64,000 bases of DNA from positions 124,001 through 188,000 of the forward strand of contig WHVA01000196.1 in assembly GCA_015179125.1 (NCBI GenBank), written 5' to 3'. The position numbers and the translations under genes were made by a program. The notes below the pieces were generated by a model that had not been told where the DNA came from, made no database searches, and saw nothing but the letters and a program-made list of their open reading frames with translations. Below are positions 1 through 64,000 of this stretch, piece by piece; positions within the stretch are counted from its first letter, which is position 1, and the number at the start of each line of letters is the position of its first letter. Origin of the DNA: Gautieria morchelliformis. Lineage: Eukaryota; Basidiomycota; Agaricomycetes; Gomphales; Gomphaceae.

Positions 1-466
1 GGCTATGGCAGGGAAGGTTCGGTAGAGTTCTAGAATCAAATACACTCTCTCAGTGAATTTATTGTCACTGTTATATTAACACAATACCTAGAATCAAATA
101 CACTACATGATTTTCAGTCAACATGCTATGTAAATATGAAAGATACTACTCGCCTCTCTCAGTGAATTTATTGTCACTGAGAGAGGAGCACTATCCTGTC
201 TCAGAAGGCACATACGTGCACCCGGCCCTTTAGCGCCCATTGGCTCGCGCGTCGAAGTCATTTCAAACTCCGCTGGGTGCAGCCGCCTGTGAAAATAGAA
301 ATAACAGAATGGAATGGAGAGATAGGGAGTGACTAGAAAATTTCGAAAATAAGCAGAGAAGTGGATGCATGGTACAAGAACAATGTGAGAAACAATTGGA
401 AACACCACACAATAAATTGAACATATTATGCTTGATTTTGGTGCAGGAGCATAAATGCACCCAACA
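1..466 (-). mobile_element. Copia-type LTR, partial (cut by window edge)
   Basis: On the minus strand it begins TGTTGGGTGCATTTATGC at position 466 and runs off the window start a few bases before its expected end (GCTAACA in the other copies). It matches the solo LTRs at 5423-5911 and 48803-50486 over its whole length. The family is assigned to Copia because a diverged relative at 61705-62213 directly follows a Copia pol reading frame. The right flank (467 onward) is LINE-A reverse transcriptase, so it was inserted into LINE-A. Reading frames of about 90-125 codons inside it are not genes. Confidence 0.85.
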
Positions 467-826
467 TACCCCGCACAGTGGCGGGACTCCATCATGCAAG
501 TCCTCAGAAAGCGGGCAAGGCTGATTACACCATATCCGGAGCATATCGGCCTATAGCTTTACTCGACACGCTAGGGAAGGTGCTGTCAGCGTGCGTCGCT
601 GAGGACTTGGTCAAGATGGTGGAGAAACATTGACTGCTACCTGACAACCACTTCAGCTGTAGACCAGGCTGCACCACAACTGACGCCCTCCATTACACGG
701 TCGGAGCCGCGAAGGATGCGTGGAGAAGGGGAAAGGTATTGGGGGTGCTCTTCCTTGACATCAAGGGTGCTTTCCCAAGCATTACCCTAAAAAGATTAGT
801 CCATAACATGTGCCAGAGAGGCATAC
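467..826 (+). pseudogene. LINE-A segment 1: reverse transcriptase fingers/palm
   Basis: Translating in the best frame gives non-LTR reverse transcriptase motifs: ADYTISGAYRPIALLDTLGK, then NHFSCRPGCTTTDALHY, then GVLFLDIKGAFPS with the first catalytic aspartate. At least one in-frame stop (KH*LLPDNHF) shows decay. The segment stops at 826, where an LTR-like unit was inserted, and resumes at 3165 in the same protein context (CQRGI followed by PTQYTDW). It is related to LINE-B and LINE-C but clearly diverged. The 5' part lies outside the window, beyond the solo LTR. Confidence 0.85.
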
Positions 827-3159
827 TGTCAAGATTGGTTTTCAGGCATTAATATCGTGTATTAGTGAACACAGCGAATGCCCGAATAACTTGTGCAAAT
901 AAGTATGCCGTTCGGCGAATAGGTGAACCAACAAATGTTCACAAGATAAGAGGGTTGCCCGAACGGAGCTTGCACTATCTACAGCCATAGCGAAATAGCC
1001 CATGGCACTTGACGGTATAACGTGCAAGGTGTCAGGGAAGGGCTGTCTAAGTAGCGACAATCCCTTCGCCGACAGCGCAGAAAATAGTTCAAAGGCTAAG
1101 GTAACGAAGATGAAGTATGAGAACTCACCAGTGATGCCTAAGTTCCCTTCTGGTTGAAGATAGGAATCTCCAGGAGAGGGCTCAAGACGATGATCACACC
1201 AAGATCAAGTTTGCACAAGATGGATGACGTATGATAATTGAACTGAGGAATGTACATGCGAATGCAAACTACTTATATTGAATGCTTGTAAGGTATCAGC
1301 GAATAGGAAAGAGGCCATCGTGAGTCAGGGTTGGATAGGGGTGTGCAGTCATGATACTAAGTAGATGGAATAAACATACAATAGAGTGAGGGAAGAGTGC
1401 GAACATGAAATGACGGAGAGTAAAGGTGGCGAAGGCACTTATGTACAAAACCATGTCTTGGGACCCGCATACATGCTACCCTGCATGGACTCTTTGTCTA
1501 CTGGGTTTATCCCACACAACCTAAGGAAGGGACATCCCGCGAACACACTTTGGACATATGAACACCCAAAGGGGTTGGATTGAGAAGATGATGGGGTTAG
1601 TAATGAACCATCATGCCGGGTAAATGGTATCAATCGTATTTGATGGTGTGCCTGCTGGCGAATGATGCGAGCAGCGAATAGTCATTCGGCGAATGCAACG
1701 AAGGGCGAACAGAGAGGACATAGGGGAGGAGTGGTCGAAGTGAGGGGTGAAGCCAAGCAAAGGTGGAGGAGGTATGGCGAAAGGGGAGACGGGGATACCA
1801 AGGTGCAGGAAATACACAAGTCATGACAATCCGATCATAGGAACACCATCGAAAGAGGGTTGAGCAGAGGAGGTGATAGGACCAGTGATGAACCACCAAG
1901 TCGGTCCAAAGACGTCGATCGTGCGTTGATGGTGTGGCTATGGGGAATGATGCGAGTAGCGAATGGTCATATGGTGAATGTGGCAAATAGCGAATGGAGC
2001 GAGGACGAGCGAACATGGAAGAGTGGTGAAAGGGACAACAGGGATAGCTGGGTACAAGATATAAATGAGTCATGACAGCCTGCACCTCCTTGCAATTCAT
2101 GATAGGTGTCAGGGGACACCCTGTTTTCCTTTTCCAGTTCCAACACCACACCCAGTTCCGACTCCATTTCCAACTCCGCTTCCAGTTCCGATTCCATCCC
2201 CGCCCCCACTTTTGGAAATGATTCCGCTTCTGGGAGAACTTCCACCAGTTCTGTTCGCCTTGCCAGTTCCACTCCAATTTCCGACTTCCACTCTTGGAAC
2301 AGTGTCAGAAATCAAGTGACTCGCGTAATAGGTGGCATCAAGGGTCGATCAAGGGTCAGGGAGGTCAGGAGGATGCAGGGTTGATGGCGGGTGCCAAGTG
2401 TTGTCCCTGGCTGCGCAGCGTAGTATAATACGGGCTCGCTGACATTGGGGGTCCTTAGACCTTTCTCTTTGGATTTCCCCTTGTCAGGTGAGAATCCCCT
2501 CTCTTGTATACTCTGTTCATTTATACATACTTTGTATTTCCCCTTGTCAGTCAGTTGTGTGGTAGTGTGATCTCCACAACCGGCCAGGGTTGCCCTTACA
2601 ATAGGACCAGTGATGAACCATCAAGCCAGGTAAAGGATGTCGATTGTGTTTGATGGCATGGCTACTGGCGAATGATGCAAGTAGCGAATGGTCATTTGGC
2701 GAATGTGGCGAATAGTGAATGGAGCAAGGAGTGAATGGAGCGAAGCCGAGCGAACATGGAAGAGTGGTGAAAGGGAAAACAGGGATAGCTTGATACAAGA
2801 AATGAATGGGTCATGACAACTGTGTAGTGAAAACTTCAGCGACCCTAGTTCATCCTGCCCTGCAGTGATACAAGTCCCATTGAGTCCAGCCTGCACGGAG
2901 GCTGCAACTGACACTATCCGAATGCATCCTGAGCATGTGGGTCTGTCATGGAGTGGGAGTTTAACAGATGATGGGTTCTATGATGGATGGGGGCCCAACA
3001 CCTGGCATCCTGGCAGGAATGATGTGAATAGCGAATGCGAAAGCAGTATGGCGACGAATATTTGGCAAGATATTCGCTGGTTCGGGAAGCCATTCGCTGG
3101 TTGAGGAGGTCATTCGCTGTGTGTTGGGGGATGATTCGCACAATAAACGAATCATGACA
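827..3159 (+). mobile_element. LTR-like unit of the 1.27-kb 'GCGAAT' family, expanded copy
   Basis: It starts TGTCAAGATTGG and ends AATCATGACA (TG...CA termini) and is flanked by the 5-bp duplication CATAC (822-826 and 3160-3164), as expected for an LTR integrase. It has no convincing coding frame. Two shorter copies exist at 30857-32127 and 39716-40987. This copy is longer because it contains a nested solo LTR (2107-2600) and about three degenerate tandem units of roughly 240 bp (about 1590-1830, 1870-2080, 2610-2820), each with GCGAATG motifs and ending near TCATGACA. It could be a solo LTR or a small non-autonomous LTR element; it has decayed and is inserted in LINE-A. Confidence 0.75.
2107..2600 (+). 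mobile_element. Gypsy/chromovirus-type solo LTR, nested
   Basis: It begins TGTCAGGGGACACC and ends TTGCCCTTACA, and is flanked by the 5-bp duplication ATAGG (2102-2106 and 2601-2605). Its 3' part has the same layout as the LTR at 43213-43616: two copies of a CTTTGGAT...CCTTGTCAG-like block, then GTTGCCCT-ACA. The 5' part contains a pyrimidine-rich run of CAGTTCC/CCAACTCC repeats (about 2138-2290). It sits within the 827-3159 unit, so it is the younger of the two. Confidence 0.85.
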
Positions 3160-3164
3160 CATAC

Positions 3165-3628
3165 CCACACAGTACACTGACTGGATACAGTGCAAGGTTG
3201 AAGGCAGATGTACAACGATCAGTTTCAACGACCACAGCACCCCGATGATGGAGATAGGGCGCGGGATGGACCAAGGATGTCTGCTGTCGGCTATCGTGTA
3301 CCAGTTTTACCACTCAGGCTTGCTCGAGGTGGTCAAGCGGAATAGAAAGGAGGACTGCGTCGGTTTCATGGACGACACCATGTTGCTCGCAGAAGGGGAC
3401 AGCCTCCAGGAAGCCTTTGGCAAACTGGAGAACGTCATAACAAGAGGCGGGGGCGCACTAAGTTGGGCAGACGATCATGAGTGCCTCTTCACTGTAGACA
3501 AGTTTGGGCTAATGGGGTTGACTAGACAGCGGGAGAAAGACCCCACAGGATCCAGGAAGACAAGGCCGGTCACCAGGCCACCTATAACAATAGGGCAGCA
3601 CACCATACAGCCGACAAGCATGCACAAG
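3165..3628 (+). pseudogene. LINE-A segment 2: reverse transcriptase palm with FMDD motif
   Basis: The frame 3245-3646 reads MEIGRGMDQGCLLSAIVYQ followed by CVGFMDDTMLLAEGDS, the block around the catalytic YxDD-type motif of non-LTR reverse transcriptases. Upstream in the same frame, DWIQCKVEGRCTTISFND joins directly to the end of segment 1 once the 827-3159 unit is set aside. It is interrupted at 3628 by LINE-B. GCATGCACAAG at 3618-3628 is repeated at 10674-10684, and the protein context continues there as KFLGVMLDQELRF. Confidence 0.9.
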
Positions 3629-3767
3629 AAGCCTTTTGCACTCTGACCACCACCATCGCCAGGGCGCCTAAGGAATTTTACTACATCTTGAGCAGATTCC
3701 TACACACACACATATCTAAAGCCCTCAGCAATAGCTACTATCCAACCCTAATCGACTTGAAGCCACG

Positions 3768-6167
3768 ATGTCGGCCTCGACCAGCGGGATGAGGGGCCGT
3801 GGTACGCCCACCAACAGGGTGACGCAACCCCCCACCCTAGCACAGGCAAGGCTCAACAACCAGGGACGAATAAGGCAGAAGACACCGGCTACCCAAGAGA
3901 AAGAAAAGCAGACAGAGCGTACAGTAGAAGCGGACCCTCCACATGAAAAAAGGCTGCCCGCGAACCGGCCCACCACCAGAGGCACAGCCGCGGCGCTGGA
4001 AGCGCTCACACGAGAAATGATAAGAGAGCTACCGGATCAAGAGATAAGGAACATAGAGGAAGGTAAGCGATACCTAGAGCACACGTTACTGACTGTCCCA
4101 GGAACGCCATGGACGACCGACAACATGATCACGGCCTTACTTCAAGTCACGCAATATAAAGGGATCACCCGACAAGCCACCAATGCGATGAGGGTGATAG
4201 CATTTGTGTTGGAACAAGTGGACGACAACGCTAAGGGCGACAGGATTGCGGACCGCGTGCAGACACAGCTGACGGGGAAGGACAGCGTGTTCGCAATGAG
4301 ACTACAAGAGGCTGAGGCGGTGGTCGACAGCATGAAGGCAACCATGGAGTCCATAATCCAGAAGGCACAGAAGGTTGCAGAGGAGGTGGCAGCGGCGGCA
4401 CTATCCGTCCAAGCGGCGACGTCGACGGTCACTACAATGGCATCGCAGCTCAAAGAAACCACCACGACCTACAAGGATGCGGTATCCAAAGCAGCTACTT
4501 TGCCCCTGCCCCAGGCCACCAACACCGCCATCACGACGGCACCAACCCTTAACGTGAGGGTCCGCGCGTGGGAGGGAGTCAAACAGCGACAGATCCTAGT
4601 TGACGCCGCGGATGCTGGCATGCAAATCCTGACGGAAATGGATAACGCTGGCCTGGCCAAGAGGGCCAATGAGATCCTGGGCACCATAGGATTGGAACAC
4701 ACACACACAGTTGTCAGCGCGAGAAGGCTGATCAACGGGGGGATTTTGTTTGAAATGGACTCAGAGGAAGCCGCATCCTGGGTTAACGAAGCTCAGCACA
4801 GGCTACTCTTCACTGAGGCGCTGGCACCAGAAGCAAGAGTCAAAACCAGGCTGTGCCCACTGGTAATCCAATTCATCCCCCTACATTTCGGCCCGGACAA
4901 GGACAACGAACTTCGGCACGTTGAAAGCATCAATAGACTCCCCTATGGCGCCATCGATAGAGCCAAATGGCTCAAACCCACACATCGACGATCACCGACC
5001 CAAATGTGTGGACACGCGCTCATCACATTCACCAGCCCACAAGCTGCGAACAAAATCCTGACCAACAGGCTAATCATATGCCGGAAGAGAGTGTATGCGG
5101 AGAAGTGCAAAAAGGAGCCGACTCGATGCCTAAAGTGCCAGGGATGGGGACACATGTCATATGCCTGCCTGCAAGCCTACGACACCTGCGGCACCTGTGG
5201 CGACAGACACAGAACATCAGCTTGCACCAACATCACCAAACTCCACTGCACCTCATGTGACGCAAGCGAGCATGCCAGCTGGGACAGATCGTGCCCCACC
5301 TTCACACGCAGATGCGATGAGATGGACGACAGGCTGCCGGAAAACCTCATGCTGTACTACCCCACGGCAGAGCCGTGGACACGTGTCGCAACCGCCCAGA
5401 ACGGCTGCCCCGACACTGATGCTGTTGGGTGCATTTATGCTCCTGCACCAAAATCAAGTATAATATGTTCAATTTATTGTGTGGTGTTTCCAATTGTTTC
5501 TCACATTGTTCTTGTACCATGCATCCACTTCTCTGCTTATTTTCGAAATTTTCCAGTCACTCTCTACCTCTCCATTTCATTCTGTTATTTCTATTTTCAC
5601 AGGCGGCTGCACCCAGCGGAGTTTGAAATGACTTCGACGCGCGAGCTCTTGAGCGCTAAAGGGCCGGGTGCACGTATATGCCTTCTGAGACAGGATAGTG
5701 CTCCTCTCTCAGTGACAATAAATTCACTGAGAGAGGCGAGTAGTATTCTTTGTATTTTCATAGCATGTTGACTGAAAATCATGTAGTGTATTTGATTCTA
5801 GGTACTGTATTAATATATCAGTGACAATAAATTCACTGAGAGAGTGTATTTGATTCTAGCTTTCTAAGAACTCTACCGAACCTTCCCTGCCATAGCCCCT
5901 AGTTGCTAACAGATGCTACCCCCACCGCATGGTCCAACGAACACAGAAGGGTGGGAGACAGTGACATATCGCAAAGGTACGCACAAACAATCCACACTTA
6001 CCCTCCAGCCCCAGACGCGAGAACAAATGGTGGCCAACCGGGGACCTCCACCACCCGCAAGACAGGTTAGCCCTGCCACCATGCCGAACCGGATCGAGAT
6101 AGGCCCCACGACCAGGTGGGGTGACACAGATATCAACACAGGACAACCCCCACCCGATCATACCTGA
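3768..6167 (+). pseudogene. LINE-B ORF1 (gag-like nucleic-acid-binding protein), split by a solo LTR
   Basis: The first ATG of the long frame is at 3768. The N-terminal half is polar and helix-rich. Residues about 445-510 carry three cysteine/histidine knuckles: CLKCQGWGHMSYAC, CGTCGDRHRTSAC and CTSCDASEHASWDRSC. These are typical of ORF1 proteins that coat the element RNA. At 5423 a 489-bp solo LTR with its 5-bp duplication interrupts the gene. The C-terminal frame resumes after it (about 5917-6167, EGWETVTYRKG...) and ends TGA at 6165-6167. LTR plus duplication is 494 bp, not a multiple of three, and the two parts read in the same window frame, so an older one-base shift near the C-terminus is also likely. 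Confidence 0.85.
5423..5911 (+). mobile_element. Copia-type solo LTR (489 bp)
   Basis: It runs TGTTGGGTGC...TTGCTAACA and is flanked by the 5-bp duplication GATGC (5418-5422 and 5912-5916). It contains the paired hairpin typical of this family, CTCTCTCAGTG...CACTGAGAGAG, twice (about 5702-5735 and 5819-5845). It is nearly identical to the LTR at 48803-50486 and the partial one at 1-466, suggesting recent activity. It inserted into LINE-B ORF1. A long open frame that runs from ORF1 into it is an artefact of the insertion. Confidence 0.95.
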
Positions 6168-9100
6168 TGCCTTACATGCTTGAACCCCCACCAAAGAGGC
6201 TGAGAATCTATCAACAAGACTTGAACAAGTCCGACAAAGCGCAACACGACCTCCTCAACTCGCCAATCCACAAGGACTGGGACCTGATACTCCTCCAAGA
6301 ACCTTACACCGATGCCCTGGGCAATACCAGGGCCAACCACCATTGGCATGTACTCTACCCCACGTCCCATCTTACTGACGACTCTGCAAAGCGGTCCATC
6401 ATCCTAGTGAATGCGGCGCTCAACACCAACTCATGGATGCAACTCCCTCTCACAAACTCAAACGACATCACAGCCATTCAGATCAAACACCCACAAGGTA
6501 AAACCACCATCTTCAACATATACAATGACTGCATACACTCGAACACCCTGCACCACCTGGATCAGTTCATCGACCGGGAAAGACACAACATCATTCAGGC
6601 TGGCACGGATGCGATGCTGTGGTGTGGAGACTTCAATCGCCATCACCCCATGTGGGACAAAGGGTGAAACCATCACCTTTTCACAGCTACAGCAACCAGA
6701 GAGGCAGAAAAGCTGATCACGCTCCTGGCCGATTACAACATGATCATGGTGTTACCGAAACGCATCCCGACCCTCCAGTCAATGTCAACAAAGAACTGGA
6801 CCAGGGTAGACAACGTCTTTTGTACTGATAATGTGGCGGGGTCGGTCACCAAGTGTGACACCAATCCGGGCATGCGTGGACCGGGCACCAACCATGTGCC
6901 CATTCACACCATACTTGACGTCAAGATAGCGATCGACCTGCCAGTTCCCTTCCGCAACTTCAGGACAGTCGACTGGGAATACTTCAGGGAGGAGCTGGAA
7001 GGGCAACTGGAGCACCTCCCAGACCCGTGGGAGCTCAAGACCACAGATGAGTTCAATGAAGCTGTCGATGCGCTGACCGTGGCCATTCAGGCAACTATAG
7101 AAATCATGGTGCCGCTCTCCAAACTAGTCCCACATTCACGCAGGTGGTGGAGCAAAGAGCTATCAGTTTTAAAGAAGGAAAAGAACAGGCTAAATAACCT
7201 ATCCTATACCTATCGTGCGATAACTGACCACCCCTCCCATGAAGAACACCGACAGATCAGCGAAAAATACGGGGATGAAATAAAAAAGGCCAAAACACAG
7301 CATTGGGTCGACTACCTGGAAGACCTGGATGATGACCTGATCTGGTCGGCCAATGGATACCTGACCAACCCAGCCACAGACGGCGGGAAGTCAAGAATAC
7401 CCTCGTTGGAAACCTTAAGCTCAGATGGCGCCGCTCGCATGGCGGAATCCAACGAGGACAAGAGCCAAGCCTTAGCGGCAGCATTCTTTCCGCCCAAACC
7501 AGCCACCTCCCATGTCCCAAGCAGTCACAAGTACCCCAAGAGAGTCAACTACTGGTTCTAGCTCCACGAGGCCCAGCTCCGACGCCAAATCGCCAAGCTG
7601 AAGCCACACAAAGCCCCGGGGGACGATGGGATACCCAATGTCATTCTCAAAGAATCAGTGGAACTACTTGTTGGATACCTACTGTGGATCTACAGAGCCG
7701 TGTTTGTGCTGCAAACCTATAGCGATGGGTGGAAATCATGGATAACGGTGGTCCTCTGGAAGCCGGGAAAGGCCAGTTACAACACCCCTAAGTCCCATCG
7801 CCCTATTGCACTATATAACACTATGGGAAAACTACTGACAGTGATAATAACAGAAGACATGGTTTACATGACCGAAAGATATCATCTACTCCCAGCCAAC
7901 CACTTCGGGGGCAGGCCCGGCAGAACAACCACAGACTCACTCCACCTAGTCGTCAACAAGATCAAAGGCGCGTGGAGGCGCAAGAAAGTCGCTGTCATGC
8001 TGTTTCTGGACATAGAGGGTGCCTTCCCTCACGCCGTCACCGACCGCCTCTTACACAACATGCGAAAGCGGCGGATACCGGAAGAGTACGTACTATTCAC
8101 TGAAAGGATGCTAACAGACCGACGCACACGGCTGAGGTTTGATGGCTACCTCTCGGACTGGGTAACCATCGACAACGGTATAGGCCAAGGAGACCCACTC
8201 TCCATGATACTATACCTATTCTACAACGCGGACCTCATCGACATAACATCAGCGAAGGGACAGGCCGCGGTAGCATTTGTGGACGACGCCAACCTCTACG
8301 CAGAGGGTGACAGTTATGAGGAAGCATACGACAGCCTAAGTGAGATGCTACTCAAACCCGGGGGAGCGAGAGAGTGGATGGAGACACACCATTCGAGATT
8401 TGAAAACAGCAAGTTCGCCATGGTATGCTTGTCTCGTCGCAGGATCCCTGACCCAGCGCGGCCGGGCAAGACCCTACCTGACATCAAGCCGGGCTTTGTA
8501 TATGAGGGGGTGATGGTCCAACCCCAGGAATCACACAAGTTTCTGGGGGTCCTCTTAGACGAGGAACTGAGGTGGAAAATACAGGCAGAGAAGGCTGTAG
8601 CCAAAGCCACTAAGTGGACATTATTGTTTCGCAGACTATCTAAGCCCTCGACAGGTGTACGTGCAAAATACATGCGACAACTGTACTCCGCAGTGGCAAT
8701 ACCGAAATTCACCTATGCCCCCGACGTATGGTTCACTCCAGTCAGGAGACATGCAGGGAGGAAGAAGGCAACTGGATCAGTGGGAGTGGTATGCAAACTG
8801 ACATCTGTGCAAAGGATAGCGACCATAGCCATCACGGGAGCCATGAAAACCACAGTGACTGACATCCTGGAAGCTCACGCCAACATCCTCCCAGTGGAAC
8901 TCCTCCTGCTTTACGTCTGTTACCGGGCCGTGCTTCGCTTAGTCACCCTCCCAACATCTCACCCCCTGCACAAACCTGTCAAAGCCTGTGCTAACATGAT
9001 CATTCGCTGTCACCCGTCCCCCCTCCATACCCTGATGCACACGTTTGACCTGCAGCCGACTGACTATGAGACCATCACACTGGCGCTCCGGCCACCGAAT

Positions 9101-10120
9101 CAGCCTCCACTCTTCGAGACCGACATACCTGACTCGAGAGAGGAATCCAAGGAGGCCGACTCAGCGAACACCTCTGACGCCAAGATCTACACGGATGGCT
9201 CGGGGGTAGATGGGAACGCGGCTGCATCGGCGGTCCTATACAGGAGAGGGGGAGGCACCAGAATGTCAAGGTACTGTCTAGGAACGCTAGCTGACCACAC
9301 AACATATGAGGCGGAGGCCATGGGAGTCATCTTAGCACTCGAGCTGCTGTTGAAGGAAAGGGGTGTCGGCACGGCGACAATCCTCCTGGATAAACAGGCG
9401 GTCATTCAGTCCCTCAACCACATCAAACCACGGCCTGCTCAGCACATACTCGATCATGCGCACGAGCTGGCCAACAGAACCGCCGCCCCATCCAGACGAC
9501 GGAAGACCGAACTGAGAATCACATGGATCTCGGGCCATGACGATGTGAGTGGGAACGAGAGAGCAGATGCAGAGGCGAAGAAGGCCGCAAAGGGAGACGT
9601 TACCCAGGCGAGTGAACTACCAGCCTATCTCACCACAGACCCCCTACCCCGCAGCGTAGCCGCTGCCCGCCAATGTTTCAGAGAATACCTATGGGACCTG
9701 TGGAGGGTGAGATGGATGGCATCGCCACGATATGCACGAATGGTGGCTATCGACGACAATCTCCCGACCAAGAGCTACTTAAAAGACATAGCTGGCTTTA
9801 CGAGGGCACAGACCAGCCTCATGACACAACTTTGCACCACGCACATCCCGCTAAACGGCCACTTGTACCGCATACGGAGGTCCCAGTCCCCGCTCTGTCC
9901 AGCCTGCACCGGGGTGGAAGAAACCATCCACCACTATCTCTTTGATTCCCGAGCACACGAGCATGCAAGAGTAGCGCTGAGGAGGAAACTGGGACGAAGG
10001 TCAAAATCGTTAAGGGACCTCTTGGGATCACACAAGGCCATGACAGCGACACTGGCCTATGTGGCAGCAACGAAGAGACTACAAGCGACATTCGGTGATG
10101 TAAACCCCCCTCAGAATTAA
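6167..10120 (+). pseudogene. LINE-B ORF2: AP endonuclease - reverse transcriptase - RNase H, two stops
   Basis: One frame runs from ATG 6167 to 10120, broken only by TGA at 6665-6667 and TAG at 7559-7561. Endonuclease motifs: LLQEPYTDALGN, CGDFNRHHPMWD, TNHVPIHT. Reverse transcriptase: SHRPIALYNTMGKLL, FGGRPGRTTTDSLHL, LFLDIEGAFPHAV, IGQGDPLSMILY, AFVDDANLYAEG. RNase H (about 9180-9590): IYTDGSGVDGN, YEAEAMGV, ISGHDDVSGNERAD. The C-terminus has CPACTGVEETIHHYLF. The ORF2 ATG overlaps the ORF1 stop (TGATG at 6165-6169), which suggests translation by termination-reinitiation. The TGA sits where LINE-C has arginine (EERNAHLF), as expected from CGA to TGA. The protein would nick target DNA and copy the element RNA. 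Confidence 0.93.
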
Positions 10121-10673
10121 AAAAGAATTCAAATGTCACTCTGGTAGATCACACGAGACTCTCACACAAGTGGACCTAACTACAAGACTGCCCCACCCAC
10201 CGATATGAACACACTATGCCTGCCCCACCCTCCTATGACACACAACACTCGCGCATCGACATGGGCAAGACTCGGCTCAGCAAGGTGGGAATGGACGGCC
10301 ACACCACCGGCACCACAAGAACAACACCAGATGACCCATCCTCTCACCTACGCCTGTGACGCTCTCCTTTATCATGCCAGCCCGCTTCAGCGGCCGAGCA
10401 CTTACCAAGCCTGACTACCCCACACGACACAGACAAACCAAGGAGAGACACTACCTAAACCAGCGGCATGGGGCGACAAACACCCCCAAGGGGGGTGGGC
10501 CGGCAGGGGGAAGGACCCGTCGTCGGTGCGGTCGCCAATGCAGGGACACAGGAAGCTGGGAGACCCAGGGAGAGAGGGGAAAGGCCCGTGCTTACCGTAG
10601 GTAGAGACAGTACAACGACCACCATAGGCATGACGCCTGCGGTCGAATAAAATGATGAGAAAAAAAAAAAAAA
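10121..10673 (+). other. LINE-B 3' UTR and A-tail
   Basis: About 550 bp without a coding frame follows the ORF2 stop. It ends GTCGAATAAAATGATGAG and then a run of A broken by nothing until the target duplication at 10674. AATAAA near 10645 may serve as the polyadenylation signal. This tail defines the 3' end of the insertion. Confidence 0.85.
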
Positions 10674-10684
10674 GCATGCACAAG

Positions 10685-11784
10685 TTCCTTGGGGTGATGC
10701 TCGACCAAGAACTGCGCTTCAAAGAGCATGTCAACTACGCACTGGCAAAGGGCGACAAGTTTATCAACCAGTACAGGAGGCTGGCAAGGCCCTCGAAGGG
10801 AGTCGCAGCTAAGCATATGCACAGATACTACTTGGCGGTAGCCATACCCAAACTCCTCTATGCTGCTGATATCTTCCTTATACCAGGCGCCAGGTGAAAC
10901 AAGGGAACAAAGGGATATATACACAAGCTGCGACGAGTACAGCGACAGCCCGCGCTGTTCACAACTGGCGCCATGAGGACAACAGCCAACGACGCACTAG
11001 ACACGCACACGAACCTCCTCCCCTTCCCCCTATTAGTCGCCAAGGTCATTCACAGAGCGGCAGTCCGCATGGCCTGCCTCCCACACACACACCCACTTGC
11101 GGCCAAGGTACAGAAAGCAGCAAGAAGGTACATAAAGAGGCACAGGACCCCACTCCATGAGGCCATGCACGCCTTAGGCCGACAGCCAGAGCACATGGAG
11201 AAAATCGACCCGACCACAAAGGGGCCCAAATGGGAGCCGGCCTTCGGCAGCTCAGGACTGGACATGCACCTCTGAACATGCACTTAGCAAAGATAGGCAA
11301 GGAGGAGTCTCCTAGATGCCCGAAGTGCAGGTCAGCAGACGAGACTGTCCATCACTACCTATTCAGGTGCTCCAGATACCGAGAGCAGAGGAAAGAGCTG
11401 AGGAGGGAGATGCGCAGAGGAGTGGACTCAGCGAGAACCCTCCTGATGAAGCTGAAGGCAATGGCGCCTTTATTCCAGTACATTCACGGCATCGGGAGAT
11501 TCACGAGGACTTACGGAGACCTGAGCCTGCCAGGAGAGGAGGAACAAGGGAGGCAATAGAAGGAGATGAAGGATCATGTATCGAGCGACACACACACCCC
11601 AGCCCCACACAGGCACGGACATGCCCAGGGCCTTGCCCGCGGAGCACAAGCGGAGACTGATAATTAAAGGACGCGTAGAACGATCCTGTTGACCGGCGCT
11701 TTGTATGACCTGTCTTTTATATAGGGCTTTGCCCCAAAAGACAATAAATTGGATTATAAAAAAAAAAATAAAAAAAAATAAAAA
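10685..11784 (+). pseudogene. LINE-A segment 3: thumb region, C-terminal motif, 3' UTR and A-tail
   Basis: It resumes LINE-A after LINE-B: FLGVMLDQELRFKEHV and YLAVAIPKLLYAADIF (10690-10890), then the thumb-like FTTGAMRTTANDALDTHTN (about 10960) and QLRTGHAPLNMHLAKIGKEE with CPKCRSADETVHHYLFRC (11230-11559). The RNase H segment that separates these blocks in LINE-B and LINE-C is missing, so there is an internal deletion near 11250. Several frame changes show decay. The 3' UTR contains AATAAA (about 11742) and ends in an A-rich tail at 11758-11784. The sequence after the tail is a GST exon. Confidence 0.9.
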
Positions 11785-12717
11785 GTATTCCGACAGTATC
11801 ATCACGCTATATTATGTACCGTCAGACTTTAGTGGCAAAGCATGGAGTCCCAACGGTAGCGAGCAGTCCGAGTCAAGGGTCAGTGCAACTTATGAAATTA
11901 AACCAGATATGCGCTCAACTACAAAGGAGTACCCTACAAGACCGTCTGGATCGAATATCCTGAAATAGAGCCCACCATGCGCAGTATAGGTGCTGCGCCG
12001 ACCAAGAAAAAACCTGATGGGAGCCCTTGGTATACCATCCCGGTGATTGTAGATCCATCCCGCACTGCAACTTCCGGCGGCCCTACAGTCGTCTCAGACT
12101 CCTTCCACATCGCCGAATATCTCGACGAGACCTACTCAACCCCATCCACGGGCCCCCTGTTTCCCCCGGGAACGAAGGCCTTGCAACAGCTGTTCTATGA
12201 CCACTTCTTTAAAAATGTCTTGTTGCAAAGCGTCCCCATGGCGCTGCCGGAGGTGATCAAGCACTTGAACGAGGGCAGTCGTCCGTGAGTGGTATTATTA
12301 TCGCAGCAATATTGGGAAGGGCTTCCTTGACTGTCATTAAAGGTATTGGAGACTCACCTGCGAACCTATTGTCGGCGGGAAACTTGAAGACGTCTGTTCT
12401 AAAGGCTCTGAGAAGTTGGATGGGGTGCGGGATGATTTAGAAAAAGGCTTGTGGATTGTTTGCGATTCGTAGCCTGTGGACTTACCCTTCAACATCTAGC
12501 GTTCGGTGTTCTCGCAGCATTGCTGGATAAGAATGGAAAGGATGGGAACACGCTCGTTACGGGAACGCATCCGACATTCTCGGACTTTGTCATTGCCGCG
12601 TTCCTGGAAGCGTACTTCCTCCTTTTTCCCGAGAAATGGCAGAGAATACGCACTTGGAATGATGGAAGATGGGCGCGACTGAGGGATGAGTGTGCGAAGT
12701 GGAGGAGCGTACACTAA
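11785..12717 (+). pseudogene. Glutathione S-transferase (fungal FuA/etherase-like), damaged
   Basis: Readable blocks match a fungal cytosolic GST. An N-terminal strand (IITLYYVPSDFSGKAWSPN, 11790-11855) precedes a short intron ending about 11906. The thioredoxin-fold domain follows: NYKGVPYKTVWIEYPEIEP, DGSPWYTIPVI and VVSDSFHIAEYLDETY, the last holding the usual glutathione-contact serine. The helical domain continues to 12288, and the last exon (about 12500-12717) reads HPTFSDFVIAAFLEAYF and ends TAA. The enzyme would conjugate glutathione to electrophiles. No start codon is visible: the LINE-A A-tail abuts the first residues, so promoter and start were displaced. The middle (12289-12500) reads only with frame changes or unresolved introns. 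The subclass is inferred from remembered motifs. Confidence 0.75.
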
Positions 12718-13139
12718 GAAGATGAAAATAGGCTCGCTAGTCACAACCAGTACGAAGGATCTATTGTGCTGGATTACACAATTGAAGTTGTCATTCGACA
12801 TTTCCCATTCCAATGTTTCTCCATTGCTGGCAGATCCGGGGTTCAGGTTGTATCTCCGTAAACTTCGGTTAACTCTTCCGTGGAAGAGGTTTGGAGCAAA
12901 GTAGTACCTTGGATTCAGTGGAATTAGGTCTGGCGCGTATAGTCCTGCTGTACAAAGTATTCGAAACTAATGCGAAAACGTACCTACCCCGCTTCATTCG
13001 GGGTGCGCAGCCGTCGGCCCTTGTGAGTTCTAAAAGCGGCAGTGGCCCGTAAGCTCAACGAGCGTTTCACAAGAATACGAGGTACCGACATAAGAAATGT
13101 AATCTTCACTCTCGCACGCTTTGTACTCTTTCTACTGTT
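12718..13139. other. GST 3' flank, no gene seen
   Basis: About 420 bp after the GST stop. No coding frame, repeat or motif could be supported; it probably contains the GST 3' UTR. Confidence 0.5.
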
Positions 13140-13503
13140 GCTCTAGGAAATCCAACAATAGAATGTATCAATCCCACCAACCGAGAGGAGAAACAGGACA
13201 CACCGCAGTGAATCATCAAAATCCTCCAGCGCGTTTTCGAATATCTTCTCCTTCTCATACTGCTCCAGGAAAGCATTCAGCTTCCGTAGCCGGTCGTACT
13301 GGTCCAGCATGCCAGTGTGAAGAGCTGCTTCGGCGTTAGCAGAGTCGGTGGATTGATTAACCATACAAGATATATTCATAAGGCAGTAAAGGATAGATTC
13401 ATACCGAAGCAATACTGGTATAGTTAGCCAACATCAGTCCGGGGAGCCAGGAAATGAAGGAGGCGAGCTGGCGTTCGCGGATGCGAAGGAGGGATTGGTA
13501 GAC
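13140..13503 (-). pseudogene. Two exons of an unrecognised protein
   Basis: On the minus strand a 33-codon exon (13503-13405) starts after a good acceptor (branch-like CCTTAAC, then CCCCCAG) and reads VYQSLLRIRERQLASF and ISWLPGLMLANYTSIAS. A second block (about 13335-13143) reads LHTGMLDQYDRLRKLNAFLE then YEKEKIFENALEDFDDSLR, a charged, probably coiled-coil segment. Intron signals lie between them (GTATGA donor, GCTAAC branch, GAAGCAG acceptor), but the two blocks do not splice in frame with canonical sites, suggesting decay or a sequence error. I do not recognise the family. No upstream exons were found; an NLR fragment lies there in the opposite direction. Confidence 0.4.
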
Positions 13504-13849
13504 CTGGGGGTAGAGTTAAGGGCAGGTGAGGGCTGAAAGGAGAGACAGACAAGAGGAGAGCGTTCTAAGTAGTAAGCGGAATGATGACAAGTCGAAAGCT
13601 GATCGAATCTATCCGAAGCAGTTCATAGACGATCTCGAGCGGCCCGCAACAACGCTACTAGTGCACCAGCCCCCAACTCCGGTTTGACGAATAAGTTCAT
13701 TAGAGTGTTTCATGCTTGTACTTTCATGGCAGTTCCTGAAAAAGCACCAGAAACATGAATTGCCAGCACCGTCGGTCTTTACAACATTTTGGCAATGAGC
13801 AGTTTTTGCTGATGTGGGTCCATGTGGATATGATGGCTTCTCTGTGGCA

Positions 13850-14736
13850 ATGCAGGCGGCAACGCTGTGCTCTCTACTCGACACTATTGCTGCAGCTCTG
13901 GGATTATCAGGTAAGTCGCCGACAACCTATCAGAGCCTTTGGTAGGGTGCTAAGCACTCAATCAGGGTGTGTCATTACAGTTCTCCAGCTCACTGCAGCG
14001 ACTATCAGTGCATGCCTCAGCTATGGAAGTGGCGTCAAGAATGCATCGAAGGACAAGAAAATCATTATTGATCAGCTGTTTGGACTCCAAAAAGTACTTG
14101 AGACTATTCGTCGACTAGTAGAAGACGACGAGACAGCAGCATCCTCCCGATTACCGGCTTTGAATGAGCTACTTCTTCGTTGCGGTGGCGAACTGGAGAG
14201 TCTCAATATGACCCTGGAAAGGGACCTTGGACGCAGAGGCCGAATGCAAGCATTGATCTGGCCCCTAAAGGAGAGCGAGGTGCACAAGGCTCTTGACAAG
14301 CTAGGCAAGCTCCAAGACTTGTTGACTACGAGCATGGACGTAGATCAGACGTACGTTCCGCCCGCTACCTTCAAGCCGCTGATCATCATTTAGACAGTCG
14401 CTTGACCCTGAAGATAGATAGTGGTGTTGAATCCTTGCAGGAACAGACTGCTGAGATAAGCCAGGCTATGGAACAGGCCAAATTCCAAATTGCGTAAGCC
14501 GCATGTCGCCAGTGCCTCCTACGGCGGGATGTCGTTTCTGACGGCCTCGTTATGTATAAGAACATCATCAGAAGATCCAGAAGATCTATGAATGGCTGGC
14601 GGCTCCTGATCAGGTATCAAAACATAGAAATGCCTGTAACATGCGCCAAGCGATGAGCGGTTCATGGCTCATAGAGGGAGAACAATTTCGAGAATGGTGA
14701 GAGACCCCTCATTGGTTCCTTTGGCTCCACGGTATA
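13850..14736 (+). pseudogene. NLR N-terminal fragment (helical death-fold-like domain and NACHT lead-in)
   Basis: ATG at 13850 starts a 61-bp exon (MQAATLCSLLDTIAAALGLS), a 70-bp GT-AG intron (13911-13980), and a long exon to 14350 reading VLQLTAATISACLSYGSGVK and ASKDKKIIIDQLFGL. This is the pattern of the fungal N-terminal domain of STAND proteins. Later blocks are SLQEQTAEISQAMEQAKFQI (about 14430-14490) and IYEWLAAPDQVSKHRNACNM, then SGSWLIEGEQFREW and ETPHWFLWLHGI (14590-14735), the conserved lead-in to the P-loop. A TGA at 14698-14700 falls inside it. The P-loop itself and everything downstream are absent: the match stops at 14736 and GC-rich unrelated sequence follows. It is a truncated immune-receptor-like relic. 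Confidence 0.7.
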
Positions 14737-14737
14737 T

Positions 14738-15490
14738 GTGCTTCAGCTAATCTGGGAGTCGCAGGCGCAGGCGTGCCCGCTCGTCGTCTTCTCAGAAGTG
14801 AACGAGATCCTGGCCGCGCATACCCTGCGGCTGATTAAGGCGTGCGCGACGCCGTCGCCGCTGCACCTCCAGATGCGCAACTACATATACTCGTTCGAGT
14901 GGCCGTGCGGCTGGGGGAGCTGGCGCGCGCAGATACACGAGTGGAGCGCCCGTGAGTTCTACATGCATTCGAAGGCGACGGACGTCGTGTTGGCGGATGC
15001 GGGGTGCCATTGCAGGTGCGGCGTCTCTCATGGCTGTCTGCGGCTGCGGCTGCGTGCGCCGCCGGTGGCTGACGTTGACGTTGACGGGCGCTGGAGTTAT
15101 TGTTTCAGGTATATCCACGAATTCGTGACGAAAATGCAAGGTGCGGTTTTTCAGTTCCCGGTGGTGACTTTGGCTGGCATTCAATCAATATACTTATGTG
15201 TGGTTTGCGCGTAGGCTTCTCACACGCCGATCGTATCGGGGGAGATCGTCCCTTCTCTCTCTCCGGCGAGGATTCAGAAGGTGATATGCGAGGGTACGGA
15301 TATATTCAACATGTTGCCTGAGGTCTGTCAATACCCCTATTCTATGCAATCAATACTCATTCTTCATCTCGACCTTCAGGGATATTCCGTACGTCCCGCC
15401 AAATATTCACCTAACGTCCTCTACCCAACTGACCCCGCCAACCGATTATCCAGTACAAAGACATGCTCTCTCTGATGCATCTCGATGCGT
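14738..15490 (+). other. GC-rich stretch with unrecognised reading frames
   Basis: Base composition rises sharply from 14750. A frame from 14738 reads PLVVFSEVNEILAAHTLRLI then YIYSFEWPCGWGSWRAQIHE and EFYMHSKATDVVLADAG. Later plus-strand blocks in other frames ([44 protein letters not shown]) look like exons separated by short introns with plausible AG acceptors. The composition and block pattern resemble a real host gene on the plus strand, but I recognise no family, and no start or stop can be fixed. It lies directly against the truncated NLR fragment. Confidence 0.35.
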
Positions 15491-16749
15491 AAGCCCCAGT
15501 GTCACACGTTCCGAGATCCATCTATATAGCCATTCCAGCAGGTCGCAGAGTGTCGTCGGCTTACCGCAGCACCTCATACGGAACGCGGAAAAGTTCAAAT
15601 TCTTACTGCCCGGGGGGTGCCAGCGCGAGCCCGAGCACTGAATCGCTTTACCGTGCGTAAGGGGTTCGGGTCCGGGTTCGTTGTTCGTCGTCGCATATTT
15701 TCATGCCCGCAACGGCTCGCCTTTTACTCACGTGCGAGTCAGGTGTAGTGCGTTTATTTGCTAGGGGCCTCTTTCGCGCACCTCTGTTCCAGCGCAGTCA
15801 ATACCAGCTTTGGGCCCCTCGTCCTCTGTGACGGCGAGTACGGCATAGTCCGCCCATATGTCCTGGCCGGGACGTATGGCAAACTCGCACAGACCAGACC
15901 AACCCCGACCGAGGTTGGACTTGCGCCAGCTGCCGTGAAGGGTGTAGTTCTCACAAATTTACCTTTATATTTATGTAAATCAAGCACAGTAGGATGGATG
16001 CACGCCAGTCCTAGCCATTACTGTAACAAGATGCGGCGTAAATTTACGGAAATGGTAACTCTGAACTGAATAAGCCATGGATGTAGCAGTGGCAGTGGCA
16101 TTGGCAGCCGTCATCTCCTGCCAGTGCACCTGGATTACGCCATGAGCCTCACACGTGCAGTACCAGCACGCGTCGAAAGCCCCTCTAGATAACGAGCATC
16201 AAATATATATGACAAGCATAGCCCATGTTGAGACGGTAAACATGTGATTGTCTTGCAGATCATCGTCGCGCTACTGGGGGCGCCGTACGGTGAAGGTGCA
16301 CCGTAGTGAGAGGCGGGATATGGTGTACGTGCATCGTACTGAGAGGCGGCGTATGGTGCCGGTTTACAGTACGAGTGAAGGCGGGATATGTGGATATATA
16401 CCGAGAGCGCTTAGCACTCTACTTCCGACACGCCGATCAGGGCAGAGATTGATGAGCGTGGCGTGATCGTGATCGCGTGGCGTAATTGACTCCGCGTAGG
16501 GTGATCGTGATCACGTGGCGCGTGCCTGATCGGGGTCGTGATGCGCCACGTCATCGTGGTTCCCGTGCGCAAATGGCAATTCTCAATAGCCGTCTATTGC
16601 TAGAGTCTTCCTATCCACCCTCGGACCCTAGATTAGCTCTGTCCTGGGCTTCTTCGTCCACCTTCCACCGTCGTTCCCTCTTCCCCCTTTTGGGCCCCTG
16701 GTAGTGTGCGTGTGCGAGTTTGTTCTGCCTGAGTTGGTACCGTCTCAGT
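15491..16749. other. Unassigned DNA
   Basis: No supported gene. The stretch holds a short tandem repeat (16283-16389) and, around 16465-16560, several GTGATCGTGATCACGTGGCG-like words that also contain the palindrome GATCACGTGGCG/CGCCACGTC. Similar GATCGTGATC words recur at 19410-19445, at the inner edge of the inverted repeat described below. Confidence 0.4.
16283..16389 (+). repeat. Short tandem repeat, about three units of 33-36 bp
   Basis: Degenerate units of the form TATGGTG-ACGTGCATCGTA then GTGAGAGGCGG repeat about three times. Units differ at several positions. No coding role is apparent. Confidence 0.55.
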
Positions 16750-18235
16750 GGGAGAGAACCTCGGATTCTAGGGGATTGATAAGTTGGAGCCCGAGTGGCA
16801 AGCTTGGAAGACAAAGGAAGGGGAATGGGAAGGGGCCGGGCGGCTGCATCCCTTGGGGTACGTTCTCATTCCTGTTATTCATTGCGTTCCTTCCGTGCCC
16901 CTGTTTCTCCCCATGGTCCCTTTTGCGTTTCCTTTGGTGTCCCTCTTTGGGTGCGATGCGTGTTTTATTCGGGTGTGGTTTTGTCACGTCCAATTCGACA
17001 CGTGTGCAATGGCTGATTGAGATGTGTTCCTTGGTGAGTCTTGACGCACGTCTCCAAGTTCCGGTATCGTCCAGCGCCACCTATGCGTCGGGCGACGGGA
17101 AGTTGTGCTGTGAACGTGCGCTACTCAGCGTGATAGTCAGTATGTCTAACAGCAGAGATCAGCGACATTTTCGGTCACCCTGCGGACGTGTATGACAGAC
17201 TTTTAGCGGTAGGTACCGCACGATCTGAAATCGGGCGGTAATGTGTATTTGGAGACACGCCTTGGGGGCCGTCTTCGGCACGAATGGTATGCGGACAAGC
17301 TAAAGTCATGGAAGGGGGACTGAGTGGCAGTGATTCTTCTGAGCTCGGTAACCTAGCGACGGCCAACAAGCTACTCGGTAAGAAAAGCTGTTCTTCTCCG
17401 GATGCGAGTCCGCATGGTCCTATGCGCTTCAAGTAATGCATGCACGCTCGTCGAGCACCGGTATAACATTATGGCACCACCGTGCCTCGAGTGCATCCTG
17501 GTTCCTTATCTGGCGACACCCATCGCCTCAGCACGGCTATTACTTACACTCTATTCAAGGCACATCCACCGCTCTACGCCCCACAATTGAGCCCCATTGT
17601 TGCTTTCCACCATCAATATCATCCGTACAGCTTTCTCGCGGCTTGTATGTTCCTCCACCGTTGCCTTGAATTCCCTCCACCGCTTAGGAGTCCCCATCAA
17701 TAGGCGATGCAGAATCCTTCTAGTTGATTCAACTAGGAGGCGAGCGTGTGATGGCTTCGATTCAGCACGCCGAAGACCGTTGTGCGCGATGGACCGTGGG
17801 CCAGGAGGGTTGCACTTCTGATGTACTGCCGATGTCCTGCCCCCCCGTATAGTGCATGTCTATCAATGTCTGTCACGGAAGGTCGTTCTTCGTAAACATC
17901 ATCACTATCCCTCACACATCAAGGCTCAGGTTCACTTCAATATACCGGCCCTTACCTAATTCACCGGTGCGTACCAGTTACACCGCCACGTGTGATGAGT
18001 CGCAACCGAATCAAGGGTAATATGACACCGCGCGCTGCCGGGAGCCAAGAATAGAAACAGGGGCCTGGATTCGAAGCACGGAGCAAGCGCGCGCTTCTCG
18101 GGTTCCATGCTTCGGGACTTCTGCTTCATAAGCTGATGGCCTGCGCGCTTGACGGGAATCGAGCCTATATGGGTATAGCATCAATATGTCTGATGCCCGA
18201 TTGATCACCGAACGATCACTTCGATCCGCATCGGC
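16750..18235 (+). repeat. Large inverted repeat, left arm
   Basis: This arm is the diverged reverse complement of 19406-20930. Matching landmarks include GAGGGAATTGAAGACAGCGG at about 20015 against CCTTGAATTCCCTCCACCGC at 17662, the run around GCCTCGAGTGCATCCTGGTT (17484) against AACCACGATGCACTCGAGG (20222), and GACGTGTATGACAGACTTTT against its counterpart near 20515. By eye the arms look roughly three-quarters to four-fifths identical with small indels. No convincing gene is carried. Its nature is unknown: a duplicated inverted segment or very long terminal repeats of an unknown element. Confidence 0.8.
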
Positions 18236-19405
18236 GTCCTCCGGTGCTGCCCCTGCGCATGGCGGCCACGTGTCCCCACCTCATTCGGCTTCGGTTCCTG
18301 GCTACATCTTACGTCACTTCCTCGCTTCTTCCCTTCCCTTGGTAACTTGGCGCTGCGGCGCTTCTGTCCCTGTTGTCAATCGGAATTTGGCGCTGGGTGT
18401 TTCCATTAATTGTTGCTGCTTCTGTCGGTTCTGAGCGCCGGTACATCCTCAAAAACCCAAAATTCTGGTAGCGGCGCCTACCAACACGTCGCGTCACGTG
18501 GTCTACTGTAGTCCACGTAGGTTGCGCCGCTGCGCGCCTGGCTGCGCTTGCTGCCATCCGCCATGGTCTAGAAAGCTAAGCTCTGCAGACATTGTCGACT
18601 CCGAGGTGTCAGTGAGTGTTTTTAATATTTGTGCGAATTGACACTCATACGTCGGCGGTTGCCCTGATCGCTATGTCGAATATAACGATCGCAAGCCCGC
18701 GGGTTCATTATATAAGGCTCATTGTGCGTATGCTCCCAGGAAGAGAAATGTGTGCGGAGTTTCATTACGACATGACATACGGGGACAAACACAGCTACCA
18801 ATACTAACACGGCGGCGGGAGAGGAAGAGAGGATTTGAGGAGGATGAGGACGACACGTTTTCCTCGAGGGGCTAAATATATAGTACATGAAGAGGATGGA
18901 CGGGCGGTTGCTGCGGGGAGGGCGGCTAGTTGATGAGGAATGGGCGCAGCGGGCTGGGAATGACACAAACAATTCACAGCACCGCGCTCCACCTGCGGGA
19001 ATATCGACCCTCGACTCTCTGCCTAGAAGCAGGTGGGGGCATCGAGCTGGGTAGTGCCTGGGTCTACGAACTCGCTGCCTGCAACATCGTCGCGTGCAGT
19101 TTAGTGAATGCTGCAAACGGCGATGATGGCAAAGAAGAAATGCGCTGACCATCTTTGGGGAAGGGTTCGCCAAAGGCAGCCAGGGTAGTGAGGAGTAACA
19201 CAGTAACGAGTGATGTGAGGCTGACGCGCACGGTAAGTACTAGTCGAGTGACGGGGTGGGTCAGTTAAGGTAGTGGGTGGATGAGGGTACGACGCAGACT
19301 AGACTCGAATGACGCTGCTCGCCTGCCCTGTATATGGAGCATCGCGCCAGTAACGTGCGTAAGATGTGTGCCGCCATTACGGGCCACGCCACCTCACATG
19401 GCAGT
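18236..19405. other. Spacer between the inverted-repeat arms
   Basis: About 1.17 kb separating the two arms. The reading frames on either strand (up to about 180 codons, at 18622-19173 minus) have no recognisable motif and overlap heavily with frames on the other strand. No transposase-like or other motif was seen. Confidence 0.4.
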
Positions 19406-20930
19406 TTCGATCGTGATCGTGATCGAAGTCGTCGATCGGTGATCACGTGAATTGATGGGATACCCATTTGGGCTCGATTCACGTCAAGCGCCCAGGCCGT
19501 TCAGGAACGCCCCGCCACAAGACACGCATCAGCTTAGGAAGCAGAAGCCCCGCAGCTCGCAAGCCAAACCACAGATGCCGAGAAGCACGCGCTTGCTCAG
19601 ATCTTCGAATCCAACCATCTTTCTATTCTCCGCTCCCGGCAGCGCGCGGTGCCGCATTACCCTTGATTCGGTTGCGATTCATTACACGTGGCGGTGTAAC
19701 CGTTAGTTACGCACCGGTAAATTATGTAAGGGTCGGTATACTGCTGTGAACCTGTGCCTTGATCTGTGAGGAATACTGACGGTGGCTTACGAAGAACATG
19801 GATGGTGCTGACCTTCCATGACAGACATTGACAGACACGCACCATACTCAGGCAGGACATCGACAGTTCATCGGACGTGCAACCCTCTCCTGGCTGACGG
19901 TCGCGCACAACGGTCTGCGGCGTCATGAATCGAAGCCATCACACGCTCGCGTTCTAGTTGAACGAACGCGATGAATACTGCATCGCCTACTGATAGTGAC
20001 TCGGAAGCGGTGGAGGGAATTGAAGACAGCGGTAGAGGAACCTACAAGCCGCGAGAAAGCCGTACGAATGATACTGATGGAAGAAAGCAAACATTGTGCT
20101 CACTCGTTGTGCGTATGGCGTATGCGCTTATGAGCTAGGGTGGTGGATGTGCGGTCAATAGAGAAGAGTGTGTAAGTAATAGCGATGCTAAGCCTGAAGG
20201 CTGTGGACGTCGCCAGATAAGGAACCACGATGCACTCGAGGTACGACGGTGTCATAATGCCATACCGGTGGTCGACGAGCGTGCGTTCATGCTGCAATAC
20301 TTGAAGCATTCAGCGCGTTGACCACGCGGACTCGCATCCGGAGCAGAACAACGTTGCTTACCGTTTAGCTTGTTGGGCGTCGCTTGTCTACCGAGCTCCG
20401 AAGAATCACTGACACTGAGTCTCACTTCCGTGACTTTAGCTTGCCCGCAAACCATTCGACCAGCCGATGACAGCCCCCAACGCTCGTCTCCAAATACACC
20501 TGCATTGCGTCGATGGTCAGTCTGTCATACACATCCGCAATGTGACCCAAAGTGTGCCTGAGATCTGCTGTTAGACGTGCTTCACGCTGAGTAGCACACG
20601 TTCACAGCATAAGTTCCCGTCGCGCGCAACGCATAGATGATGCTGGAGGATACTGGAACTTGGAGGCGTGCGTCAAGACTCACAAATGAACACATCTCAA
20701 CCAGTCATCGCACACGTCTCGAATTGGACGTGACAAAGGAACATTCGAATAAGACACGCATCGGAAAGAGAGCCCAAAGAGGGACACAAAGGAAACGCAA
20801 AAGGGACCGAGAAAGAGGGACACAGAAGGAACGCAAAGAATAACACGAATTAGAACGTACCCACCCGCCCGGATCCTTCCCGTTCCCCTTCCTTGGTCTT
20901 CGCAGCTCGCCACCTCTCTCTAGACCCCCC
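19406..20930 (-). repeat. Large inverted repeat, right arm
   Basis: Reverse-complement partner of 16750-18235. Correspondence begins near GATCGGTGATCACGTG (about 19434) and extends to the CTTCCTTGGTCTTCG block at about 20890, which mirrors CGAAGACAAAGGAAGG-like sequence near 16805. Beyond about 20930 on this side and 16750 on the other the similarity appears to stop. No target-site duplication was identified. Confidence 0.8.
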
Positions 20931-23900
20931 AGCTGAACTGGCACATGCATGGAGAGGCATCTCCGTATTGGCAGACCGCAGCACTGGCATTTTCCTGGGT
21001 GACGAGGATGGTCGCACTGGGCCCGGAGCCTCGCCGTGTACTCGCGTACCAGCGCTCTGAAATCATCCGGCTGTGGAGCCGATGCATCTTCGTGACTGTC
21101 TCTACTCGCGACATACCAGTCTTAACCTGGCGGCCCTTGTAGTTTCCCATGCGACAGTTGCCCACTCGCCTCACATTCCCGCCCTCTCGGCTGCCATACC
21201 CATGCGTCCGCCCCTCTGCCCCACGTGGCCCGTGTCCCGTGTTCATGTCTGTCGCTTTCGCGTTCGATGACCATGGCTCATACCGTGTCGTAACGCGCTC
21301 CGGTGGCCCCGTCGACTTGGAATGAGTTGTTCGGTGAGGGTCGCTAGCATCGTTGTCTGGAAGGAACACTGGAGTCCACTGGAGTCCCATACAGCGCTCT
21401 TGCGACTAGACGACGCTTACGGATTTTCTGTACTAAGAGTTGCTTGCACTTCTTGTCCGTCGGGGTGGCAGATCGTTCTGAGCGCGGTGCACCAAGGCCC
21501 CATCCGTCACCGGGAACGTAGGAACTTATACTGCAAACGTACGATTTCCAAGAATGAGCCTGAAGGCCTTGGGTTACGCGCAGCCTACTCGTGCTTCTGC
21601 GGGCAACTGCATGCTCAGACAGGGACAGACCAATGACGCGGTTGTACCTGTAAGCTCCTACCGCGGCAGGCTGGTACCGCAGCCTCTCCGCTCCCTCACC
21701 TCCGCCCTCCGGGGCCAAGGGCAGAAAATGTGGGCGTTGTCTCTGGGCGTTTCTGTTTACCGTGGTGCACTAGTTAACGCTGCAAGTTTACTTACAGTAC
21801 ACAGCAAGCACTGTCGATTCAGCAGAAACTTGAGAATAAATAAGATGTCAGCAAAAAGCGTACCACTGACTGGGAGAACGGCAGGAGCAAAAACTCCAAT
21901 CTTAAATGTGTTGACCCTTGTCGTTTTCGTAGGGTAGCTTTGTAGATCCAGAATTTACAGTAATTTAGCCGCAGAGCCGCACAGTAAACGCACCACGACC
22001 TTGATGTCTAACAGACTTAACTATTCTAGACCAACTTTCTTCCACAGTCTGAAGAGCAAAGTGTGTCTACGGCCCGGATGCTTGGTTAGGGAACCGCAGG
22101 AGAGAAGCAGGGGGTAGCGGAGATGGACACACGGCCGCAGAGTCGTGCACTAGATACCACATAACGTTGTCGTCCATGGACTTGACAATGCCGAAACCAA
22201 GCCTGCTTCCATGGCTGGAAAGGCTGCATTGGAAAGGCGGTAAGCTCACATGAAGAGCAGGGTCAGAGGCGGTGGATAGCGGAGAACGAGACACAGCCTC
22301 ACACTGCCGTGCAGACCCACTCCTTCACACCATCATGAGAATAGGGTTGAATGGCGGCAGGGGTAGGGGAGAACGACAACCAGCCGCAGACAGTAGGGCA
22401 CACAACCTCCCTTCCACCATAATTAAAGACGAGTGGAAGGGTGCGTGTGACGTGACAGGCACAGCAGGACGCCTCCACCCTTCCACACCTCCCGAGCGAC
22501 TTTCCGCGCCAGCAGCACCCGCACGGTGCACACCACCTCTCTCGCCACGCGAAACGGCCCGTCCCGCCCAGAGGACGACCGCGCACTCGACCTCGTCGCC
22601 CCGATGCCAAACCAGGGTGATGTGCGTGTGCGTGATTCCTCAAGCTTCTGCTGACTCTGCCCCATGGCCCGCACACTCGACGACTCAACTACGCCTACTC
22701 ATGCCCCGCTCCGTACGGCCCACGTCTTGTCGTGGGGGTAGTTCCGTTTCTGAAGGGAGTGTCGATATGAATTGGACGGTGGTGCGGATAGGCATGGTCG
22801 ACGCACATACGGATTTGACAGCTTGCCCTTAGACGATGTCTCGTGCACCTTACTCGATGTTTCGCATCCCCAGGTGCCAAAACCTGCGTACGTCCTTGGC
22901 CTTATCCTCTGCGGCGAATTCGAGACCGCGCGCGTGGATATTTATTGCGTTGTTGGCCGCGTTTCGTCGTGTTGTTGTTTTTCGTGTTTGTTTTTGGTAC
23001 TGGATAGTTTCCAATTGGACGTGGCGTTGTGTTCCACCTCTCGCGCGATTTCCTGCCGCGCGTGTAGAGGGCTGTCCCCGGTGACCGTGTTATAGTATCT
23101 GCGCCGAGCCTCGTTGGGACCCACCCGTCGGCTTAGAAGCGGACGGAGGATACGGCGCCGGAAGGTGCGGGGTCAGTGCGGAACCGCCAGACGGACAGGA
23201 GACGAGTGTGATGGATCAAATCGATGCTTAATCCGCCACGGATGATCGGGCGATGACTTTTGGAGCTACCATTAGGAGGGAGGCACTATGTTTTGTGAGG
23301 CTGCCACCATGTTTTGTGAGGCTGCCACCAGGCGGATTTGTCGTAGTCTTTGCAGGGTTGGGGCAGGCTGTGCTGGGTATGGGGTTTGGAAGTGGTTGGA
23401 TTTGACTTTCGCTGACGGGGCTGGGGAGACGCCTGTGAAGACATCGGGCTTGCGGGGTCATAGAGGGACACGCTGGCAGGGAACGGAGGGTGAGCCACTT
23501 GCGGGCGGATTGGTACTAGACGGTTCGGAAGAGAATGGCCATGGACCCTCTCGGGGCTTGATACGATTTGGAGAAGGACAATACGGTTGCTGTCGATGAA
23601 GGGGGACGTGGGGGCATTGGAGGGTCTGGGAGTGGAGATGGACCGGAGGGACCAGTGCCGCCTGTGGAGGTCTAGTAGCCGACTGCTTGTGGTACCCGGG
23701 CGCTGGATGTTAACCACGTGTGACCTTATCTATAAGTGCGGGATAGACAACTTACTTGCGGTGATGTTGTGGGCGCGACAACGGATCCACGAAAATTTTG
23801 CCCAGGTGGTGCACAGAGCTCGCTCACTGCAAGACACGACGAGGTTGCCTCTGAGACACGGACCAGTTGTACTTACGAAGACGGCCGAGTACTTACGGAG

Positions 23901-24159
23901 TCACACCGACGGGCGCTTCACATTGGCGCCGGGAACACGTGGGAGCTCGCTCCTTCGATGTTAGTGCCATGTCTTCGATGACAGGTCCGCAGTACGCAGT
24001 GCCGTGGGACGCCTCTCGTCGTCTTTTTCCATCTACCACCCACCTCGAACACTGCGCACGACGGACAACGTTGAGGGCACTGTGACAGCACCGCAAGTCC
24101 ACCATCGTTTCTCTAGTGAGCCAACTGTTCACTCCACCCCGAAGTATTCCTGCATGAAT
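20931..24159. other. Unassigned, moderately GC-rich DNA
   Basis: About 3.2 kb with many overlapping frames on both strands and no recognisable protein motif. Frames of 100-190 codons (22272-22832 plus; 22299-22688 minus; 23286-23717 minus) are low in complexity, rich in proline, serine and arginine, and mutually overlapping. The only clear local structure is a 21-bp tandem duplication at 23288-23329. Part of it may be the NLR promoter region, but I see no decisive signal. Confidence 0.4.
23288..23329 (+). repeat. Perfect 21-bp direct repeat, two units
   Basis: ATGTTTTGTGAGGCTGCCAC plus C occurs twice back to back (23288-23308 and 23309-23329) without mismatch, so it is a recent duplication. 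Being a multiple of three, it keeps any frame open across it. Confidence 0.9.
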
Positions 24160-26884
24160 CAAAGTTGCTGGAAAGGCTCTTTCGTTTGCGCTGCCTACTG
24201 CCTACTGACTCTTGGCCATCGACAACAGGCCTGAAATGCGAGCACCTTCCCACTGTCGAACTGCTCTGCATATGTCCTAGTAACTACTACGTAAAACTCT
24301 TTGTCGATAAGGATGTGAAGAAGACTGCGTTACCTGCGAGCGGAAGTACTGCGTCGTGGGATGAGTCATTCTATTTGTGCGTTTAATCCCAGTGTTATCT
24401 TCACGTAGATCTTAAATCCATGCCCAGCAACGACTTGAATGGGGGTTCCGTATTAGGAATCGACGTCTACGGGCACCGTATCTTTACACGTGATTACTAC
24501 ATAGGCAGTGCATGGGAAAGCATTGAGTCGCTGCTTGCAGAAGGAGCAACTGCAGGTCAGTCCTTTTCGCTCCTCGACGGAATGCACGTGTAATCATCGA
24601 ACACAGCAGCCGTTGTTCGCACACTGCGTAAATACGACGACGCAGGGAACATGTGCGAGGTTCGGACTGTCCTAGAGTTCACCCTCACGTCTTTCGCGAC
24701 GTCCGACGAGGCGCGGGAGGCCCAGTTGAACGAAGCCGCCAGCGGAACGAGAGTGGTTGATAATATGAACCCGCCGCCGTCTCTAATCCCTTGTGTACGG
24801 AATATAGTCAACCGGGTTACTTCGACCACCAATACTATCGATCCAATAGTGGCAGCTTGGGATCTCCTCCTGAACAATATCAGGCTGTTTACCAAGATCG
24901 TGGATAAGGCCTCCGAGGTATAGTTCAAACACCGGGGGTCTCCCAGGTCGTCTCATTGACATGGTGTGCTTTAATTCTAGGTCCATCCTTATGCGAAAAT
25001 GGCATGGTCCATCCTGTCTCTTGCTCACACGGTACATTTATGACATACATTAACCGGATAGACATAGCTGACATCTGACTCTATTAGACAATCATTGATC
25101 AGATGGACCGGGAGGATAGGATCCATGGTCTGGCGAAATTTATCGGAGACACCTATGCATTCGTCCATCTGGCAGAGCCGTTGAGGAAAATTGAATCGCA
25201 GAAGCCAATTATCTTAGCCTTGGAGCAGCAGACGTTGGAGTGCAACTACTTTATCCGCGCCTACGCAAAAAACAAGCGATCCTGTATGTTGAGCCCACGG
25301 TCAGGTGGCCATAGCTGACGATCTTTGTTCAGGGAAAGGAACCGCGAAAAATGTAGTGTCGGATATCGACAGCATGATCAAACAGTACGAGGAATCTTTC
25401 GACAAACTCAAATCGGAGCTACAACAACATGCCGTGATTCACACTGAAATCACTGTACTACGTGTTCTGGATGTCGTCAATGACATCTGTGAGTTTCTGG
25501 TTTGAGGCATTTCCCAGGCTAATACGCATTGTAACCAGTTGGGAAAATTCTGCTGGATGACATGCCCTACGCAGACGGTGCTAAGTTCAATCCTGAAAAG
25601 GGATGTCTTCGGGATACTCGGGAGACAGTTCTTGCGGAGATCTGGGAGTGGGCGAACCAGGAGAGCGAGGACACCATGCATATTTTTCTTGAACGATGTT
25701 GCGGGGGCCGGCAAGTCTGCCATCGCCCATGAGGTCGCTAAAAGATTTGACCGGCTGAAACGTCTCGGGTCGTCGTACTTTTTTGAACGTGGTGATCAGA
25801 CACACCGCTCCCCCAGCAATGTCTTTAGCACGATTGCTTATGATCTGGCTGAGCGGGATCCAGCACGAAGGGCATCGTTGCTGAAAGTGGTCGGGGAACA
25901 GAAAGCACTTCGCACCACATGCGTACCTCGTGAGCAGTTCCAAAAATTCATTCTGGACCCCTCCAAGGACCTAACGTCCATTGGACCGAGCGTGATCGTT
26001 ATTGATGCACTGGATGAGAGCGGAGACCAGGAATCTCGCCAGGCTCTCTTGTCTGTCCTGCGCAATGAAGCAGCACAGCTGCCGTCTAATTTCCATCTTC
26101 TTATCACTGCCCGCGCCGAAGAAGACATCCTGGATGCCCTTCTTGGGCAGGAGCATGTCCTTTCCAGGCCCTTAAAGGATATTGACCCTAACCCTGTCGA
26201 TGCCGTCACCCGCTTTGTGAAAGACCAATTAGGTAACATTACGGACCTCGAGCGCAAATGGCCCAACAAGGGCTGGTGTCGGTTATTAGTCGAGAAGTCT
26301 GAAGGTCACTTTCAATGGGCGTCCACGGCTTGTCTGTTTGTTAAAGGAGGTGGTACGCGTGGTCACGTTCCTGTTAAGCAGCTAGAGAAAATTTTAGTCA
26401 AGGATCTCCATGGGATGGATAATCTTTATGGCGGTATACTCAAGCAGCTATTCGAGGATGGCGATGACTTGACGGACGATGTCAAATGTCGCTTTCGTTT
26501 GGTGATGGGCTGCCTGCTGACTGCCAGAGAACCGCTCTCTTTGTCTGCCCTGCAGAAGCTGTGCCATGGGGTCGAGTCGGGTACCGAGGTTCAAGCTGTT
26601 GTTGGGCCCATGGGCGCTCTGTTGAGTCTTCCTATTCGAGAATCTGACCCAATCAGCCTGCTGCACACGTCTTTTCGTGACTTCTTGACAGATCACAATC
26701 GGAGTAAAGCATACTACATCGATTCATCTTCACACCATGACGGCCTTGCACTCTCATGCTTGCGTGTGATGAAGGATGAACTTTGTTTCAACATTTGTCA
26801 GCTTGAAACTTCACATCTGCGCAACGACGATGTTGTGGACTTGGAGACACGGATCAAGAGGTATATCATCAGGAAAAAGGCATG

Positions 26885-27375
26885 GTGATACGCAGTCCTA
26901 CGCAGTCCCACGTAGGCGATGTAGGACTTGTAGCCCTGTAGGACATTGCCCGTTTATGGAGCGTACCGTAGTTCGGGTGTAGTGCTGTAGGCCGGTGTAG
27001 GCCGGTGTAGCTGTCATGTAGGGCTACATAGCGCGCCCACAAGACTACATTAAGCCCTGTACCTCGATGTAACGGCGAGGTAGTTGCGCTGTAGCGCTAT
27101 CCCGCGCGCCGTATTTCTTCAATCTGAGCTATTCTGGGATCAACTTCAATTGTTACATTTTTATGTTTGATTTGAGCTAGTTAGAGAGAATATATCACAT
27201 ATACGCGCGTGTACTATTCGCGACATAGCCCATGGGCAAATAAAGGCAATTGACCCCTCGATCCCCCTCAAATTCAATCCTCGTCGGATGATTCAATGGC
27301 CTGCGCGGCCAGGGAGAACTTCGTCATGTTGAAGTTTGGCTTCGGGTCATCTTGCAAGATCGGCAGGACAACTTT
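26885..27375. other. Insertion in the NLR linker, rich in GTAG words
   Basis: The NLR protein runs DLETRIKRYI up to about 26868 and resumes LSYSCRFWADHV at about 27376; the DNA between does not fit the family and contains stops. From 26890 to 27090, GTAG recurs more than ten times, often as TGTAGG at 8-12 bp spacing, with CCTAC words at the left edge, resembling the subterminal repeats of a DNA transposon. CAGGA stands at both edges (about 26867-26871 and 27371-27375) and could be a target duplication. No terminal inverted repeat was resolved. A retained intron is less likely because phases do not agree. Confidence 0.5.
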
Positions 27376-27823
27376 CGTACTCTTGCCGTTTTTGGGCGGA
27401 CCATGTTTGCGCCACCACCTTTACGCCGGGTACAAGTGCCGAGGTCAAGGAGTTCTTCGAGACTAACCTACTCTACTGGCTGGAGGTTGTGAGTCTGATA
27501 AAGCAGGTATCCGATGCGTCAGCAGCGCTCTCGCCAATAATGGACTGGAGTCAGGTGAGTGCCCGAGTTGTTATGAGCTCCGAAGTGAGTCTGATGAACT
27601 TCAGGATAATGACACTACAGCATTCGCCACGGATACCCACAATTTTGTAGCTGCGTTTGGGAATGCAATCTCTCAGAGTACTCCCCATCTCTATTTGTCA
27701 GCACTCCCGTTTGCACCTGAGAGGTCGAAACTATGCGAGACTTACCTCCCACGATTTCCACGACTACTCCGCGTCGAGACCGGGAAAGTGACGACGTGGC
27801 CACCTATTCAAACCGTTCTAGTA

Positions 27824-28855
27824 GGCCACACCGGGTGGGTCATGTCGGTGGCGTTCTCGCATGACGGCAAGCGCATCGTCTCCGGGTCTCGGGACCACAC
27901 GATCCGTGTGTGGAATGCAAACACCGGGGAGGTCACTTTAGCGCCATTCGAAGGCCACACCGGGTGGGTCATGTCGGTGGCGTTCTCGCATGACGGCAAG
28001 CGCATCGTCTCCGGGTCTGAAGACAAGACGATCCGTGTGTGGAATGCAGAGACCGGGGAGGCTATTTCAGCACCGTTCGAAGGCCACACCGACTGGGTCA
28101 CGTCGGTGGCGTTCTCGCACGATGGCAAGCGCATTGTCTCCGGGTCTCATGACAAGATGATCCGTGTGTGGAATGCAGAGACTGGGGAGGCCATTTCAGC
28201 ACCATTCGAAGGCCACACTGACTGCGTCACGTCGGTGGCGTTCTCGCACGATGGCAAGCGCATTGTCTCCGGGTCTCATGACAAGATGATCCGTGTGTGG
28301 AATGCAGAGACTGGGGAGGCCATTTCAGCACCATTCGAAGGCCACACTGACTGGGTCACGTCGGTGGCGTTCTCGCACGATGGCAAGCGCATTGTCTCCG
28401 GGTCTCATGACAAGACGATCCGTGTGTGGAATGCAGAGACTGGGGAGGGCATTTCAGCACCATTTGAAGGCCACACCGACTGGGTCAGGTCGGTGGCGTT
28501 CTCGCATCACGGCAAGCGCATTGTCTCCGGGTCTCAAGGCAAGATGGTCCGTGTGTGGAATGCAGACACCGGGGAGGCCATTTCAGCACCATTTGAAGGC
28601 CACACCAACTGTGTCACGTTGGTGGTGTTCTCGCACGACGGCAAGCGCATTGTCTCCGGGTCTCATGACAAGACGATCCGTGTGTGGAATGCAGACACTG
28701 GGGAGGCCATTTCAGCACCATTCGAAGGCCACACCGACTACGTCATGTCCGTGGCGTTCTCGCAGGACAGCAAGCGTATCGTCTCTGGGTATTATGACAA
28801 AACAATCTGTGTGTGGAATGCAGACAGGGGGGACTTCATCTCGGCACCATTCCCA
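27824..28855 (+). repeat. Eight tandem WD40 repeats of 129 bp
   Basis: Eight back-to-back 43-residue units, GHT..V.SVAFSHDGKRIVSG then S.DKTIRVWNA.TGE.ISAPFE, fill the exon exactly (8 x 129 = 1032 bp). Units 3 and 4 differ by one residue (DW to DC). Variation concentrates at a few positions: the two residues after GHT (GW, DW, DC, NC, DY), the residue two further on (M, T, R), and the residues after SGS (R, E, H, Q). This is the pattern of WD40 domains kept alike by unequal exchange while ligand-facing positions vary. The last unit is the most diverged (YYDKTICVWNADRGDF). Confidence 0.95.
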
Positions 28856-29139
28856 GGTCAGCCTAGTCAGTAGCTGTTATCTTTATTTGTCAGAACATGA
28901 CTGAATCTGCTAATATCCTTTGCACAGCTATGGGGCCTGGGTTTCAAAATGACTCACACCTTGAAAATGGCTGGTTACAAAACTCACTCTCACAACTTTT
29001 GTTCTGGATACCACCCTGGTCACAAACAGGTCTTTGGTGGCCAGCAAACACCGCTGTCATTGCCAAGGGGTCTACAAAGCTTGATTTCACCCAGTTTGAG
29101 CATGGCAGATTGTGGACGCAATGCAGAGAGGCCATATAA

Positions 29140-29677
29140 ATTTGCTGGGAAACTCATCGACACACAGATATGTTGTATCTCCTACTACCATAGTGGTTGG
29201 ACTTCCAGGTGGTTTTGAGAACATTCCTGCATTTGATTAGCCCCTCACATGCAGTATTATACATATTGTACATGTAGTAACCATCTGATAGCCTACCCAG
29301 GCGGTTTTCCCCAGACCTAGGGGGTTTATTCCATGTGAAGCACCCAATTATAATTAGTGATTAGCTAATCTATCATGTTGATCAACTTCACCGTGTCTGG
29401 CATGGAGTGCTTTGCCAGATATAGTAATGCACAATTGAGGCTGCATCAGGCAGCTGCCAGCTGACCAATGCAGCCCTGGCACATGCCACAAGAAAACATT
29501 CATCTCAAGGCCTAACAAAATTGATCACATTATATCTCCTTGCACATTGTATACTTTTGCTGAGACTGTCAGGACAACCTGTCTGTTTTTTTTTATCTTC
29601 TATCTCCCGCCCTGTTCACCTGCTCTGTCCTCCATCTCTACTTTCCCCATCTTTTAAGTTCCATACTACCCCACTTG
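29140..29677. other. NLR 3' flank, no gene seen
   Basis: AT-rich sequence after the NLR stop, probably its 3' UTR and intergenic DNA. No motif or repeat was supported. Confidence 0.5.
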
Positions 29678-29831
29678 TGTCACTGATCAAACCATAATAT
29701 AGAACTTACATCATGACCAGTAGACGGGTTCGCCCAGCAGCTATATAGTTAGTGTTGAGGTAAGGAGATCCTCGCCTTGTTCTCTTTCGATCCCCTTACC
29801 TCAGGTGCCCTACTGTTGTAGTTACTAGCTT
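29678..29831 (+). mobile_element. LTR-like remnant that received LINE-C (left piece)
   Basis: The DNA on both sides of LINE-C (29678-29831 and 37510-37559) shares a layout with the chromovirus LTR at 43213-43616: a TATA-like CTATATAG, a short leader, and a CTCTTTCGATCCCCTTACCTCAG block that is repeated as CTCTTTGGATCCCTTTACCTCAG in the right piece. The right piece ends GCGTGACA at 37559. Start and end were not confirmed by a target duplication, so the boundaries are tentative. Confidence 0.35.
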
Positions 29832-30494
29832 TTTATTTTTATTTTTATTTTTATTTTATATCCATTGTTATCCATTGAGACACGTGCTCATGTAGGATAT
29901 TACAAGCGTTGTACCTACTGAGTGACCATGAGAAAAGCACTAAACATAAGCCCTAAGGCTAGGAGGTCCCAATACGGACTGACTCCCTTGGAAACTAGTT
30001 GCTATAATATAAACATGGCATAATAGGTGTCGGCATGTCCCGAAACACGTGAGAAGTTGTCCATGATCTGTTTTGGCTGTCTACAAAAGTGACCGTTGAT
30101 AAAAGAATGAGAGAGGAGATGCATATCCTGCGCATGGGCGCGGGTGGGCAGAGGGGGCGGGCGGGCTGGGTGGGCGTAGGCATGGCGTGCGCGGTTGCAG
30201 CGAGCGGGTGTGCAGCGAGTGGGTGCGTGGCAGCGAGGGCGAGTGTGGCAGCGAGGGTGAGCGGGTCGGGCGGGAGTCTGTGAAAGGGCATGGGAGGTCA
30301 GCGTTTTGCTCAATACGTGGGTGTCTACTCATTGTGCGCAGATGGGGCGTGGGTTAAGGATTGTGCGGGGGTTTTGGGGGGGGGAGGAAGCATTTGGTGG
30401 CGTTGACATAGTCGAGCGTGTATTCTACACATTCAGAGTCTGATAGAAGCTTGGAGAGGTTGAGTGCATCCCGTCGTAGTACTTTGACTACAGG

Positions 30495-30824
30495 CTATCG
30501 ATGACGGGCGTGCGCTACACAGGAGAGCAGAAAATGTCGGACTGTTTCTTCGCACTGGTTGCAGGCGGGGCATATTGGGGTGTCGCTGGCCCCTATTTTG
30601 TGCAGATGTCGGTGGAGGTGAGCGTGTCCCGTTCTGAGCTGCATGAGGATGCTGGATTGGCGCCGTGGGAGGATGTTCGCGATTTTGCAGTAACCGTCTG
30701 ATGGGGCGTTTGTGTCGATCTTGTGGAATCTTTGATATCTGGGTGATTGTTCAAACATGCGTATTACTGCGGTTTGGAGCTGCTTTTTGTACGTTGCCTT
30801 GAGAGCTGACTTGCTGCTCGGCAA
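30495..30824 (-). pseudogene. LINE-C ORF2 C-terminal segment
   Basis: The minus-strand frame reads QLRTGHAHLHRHLHKIGASD followed by CPACNQCEETVRHFLLSC, the C-terminal motif seen as CPACTGVEETIHHYLF in LINE-B and CPKCRSADETVHHYLF in LINE-A. It continues weakly toward 30330 and is followed by the 3' UTR. It is separated from the RNase H segment by the LTR-like unit at 30857-32127. Confidence 0.85.
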
Positions 30825-30856
30825 GCGCGAGCGTAGTTTTCTGGGAAGGGATTGGG

Positions 30857-32127
30857 TGTCATGATGTGTTTATTTCCCATACTCAGAAGCTCAGTTTTCC
30901 CATTTTCTCACCCCACCTTCGTGTTTGTTCCGATCACCATTGTCATGTTCGGCAACCAACTCTTGCTGTTCGCGCCAACTACCATAGCCGCGCCATCAAA
31001 TGCACGATCGACGTCTTGGGACTGACTTGGCAGTCATCACTTGGCCTACCACCTCCTCTGCTCGACCCTCTTCCGATGGTGTTCTAATGGTTGGGTTGTC
31101 ATGACCTGTGCATCTCCTGCACCTTGGTATCCCCATTTTCCCTTTCGCTACTCCTCCTCGGTGTTCGCTTGGCTTCACCCTCCACCTCGACCTCTCCTCC
31201 CCTATGTCACTTCTGTTCGCCCTTCCTTGCATTTCGCTGAACGGCTATTCGCCGCTCGCATCATTCGCCAGCAGGCACACCATCAAAAACGATTGATACC
31301 ATTCACCTGGCATGATGGTTCATCAGTAACCCCATCATCTTCTTAAATCCAACCCCATTGGGCGTTCGTCTGGTCAAAGTATGTTCGCAGGGCATCCTTT
31401 CCATAGATCGTGCGGAATCAATCCAGTAGACCAAGAGTCCGTGCAGGGTAGCATGTATGCGGGTCCCAAGACATGGTTTTGTCCATAAGTGCCTTCGCCA
31501 CCTTTACCCTCCGTCGTTTCATGTTCTCCCTCTTCTCACATTCTATTGTATGTTTATTTCATCTATGTTGTATCATGCGCACCCCTATCCAACCCTGACT
31601 TGTGACGGCCTCTTTCCTATTCGCTAATACCTTATGAGCATTCAATATAAGTAGTTTACATTCGCATGTATATTCCCCAGTTCAATTATCATACGTCGTT
31701 CATCTTGTGCAGCTTTGACCTCGCTGTGGTCATCATCTTAAGCCTTCTCTTCGAGATTCCCATCTTCGACTAGCAAAGGACTTAGGCATCACTGGTGAGT
31801 TCTCATACTTCAGCTTCGTTACCTTAGCCTTCGAACCATTTTCTGGGCTGTTGGCAAAGGGCTCTGAAGGAGCACCTTCGCCAGCGAAGGGATTGTCGAG
31901 CCTTAGACAGCCCTTCCGTGAGACCTTGCATGTTACATCGTCAAGAGTCACGGGCTATTTCACTACGACTGTAGATAGGGTGAGCCCCGTTTAGGCAAAC
32001 CCTCTTACTTTGTGAACATCCATTGGTTCACCTATTCGCCGAACGGCATACTTATTCGCACAAGTTATTCGGGCATTCGCTGTGTTCACTAATACACGAT
32101 ATTAACGCCTGAAAACCAATCTTGACA
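30857..32127 (-). mobile_element. 1.27-kb LTR-like unit ('GCGAAT' family), clean copy
   Basis: On the minus strand it begins TGTCAAGATTGGTTTTCAGG at 32127 and ends ATCATGACA at 30857, with the 5-bp duplication TTGGG (30852-30856 and 32128-32132). No coding capacity was seen. It is collinear with 39716-40987 and with the ends of 827-3159. It lies between the RNase H and C-terminal segments of LINE-C and so postdates it. ATTCGC/GCGAAT hexamers are frequent. Confidence 0.88.
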
Positions 32128-32382
32128 TTGGGGTGAGCTACTGTGTCCTCCTGCTGCCTCTTTAGCTAGCTCATCGGCTGTCTCATTCCCTACAATACCT
32201 TTGTGCCCGGGTACCCATCATACCTCAAATGGAACACCTTGATGTCACTCCGTGGCCTGCTGTATTTGATGGAGGAAGTGGTCAAGGAGGTGTTGCCCTG
32301 GGCCGCCCTTGCGGCTGTCGAGCGCTTTTATCGCTGCCTGATTGTCGATGGCGATGGATACTCCATCCAGGAAGTCATATTC

Positions 32383-34639
32383 TCATAGCATGGTGGCGGC
32401 CAGTATCAATCGTACAACCTCCGCCTCGTATACTGTGTGCTCTGCGTCAGTTCCTAGGTAATACTGCAGCTCCTTCCTTTGAGTGCCATTGATAAACATT
32501 ACCGCGGCTGTTCCGACCCCTCCGTCGAGGCTTGAACCGTCTGCGTAAATATTGATGGAGGACGTGTCCATCTTGTCCTGGGAGATTGCCTCTTTCTCGC
32601 TCTCGGCTATTCTAATGCACATGGGAGGGTTCCATGATGGGTTGTGTCCTATCGTTTGGATGGTCTCGATGGTTCCTGCTGCCAGGTTGTGGGCCCGCAG
32701 TAGCTCCTGTAGCGGAGACCGATGTCTGCTTGGCTGTTCCGAGGCAGTGCGCAGTCATGTGTGTAGCGGGTGGGAGGGTGGTAGTGTGAGCATGCGCAGA
32801 AGGGCGTTGTACCTGTGCTTGTCTGCCGCTAGCTGGATGGGAAGAAGGTCAGCATGTATATCTAGTAGGTCAGCGGGCATGGAGTGGAGTGCCCCTGTTA
32901 TGTATATGAAAGCCATCCTTTGCACTCTAGCTAGCTTCGACGCGAATCCGACTGTGCCGCGAGCTTTCTTGCCATTATTGCTTTGGTGCACCGGTGTGAA
33001 CCAAACGTCGGCCGCGTATAACATCTAGGGAATAGCGATGCTGAGGTAAAGATGTCTCATGTTGCGGTAGGACATTCCCTTCGTCGGTTTAGATAGCCTT
33101 CAGAACTGTAAAACCCAGTCAGTGCCTTTGGCGATGGCGTGTGCTGCTTGTTCTCTGAATCATAGCTCCCTGTCCAGTATAACCCCGAGTAGCTTGTGAG
33201 ATTCTATTGGCGTGATCGTGACTCCGGCTACAGTGAGCGGTCGTCCTTGCAGTAGTTTCGTCTTCTTCCCTTTCTGCTTCGGGTCCCTGATTCTCTTCCT
33301 AGTAAAAGCAATTAGCTGCATCTTGTCTATCTCAAACAGCGAGTTGTGGTCTTGGGACCAGTCGTTGGCCCCCCTCGCCTCGCCATCATCCTGACTAGCC
33401 CCGCATGCGCTTGTTTGAATGTCTTGGCCACCACTAGGAACGTCACGTTGTCAATGAACATGGGTGCCATCTCTCCTTTGTTCTGCTTGGATACCTCTAT
33501 CAACCCCGCGTTGTAGAAGTGGTAAAGTATGACTGAGATCGGGTCTCCTTGGTTGCACCCGTTGTCTATGTCTAGCGGGTCCGACACGAAGTCATCGAAT
33601 TGGATCCTTGTTCGCCGTCCTTGTAACCTGCTTCACACCCAGTTAGTATATTCCTCTGGCACTCCTTTAATTCACATATCGTAGATCAGCCTGTCCACTG
33701 CTACGCTCAGGAACGCTCCTGTGACATCTAGAAATAAAGCCGATACAACTTTTCCCTTCCTCCATTGCTCTTTAATGAAGTCCGTCGTTACGTGCAACGC
33801 GTCGACGGTGTTCCTTCTGCTCGTCCTCCGAAGTTGGTGGACGGCAATAGCTGAAGCTGTTCTGCGTAGTAGGACAGCGTTTCTGCCACGCAACCAGATA
33901 GGGGTTTGGCTAGAGTTTCCATCAGTGTGATGGGGCGATAGGCCTTCGCTCGCGTGTAGTCAGGTTTTCCAGGTTTGCGCAGCGCGGCAACAATGGTGGT
34001 TCTCCATTGCTGTGGGTACGTGTCGAAGTGGAAGGTGGCATGGTAGATGCATCCTAAATAAGGAGTGATCAGCTCTGCGCAGTGAGTCAGCACTGCATTG
34101 GAGAGCCCCGAGGGCCCCGCAGCCTTTTACGGGCTCATTTTCCCAATGACTCTTAGTATCTGATGGTTAGTAACTGGGGCATACTCAAATGCAGGTGTTG
34201 GAAACGATGTGTGCATCTCCTGGCTGGGTCATACCCCTTGCAAGGGGAAGAAAGATTTGAAGAGGAGCTTGCTTTTTTCTGCGTTGTCCGTTACTCGAGC
34301 TGTCTTGCCCTCGTCGCCTGTGGTCTTGAGGGGCGGTATTCTTGTCCGCGCCCCATCCGTGGATGGCCCTGACACTAGCCGGTTCGCTGTCCAGACACTG
34401 GCTTCATCCGTGCTCTGCAGCCAGTCATACCAAAAATCCTGTTTAGTGGTGCGAATTAGGTCAGTGTAGTCATTCCTTGTGTTGCGGTAGTCCTGGTGCG
34501 CTGGGTGCAGTGGGTCGCTCCAGGTGCGGTTAGCATACCTTGCGGCTCTCCGCATTTTGGACCTGGCTTGGCTAGGTTCTTTGGTCCACCACCTCTTGGC
34601 ATATGGCGATTGCACCGTGAAGGGTACATTCGCCTCCAC
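32383..34639 (-). pseudogene. LINE-C ORF2: reverse transcriptase and RNase H, broken
   Basis: Minus-strand blocks in order: KRWWTKEPSQARSKMRRAAR (34600); KAYRPITLMETLAKPL and LLPSTNFGGRAEGTPS (34090-33790); VVSALFLDVTGAFLSVAVDR (33760); GCNQGDPISVILYHFYNAGL with MFIDN in place of the usual xxDD (33560-33430); YAADVWFTPV and FIYITGALHSMPADLLDIHA (33020-32860); RNase H INIYADGSSLDGGVGTAAV and HTVYEAEVVRLILAA (32560-32385). The blocks lie in different frames, so several indels have accumulated. The second catalytic aspartate of the palm motif is replaced by asparagine. Confidence 0.85.
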
Positions 34640-34729
34640 CGTCGTATTGATGGCCGTGGTGAGCGCTGTTAGGCGCTCCTCAATCTCGTCTGCCTCTGTG
34701 ATTTCGCTGGGGTGAGGGGTCTTGCTTAG

Positions 34730-36733
34730 CTATTCCGCCAGGTATTCCCTGAATCTTGGCCAATCGACCTGGCGCCAGTTCCTTGTGGCTTGTTCCTTGG
34801 CTACCGTGGTGGATACGTCGATTGTGCTGGAGATGGGGAAGTGGTCGGCACATGGGGGCTGCAAGTTCAGGTAAGTGATACATTCCGAGAACAGATCATA
34901 CAGTGCCGAGCTGCTGAACACGTTGTCCGGCTGCGTTAGGTTTTTGGTGGTGCTTGCTCGTAGAGTTGGGAGGTCCTTCGGCAGCGCCATGAGCATGTCG
35001 TGCTGTGCCAGGAGGTCCAGTAGAATCTGTGCCCTGTCTAGATTAGCAGTTGTAAATAGGTGTGCGTTGCGCTCTTCGTTCCACAGCGGGTGGTGGCAGT
35101 TGAAATCCCCTATCCATGGCATTTTGAGTGGGTCGATGAGCTTGGTGCCTCGCACGTCCATCTGGATTGTGTCGTGTACAATTTGTATGCTGTGTGAGTT
35201 CTCGCAATCGTTGTATATGTTGAAGATCGTGATGATCCCGGTGTTGGTTTGTATTGCTGTTGCCACTACGTCTTGTGAGGGCACGTCGATCTGCTGCCAT
35301 GCGCTGGAGAGTAGGCGTTGGTTGACGAACGTGGTCGCACGGGTCTTTTTTGGGTTGTCCTTATGCACTGTGGGTGTGATCGTGTACCATCTATGGTTGG
35401 CACGTGTGTTGCCTAAAAAATCAAAGTAAGGTTCCTGTAAAAGTATGATGTCATAAGTATTCGGGTCCGTGGTGTTGATTAAATCCTGTTGGGCCGCATA
35501 GGACTTGTTAAGATTTTGCTGCCATATCTTCAATGTTGTGAGGGTGCTGTGTTGTGGTGTATTAATCATGGTGTGTGGGGTGAATGGCTGGAGTTCTATC
35601 TTCGTCAAGTGATTGTTGTGAGTCGAGGATGCGCTCCTCGCATGGTTTCCACGTGTGATGGATCGGTCCCTCAGTGCTCGTGGGGGCGGGCCCCCTCTTG
35701 GCTGGTTCCAGTAGGTGGGTTGGCAGCTGTGGGTCTGTTGTTGTGTGTTGGGTGTTGGGCGGAAGCGGGGGTGTAGTGCTGGGGCCGGGTGGTCGTATTC
35801 CGCGCGTGGTGTCGTGTCTATCGATTCCCAGGACTGAGGGTCTTTGCTAGCTGGAAAGAACCTCATGTTAGTTTCTGGGTGCTTAAGCTGGATCCATCTG
35901 GTGTGCTCCTTGCACTTGGGGCATTCGCAATCCCAGGACGCGTGCCCTACGTCTTCACAGTTGGTGCATCTATAGATTTTGGGGTCCGTTACTCTGCACT
36001 CTGCGGTTCTGTGTCCTGCATTCCCACACATTCCACAAGTGTCGATGGGCTGGGGGCAGTGTGCGGCTATGTGGGCAACCCCCAGTTTCTGGCATTTGAG
36101 GCATCGTCTGGCTTCTTGAAGCATTTTCCTGACTACTGTTCTGGTGCCGGTGATTAGAAGACCGCATCGTATTATCGTGTTCGCCGCCATTCGATTGCGC
36201 AGCTGTAATATCATGTGTGCCGTTGATTGGGTTGCTGTTCGTTTTCCTGGCGGCTTGATCCATCGTGCAGCTACTATGTCGCCCTTTTCCAAGCCATTGC
36301 TGGACTCTACCTCAGTGAGTTCCACTCGGGACTCCGGGTTGAATCTCATTGGGACAAATTCGGCGATGATTGAGTAGTTGTTGAACTTGACGACTGACAC
36401 GTTGCTGAATTTGGAGAGAAAGCTGTTGGAGGTTTGGTGGTTCTGCATCTGTTCTTCCGATTCCTCTGAGTGGAGCTCCAGGAAGAAGGCGCCACTTGGG
36501 AGCCTTTGCACCCCTATGAACTTCGGCTTTTCCTGTCCGTCATCCCAACTCATCTCTCCAACCGCTAGGTTGGCTTTGTTGAGTATGTCCGGCTCCGATA
36601 GTCTTGCTATGTCATGCTCTGTGGATTCTGGTGCCTTGTCAATTAGGATTTGTCGCGCGCGCAGGTCGCTTCTGGCTAAGGTGCTGGATTGGAGGCTGAC
36701 GGGCCTTGTGGCATGCTGCGAGTGCCGCTGCAT
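34730..36733 (-). pseudogene. LINE-C: ORF1 C-terminal half fused in frame to the ORF2 endonuclease
   Basis: One 667-codon minus-strand frame includes the ORF1 knuckles CLKCQKLGVAHIAAHC, CGMCGNAGHRTAEC and CTNCEDVGHASWDCEC, a low-complexity linker, and then the ORF2 endonuclease: LKIWQQNLNKSYAAQQDL, ILLQEPYFDFLGNTRANHRW, WIGDFNCHHPLWNEERNAHL and CADHFPISSTIDV. In LINE-B the corresponding ORFs are separate and overlap at TGATG. Here no stop intervenes, either by an indel or as a property of this subfamily. The frame ends at 34730, where the endonuclease normally passes into the reverse transcriptase. Confidence 0.88.
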
Positions 36734-37346
36734 ACGTCGGGTACCTGGATGGCTTGCTGGTTGTTGATGACTGCTCCATCTCCTGCGCTGGTGCAGTCGA
36801 TACTTGTGCCGTGACCGCTTCCACTATTCGCTGTGCGGTTCCGTTGCTTTCTTGCCTAAGTTCTTCCACTGTTCCTGCCAGGCTGTTAGTGGAGCTTTTG
36901 ATGGACATTACCGCTGTTTCTATTTGCCCTAATATAGGGGCGAGGATGTCGTTTACCCCGTGTATTCGTTCCTTGACTGCTGTTGCTACCTCGGTGGTGG
37001 TTGTCCTGTCTGTTAGATTGACCATCAGCATGGCTATGGCCCTGATCCCTTCCTCCGTTGTTTTTGGTATCAATGCTTGCGCTTCCACTAGATGGAGGAG
37101 TGCCATGGCTAGGTTGTGGTACATTATGGATTGGCGTTCTGGGAGGAGTCGTTTGTTGAGGAGGTACTGGTGGGCGGCTTCGGGTGACCGTGTTGTCTCG
37201 CTCTGGGTGCTGGTTTCCTCGTTTCTGGCTGTGGCCTGTGAGCTTGACCGCAGGCTGTGACTATGACTGTGGCCATCTGTCACTGTGGGTGTGTTTTGCT
37301 GAGGCGGTGATTTTTTGTTGGGGCCTGCGCCCGCTGGGGTTGGCAT
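36640..37346 (-). pseudogene. LINE-C ORF1, N-terminal half
   Basis: The minus-strand frame from 37346 has an N-terminus rich in serine, threonine and glutamine (MPTPAGAGPNKKSPPQQNTP), then helical sequence (YHNLAMALLHLVEAQALIPK, GQIETAVMSIKSSTNSLAG) similar in character to ORF1 of LINE-B (MESIIQKAQKVAEEVAAAAL). Near 36650-36730 the frame passes to the neighbouring one (36733-34730), so a one-base shift separates the halves. About 150 bp of 5' UTR precedes it. Confidence 0.8.
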
Positions 37347-37509
37347 CGGTTAGGGTGATGGATGCTGATGGGTCTGGCCTGGCTTTGTCTGAGATCCTTG
37401 CTTGGGGTCGTGTGGGTTGGTCGTTCATCAGGTTTGGAGTGTTGGATAGCGTGGGAAAGTTGGGTGTGGATGTAGTTCCGGATCAAGAAGAGAGCTTAGT
37501 TACTAGCTT

Positions 37510-37559
37510 AGTACTTATACATCTCTTTGGATCCCTTTACCTCAGTGCCTAGCGTGACA
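37510..37559 (+). mobile_element. LTR-like remnant flanking LINE-C (right piece)
   Basis: It continues the sequence at 29678-29831 across the LINE-C insertion and ends ATCTCTTTGGATCCCTTTAC...AGCGTGACA, similar in layout to the 3' part of the chromovirus LTR at 43213-43616. The boundary is tentative. Confidence 0.35.
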
Positions 37560-38780
37560 GGCAGGCAAGAGTGGGGTAACTGGTATCAAATGTGTACAGC
37601 CTGCTGTAAAATACATGGGCATCTCATTGTAAATACATGTGCAGGCCACTGTAAATACCACTATGGAGGACGTTCAGATTGACAATAATCTACACTCTTC
37701 TTGGAGATATTTGATATGTATTAAAATATCAACCATACCTCAATTCATAGTACATTATTTTGAACAATTGTGGATATTCTAAATTGTTTTGAATGTTTCA
37801 AGGTTTTAAAATATGTTTGTATGTGCTGAAACATAGTGTGTATTAAGATAACAGAGCAATTTCAGATAGGATTTGTGAGGCTATATGTTAAAAGTATATA
37901 TGAAGTTTGTTAGATGTACAATAATAGATTGTAGAGGCAAGTATGGACCATATGAGTATAGATCAATGCTTACAAACACACTTGCATGCATCCAGCAAGG
38001 GATTTTATCTCTTTGAACTGCCAATATCCTTCATTCTACTCTGATATCCACCCACAGTTGCTAGAACATGTGTTTGGATAGAATTCACAGGAGACCTTGG
38101 TGGACTATCTGAGTATCCTGTTGGAAACCAGGCCATTGAAGAGTATGAGGAAGAATGTGAGGTATGGAAGGCAGTTGTGGATTGTCCTGGGTGATCTGCC
38201 AACTTGGAGTGAGAGAGTTTTGTGACACGGCTGTGTTGAGGGATTTCCCAAGGAAGGAACATTACAAGTGGTTGGCAGATAGGGCCAAGTTGGAGGGAGA
38301 CATCGAAGGTGTGAAACCAATCCCAACCCATTCTACATCATGGTCAGTATCACAAAGAATTGCAGGAGAAATGGTGTTGGCACTGCCACACCATTCATCA
38401 ACATTTCCATCCCTGACAATGCCCCAAGATATGAGCCTTTTCAACTTCAAGGTCAGGAATGTACCACTGTCAGACTTTGGGGACACTGTGATCATGAAGG
38501 CTGCATGCAGGGACTCTCCCTCATGGTGCAACATGGCAGAGGCGATGCTGGGGAGGTGTGGGCGGGGCTGGTGGGATGCAGGTGGATAGAGCATCACAGA
38601 TGACACTGTCGACACGATGGAGGGTGTGTTGGGGGCCACGAGCACATTGCATGATCCAGGTGGAGGCGACACTGGCAAGGGATATGCGGCGGAGGGTGGT
38701 AGTGGGTCCGGAGGGGCATTGCATTGTCGGTGGGGCAGAGGGTGGGCAGGGGCAGGAAGGTGCAGTGGGGTGTGGTGGAG
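37560..38780. other. AT-rich, then G-rich unassigned DNA
   Basis: 37560-38030 is AT-rich with no frame. 38160-38600 holds a plus-strand frame (CDTAVLRDFPRKEHYKWLAD) that I do not recognise; it may belong to the decayed hAT element that follows. 38600-38800 is strongly G-rich on the plus strand (GTGGGGCAGAGGGTGGGCAG), which explains the proline-rich frames on the minus strand. Confidence 0.4.
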
Positions 38781-39540
38781 GATGCCCAGAGTACAAAATG
38801 GCATATTTTGAGAAACACTGGGGTATGGATTTGACTGCTCAAGTCATGCAAACAGTCCAAGACCTCATAAGTCATAACATATATATATATATATTATTAT
38901 TATTATTATTATTCTAACATATTGTAGTTTAAAGAGCAGTGGGACCATTTGCAAAGTGTCCGGTTGACCACCACAAGTGCTAGTTGGCAGGGTCGTGCAT
39001 ATATGCTCCTGGAAGGACTGAGCAGCAATGAGGATGAAAACCTGGAGGACCCCATGTTGGGCTCCAGCCAGTCACAAGGGTTTGATGCCAAGGATCAGCC
39101 CTGGCTTGATGCTTTCTGGTCATATGTCTGATTCACTGAGAGGTTACCAGAGAACATGGGGCTTGTGGAATGGTGGGGGGTGAGTCTTATCATGTGTTTA
39201 TGTATACTTCCTTGATACTGAACCAATATCTTTCAAGGATAACCAGAGCTGATATCCAGTTTGGGCCTTGGTTGCATACTTTACCTTCCTATTATGGCCT
39301 CATCAGTCTCAAACGAACAGGCATTTTCCAGCTCAGGAATCACAATCACAAAACAGCAGAACTGACTCAAAGGAGATGTAGTTGAAGTACTGCAGGCCAT
39401 TAAATGCAGACTCAAGAGCAGACTCAAGACAAAGATGATACTATGGGAATCAGCCCCCTCATCTTTGCATGAGCTCAAATTAATTGATGAAGGTCCGGAG
39501 GTGCCTCAGGTGGTCCAGACACTGGGAGAGGTCATTGACC
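38781..39540 (+). pseudogene. Decayed hAT transposase, C-terminal part
   Basis: Blocks on the plus strand resemble the C-terminal half of fungal hAT transposases: YFEKHWGMDLTAQVMQTVQD (38810), an acidic linker LLEGLSSNEDENLEDP (39010), VEWWG (39170), then after a probable intron LPIMASSVSNEQAFSSSGIT followed by LKGDVVEVLQAIKC (39290-39420). The last is the hAT dimerisation signature (usually ASSVSSERAFSSAG). Frame changes and a stop show decay. No terminal inverted repeats were found for it; its 3' flank is cut by the LTR-like unit at 39716. Confidence 0.65.
38878..38914 (+). repeat. AT and ATT microsatellite
   Basis: A run of about nine AT dinucleotides passes directly into about seven ATT trinucleotides. 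It lies inside the decayed hAT region, probably in an intron. Confidence 0.9.
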
Positions 39541-39715
39541 TCTCCAGTAACTGTGAGCTTATGGAGGGGGAGAGCAAAGTGGATATTTGAGTATATAGAA
39601 TACATCTAGCTAGTTAAAAGTACACAGAATTTTCACTTCGGTGTTGCATCCCCTCAAATGATGTTTCCCACTGAAGAGCCCCGGCAAAAGCCAGGCCAAG
39701 CCCAAGTTGGACATC

Positions 39716-40987
39716 TGTCATGACGTGTTTATTTCCCATACTCAGATGCTCTGTTCTCCCATTCCCCACTCCACCCCTGTGTTCGTTCCGATCGCCCTTG
39801 CCATGTTCGGCAACCGATCTTTGCTGTTCGCGCCATTTACCATAGCCACACCGTCAAGGCACAATCGACGTCTTTGGACTGACTTGGCAGTCATCGCTGG
39901 GCCTATCACCTCCTCTGCTCAACCCTCTTTCAATGGTGTTCCTATGGTTGGATTGTCATGACCTGTCTATTTCTCTTACCCTGCTGCCTCTACGTGCCCC
40001 CTCGTCACTCCCTAGCATCTTCGCCAGAGTTCACCTCACCCTCCGACCAACCACTCCCCCTCTACGTCCACTCTATTTGCTGTTCGCCCCATTCTCCGAA
40101 CTGCTATTCGCTGCTCGCACATTTGGCCAGCAGGCACGCCATCAAATATGATTGATACCATTTACCCGGTGTGATGGTTCATCACTAACCCCATCATCTT
40201 CTCAATCCAACCCCTTTGAGTGTTCATATGGCCAAAGTGTGTTCGCGGGACGTCCCGTCTGTAGGTCGTGTGGGATCAACCCGGTAGACGAAGAGTCCGT
40301 GCAGGATAGCATGCATGCAGGTCCCAAGATATGGTTTCGTACATAAGTGCCTTCGCCACCTTTACTCTCCATCATTTCATGTTTGCACTCTTCCCTCACT
40401 CTATTGTATGTTTATTCCATATACTTATATCATGACTGCGCACCCCTATCCAACCCTGACTCACGACGGCCTCTTTCCTATTCGCTGATACCTTACGAGC
40501 ATTCGATATAAGTAGCTTACATTCGCATGTATATTCTCCAGTTTAATTATCATATGTCCATCTTGTGCAAACTTGACCTCGCTGTGATCATCATCTTGAG
40601 CCTTCTCCTGTAGATTTCTATCTTCGACCAGAAGAGGACTTAGGCATCACTGGTGAGTTCTCATACTTCATCTTTGTTACCTTAGCCTTCGAGTTATTTT
40701 CTGTGCTGTCAGCGAAGGGCTCCGAAGGAGTGCCTTCGCCGGCGAAAGGATTGTCGCTACTTAGACAACCTTTCCATGACACCTTGCACATTACATCGTC
40801 AAGTGCCACGGGTTATTGCGCTATGACTGTAGATCAGGGCGAATTCCTTTCAAGTAACCCTCTTACTTCTTACTTCTTAACCCTTACCTCTTCGGTACTG
40901 TTCGCTGGGCGATTCGCCAGATCGCACACGCTATTCGGGCATTCGCCGCTAACATGTGATATTAACGCCCAAAATCCAATCTTGACA
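39716..40987 (-). mobile_element. 1.27-kb LTR-like unit ('GCGAAT' family), third copy
   Basis: On the minus strand it runs from TGTCAAGATTGG (40987) to CATGACA (39716), collinear with 30857-32127. Unlike the other two copies, its flanks differ (ACATC at 39711-39715, GCTGA at 40988-40992), and different elements lie on its two sides: hAT remains on the left, Gypsy pol on the right. This suggests recombination or deletion between copies after insertion. Confidence 0.85.
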
Positions 40988-43616
40988 GCTGACACCTTGT
41001 AACCGACAGGAAGTACAGTCCTTCGTTGGCTTCGTGAACTTCTACCGCCGATTCATCCAGGACTTCTCCCATCATGCTCGGCCCCTCTTTGACCTGACCA
41101 AGAAGATGTCACTTGGGTTTGGACTGAGGCCGAACAAGCCGCCTTTGACAAGCTCAAGCAGCTGGTCACCTCGGCCCCAATCCTTGTATTCCCAGATGAC
41201 TTCCGCCCCTTCCAAGTGGAAGCCGACTCGTCCGACATGGCTACCGGGGCTGTCCTGTCCCAGCAGTCCCGGCAAGACGAGAAGTGCCATCCGATTGCCT
41301 ATTTCTCCAAGAGCCTGAGTCCTGTTGAACGGAATTATGAGATCCACGCCAAAGAGATGCTGGCGATCATCCAGACATTAGAAGAGTGGCGGCACTTCCT
41401 TGAAGGAGCTCACAGTTGAGTCGAGGTCTGGGCGGACCACAAAAACTTGGAGTATTTCCGCATGTCTAAGAAGCTCAACCGGAGGCAAGCCCGGTGATCC
41501 CTCTACTTGTCTCGGTTTGACTTCGAGTTGCACCACCAGCCGGGAAGGTACATGGGTAAACCGGATGCCCTGTCCCGACGCGCAGGTCATGACTCTGGGA
41601 GTGGAGACAACGCTGACCTAACACTGTTCCGTCCCGAGCTCTTTGTGGTCCAGGCACTTGAAGGAGTGACGGCCATTGGCGAAGAAGCCGACATCCTCCG
41701 AGACATCTTCAGGGGTTTCCGAGATGAGGGAAGTGAGGAGTCGGTTGTGAAGGCAGTGGAAGAACTTCAGAAGGGGCACTCCAACTCAGTACGAAGTGCT
41801 GAGTGGTTGGAGAGGGATGGGCTGTTGCAATTTCGGGGAAAGATCTACATCCCAGATAGGCATGACCTCGAATTGTGTCCCAGCACCATGACACTCGGGT
41901 AGCCAGGCACACCGGGAGGTGGAAGACGTTGGAACTGGTAGCGCAGAACTATTGGTGGCTGCAGATACATCAGCCGGTACGTAAGGTCCTGTGACCTCTG
42001 CCTACGCACCAAGGCCCAAGGCCGACCCCCGATGGGTGAGCTAGTTCCACTCCCTGTTCCCGAATGCCGGTGGGATACGGTCAGTGTAGACTTCATTGTC
42101 AAACTACTGGAATCCCATGGGTACGACACGGTCATGTGTGTGGTGGACCTAGTGAGCAAGAGGTCCCACTTCATCCCGACCATGACCACAGTAACAGCCC
42201 TCGGGGTGGCCCGACTGTTCCTTGGGAATGTCTGGAAACTGCATGGGCTCCTGCGCCAGGTAGTTTCCAATCGAGGCCCCCAATTCGTGGCCGAGCTTAC
42301 CTGAGAACTATACCGCATGCTCGGGATTAGACTGACCACGACCACCGTGTATCACCCGCAAGGGGATTGCCAGATGGAATGTGTCAACCATGAGCTCAAA
42401 CAGTACCTTTGGCTCTTTGTGAACGAGAGGCAAGACGACTGGGACGAACTCCTCCCACTCGTGGAGTTCCAGTACAACAACCACGTCCACTCCTCAACCC
42501 AAGAAACCCCATTCATGCTCAACACTGGCTGGCATCCTCGGATGGGCTTCGAACCCGACCAGCCAACTCTCGGATGGAAGCTGTGAACCAATTCCGGGAC
42601 TGAATGGAAGCCTCCCTCGTGGAAGCGTGGTCAGCACTGGTCAAGGCAAAGGACGACATGGCTCGGTATTATAACCAACACTGAATCCCTGCCCCCGAGT
42701 ACACCATCGGAGACTGGGTCTTCCTTGATGCAAGTGACATCTGAACCACCCGGCCCTCGGCTAAGCTAGCCCACCGATACCTCGGCCCCTTCATGGTAGT
42801 TTGGAAAGTCGGGAAGAACACGTATCAGTTGTGCCTGCCCGCCTCAATGGCTCAGTTGCACCCAGTGTTCAATGTTGTGAAACTCCTCCCAGCCCCTGAA
42901 GACCCGATCCCAGGCTGAAGAGGCAGGCCCCCACCACCACCTGAAATTGTTGATGGGGAGGAACATTATGTCATTGACAAGATACTCGACAGTCGCCTCC
43001 TATAAGGTTGCCTCCAGTTCTTAGTCAAATGGGAGGGCTACGGGTATGAGGAGAACTCGTGGGTATCTGAAGATGATGTCCATGCACCAGCCAAAGTGCG
43101 GGAATTTTACCGAACCCACCCAGGAGCACCCCGAAGGGTCAAGTCAACAGCCTTCCATTCGATAATGTCCCATGCTTCGAGGAGGCAGCACTCTAGAGGG
43201 GGGGGGAGGTGATGTCAGGGGAATCCCCTCCCAAGCATATTTCTAGCCTCGGCTTCGGCTCTGACCCGAGATCCGGGTCCAACCCAAACACAACCTGAGG
43301 GCATGACCTAGTTTCCAAAGCCTCGGCTTCAGGAACCGTCCCTGAATGGCGCCAAGGCAGTGGGTTGAGACGTGCGTAGTAGGTGAGGGCCCTGGAGGCG
43401 TGGATGTGTGTCAGGAGTGGAGCAGGCATCCCCGACTTCGATCAGGGGTATGAGGTATATAGGTAGTGCACTGGTAGTGGAGGTCCTTAGCTTTTCCTCT
43501 TTGGATCCTCCTCTACCAGGTGAGTTGTATGTCATATAGGTAGCTTTTATTCATATCTTTGGATCCTCCTCTACCAGGCCGCATGAGTCTGCCACCTAGG
43601 GAGCGTTGCCCTCACA
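40988..43616 (+). mobile_element. Chromodomain Gypsy element (chromovirus), 5' half missing, broken
   Basis: A fossil element on the plus strand. Parts in order: end of the reverse transcriptase ([20 protein letters not shown]), RNase H ([36 protein letters not shown]), integrase (VSVDFIVKLLESHGYDTVMC, YHPQGDCQMECVNHELKQYL), chromodomain (FLVKWEGYGYEENSWVSEDD), a purine-rich tract and the 3' LTR. Gag, protease and most of the reverse transcriptase are absent; the element starts at the edge of the 1.27-kb unit. There are several breaks in the coding part, so it looks old. Confidence 0.9.
43213..43616 (+). mobile_element. 3' LTR of the chromovirus
   Basis: It starts TGTCAGGGGAATCCCC straight after the purine-rich tract AGAGGGGGGGGGAGG and ends GTTGCCCTCACA. 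It contains a TATA-like GGTATATAGG and two CTTTGGATCCTCCTCTACCA blocks. The solo LTR at 2107-2600 has the same termini and block layout. Confidence 0.88.
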
Positions 43617-43629
43617 AAAGGATAGTGTT

Positions 43630-43900
43630 TGGCTTTAACATGTGTCAGATGATATTGTAGTGCACAATATGATGTGCTCAATCATTTTATACCACTCCCC
43701 TCAAGCTCGAAACATTCCAAGGATCCCAAGGATGTGGAGATGCTTGTGAGCAGGTAGTGGTTTAGTGAGGACGTCAACTGGGTTCTCAAGTGTTTTGATG
43801 TATCAAAGATTGATGTTCCCAGCCGTAATCTGCTCCTTGGTGTAGTGATAGTGGACATCTATGTGTGTTGTCCTGCTGTTATTGGCATCCTGTAGCGGCT
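43630..43900 (-). mobile_element. Ty1/Copia pol scrap (end of RNase H)
   Basis: On the minus strand it reads HYHYTKEQITAGNINL then DVLTKPLPAHKHLHILGILG and a purine-rich CTTGAGGGGAGTGG, the usual end of a Copia polyprotein (compare ADILTKGLSSPRVKIL at 62250). It is a short broken remnant with no LTR identified. It adjoins the end of the chromovirus LTR. Confidence 0.7.
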
Positions 43901-44127
43901 CTTCAGCGCCAGTCCCCAACTCCTCTACAGGATTGACTACCTTCATAAGCTATGGCATTGTTTGTACAATTCCAGTCAAGTGTTACATATGAAAGTATCA
44001 TTACATGTCATATGTGATACCTCTGGGTTGTTGACACCCATCAGTCTGGATTTGAATACTGCGTTGCATTTCATAGATGAAAGAAATAATGAAAAAGTTT
44101 GAAGGTGCATAGCAGTCGCTCCCATTC
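43901..44127. other. Unassigned DNA
   Basis: Short stretch between the Copia scrap and the unrecognised minus-strand gene. Nothing was supported. Confidence 0.4.
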
Positions 44128-47009
44128 TTAACCCAAAGTTGATGCACATTCAGTTGAATCAGTGACACATAGGGACCTCTTTTGTGGAGGTATGTTCTCG
44201 TCAGTGATCTCAGTTAGAAGCTGCTTCTGTTTGGTCACCACCTTTCCTGCCTGAGGTGCAGGTGTTGGTTTCTGTGGTGCAAGGGAGGAGTTGGAAGGGG
44301 TCATTTCAAACGGAACCCATGGACTTGAGGGTTCAGTCATGCTGGCAGGAGAACTCAGGATGGTTGTCATCGATTTCAACCCATGCTGCACAGTTGGCAA
44401 GATTTGCATTCATTTCAGAATGAGCTGGTAAGCTCAGGAGCCATTTGGATTCTTTTCATCCAGCTTGATATGCCACCTGGAATGGATCAACATTTGCTAA
44501 GGGTGAATGGTGTATCATTTGAGAGCTTACATGCGCAAAGTTGTCTGAACATCCACCAATGTCCCTTTGGTCAGTACTGAGTTGTACTGAAGTGGCATTA
44601 TTGCAACACCCTGTGAGTCGTGGACGTGGGGGGAGATGACAGGCACTGATCCAGCAACATTCTTTACAGAGGAGAAATGTGCTTGCAGCTCTGGAATATC
44701 CACCAACGTGAGGCTGCCTGGGAAGGTGGTTAGGTGACATGTCATGTAGGTAAAATATTTCTTCAGTGTACCTGGTGTATCCATGGTGGCAGAGTCACTC
44801 ATCAAAGAACTTTGAGGTACAGTTGTTGACAGAGGCCCACTTGCGGGAGCTTCCAGCTTATGAATAAGCATGGTAAGAGAGGGAAGGGAGCACTGGAGAC
44901 ATACTTTCCAGTATGCTCCTCATAATCTTAACAGGAGATCTGGTGCTGGAAAGGGGGACCTCATTGAACAGATTGTCTGAATTGATTAAGACTAGGAAGG
45001 TGCCATTTTCTTGTCTCTGTGTGAAAGCGTGAACTCTCGGTTCTTGTTCATCATTCAGTCCTGATGTTACGATACGATCCATCGTAAGGTTGGCCGAGGT
45101 CGGGAACGAAACCCGAGGCAAGGTCCGAGGTTACGGGGCGAGGTCTGGATGGGGAGGTCGGAGAGGGACTTGGCTTCAGCTTATGTGCTGCGCCGACCCT
45201 ACGCATGAGTCCCAACTTCGGAGGCAAACGAATAAGAGGCGAGGCTTAGAAACTAGCTAGGGATCGAAGGGATACGATAGTTGATTTTCAGACTGAGGAG
45301 TAGGAATGCATACAAGGAGGTTATATACGAGTGAGGGTACGAGTCAGGGGCGAACATATTAGTGGAGGTCAGGGCGAAGTCAGGAGACCGAGGTCAGGGC
45401 GAGGTAATATACGAATGATGCGTGATGGAGCGGAATCAGTAACTAAGGGGATACGGGCATGGGATCAAGGTCGGATATGAACTCAAGCTCGGGCTTGGGC
45501 TCGGGCGCGGATAAGGATCATATGTACTTGGGCACGAATATCACATGGCTCGGGCTCGGGAGAAGGTTTTACCGGTAAGTAACCGGCCAAAGGCCGGGTC
45601 CTTACACCTGAGTTATGTGTTAGGTTGAAGTGACAAACATATCAAGCATAGATACCTGTATTCAGCTCATCATCTTTTTCTTGTTGAATAACATGCAGGA
45701 CATTTTCGATATATATCGCTTTGGTCCGCAGATTTTCCAGCCCTTCTAATTGTAAGTCAAGAGCCCACACCATTCTGATTTTTAAAAGCCCTCAAAGGTC
45801 AAACTGCCCAAATTTTTCAATGCTGGTAAGATAAGGACTCAAGCAGCCTGTACATACCTTAGACATTTCGCCCTCCTTGTTTCCGTATGACATGAGTTTG
45901 GAGTCACGGGTACTTCGAATAATCCATGCAGGAAAGCGTAAAAGCAGGCATTTGTTCCCCACATCACATTTATTGAACCACTCATCTGCACCTATTTTTT
46001 TTTTTCAAACCTTGTGTAGAAACACGTCATGTATGAAACATCCTTAGGACAGTTGTGAGATTCTACCACAGTGACCTCCATGGGTTTGAGCTTGCCCATA
46101 TCAGCATTGTCGAAGTCTTCGTCAGAACAATGTCAGAGCAGCACATACTTGTGGAAAATTTCTAAGTGGGCAGGGACAGATGAAATGAGGAATGCAAGGT
46201 GAAGTTGAAGAGATGACTACTTGCATATTTATTAGAATGGGCACATCAATGATAGCTTGCACATATTAAATTGATCATTTCACATCTAACTTTACAGTGC
46301 ACAGTGGCCATGGCTGATCCCTATTTGCTGTTGTGGACTTGATGTGATCTGTAAACCTGATGGATTAACTGGATCACATGGAGCCACTGGGTAGTTTTGC
46401 TTAGAAGCGGTTAATGCAATTCCTGAGGCAACGCCATCATGTGATTTAGCATCACCCCCTCAGGGACAGCATCTGATGCGCACTTCGTTAGCTCGAGGCT
46501 AAGTGATCCATGTGCATGTAGCGCTTACTATCACCACAATTTGGCTGTCAGTTCTGAAACAGTTGTTCAAGACACAGTCCAGGTGGGGTGCCTGGAGCCT
46601 GCCATGGGCAACAGGGAAAATAGGGGCCAAGAGAGAAAAAGGGAGGCTGTTGAAGTCCCTTGGCACAGACACCTAGACTATCAGGAAGTTACATAGATGT
46701 GGAAAAATATAAGTGTGACTGCATGTTACCATCAGGTGTTTCAAGAACTAGTGGGTTTATTATGTCGTAAAGTTCATCCATGGTGCAGTATGGCACACCT
46801 CCATTTTGCTGCCCATCATATATCAATATCCCCTTGTCTTTTCCTATCAGACGGACAGCAAAGTGCATGTAACCTACATAAATTCTCATGGTTAATGTGT
46901 AGTTCCACATACCATGGGAGTGGGTATGGATACCATTGTGCTTGAGCTCAGCTCTCCACTCAAGAGATATTTCATATTTCATCCAAGGATAAACCTGATG
47001 ACATCCCAA
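44128..47009 (-). CDS. Unrecognised multi-exon gene, minus strand, probably damaged
   Basis: Several minus-strand blocks look like exons in order. 47009-46730 reads EISLEWRAELKHNGIHTHSH and GYMHFAVRLIGKDKGILIYD, ending at a GTAACA donor. About 46150-46018 reads DEDFDNADMGKLKPMEVTVV then SHNCPKDVSYMTCFYTR. About 45990-45880 reads NKCLLLRFPAWIIRSTRDSK and ends at GTATGTAC. About 45770-45653 reads DLQLEGLENLRTKAIYIENV. About 45050-44460 reads TSGLNDEQEPRVHAFTQRQE then FPGSLTLVDIPELQAHFSSV. 44409-44128 is a proline- and lysine-rich tail. I recognise no family; the IYDGQQNGG block has the look of a cysteine-protease-like or transposon-borne fold, but that is a guess. A one-base slip near 44860 and an internal stop suggest decay. 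A solo LTR lies between two of its exons. Confidence 0.4.
45065..45606 (-). mobile_element. Gypsy-type solo LTR (542 bp)
   Basis: On the minus strand it begins TGTAAGGACCCGGCC and ends ATCGTAACA, with the 5-bp duplication CCTGA (45060-45064 and 45607-45611). It matches the LTR at 57764-58295. It sits in what appears to be an intron of the unrecognised minus-strand gene, just upstream of an exon whose acceptor (ACTCAG) overlaps the duplication. It contains many GGTCGGG/CGAGGT and GCTCGGGCTCGGG words. Confidence 0.93.
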
Positions 47010-47596
47010 TGCAACTTCTGGATAAAAGTTTGATATTATTTGAAAATTGATACAAAAGTGGCCAGGTGATTTTTGGTCTAAAACGCCATGCTGCTCACAA
47101 ATCCAGAAATATCAACATTCATCACATTCCCCAGATTAGTAATAGCATGGTCATCAATAGCCCACAGGTATGCAGCAGTGAGAGACAGAATCCCAGTTCC
47201 TTGAGTGGCGCAAAGGGCTTAGAGCAGCGTGGTAAAGGCATTTTGGCACCAGCGAGGCTTCCATGCAGGAAAAACTTTATCAGAGGATGGGATGTGTAAA
47301 ATACAAGTAATCCAAGAAAAAAAGAGCAGGCGCGGTAAAATACAAGTATGCAAGGGGGTACCTGGTGATGACATGAGGCGTTAAAAAACCCCAGGGGGGG
47401 GAAATCATTCGTGCCGCACAGGGATGCAAGTGGAGAGAGAGGGGGGGTGGGGAGGCAAAAATGATGGAGAACAACAGAACAAGCTAAGCTGTTTAAAGTC
47501 AGTGTGCACGGATTGCGAGTAGCTATTAATTACCTGTGCAAAGGTAATGCCACAACGCAAGCAAGCGAGGAAAGGCACATAAGCGCAAAAACAGAT
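47010..47596. other. Unassigned DNA
   Basis: Possible upstream region of the unrecognised minus-strand gene. It contains the direct words GGTAAAATACAAGTA and GTGTAAAATACAAGTA about 45 bp apart (47295 and 47335), and a G-run near 47440. No gene was supported. Confidence 0.4.
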
Positions 47597-47601
47597 AAAG
47601 G

Positions 47602-48663
47602 TGTTATGATATATGCAACTATCCTATTTTAAGTCATCTATGTATACAAAGAAGCTAATAAAAGAAAGAAAGAAAAAACGACCAAAAAAGACAGGAACGA
47701 CACTCACGACAGACATCGACACAGACGACAGACACATGACATCACGAATGGCTATCTTATCTACAGATTAGATAAGATACAGGGATAAGGGCATCGACCA
47801 CGTGCAGCCGATCAAAGACAGCACGCCTATCGACTGATGGCATTGGCCATGATGTCGACGGGCGCCAGGCCACAGGCACCGAGGAGGTGTGGGCACCAAA
47901 TGCCACAGAGGAGTGTAGCCTGCGGAGGAGCACTGGACGTGGCGGAATGACTTCAGAATGTCATTCCTAATATGTGTGCTCAATCAGCTGCCCCACGGAA
48001 GAGGCACAGAGCCAGCGGCCCCATCACCAAGCCTAGCATTTATGCGGGGCAGGAGAGATTTAATTTCTATTTTCTATTGAGCTCCATCACACGACCAGCT
48101 GACTACTATCTTGACACCATGTAGACAGGGGCTTTGTATAATAGGTACAAGACTCTATTCCAAAGCTTAAACAACCCTGATACTATCCCCATCACTCCCA
48201 TGACTTTATGACTATAATTAGTCACCCCTCTAGTTACAAGTAGTTTTTCGACCCATCGACTCACTATCTTGAACACCGATAGTTACCACTAGCATAGTAT
48301 AAATAGCTACTATGAATGTATGAACAAATCATCCAGAATCAACTGTTTCACCCCTTGAAGTCACTGTAGTCTTGTTTGATAGCTACAGAGCTTAGATCTC
48401 GATAGTTTACTCCAATTCTTCGTTGAGAGTTCACTATTACTGTTTACTCTAGACTACCTCAAAAGCGAAGCCTTTTGATTTAGTTATCCCTTATATCGAG
48501 ACCATTCTCTCGTTGACACGGTCACGTGACCTCCATCCATCAGTGCCGGACGCACCTCGAGAGGCTTAGTCAGCACACAGGAGAGGGACAGACATAGCGG
48601 TCCCAACCGCTAACCAATAGAAATTGTTTGCTAAAGGCACCATCTAATATTTTAATCATAAAA
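47602..48663 (+). mobile_element. 1.06-kb LTR-like unit, copy 1
   Basis: It runs TGTTATGAT...ATCATAAAA, flanked by the 5-bp duplication AAAGG (47597-47601 and 48664-48668). A second copy at 55342-56401 has its own duplication. Inside are a palindromic TATCTTATC...GATAAGATA (about 47754-47780), a TATA-like AGTATAAATAGC (about 48296) and CACGTGACC words. It is probably a solo LTR, orientation set by the TATA-like box; the termini are TG...AA rather than TG...CA. Confidence 0.75.
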
Positions 48664-48802
48664 AAAGGCCTGGGTGAGCCCCCCACTAAGACATGATGAC
48701 AAACCCTATGATGCAGGCTCAACTATGCTGAAGCGGGACTCAGGTCTGCTAGTGAAACAGCATCCAGTGGAATGCAGATCAGCATCAGCAGAGGGTGAAG
48801 CA
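48664..48802. other. Short unassigned segment
   Basis: DNA between the LTR-like unit and the Copia-type solo LTR. Nothing was recognised. Confidence 0.4.
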
Positions 48803-48840
48803 TGTTAGCAACTAGGGGTTATGGCAGGGAAGGTTCGGTA

Positions 48841-50028
48841 TAGGGATGCACACCGTGCCGTACATCCACGGCTGTATGCTGCCGTATTACGGCCACGGCA
48901 CCCATACCGTTGAGGGTCTGTGCTCTGTGCTGACGGTACGGTATACAGTATGGTTTGATGCCGTATGATGCCGTATTTGTACGGCCGTATATGGTATGTA
49001 CGGCGATATACGGCATGCACTACTGTTTCAATTTCAGCTCTATTTCAGCTTCAGCTCCTCGATGTCGTCTCCTACTCAAGTGCCAAGTGAGTCCGCCATC
49101 CACACCTACCAAGTGTACTATGTACTATTTCACGTACTCACAACGAATCACCCTTCTATAGTTGGGCAGCATGTGCGTCGCCGTTTTGATCATAATACAT
49201 GGTTCTACTGACAATGGTCTAGTACTTGATCCTCGCATCTCTTATGAAGGGATGGAGCTTGATTATGCAGGCGACGAGTCGCTTTCTGAACATCTCGAAT
49301 CATCAAAAAAGAATCTGTATGAATACTATGAGGCCCATTATGCGGGCAAACACTCTGCGTCTTTGCAAGTGACTGATCCTGTGCCTGGTCCATCAGCTGA
49401 AGCTTCAGCCCCTCCTCACTCCCCTCCAAAGAATTTTACATCGCGCTTTCAGTGGAAGGCCAAGGCAGCGATCCATGAACTCGATGAATTCTTCAAGCTT
49501 CCTCAAGAGGATTTCGAGGCTTGCAATCCAATCCATTGGTGGATGGGTCGCCGTGCTCAATTCCCCAACTGGTTTTTGCTTGCTCGGGACATTCTCTGTA
49601 TCCCCGGTTGCATACTATGCTGTTATTGGAGTTTTTAGGGCTGACATTGTGACTATCTTAGGATCTGCCGTCGCCGTTGAGCGAGTTTTCTCAGGAGGTC
49701 ATGACACAATCTCATTGCGACGTGCAAGGCTTCAGCCTGAAACCATCAAAGTTCTAATGCTCAGCAAAAAAAAGCTTCATCTTGAACGCGCTCAGTGCAG
49801 AGCTGCAGTACGTCGTTAACATACCATGATTAGATCTTGTATCTACATTTACAATGCTATAATACAACCGTCAACCGTAATACAGACGGTACGGTACTGT
49901 ATGGTACCCGTACCGTACCGTCGGAGGGAGGAGGTCTCCATCATACGGACGGCATACGGTCTGCCGTATCCGTCAACTCGCTGTACATTATACGGCTGTG
50001 GCCGTAATACGGACGGTGTACATCCCTA
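48841..50028 (+). mobile_element. Short hAT DNA transposon (1188 bp) with perfect ends
   Basis: Terminal inverted repeats TAGGGATG-CACACCGT and ACGGTGTA-CATCCCTA, with an exact 8-bp duplication GTTCGGTA (48833-48840 and 50029-50036), the hAT hallmark. Both subterminal regions are packed with CCGTAT/ATACGG and TACGGT words, likely transposase binding sites. Only the C-terminal part of a transposase is encoded, so this is an internally deleted, non-autonomous copy. Intact ends and duplication imply a recent jump. Confidence 0.97.
49162..49819 (+). pseudogene. hAT transposase C-terminal remnant with one intron
   Basis: Exon 49162-49606 reads ELDEFFKLPQEDFEACNPIH then WWMGRRAQFPNWFLLARDIL and CIP. 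A 55-bp GT-AG intron (49607-49661, GTTGCA...ATCTTAG) splices in phase to GSAVAVERVFSGGHDTISLR followed by RARLQPETIKVLMLSKKKLH, stop at 49819. This is the hAT C-terminal dimerisation region, ending in the conserved AVERVFSxGxDT signature. The catalytic domain (DDE region) is not present in the element, so it cannot transpose by itself; it could at most make a dimerising fragment. The ATG at 49162 is the first in frame and is unproven; an upstream intron near 49087-49161 is possible. Confidence 0.88.
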
Positions 50029-50486
50029 GTTCGGTAGAGTTCCTAGAAAGCTAGAATCAAATGTACTCTCTTAGTGAATTTATTGTCACTGATATATTAA
50101 TACAATACCTAGAATCAAATACACTACATGATTTTCAGTCAACATGCTATGTAAATATGAAAGATACTACTCGCCTATCTCAGTGAATTTATTGTCACTG
50201 AGAGAGGAGCACTATCCTGTCTCAGAAGGCATATACGTGCACCCGGCCTTTAGCGCCCAAGGGCTCGCGCGTCGGAGTCATTTCAAACTCCGCTGGGGGC
50301 AGCCGCCTGTGAAAATAGAAATAACAGAATGAAATGGAGAGGTAGGGAGTGACTGGAAAATTTCGAAAATAAGCAGAGAAGTGGATGCATAGTACAAGAA
50401 CAATGTGAGAAACAATTGGAAACACCACACAATAAATTGAACATATTATGCTTGATTTTGGTGCAGGAGCATAAATGCACCCAACA

Positions 50487-52060
50487 AAGCATACCCTGGT
50501 TAAAGTAAGAGATAGAAGAGGAAGTGAGGGTAGTGCAAAGATCACGTGCAACAAGACTGTCAGTGCGACAACTAAGCCAGCAGGCTGGGGTGGAATTTTC
50601 ACTGTGGAAAAGTGTACCTTTTTAAACACAGAAAAAAGGAACACTTAGGGTCAACTGAAACCTCATTAGTAACTCCCTATTTTAAATTCAGCAGAGTGAG
50701 AGTCGGGGACCTGCCCCCGCTATGAGTCAGTAGACTCAACAGGTCACAGCCACTGAGGTCCCCAAAGTATCAGATACTCATTCCTGCTGGCCAGAATGTA
50801 CTGATTGTCAATATCTCCTGTGTCTGGAACAGCTTGGGCAATGCTGAGTGCAGTGTACATCTAGCGATGCTGATGGGGATTCTGAATTTATGTTGACCAG
50901 GGGTAAGACAGCCAAAGTCGAAGTTAATAGTTCCGAGAGGATCGCGACTGATTTTGTGAGAATGACTCGACTAGGGCTCAGCGCCGTACTGTATGTTTGG
51001 CTGCCAGAACCGTTGACGGTACGGCCATATTACAGGTTTACGGAACCTACAGGTACTGTATGTGAAAGGTAGGATTACAGACCTAGTACTTTGAGTATAA
51101 AGGAACTCCCAAGTGCAACACCCTTCCTTTTTCCTACCACCCACTTCCCACCCCACATCCTCTCCACTCTATAAATAAGTTTTGCATCTCTCCCAATATG
51201 TCTTGTGCATTGCATGAGGCACTTATACTGAAGCTCTAAGATAATGGCCAGTTACTCCTATCCCTATCACCTTCGTTGGACACGATATTCATCCATGCCA
51301 CCCGCTACCCGCCACCATCATCTCATCTGAACCATGTCTTACAAGAAACTAAGTCTATATCAGATGGCCTGACTCATGACAAAGCCTGCACACCTCTGAC
51401 AGTCAAAACAGCCAAAGCCAATGACTGTCCTAATGCCCTGTGGCATTGTCATCCAAGGCCGTAGGTCAGGTGCCTCTTGAGTCAGTGGTGAAAATTGGTT
51501 TCGTCGCCATGTGTTTCCTGACGGCCACATTGTAAGTCATCAATGAGGAACCTCTGCGACATAGCTAACATAGCATCATCTATTTAGGGCAGCGGCTTGT
51601 CTCTTAGATGTGCAAGACCTCCAAAAGGTCACACTGCAGGTATATCAAAGTTTTCTTGTGATGTATATGCATTCGGATGTATATCGATGAGTTGATTTAG
51701 GGTTGGAATAGTGTTGATATAGTTACCGTGTCGATATGATATTTCTTTAGTATTTCCAACACCCTCTGCCAGGCGCCTTGACATGATGCTGCAGTTTGGA
51801 TGACATGCTGTGGTTGGCACCACAGGGCAAATACAAGGAAGATGGTGGGTTACTTAGGGGGAGTACCCATTCTCGTGTATCCTATGTGGCTCCTGACGAG
51901 ACAGTGGATCTGGTTCCAGTGCCATTGAGAGGTGGTGAGGTCCATCATAAGAAGATGTGGGCTGAGGCAAATTGCCATAATAAAACAGCATACAGGACAT
52001 CCCCTGATGAAAAAACCCTTTTATGAGCCCCCTGACACTGGAGGCATATAAAATATTTCT
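50487..52060. other. Unassigned DNA with possible hAT-end remnant
   Basis: No supported gene. Around 50972-51070, TAGGGCTCAGCGCCGTACTG and CGGTACGGCCATATTAC resemble the subterminal words of the hAT element at 48841-50028, but no matching second end or 8-bp duplication was found. 51090-51180 has promoter-like features (GAGTATAAAGG; CTCTATAAATAAG followed by pyrimidine-rich sequence). Weak exon-like blocks at 51490-51530 (WFRRHVFPDGHI before GTAAGT) and 51800-52020 are unrecognised. Confidence 0.4.
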
Positions 52061-52063
52061 GCT

Positions 52064-52365
52064 CTGAAAAACTGTTCAAAAAACTTTAACAAAATTTTGT
52101 GTTTTAGTTAGAATTTGTTGAGCAAGAAAATTGTAAAAAAGTTTAAAGTTTTTTGGAGGGGTTTTTATGTCTTTTTATAAGTTTCTTTGTGAAAACACAA
52201 AGAAACCCATAAAAAACCCTGAAAAAAAAAAACTGTGAATTTTTTTACAATTTTCTTGCTCAACAAATTTTAATAAAAACACAAAGTTTTATTATGACTT
52301 TTTTTTTCATAAAAAACATTAAAAATATTTGGAAAATCTTTACAGTTTTTTCAACAGTTTTGCAG
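52064..52365. mobile_element. AT-rich foldback element (MITE-like)
   Basis: A 302-bp near-palindrome centred near 52195 (GTTTCTTTGTG AAAACACAAAGAAAC). The left arm CTGAAAAACTGTTCAAAAAA is mirrored by the right end TTTTTTCAACAGTTTTGCAG; further in, TTTGTTGAGCAAGAAAATTG (about 52114) mirrors CAATTTTCTTGCTCAACAAA (about 52249). No coding capacity. Arms differ by small indels. A target duplication was not resolved. It probably moves with a DNA-transposon transposase supplied elsewhere. Confidence 0.75.
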
Positions 52366-53450
52366 ATGACCTATGCCTGAGATCGCTGAAGCCGAACATA
52401 TCCACTTGATCCAACCCAATCCGCGCCTCTGATCACCCCGATATCACGGGAGTCCACACCACATGCTACGACAGTCCAGAACACCCCTATAGACCCTTCC
52501 CAAGCACGCCGAGCCCAACCCAAGTGGCACACATACTGGAATCACGTGACCCAATCAAGGGACGCAACACGTCGAGCCGACCCTGCCTGTAGTTAGACCA
52601 CATCCCCTATCCACTTCCAAAGTCCGTTCCCTTTCACTGTTTTATGCTTCACACCCCAACCAAACTTGTACAACATCTGTTGATGCTCCTATCAACATCT
52701 ATGCGCCATCCCCTCCATTTCACCTTACCTTTGTCCCCTTTCCACAAATATTTGGAGTGCCAAGTTCTAGCATCGTGAGATAAATAGCTAGCTTCGTGTA
52801 CCACATAGCAGTAGTGAAATCCGACTCTATTTGCTCCACATCGCATTAGTTAGCTCTTGAGAGCATCTATCATAAGACACATATACTTAGTTGTGTGTGC
52901 AGATATTCTTGCTACTTCTGATTTCCACTCGATTCGTCTCACGTTCACAGATTGAATCACATTACTTTCAATTTTATTCTCAATACTAACAAGAGAGGGA
53001 TCTTACGGTGCCGTTAAAAACCTCCTGCCTCAAAAGGACAGGCAGGGTGTTGATTATGTTGCCATTGACACGCTGGAAGGTCAATTGATGCAAACCGCTG
53101 GCATAGTGGTGCTGTCCCAATGACACCCACAACAAGAGATCCCCAGTGTCCTTCTATTTGACCCTCTCTTCATGGAAATGACCTGGCTGAATGGTAGTTG
53201 TGTCAACCAGCTGGAAGACAGCAACTCGTCCATGAAGCCCGAGACCCATGATCCAAGTTCCGATGGCATGTTCCAATGTTAAAAAAGGAGGCAAACCCAC
53301 ATCTCTCCTAACTCAGGTGTACGAGGAGGACCTTGTGTTTCGCCCTTGGGATCTGAGTCACCCACAGGGGTGGTTCAGATTTGGATGATGAAGGCACAGA
53401 CCGTGCTAGGCTTTTTTGGAACCCTTCAAGACTTTGGTGTCAGAGCTAAC
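52366..53450. other. Promoter-like or LTR-like DNA, unassigned
   Basis: 52380-52991 has the look of an LTR: CG-rich start, CACGTGACCC (about 52545), a TATA-like GATAAATAGCTAGC (about 52780) and a possible end AATACTAACA at 52991, but no 5' end or target duplication was found. 53040-53280 and 53290-53450 hold frames with no recognised motif. Confidence 0.4.
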
Positions 53451-54540
53451 ACTTTGGTCTATCAGAACGTGTCGTATACGAAACTCAAAGAATATTAAAC
53501 AATGCTGCAGCACAACTCCGGAAATAATTTAATATTTGTACCTTGGTTGCAATCTGTGTAAAAAGTAGTCCAAGTTAATACGGATGGAAGGCAATATGTT
53601 TCTTAGCAGCACTGAACAATAAACTAAAAGTCTGTAGGTTCAAGGGCGACTATCGGGGTCCAAGTATTCCAAAAAGATAGGAATGGCTTCACAGGAGAGT
53701 TTGTAAGTGGACTGACCCGATTAACGTCAATGCACTGCAATAAACGAGCGACTAGGGTTTAAGAAGTGACTTGTGAAAGTCACTGAACAGGAAAGTCACT
53801 GATCAGTTCGTCTCGGGTATTGGAGAGCTAATTGACAAGGAAATCGATTGTCAGACTCGCTCTGCAGAATTTCACCTGGAGTGTTAGTCCGGGTGGCTAA
53901 GTAGAAACGCAACTACTTAACTGAGAATTAATACACTAAGTAAGTGTGATAACCCTAGCTGGGGTTAGCAGCTTAGTAAGCTGTGCAAGCTTGGCAAGTC
54001 ACACAAGGTACGTGGATAGTAGATGATGATGTATTGGCTGAGGAAAGGTGGGCAGTAAGGCCTCCTTTTATATTGTATCTACCATCTATTAATAGACTAG
54101 AATGAGTCACGAAAAAATAGGGTAGTGAGTCAGAGCATGTGTTGGCCAATCACAGTTCACGATTTGGGTGTGAGTCATGCACTGAGTCACAAAGAAATGG
54201 GGTAGTGAGTCAGAGTGAAAAAGGGTAATGAGTCAGAACTTGTGTTGACCAATCGCAGCCCACGATTAGGGGGTGAGTCATGCAGAAATGGGGTAGTGAG
54301 TCAGGCATGAGTCACATCTAAGAATAAGAAAGAGGATTAGCTCAACACAGCCTTTCATTGGTAAGAGGCCTCTCAGCCAATGATACGCCAGAGTCCGAGC
54401 ATGAGTCACATGCCGAGCCAGGCTCTGAGTCATGTAGGAGTCATTTCCCTAGTCACAAGACTTTGGACCAATAATACTTCAGCTTGGCAGTGAGTCATGA
54501 CCCTAATTCTATTATAGGAGTGTAGTCATGGCACAGCACA
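53451..54540. other. AT-rich unassigned DNA with tandem TGAGTCA units
   Basis: No gene. The left part (53451-54060) is AT-rich and unique; the right part carries degenerate repeat units and a dense TGAGTCA cluster listed separately. The whole may be a long LTR, but termini were not found. Confidence 0.45.
54103..54497 (+). promoter_or_regulatory. Cluster of twelve TGAGTCA sites (Gcn4/AP-1-type bZIP word)
   Basis: TGAGTCA occurs exactly at 54103, 54126, 54171, 54183, 54206, 54229, 54274, 54297, 54308, 54402, 54425 and 54491. Part of this comes from a degenerate unit of about 80-100 bp (AATGGGGTAGTGAGTCAG...TGTGTTGGCCAATCACAG...GGTGTGAGTCATGCA) repeated two to three times; the last three sites lie outside it. 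The word is the consensus for Gcn4-like bZIP factors. CCAAT/ATTGG words lie among them. Function is inference. Confidence 0.6.
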
Positions 54541-55336
54541 GCCTAGCATAGCCTTGTTGCTATGGTAGCATAGGTTGGGCTGAGTTTGTATTGCACAAAC
54601 TGTGTTGTGGAGGCTTGGGAATAAATTGCTATTTCCAGAGTGCTGAGTCCGAACCGGTAGGTTGGCCAGAGTTTGTGGGTGCGTAAGTGTCCACAGGCTC
54701 GAGTTCGGGCTCGCGCGCGTCGGAGTTTGAATAAGCAGAGTTGTGGATACATGTGGATTCATAACTCTGCTGCAACAGAATAGAAGTGTTTTGAGCCAAA
54801 GACTTCATTAAAAATGGCAAATAAATGGTAGGAAATTAGAGGAAGTTTAAATAGTTCATCCCCAATGATAGCAATACCAGTATGCTATATTTTAAGGTCA
54901 CTATTTCGAAAATACATGGAAGTTCTCCTATTTGACCGGCAAAGCAGGATCCCATACATAGGCCAGCTGGGGTGTCATCTAAGAAAATAAAGGCAAGGGT
55001 GCAGCTCTTCTCAAGAGGGGGTTGTCAACACTTCTCAAGGGTGGTCATCTGGGTGGTCAGAATTATCAGATATGCAATGCATGTCCCCAAGATGCACATG
55101 CCAGCCAGAGCTGGTGTTGGCACTCAAAAGAGGACTTTGGCTCCTCCCTGTCTGCTAAGAGCTGCTTGTAGCCGCTGTATATCTAGCATGGTGGATCAGG
55201 CTCCAAGGCAGAGTGGAAGTGCACCTCAGCTGAGAGACTAGTGGAGTCACTGGTGTCCAGCTGAGACGTGGCGCCACTCCTGAATGCAATGGTGCTGGCC
55301 CCTTGTCAGCCACAGAAGGCTCTGCGACTATGGTCG
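54541..55336. other. Unassigned DNA
   Basis: No gene supported. A hairpin AGCAGAGTT...AACTCTGCT (about 54735-54772, 9-bp stem) is present, and frames on both strands of 60-90 codons have no motif. Confidence 0.4.
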
Positions 55337-55341
55337 TGATT

Positions 55342-56401
55342 TGTTATGATATACGCAATTATTTTATTCTAAGTCATCTATGTACACAAAGAGGCTAATA
55401 AAAGAAAGAAAGACAAATGACCAAAAAGAATAGGAACGACATTTATGATGGACATCGACACAGATGACAGATACATGACATTACGAACAGCTATCTTATC
55501 TACAGATTAGATAAGATACAGAGATATGGGTGTCGACCACGTGCGGTCGATCAGAGACAGCGTACCTATCGACTGATGGCATCAGCCATGATGTCGACAG
55601 GTGCCAGGCCACAGGCACTGAGGAGGTGTGGGCACCACATGCCACAGAGGAGTGTAGACTGTGCAGGAGCACCGGACATTGTGGAGTGGCTTCAGAATGT
55701 TATCCATAATACGTGTACTCAATTAGCTGCCCCACAGAAGAGGCACAGAGACAGCGGGCGCATCACCAAGCCTAGCATTTATGCTAGGCAGGAGAGATTT
55801 AATTTCCATTCTCTATTGAACTCCTTTACACGACCAGCTGACTACTATCTTGACACCATGTAGACAGGGGCTTTGTATAATAGGTACAAGACTCTATTCC
55901 AAAGCTTAAACAACCCTGATACTATCCCCATCACTCCCATGACTTTATGACTATAATTAGTCACCCCTCTAGTTACAAGTAGTTTTTCAACCCATTGACT
56001 CACTATATCGAACACTAGTAGTTACCACTAGTATAGTATAAATAGCTACTACGAATGTATGAACAAATCATCCAGAATCAACTGTTTCACCCCTTGAAGT
56101 CACTGTAGTCTTGTTTGATAGCTACAGGACTTAGGTCTCGATAGTTTACTCCAATTCTTCATTGAGAGTTCACTATTACTGTTTACTCTAGATTACCTCA
56201 AAAGTGAAGCCTTTTGACTTAGTTATTCCTTAGATCGACACCATTTTCTCGTCGACATGGTCACGTGACCTCCATCCATCAGTGCCGGACGCGTCTCGAG
56301 AGGCTTAGTCAGCACACATGAGAGGGACAAATATAGCGGTCCCAACCGCTGAGCAATGGAGATTGTTTGCTAAAGGTACCACTAATATTTTAATCATAAA
56401 A
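55342..56401 (+). mobile_element. 1.06-kb LTR-like unit, copy 2
   Basis: TGTTATGAT...ATCATAAAA with its own 5-bp duplication TGATT (55337-55341 and 56402-56406). It is collinear with 47602-48663 and highly similar by eye. Same orientation, but the separate duplications show that the two are independent insertions, not the two LTRs of one element. Confidence 0.78.
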
Positions 56402-57763
56402 TGATTCACTCACAGTGCACAACGACCTGACCATAATCACAAGTGTTTTCTGTGGTGAAGACCTTTCTGGCCACCAAAGGTTCTGCAAGTTGCAGAGCCT
56501 TGGGTGGCCAGCAAGGTCTTCACCACAGCAGTCCCAGGAGAGTGGTATGTCCCTGTTGACAATTGGATGGATGTCAATGAAGAATAAGCACTTTCCCCAT
56601 TCCCTCTTGCCTTCTGACCAAGTTCAGAGTGATCATATGGATGTTGATGATGAGGATGTCGACTGTTCCCTCAAGATTCTGAGGATATCGGTCATCTTGA
56701 AGATGCTCCATATGACCTCAGAGTCAGGTTGCGGATCCGGGAACAGCATTGCTGATTTCCAATTGCATTGGTAATTGATAGGTATAATCAATTATTGCAC
56801 TGAACGAACGGCATCTAACTTCATTCAAAGTCCCCAGAGCCTCACTGGGAAGTGTCACTGTCAAGTGCTTGGGAGCGACCATCAGTACACATTCCTGCTA
56901 CCAGAGTCGATGGGTGCAAACTACCCCTAGACCAATGCTTGGGCACCGCTCTCATCAAGCATTAGCAACTGCCATTGGCAATACAACTACTCAAATATTT
57001 GAAGACTTGAAAACCCTCACACTCAGGGTACACGAATATGAATTCTTGTCTTGTTGTGGCTTTCACCTGGAGAGCAGCGCACTTTCATCCACTGGCTTTT
57101 CCAGGAAAGCAGTACGACACTTACAACCATCGTGCTAGGTTCGTGGATGGTTTGGCATTTGCAAACCGCCCAGGCAAGAACTGGAGAGTCCTATTGTGAG
57201 CTTGAACTGCTCTCGCACCAAGGCCTTTGGTGGGGCATTGAGAATATGGAGGAGATACCAGCATCCCCCACATTTTCAATGCAGATCCCCGGCTGCATGA
57301 CTGGAAAGGAATGCTGAGCAGCATTTTCAATGAAGAACATGGGTGCAGGTGAGAGAAACTCCAGCAGGTGCTCAGGCCATGCTTGAGCTGTTTGTCCACA
57401 TTAACACATGAAGGGTATATGCAGTTTGGTATGACAGTCTGAGCTTCCTTCTTGAAATGTATCTCTAGCTCAGAGTAGTACGGCAGGCGATATAGTAGTA
57501 GCACTGATAATAATCATGTCGTTCTATTCTTGAATATTCAAGGCATTATAGAATGGTTGCATCCATGCTGTACATATGCCATACACCGTAGTATTGATAC
57601 ACATGGTATTAGATTACACAAAGCTCAACTGTGATGGCAATAGTGTTTTCCAGGCTCAGTCCCAGCTCAAAAGCCATGGCTCATGCCCGGCTTGGCCAGT
57701 CCCGGCTCACTCAATTTCAGGGCCGAAACTGATGCCAAAGTCCCATCCCAGCTCCATCCAGGC
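56402..57763. other. Unassigned DNA with weak coding-like blocks
   Basis: It holds a 79-nt palindrome (56450-56528) and plus-strand blocks such as QYDTYNHRARFVDGLAFANR, PGKNWRVLL and NADPRLHDWKGMLSSIFNEE (57100-57340), which read like one protein broken by a stop. I do not recognise it. It could be a decayed host gene or transposon gene. Confidence 0.4.
56450..56528. repeat. 79-nt palindrome with a one-base loop
   Basis: CTGTGGTGAAGACCTT on the left pairs with AAGGTCTTCACCACAG on the right, and pairing continues to the centre TCTGCAA-G-TTGCAGA, with only about three mismatches in 39 pairs. Confidence 0.92.
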
Positions 57764-58295
57764 TGTAAGGACCCAGCCTTTGGCCGGGTACTTACCGGTA
57801 CAACCTTTCTTCCGAGCCCAAGCCTTGTGATACTTGTGCCCGAGTACTCGTAATTTTAAGCCCGAGCCCGAGCCTGAGCCTGAGCTCATCTGTGACCTTG
57901 ATCCCATGCCCGAATCCCCTTAGTTGGTGATCCCATTCCATCATGCATCATTTGTATATTGACCTCACTCTGATTCCCCGTATATGCTCACCCCTGACCC
58001 TTACCCTCGCCCGTATATAAACCCCCTGTATGCATTCCTATTCTTCAGTCTGAAAATCAACTATCGTACTCTTTGATCCTTAGCTAGTTTCTAAGTCTTT
58101 GCCTCTTAAGCCAAACCTCGCCTCTTATTCATTTACCTCTGAAGTTGGGACTCGTACGTAGGGTCTACGCAGCACATAAGCTGAAGCCAAGTCCCTCTCC
58201 GACCTCCCTATCAGAACCTCGCTTCGTAACCTCAGACCTTACCTCGGGTTTTGCCCCCGAGCTTGGTCAACCTTACAAAGGATTGTATCGTAACA
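57764..58295 (+). mobile_element. 5' LTR of the Gypsy element
   Basis: TGTAAGGACCCAGCC...ATCGTAACA, 532 bp, same family as the solo LTR at 45065-45606. It contains a TATA-like CGTATATAAACC (about 58010). It is the 5' LTR because gag follows it in the same orientation. Confidence 0.9.
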
Positions 58296-58505
58296 CTATT
58301 TTCAGACTGATTACACCCTACGTATCCCTTTTCTTCACTAGGTCCATGATGACTCATTCCTGCACCCTTCAGGGTATCTCAGAACAACGACGCTTCTCCA
58401 AGGACGCCGACGATTCACCACCATCCCCGGGCATACCCCTTGCGGACCCCGCCGAGCCTAGTAATAAAGGCAAAGGTAGGGCTAACTCCAGTGACCCTTC
58501 AGGTG

Positions 58506-59300
58506 ATCCAGTCGAGGTACACACAGACGACACCTTCCATAATCATATCTCCGAAAACATCATTCATCATGGTCTGGAAGGTTGCCGGGCTGTTTGTAAG
58601 GCCGAAGAACATGACCCGAGGTTTGAACAGGCCTCTGTTCATCCAGAAAGCAGCCTTCCACTCATCCCCTTCCCGAATACGGACATTGTTGAACCCCCAT
58701 CGGACATGCAGCTTTGTAAAGTACTTCACCCCTCGGAGTTGGTTGATGAGTTCGGAGATGAGGTGGATCAGATACTGGTTCTTGATTGTGATCATGTTCA
58801 AGGCTCGGTAATCTTGGACAAGCTGGAGGGACCCATCCTTCTTTTTGATGAAGAAGACCGGGGATGCCATAGGGGACTTAGACGGGGTGATCCTCCCAGT
58901 ATGGAGGTTTTCCCGCAGGAAGTCGTCCAGGTCAATCTGCTCCCAGGGGGAGAGCGGGTACACCTTGCAGTTCATCGGCTTGGATCCGGGCTCAAGTTTG
59001 ATCACATGGTCCCAGACCTTGCAAGTTGGCAGAGTGTCAAAGGATTTCTTGGTGAAGACCTCTTCGAATTCCCGCAGGTACTCCAGGATGTGTGCCTTGG
59101 CTTTGGTGTACTTCTGGGAAGCCTCGGCAAGGCGTTGAGATGTCCTGGTTGCTGCTCGGATAAACTCGGGTTCAGGCTCTGGGGGTAAGTCCACATAGAG
59201 TAAGTGGTCTCCCTGTTGAAGCAGGCTTGCAAGATGGGCTTGTTAGGGGTCTGTGGCTTCCGAGGGGCCCTCCTTGGCTTCATCATCTGAGCCATCTACT
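58506..59300 (-). mobile_element. Reverse-oriented Gypsy reverse transcriptase piece inside another Gypsy element
   Basis: Minus-strand frame reads KSPMASPVFFIKKKDGSLQL, VQDYRALNMITIKNQYLIHL and MFFGLTNSPATFQTMMNDVF, then VVCVYLD, a chromovirus-like reverse transcriptase that ends at the palm motif, with a protease-proximal part upstream (FTKKSFDTLPTCKVWDHVIK). Both ends lie in the gag of the plus-strand element. No LTR accompanies it, so a secondary rearrangement or a repair-patch insertion is likelier than retrotransposition. Confidence 0.85.
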
Positions 59301-61427
59301 CGGACTCAATGGAACGATGCAGCCCTCCCACACTTTGCGTATAAGGGCCTGGCCAAACGAATCAAGGACGACCTACTTCACTTCCCTTGATTTCGCAGCC
59401 TCGCCGAGCTTAGTAGCTTCACGCTGGAATGCGGCAGCCGTTACTGGGAGCGTAAGGAATATGATGCTATGGCCAATGGTCATAGCTCCCAGCCTGTGCG
59501 CACCACTAATCAGTCCAGCAGCAATGCCACTAACCACAATCAGTCTTCCAGTGGTTCTAACAACAACAAGAAGCACAAGAAGACCAACAACAACAGCAAG
59601 GGTTCCAACAGCAACTCCTCAAACAACAAAAGCCAGCCCAACATCTCGAGCAAGCTCGGGAAAGACGGAAAACTGCTTCCCAACGAACACCAACGTCAGA
59701 TTGACCAAGGCCTCTGCCTGCTCTGTGGCACCAAAGGCCACATAGTCAAGGACTGCCTGAAGAACAAGTCTACCAATGGTAGTGGTTCTAAAGGTCGGGC
59801 AACGAAGACCTCTAATGAGGGGGACTTTGGCCTCTACAGAGGTGAAAAAACAAGTAGCAACCTCAGAACTACACGATCCAAGGATTGCGGTAACCTCACC
59901 TGTGTGCTCAGACTCAGTGCCACTTCTCATTCATTGTCCAAATATTCCCTCAATGTAGATCTGACCTTGCCTTCACTTCCCAACGTCTCTTTTGTTGCAT
60001 TAGTTGACTGCGGGTCTTCTGATTGTTTATTGAGTCCAAATTTGTCCAGAAGTACTCTATGCCTGCTTATCCTGTCTCTCTTATACCCTTGAAACTATTT
60101 GACGGTAGTACTAACACTACCATTATCCAAGCTCTAGACCTCTGTATCTGCTTTCTGACTGGCAAACAACAATGGGTTACCTTCTACATAACCTCGCTCG
60201 ACTCGAGTTGCTCGGTGGTACTTGGCCACAACTGGCTCACCCGCTACAATCCGTCAATTGACTGGGTATTGGGCAGTATTACTTTCAAGACAATCGATTT
60301 GACTGCAACTCCAGCAACCATGGCAACTTCAGCCCGCTCAGCTTCGGCTCCGACCTTGACTTCGCTTAGGGCATCTTCACCCCCACCTTCAACCCCGCCT
60401 CAGACCTCGCCTCTGAAGTTGCAAGCACCACTCATTTCCCTAATCAATGTACCTGCTTTTCTGCGTGCATCCAGGTTATAAGGATCCGAAGTGTTTCAGC
60501 TCAACCTGGCATTGCCTGAGCTCCTTGCCCAAGGAGCAACCTTGGGAGAAGGCTCCCCCGAGCTTTCTGAGAACATTAGACAACATGTTCCCAAAGTATA
60601 TCACGAATTTGCAGATGTGTTCAGCAAAGCACACGCTGACACTCTAGCTCCCCACCGAACACATGACATCAAGATCAACCTCGAAGAAGGGACCTCGCCA
60701 CCTATCGGTCCTATCTACTCCCTCTCCGCTTCGGAACTTAAGGCACATCGCAAGTTCATTGACAAGCATTTGAACATCGGTTTGATCTGACCTTCACGCT
60801 TGCCCCATGGTGCACCGGTATTGTTTGTCCACACAAAAGATGGCTCACTTTGGTTGTGTGTTGATTTCCGAGGTTTAAACAAAATCTCGAAAAAGGATCG
60901 GTATCCATTGCCATTGATTGCTGACTTACTTGATGCTCCAAAGAACCCTCACATCTATATGAAGATTGACCTTCGTCATGCTTACCACCTCGTAAGAGTG
61001 GCCGAGTGCAACAAATGGAAAACCGCCTTCAGGGCTCTCTATGGGTCTTTTGAATGGTTGGTTATGCCATGTGGTCTCACTAGCGGCCCTGCTGCTTTCC
61101 AGAGGTTCATGAACGAGATTTTCACCGACATTTTGGATGTCTGTGTGGTGGTATCTTGGATGACATTCTAATCTATTCTAGTGACCCCTCCAAACATGTT
61201 GAACATGTCAAGGAAGTCCTGCGATGACTACAACTCAACAACCTCTTTGCAAAGGAGGATAAGTGTGAATTTGATTGTGACTTGGTTGAATTTCTCGGTT
61301 ACATCCTCTCTCATGAGGGCCTCACTATGGCGGACGATAAGGTAAAGGTCATTCAAGACTGACCTGAACCTTGCAAAGTTCGCAACATCCAGTCCTTCCT
61401 CGGTTTCGCCAATTTCTACCAACATTT

Positions 61428-61704
61428 TGTTGGGTGCATTTATGCTCCTGCACCAAAATCAAGCATAATGTATTCTATTTATTGTATGGTGTTTCAATCT
61501 CTTCTCACATTGTTCTTGTACCATGCATTCACTTCTCTGATTATTTTCGAAAATTTCAAGTCACTCCCTATCTCTCCATTTCATTTTGTTATTTCTATTT
61601 TCACAAGCGGCTGCCCCCTGCGGAGTTTGAAATGACTTCGACGCGCGAGCTCTTGAGCGCTAAAGGGCCAGGTGCACGTGTATGCCTTCTGAGACAGGAT
61701 AGTG
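61428..61704 (+). mobile_element. Copia-type LTR, first part, interrupted by a related Copia element
   Basis: It starts TGTTGGGTGCATTTATGC inside the Gypsy reverse transcriptase and follows the family sequence to GAGACAGGATAGTG at 61704, where the Copia element begins. The remainder should lie beyond the window on the far side of that element. Confidence 0.9.
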
Positions 61705-62213
61705 TGTTGAGGACAGGAATTATAGGCAGTAGGAATGGACTTCTTGCTCAAAAGAATAGACTAGAAATTACTAGAAATTAATTCACTCTCTCAGTGAATT
61801 TAGTTGTCACTATATAAATATATTATACACTACCTAGAAATTAATTCACTACAGAGGATTTCTAGGTCAATAAATCGAAAGAATGCTAGACTAATTTACT
61901 TGCCTCTCTCAGTGAATTTAGTTGTCACTGAGAGAGGGGGAAATTGTTTCACTGCGCATGTACTACTATCCGGCCCTTTAGCGCCCAAGAGCTCGCGCGT
62001 CGAAGTCATTTCAGACTCCGCTGGGTGCAGCCGCTTGTGAAAGTAGGAATAACAAAATGAAATAGAGAGACAGGGAGTGAGTGGAAAATTTCGAAAATAA
62101 CCAGAGAAATGGATGCATGATACAAGAACAACATGAGAAGAAATTGAGAAAGCACACAACAAATTGGATATATTATGCTTGATTTTGGTGCAGGAGCATC
62201 AATGCACCCAACA
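61705..62213 (-). mobile_element. 3' LTR of the Copia element (509 bp)
   Basis: On the minus strand it starts TGTTGGGTGCATTGATGC and ends TGTCCTCAACA. It shares the 5' third and the CTCTCTCAGTGAC...CACTGAGAGAG hairpins with the solo LTRs at 1-466, 5423-5911 and 48803-50486, but its 3' half differs, so it is a distinct subfamily. It anchors the Copia assignment of the solo LTRs. Confidence 0.92.
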
Positions 62214-62226
62214 CGCCCCCTCAAGC

Positions 62227-63990
62227 TTAATATATTCCGATTTGCTCGTTGAGGATCTTCACTCTAGGACTAGAAAGTCCTTTGGTGAGGATATCTGCCA
62301 ACATTTGTTCGGTTGGCAAATAAACGAGCTTGGCTTGTTGATTTTTGATTATATCTCGAAGGAAATATAATCTGATGTCGAAATGTTTGGTTCTCGTGTG
62401 TTGTTGAGTGCCATATGTGATGGCAATGGCTGATTGATTGTCTGAATAAATTTTGATGGGTCTGTTTAGTGGTTGGAATATTTCAGAAATAAAATGGCGC
62501 ATCCAGAGAGCCTCTTTGCCCGCATGGGTCAGGGCGACGAATTCGGCTTCAGTTGATGAGAGGGCTACTATCGACTGTTTCTGGCAATTCCATGAAACAG
62601 TGCCTCCATCAATCTGAAATAAGTATGCCGAATACGAACGCCTATGACTCTGTGAACCCCAATCTGCATCTGAATACCCCATCAAGCCGTCTCGATTTCT
62701 TCCAAGTGTGAGCTTGTAATGCTTCGTGCCTTTCAAATATTTGAAGACACGTTTGACTGCATTCCAATGTGTGCCACCTGGACTTTCGAGGAATTGTGAA
62801 AGCAATGACACCGCAAATGCAATGTCAGGTCGAGTGGCTACAGCTGCCCACATCAGTGATCCTATGGCTTGCCTGTATGGAAACTTCGACATGGCTTTCT
62901 TGCCTCTCTCTGTAGAAGGACACTGGTCTTTTGATAATTTAACAGCTGGATCAAGGGGCGTAGCGTAAGTTTTTGCATCTTCGAGATTGAATTTTTTGAT
63001 GATCTTCTCGATGTATGCAGGTTGTGAAATTGCAATAGTTTTCTTCTGCCAGTCTCTTTCGATTTTGAGATTCAATAGCCAATGAATCTCGCCTAGATCT
63101 TTCATACTGAAGACCTGAGCAAGATCTCGTTTGACTTCGTCCAGGACTGACTGATTCTCAGCTGTGATGGTGAGATCATCCACAGCTGTTGCAATGATCA
63201 CATGCCCCTTTCCGCCACGTCTATAAAATACAGCCCCATCTGTGGCTGACGTAGTGAATCCTAATTTGTGGAATTCACCACTTAGACGTTTGTACCATTC
63301 CCTTCCAGATTGTTTGAGGCCATAAAGTGCTTTCTTCAAAAGTAGCACTTCGTCTTTGTCTCCAGACTCATATCCATACGGCTGCTTCATGTAAATAGGT
63401 TCAGGCAGTGTAGCATTGAGGTATGCATAGTCCACGTCCATTTGATGGATAGGCCAGTCATTCCTAGCAGCAATGGCGCATATGATCCGTAGGGAGGATA
63501 ACCGAGCAACAGGTGAGTATGTCTCATCATATTCGACTCCAAACTTCTGCGTGAAGCCTTGGGCGACCATTCTCGATTTAGGCATTATTGGTTTCCCTTC
63601 TGGATTACGCTTCCAAAGGTAGACCCATTTATTACCGACAATATTGGCTCCAGGAGGTGGTTTGGCTCGTTCCCACACTCCCTTGTCGATTAGGGCCTCA
63701 TACTCTTTGTCCATTGATTTCTTCCATATAGGATTATTCAGAGCTTCGTCTGCATTGCTAGGTTCAATTTGACTCAAATCCGGCGCCTTGTTATTGTTTT
63801 GACCGTCGGTTAGAAACGCACTGATGGCACACTCATAGCTACTGATGCCATCAATCTCGGAGGATAATTCTTGGTCGAATAAAACTTCTTTATGGTCCTC
63901 AACGTCCTCGTAAGCTAGCGTAGTCATATGTGCGCCAGCTTGTCTCTGGGTTTGAGATCTTGTTACGGGACCTGATGGGGCCGGCTGCAC
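62227..63990 (-). CDS. Copia polyprotein, reverse transcriptase and RNase H part
   Basis: One 587-codon minus-strand frame with Copia reverse transcriptase motifs in order: VWERAKPPPGANIVGNKWVY, RMVAQGFTQKFGVEYDETYS, VARLSSLRIICAIAARNDWP, HQMDVDYAYLNATLPEPIYM, YGLKQSGREWYKRL, VIIATAVDDLTITAEN, then RNase H GYSDADWGSQSHRRSYSAYL, SSTEAEFVALTHAGKEALWM and KIYSDNQSAIAITYG, TKHFDIRLYFLRDII, ending ADILTKGLSSPRVKILNEQI. The polyprotein is made from full-length element RNA and copies it in virus-like particles. The protein continues upstream past the window edge (linker RSQTQRQAG), where integrase and gag are expected. Confidence 0.95.
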   Translation of the reverse strand: MQPAPSGPVTRSQTQRQAGAHMTTLAYEDVEDHKEVLFDQELSSEIDGISSYECAISAFLTDGQNNNKAPDLSQIEPSNADEALNNPIWKKSMDKEYEALIDKGVWERAKPPPGANIVGNKWVYLWKRNPEGKPIMPKSRMVAQGFTQKFGVEYDETYSPVARLSSLRIICAIAARNDWPIHQMDVDYAYLNATLPEPIYMKQPYGYESGDKDEVLLLKKALYGLKQSGREWYKRLSGEFHKLGFTTSATDGAVFYRRGGKGHVIIATAVDDLTITAENQSVLDEVKRDLAQVFSMKDLGEIHWLLNLKIERDWQKKTIAISQPAYIEKIIKKFNLEDAKTYATPLDPAVKLSKDQCPSTERGKKAMSKFPYRQAIGSLMWAAVATRPDIAFAVSLLSQFLESPGGTHWNAVKRVFKYLKGTKHYKLTLGRNRDGLMGYSDADWGSQSHRRSYSAYLFQIDGGTVSWNCQKQSIVALSSTEAEFVALTHAGKEALWMRHFISEIFQPLNRPIKIYSDNQSAIAITYGTQQHTRTKHFDIRLYFLRDIIKNQQAKLVYLPTEQMLADILTKGLSSPRVKILNEQIGIY

Positions 63991-64000
63991 TTGTTGTTGA

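Follow-up and report, generated by a model that had tools for sequence, protein, structure and literature searches.

The window, that is, the whole 64,000-nucleotide stretch of DNA analysed here, spans positions 124001-188000 of contig C222 in an assembly of 122 Mb and 1113 contigs. Its forward strand carries a C2-helical-NACHT-WD40 NLR gene, the last exon of which contains a tandem array of eight WD40 units (Table 1). Six introns of 49-63 bp join the upstream exon pieces into one open reading, which begins at a provisional start. Scanning of the 374 N-terminal residues that follow from this provisional start gave C2 as the sole Pfam family above its cut-off (E 7.2e-07; 29.8 bits against a cut-off of 22), and a HET domain was not found; the stretch behind the C2-like domain is, by our own reading, mainly helical. 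The NTPase part matches Pfam PF24883 (NPHP3_N), which we take to be NACHT-like, at E 9.3e-23, and the PF05729 NACHT model gave no match on the window gene at E 0.001. Elsewhere in the window, open frames that by eye resemble LINE-type retroelements lie at 3768-10120 and 34730-37346, and minus-strand frames at 58499-59194 and 62227-63990 resemble, again by eye, gypsy-type and copia-type polyproteins. With its short introns, its NACHT-WD40 genes and these retroelement-like frames the DNA has a fungal look, and we take the source to be a basidiomycete on account of the C2-type NLR, a type known from few members of that group (PMC4986451).

Table 1. Features of the NLR-type gene and its WD40 array, in window coordinates
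Feature	Position	Strand	Basis
N-terminal coding part: C2-like domain, then mainly helical stretch (our reading)	24231-25673	+	Gene model, Pfam C2
Exons of the N-terminal part	24231-24376, 24428-24555, 24607-24917, 24981-25031, 25088-25283, 25333-25488, 25539 onward	+	
2-bp deletion, frameshift just before Walker A	25673-25674	+	Alignment with C859 and C748; tblastn frame change
NACHT-like NTPase part	25674-26866	+	NPHP3_N at ~25668-26114, open reading
Weak winged-helix-like stretch	~26496-26774	+	PF25521, E 5.6e-4, under its cut-off
Inserted 501-bp element fragment	26867-27367	+	Absent from C859 and C748
Coding sequence between NACHT and array, first part	27368-27554	+	Open reading restarts after insert
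Intron, 50 bp	27555-27604	+	GT-AG, preserves reading
Last exon: linker, eight WD40 units, stop TAG at 28871-28873	27605-28873	+	Open reading
Array of eight 129-bp (43-residue) WD40 units	27824-28855	+	TRF, unit-by-unit translation, Pfam
Units 3-5, recently duplicated core	28082-28468	+	2-4 differences of 129
Unit 8, edge unit	28727-28855	+	7/129 from last unit of C859, 26-29 from siblings

The window gene has the domain order of a fungal NLR, a NACHT-like domain (NPHP3_N) followed by WD40 repeats, but the intact frame through all domains is lost to a frameshift and an insert. The NACHT frame runs into a stop at 26886-26888, inside the insert, which has 48 matches in the genome, the closest full-length copy being 99% identical. 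Because all nine copies of the element that were compared extend past its right end, and seven of the nine share its left end with differing flanks, the insert is the terminal fragment of a longer multicopy interspersed element (transposon). Read on the reverse strand, the element resembles by eye the terminal part of some coding sequence. We rejected an intron as the interpretation of the insert, which is missing from the related loci on contigs C859 and C748 and is a piece of a multicopy element. An assembly error might account for the frameshift ahead of Walker A but would explain the insert less readily. As assembled, the window copy is unable to give a full receptor; with both lesions it probably makes none, and it is unlikely to be a working receptor.

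TRF described the array as 8.0 copies with 91% matches, 0% indels and a score of 1549, and translation unit by unit placed all eight units in register in a single open frame, each exactly 129 bp long; Pfam WD40 matched 8 stretches (E 2.1e-97). The first-pass annotation, made from the sequence alone, therefore had the coordinates and the count correct, and its single residue of difference between units 3 and 4 is a change from W5 to C5, with two bases altered. Its description of the units as almost identical outside a few codons was too strong, as any two units are separated by 2-29 differences in 129 bases and 22/43 codons carry nonsynonymous change (15/43 in units 1-7). Units 3, 4 and 5 are the only trio of mutual near-copies in the array. 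Mean amino-acid identity is 0.81 over all eight units and 0.87 over units 2-7, so that the core of the array reaches the repeat identity above 85% across at least 100 residues by which high-internal-conservation (HIC) WD40 arrays have been defined (PMC4986451), and the whole array misses it. An all-unit mean of at least 0.85 was reached by two of 31 arrays in the genome, and one of at least 0.80 by 14; for HNWD genes, a repeat identity of 80-100% is given (PMC12222747).

An AlphaFold2 model of the eight-unit array (three sequences; mean pLDDT 83.0, pTM 0.80) has 24 regular strands in eight repeats, and the array is predicted to close as one eight-bladed propeller. Foldseek returned ODA16 first, and its matches include Rsa4 and, among the best, the eight-bladed design Tako8 (TMt 0.95, rmsd 1.5); ODA16 and Rsa4 are likewise eight-bladed. 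The closest solved sequence is PDB 2ymu (E 2.2e-139), presumably the WRAP of Nostoc punctiforme. In the predicted strands, codons 4-5 of the unit fall just ahead of strand a, codon 7 at its start, and codons 23-25 between strands b and c. A model of a 14-unit array was of low confidence (mean pLDDT 58.4, pTM 0.44) and was set aside.

The window gene belongs to a large family. A WD40 search of the genome gave 180 matches, with at least 94 places among the matches listed, and the C2-NACHT stretch has 40 further matches at 79%-96% identity, close relatives keeping the layout. We read 32 arrays, 27 of which belong to the 94 places, the others (C316, C473, C600, C211 and C399) coming from other searches. 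The NACHT exon is in one piece at 18 of 26 loci and split at eight, including the window locus, where it is in three; among these 26, C859 and C316 are identical there, C694 is only partly visible, and the query was taken from C223. A stop or frameshift inside the array was found in 6/32 arrays (C859 and C316, which share the same stop, C748, C211, C142 and C246), the window array being free of them. The close relatives C859, C748 and C211 are thus also damaged, at other places than the window copy.

An allele of the window array was not found when the 8 kb at 42000-50000 were searched against the genome and 40 candidates scored. This segment matches C211 at 94% over its first 3 kb and at 92% over a further 0.56 kb, the other matches being repeat-like. 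The RNA polymerase subunit family, used as a check on ploidy, gave ten matches spread over five contigs, including one that is degraded. Since a eukaryote carries some three genes of this family, the assembly does not look fully doubled. In the synteny test, the distant piece of C600 was mostly high-copy repeat.

The concerted evolution that had been proposed for the array is seen in the family as homogenisation within arrays, with edge units largely escaping it. In a clustering test from which C473, with fewer than five units, was excluded, the nearest relative of an internal unit (n=323) came from the same array 56% of the time, compared with 3% in shuffled data; for first units the figure was 17% and for last units 24% (n=31 each). 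Without codons 4, 5, 7, 23 and 25, the proportions were 41% for internal, 11% for first and 12% for last units, and with third positions alone 36%, 9% and 7%. As the first and last values in both reduced sets lie inside or just over the range of 200 shuffles, the homogenisation belongs to the array interior. The interior is homogenised and the edges are mostly spared, as unequal exchange inside the array would give. For units 1 and 2 of the window array, the closest units are found in other arrays, and unit 8 is nearest to the last unit of C859.

Comparison of units with the NACHT part of the same genes suggests a quicker turnover for the arrays than for the remainder of the gene. Over 23 loci (253 pairs), the mean distance between the units of two arrays showed no correlation with NACHT distance (Spearman 0.05, p 0.41), and the smallest such distance rose weakly with it (Spearman 0.16, p 0.011). 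The window locus and C859 are 4.1% divergent in NACHT and 12.0% on average in their units; when the window array is compared with loci whose NACHT is 15-23% divergent, its units differ on average by 11.9-18.4%, or by 23.4% in the case of C473 with its two units. There was no sign of recent exchange between loci: none of the 228 pairs with NACHT divergence of at least 12% (23 loci) shares a unit within 3.1%. Older exchange may have occurred.

Repeat number, which the earlier reading had expected to differ among strains, does vary among paralogues and in one pair of loci with flanks about 98% identical. Over 31 arrays (C316 left out), length ranges from 2 to 16 units, with ten arrays of 14 units and four each of 8, 15 and 16, counts that rest on a score threshold and, for C164b, on the longest run only. 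The numbers peak at 14, then at 8, 15 and 16, as if near one or two whole propellers. The pair in question is C600 and C473, with 14 and 2 units, respectively, 98.4% identity across 3.3 kb upstream and similar downstream flanks; the two units of C473 are counterparts of the first and last units of C600, the NACHT exon is split in both, and the two are either alleles or a recent duplicate. Over ~6.5 kb, C859 and C316 differ by one 1-bp indel; within the array they switch to different units (16 versus 6 in total), and their 3′ flanks are diverged. This switch may be exchange or misassembly. The shared part of C316 lies near the end of its contig, as it would after a misjoin, and we therefore did not take the pair to prove a change of length.

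Variation within the unit is localised, as had been noticed at the outset, with nonsynonymous change concentrated at codons 4, 5, 7, 23 and 25 of 43. In het-d and het-e of Podospora, four codons (7, 9, 25 and 27), flanking conserved sites 8 and 26, are reported as positively selected (PMC1805685, PMC2873952). These correspond in our mapping to codons 5, 7, 23 and 25 here, since the spacing is the same and the conserved V6 and D24 lie between them; the likeness to het-d/het-e that had been suggested extends to fast change at the same codons. Of 123,410 four-codon sets, 263 have a pN at least as high as the Podospora four when the window array is taken by itself (p = 0.002); across 31 arrays this is so for only five sets, the Podospora four included, with the same outcome when the window array is left out. 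The top five codons by pN are 23, 5, 4, 7 and 25. Codons 37 and 43, outside the Podospora four, also exceed the mean silent rate. Codons 5, 7 and 23 are spaced exactly as are R1-2, R1 and D-1, the contact residues on the top face of WD40 propellers, which are positions 16, 18 and 34 in G-beta (PMC3419727).

A codon-by-codon comparison of replacement and silent change had been proposed as a check on the window array, and in that array by itself its outcome is borderline. Over 30 arrays, pN/pS was 1.44 (bootstrap 1.28-1.65) at codons 5, 7, 23 and 25 and 1.43 (1.25-1.64) with the addition of codon 4, which joined the set after inspection of the data, as against 0.41 (0.37-0.45) at the 38 codons outside the five; these are pairwise counts that ignore shared ancestry, between-unit recombination defeating tree-based tests. 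The sample for these ratios is non-random, the arrays being matches to the window array and its flanks, and it comprises arrays of at least five units, which excludes C473 (two units), with C316 also excluded from the bootstrap. Within the window array, the five codons carry 16 nonsynonymous and 2 synonymous distinct-codon changes, compared with 23.5 and 15.5 elsewhere (Fisher p = 0.034). Variants of this test gave p = 0.11 (four codons, units 1-8), 0.054 (five codons, units 1-7) and 0.035 (four codons, units 1-7). With few silent changes to count, pN/pS of the window array at the four codons is ~1.0 for units 1-8 (0.298/0.298) and 1.7 for units 1-7 (0.265/0.152). In the literature searched, most subscription papers being outside its scope, we came across no test of selection at single sites in the WD40 arrays of basidiomycetes, and we claim no priority.

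Our data are consistent with a model, to which we give a probability of roughly 0.85, where the array is the sensor WD40 domain of a C2-helical-NACHT-WD40 NLR from a large family, with a homogenised interior and diversifying contact codons, carried by a broken copy. The localised variation might instead reflect relaxed constraint on loop codons and drift without selection, an explanation that we regard as unlikely. Loops do tolerate change, pN is somewhat elevated at codons 13 and 15 in the loop joining strands a and b (0.155 and 0.102), and the ratios of the window array by itself would suit it; however, codons 12, 14 and 16 of the same loop are low (pN 0.016, 0.019 and 0.052), the 30-array ratio stays above 1 throughout its bootstrap range, and the positions are those selected in Podospora, three of them spaced like known contacts. 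It is highly improbable that the identity among units comes from assembly or collapse and not from concerted evolution: although the break between C859 and C316 is misjoin-like, the units of the window array are 2-29 bases apart, unlike a collapse, and 31 arrays show both within-array clustering and the edge effect.

The gene might also still be used, either with the insert spliced out or with the WD40 exon expressed alone as a decoy or stand-alone propeller, which would account for an array exon open across eight units and a propeller predicted with good confidence. We consider this improbable. The frameshift ahead of Walker A damages the gene independently of the insert, the NACHT frame stops within the insert, and the insert itself is a piece of a multicopy element that neither of the two aligned relatives carries at this place. 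That the array is still open needs no further explanation than recent damage, since the insert is 99% identical to the closest full-length copy of the element. We infer that the window locus is a recently broken pseudogene, whose array retains the pattern laid down when the gene and its relatives worked. An attractive repeat array may, as this locus teaches, sit on a dead gene.

In the model that we favour, that of a diversifying sensor array on a broken NLR copy, unequal exchange within the array would homogenise the interior units, with the edges mostly escaping. The codons that precede or open strand a of the predicted propeller, and those of its b-c turn, change amino acid faster than silent sites, and the rest of the unit is conserved. 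The variable residues may bind varied partners, such as non-self or pathogen cues, with selection across the family keeping contact residues varied. Binding of a partner could then open the NACHT switch and leave the N-terminal part to take effect, possibly at a membrane. The at least 94 WD40 places, with Podospora-defined codons that change fast, would be a concrete set of candidate receptors. A bolder and doubtful extension is that at least 90 or so NACHT-WD40 loci, broken ones included, store sensor arrays. On this reading, arrays would be rebuilt far faster than the remaining gene, the contact residues under diversifying selection would be those of ascomycete het genes, and a recognition design shared across phyla might underlie somatic incompatibility or antiviral and antibacterial sensing in mushrooms.

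With an NLR-type gene, homogenisation and the het-d/het-e codons, the first-pass annotation named the right kind of system: its fungal NLR with shuffled repeats stands as a NACHT-like/WD40 gene and has to be amended for the window copy with its two lesions. Systems of this kind are already well described. The window locus is a damaged member, the damage being probably recent, and what makes it interesting is the large family around it. Somatic incompatibility is described as poorly understood in basidiomycetes, the models coming from ascomycetes (PMC8229728). According to the available text of one survey, C2-type NLRs are reported only in a few basidiomycetes, where WD40 is the prevailing repeat type (PMC4986451); an NWD expansion of 99 ORFs is reported in Piriformospora indica (PMC3192844), and a further survey also covers basidiomycete NLRs (PMC9815663). 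The basidiomycete C2/WD NLRs share with the family described here both expansion and highly conserved repeats, and the selection tests described in the available parts of these reports (PMC4986451, PMC3192844) concern Podospora repeats and not basidiomycete WD40 arrays. The WRAP (PMC9218822) has recently amplified blades, as here, and sits behind a STAND-type domain, but its 14 blades form two seven-bladed rings, whereas the eight units of the window array are predicted to form one eight-bladed ring.

The closest parallel in our comparison is the HNWD/NWD family of Podospora anserina (het-d, het-e and het-r; PMC1805685, PMC2873952, PMC12222747), which shares NACHT and very similar WD40 units, and for which concerted evolution within arrays, length change and four fast-changing codons are also reported. 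The two differ at the N-terminus, where the HNWD family has a HET domain and the window gene a C2-like one with HET not found, and in number, with 10 HNWD members reported in Podospora against at least 94 WD40 places in this genome. Exchange of repeats between loci is reported in Podospora, whereas the 228 pairs from 23 loci compared here include no recent case. Lastly, the accessible account of Podospora HNWD pseudogenes describes a broken NACHT with WD40 units free or nearly free of stops (PMC1805685), as at the window locus.
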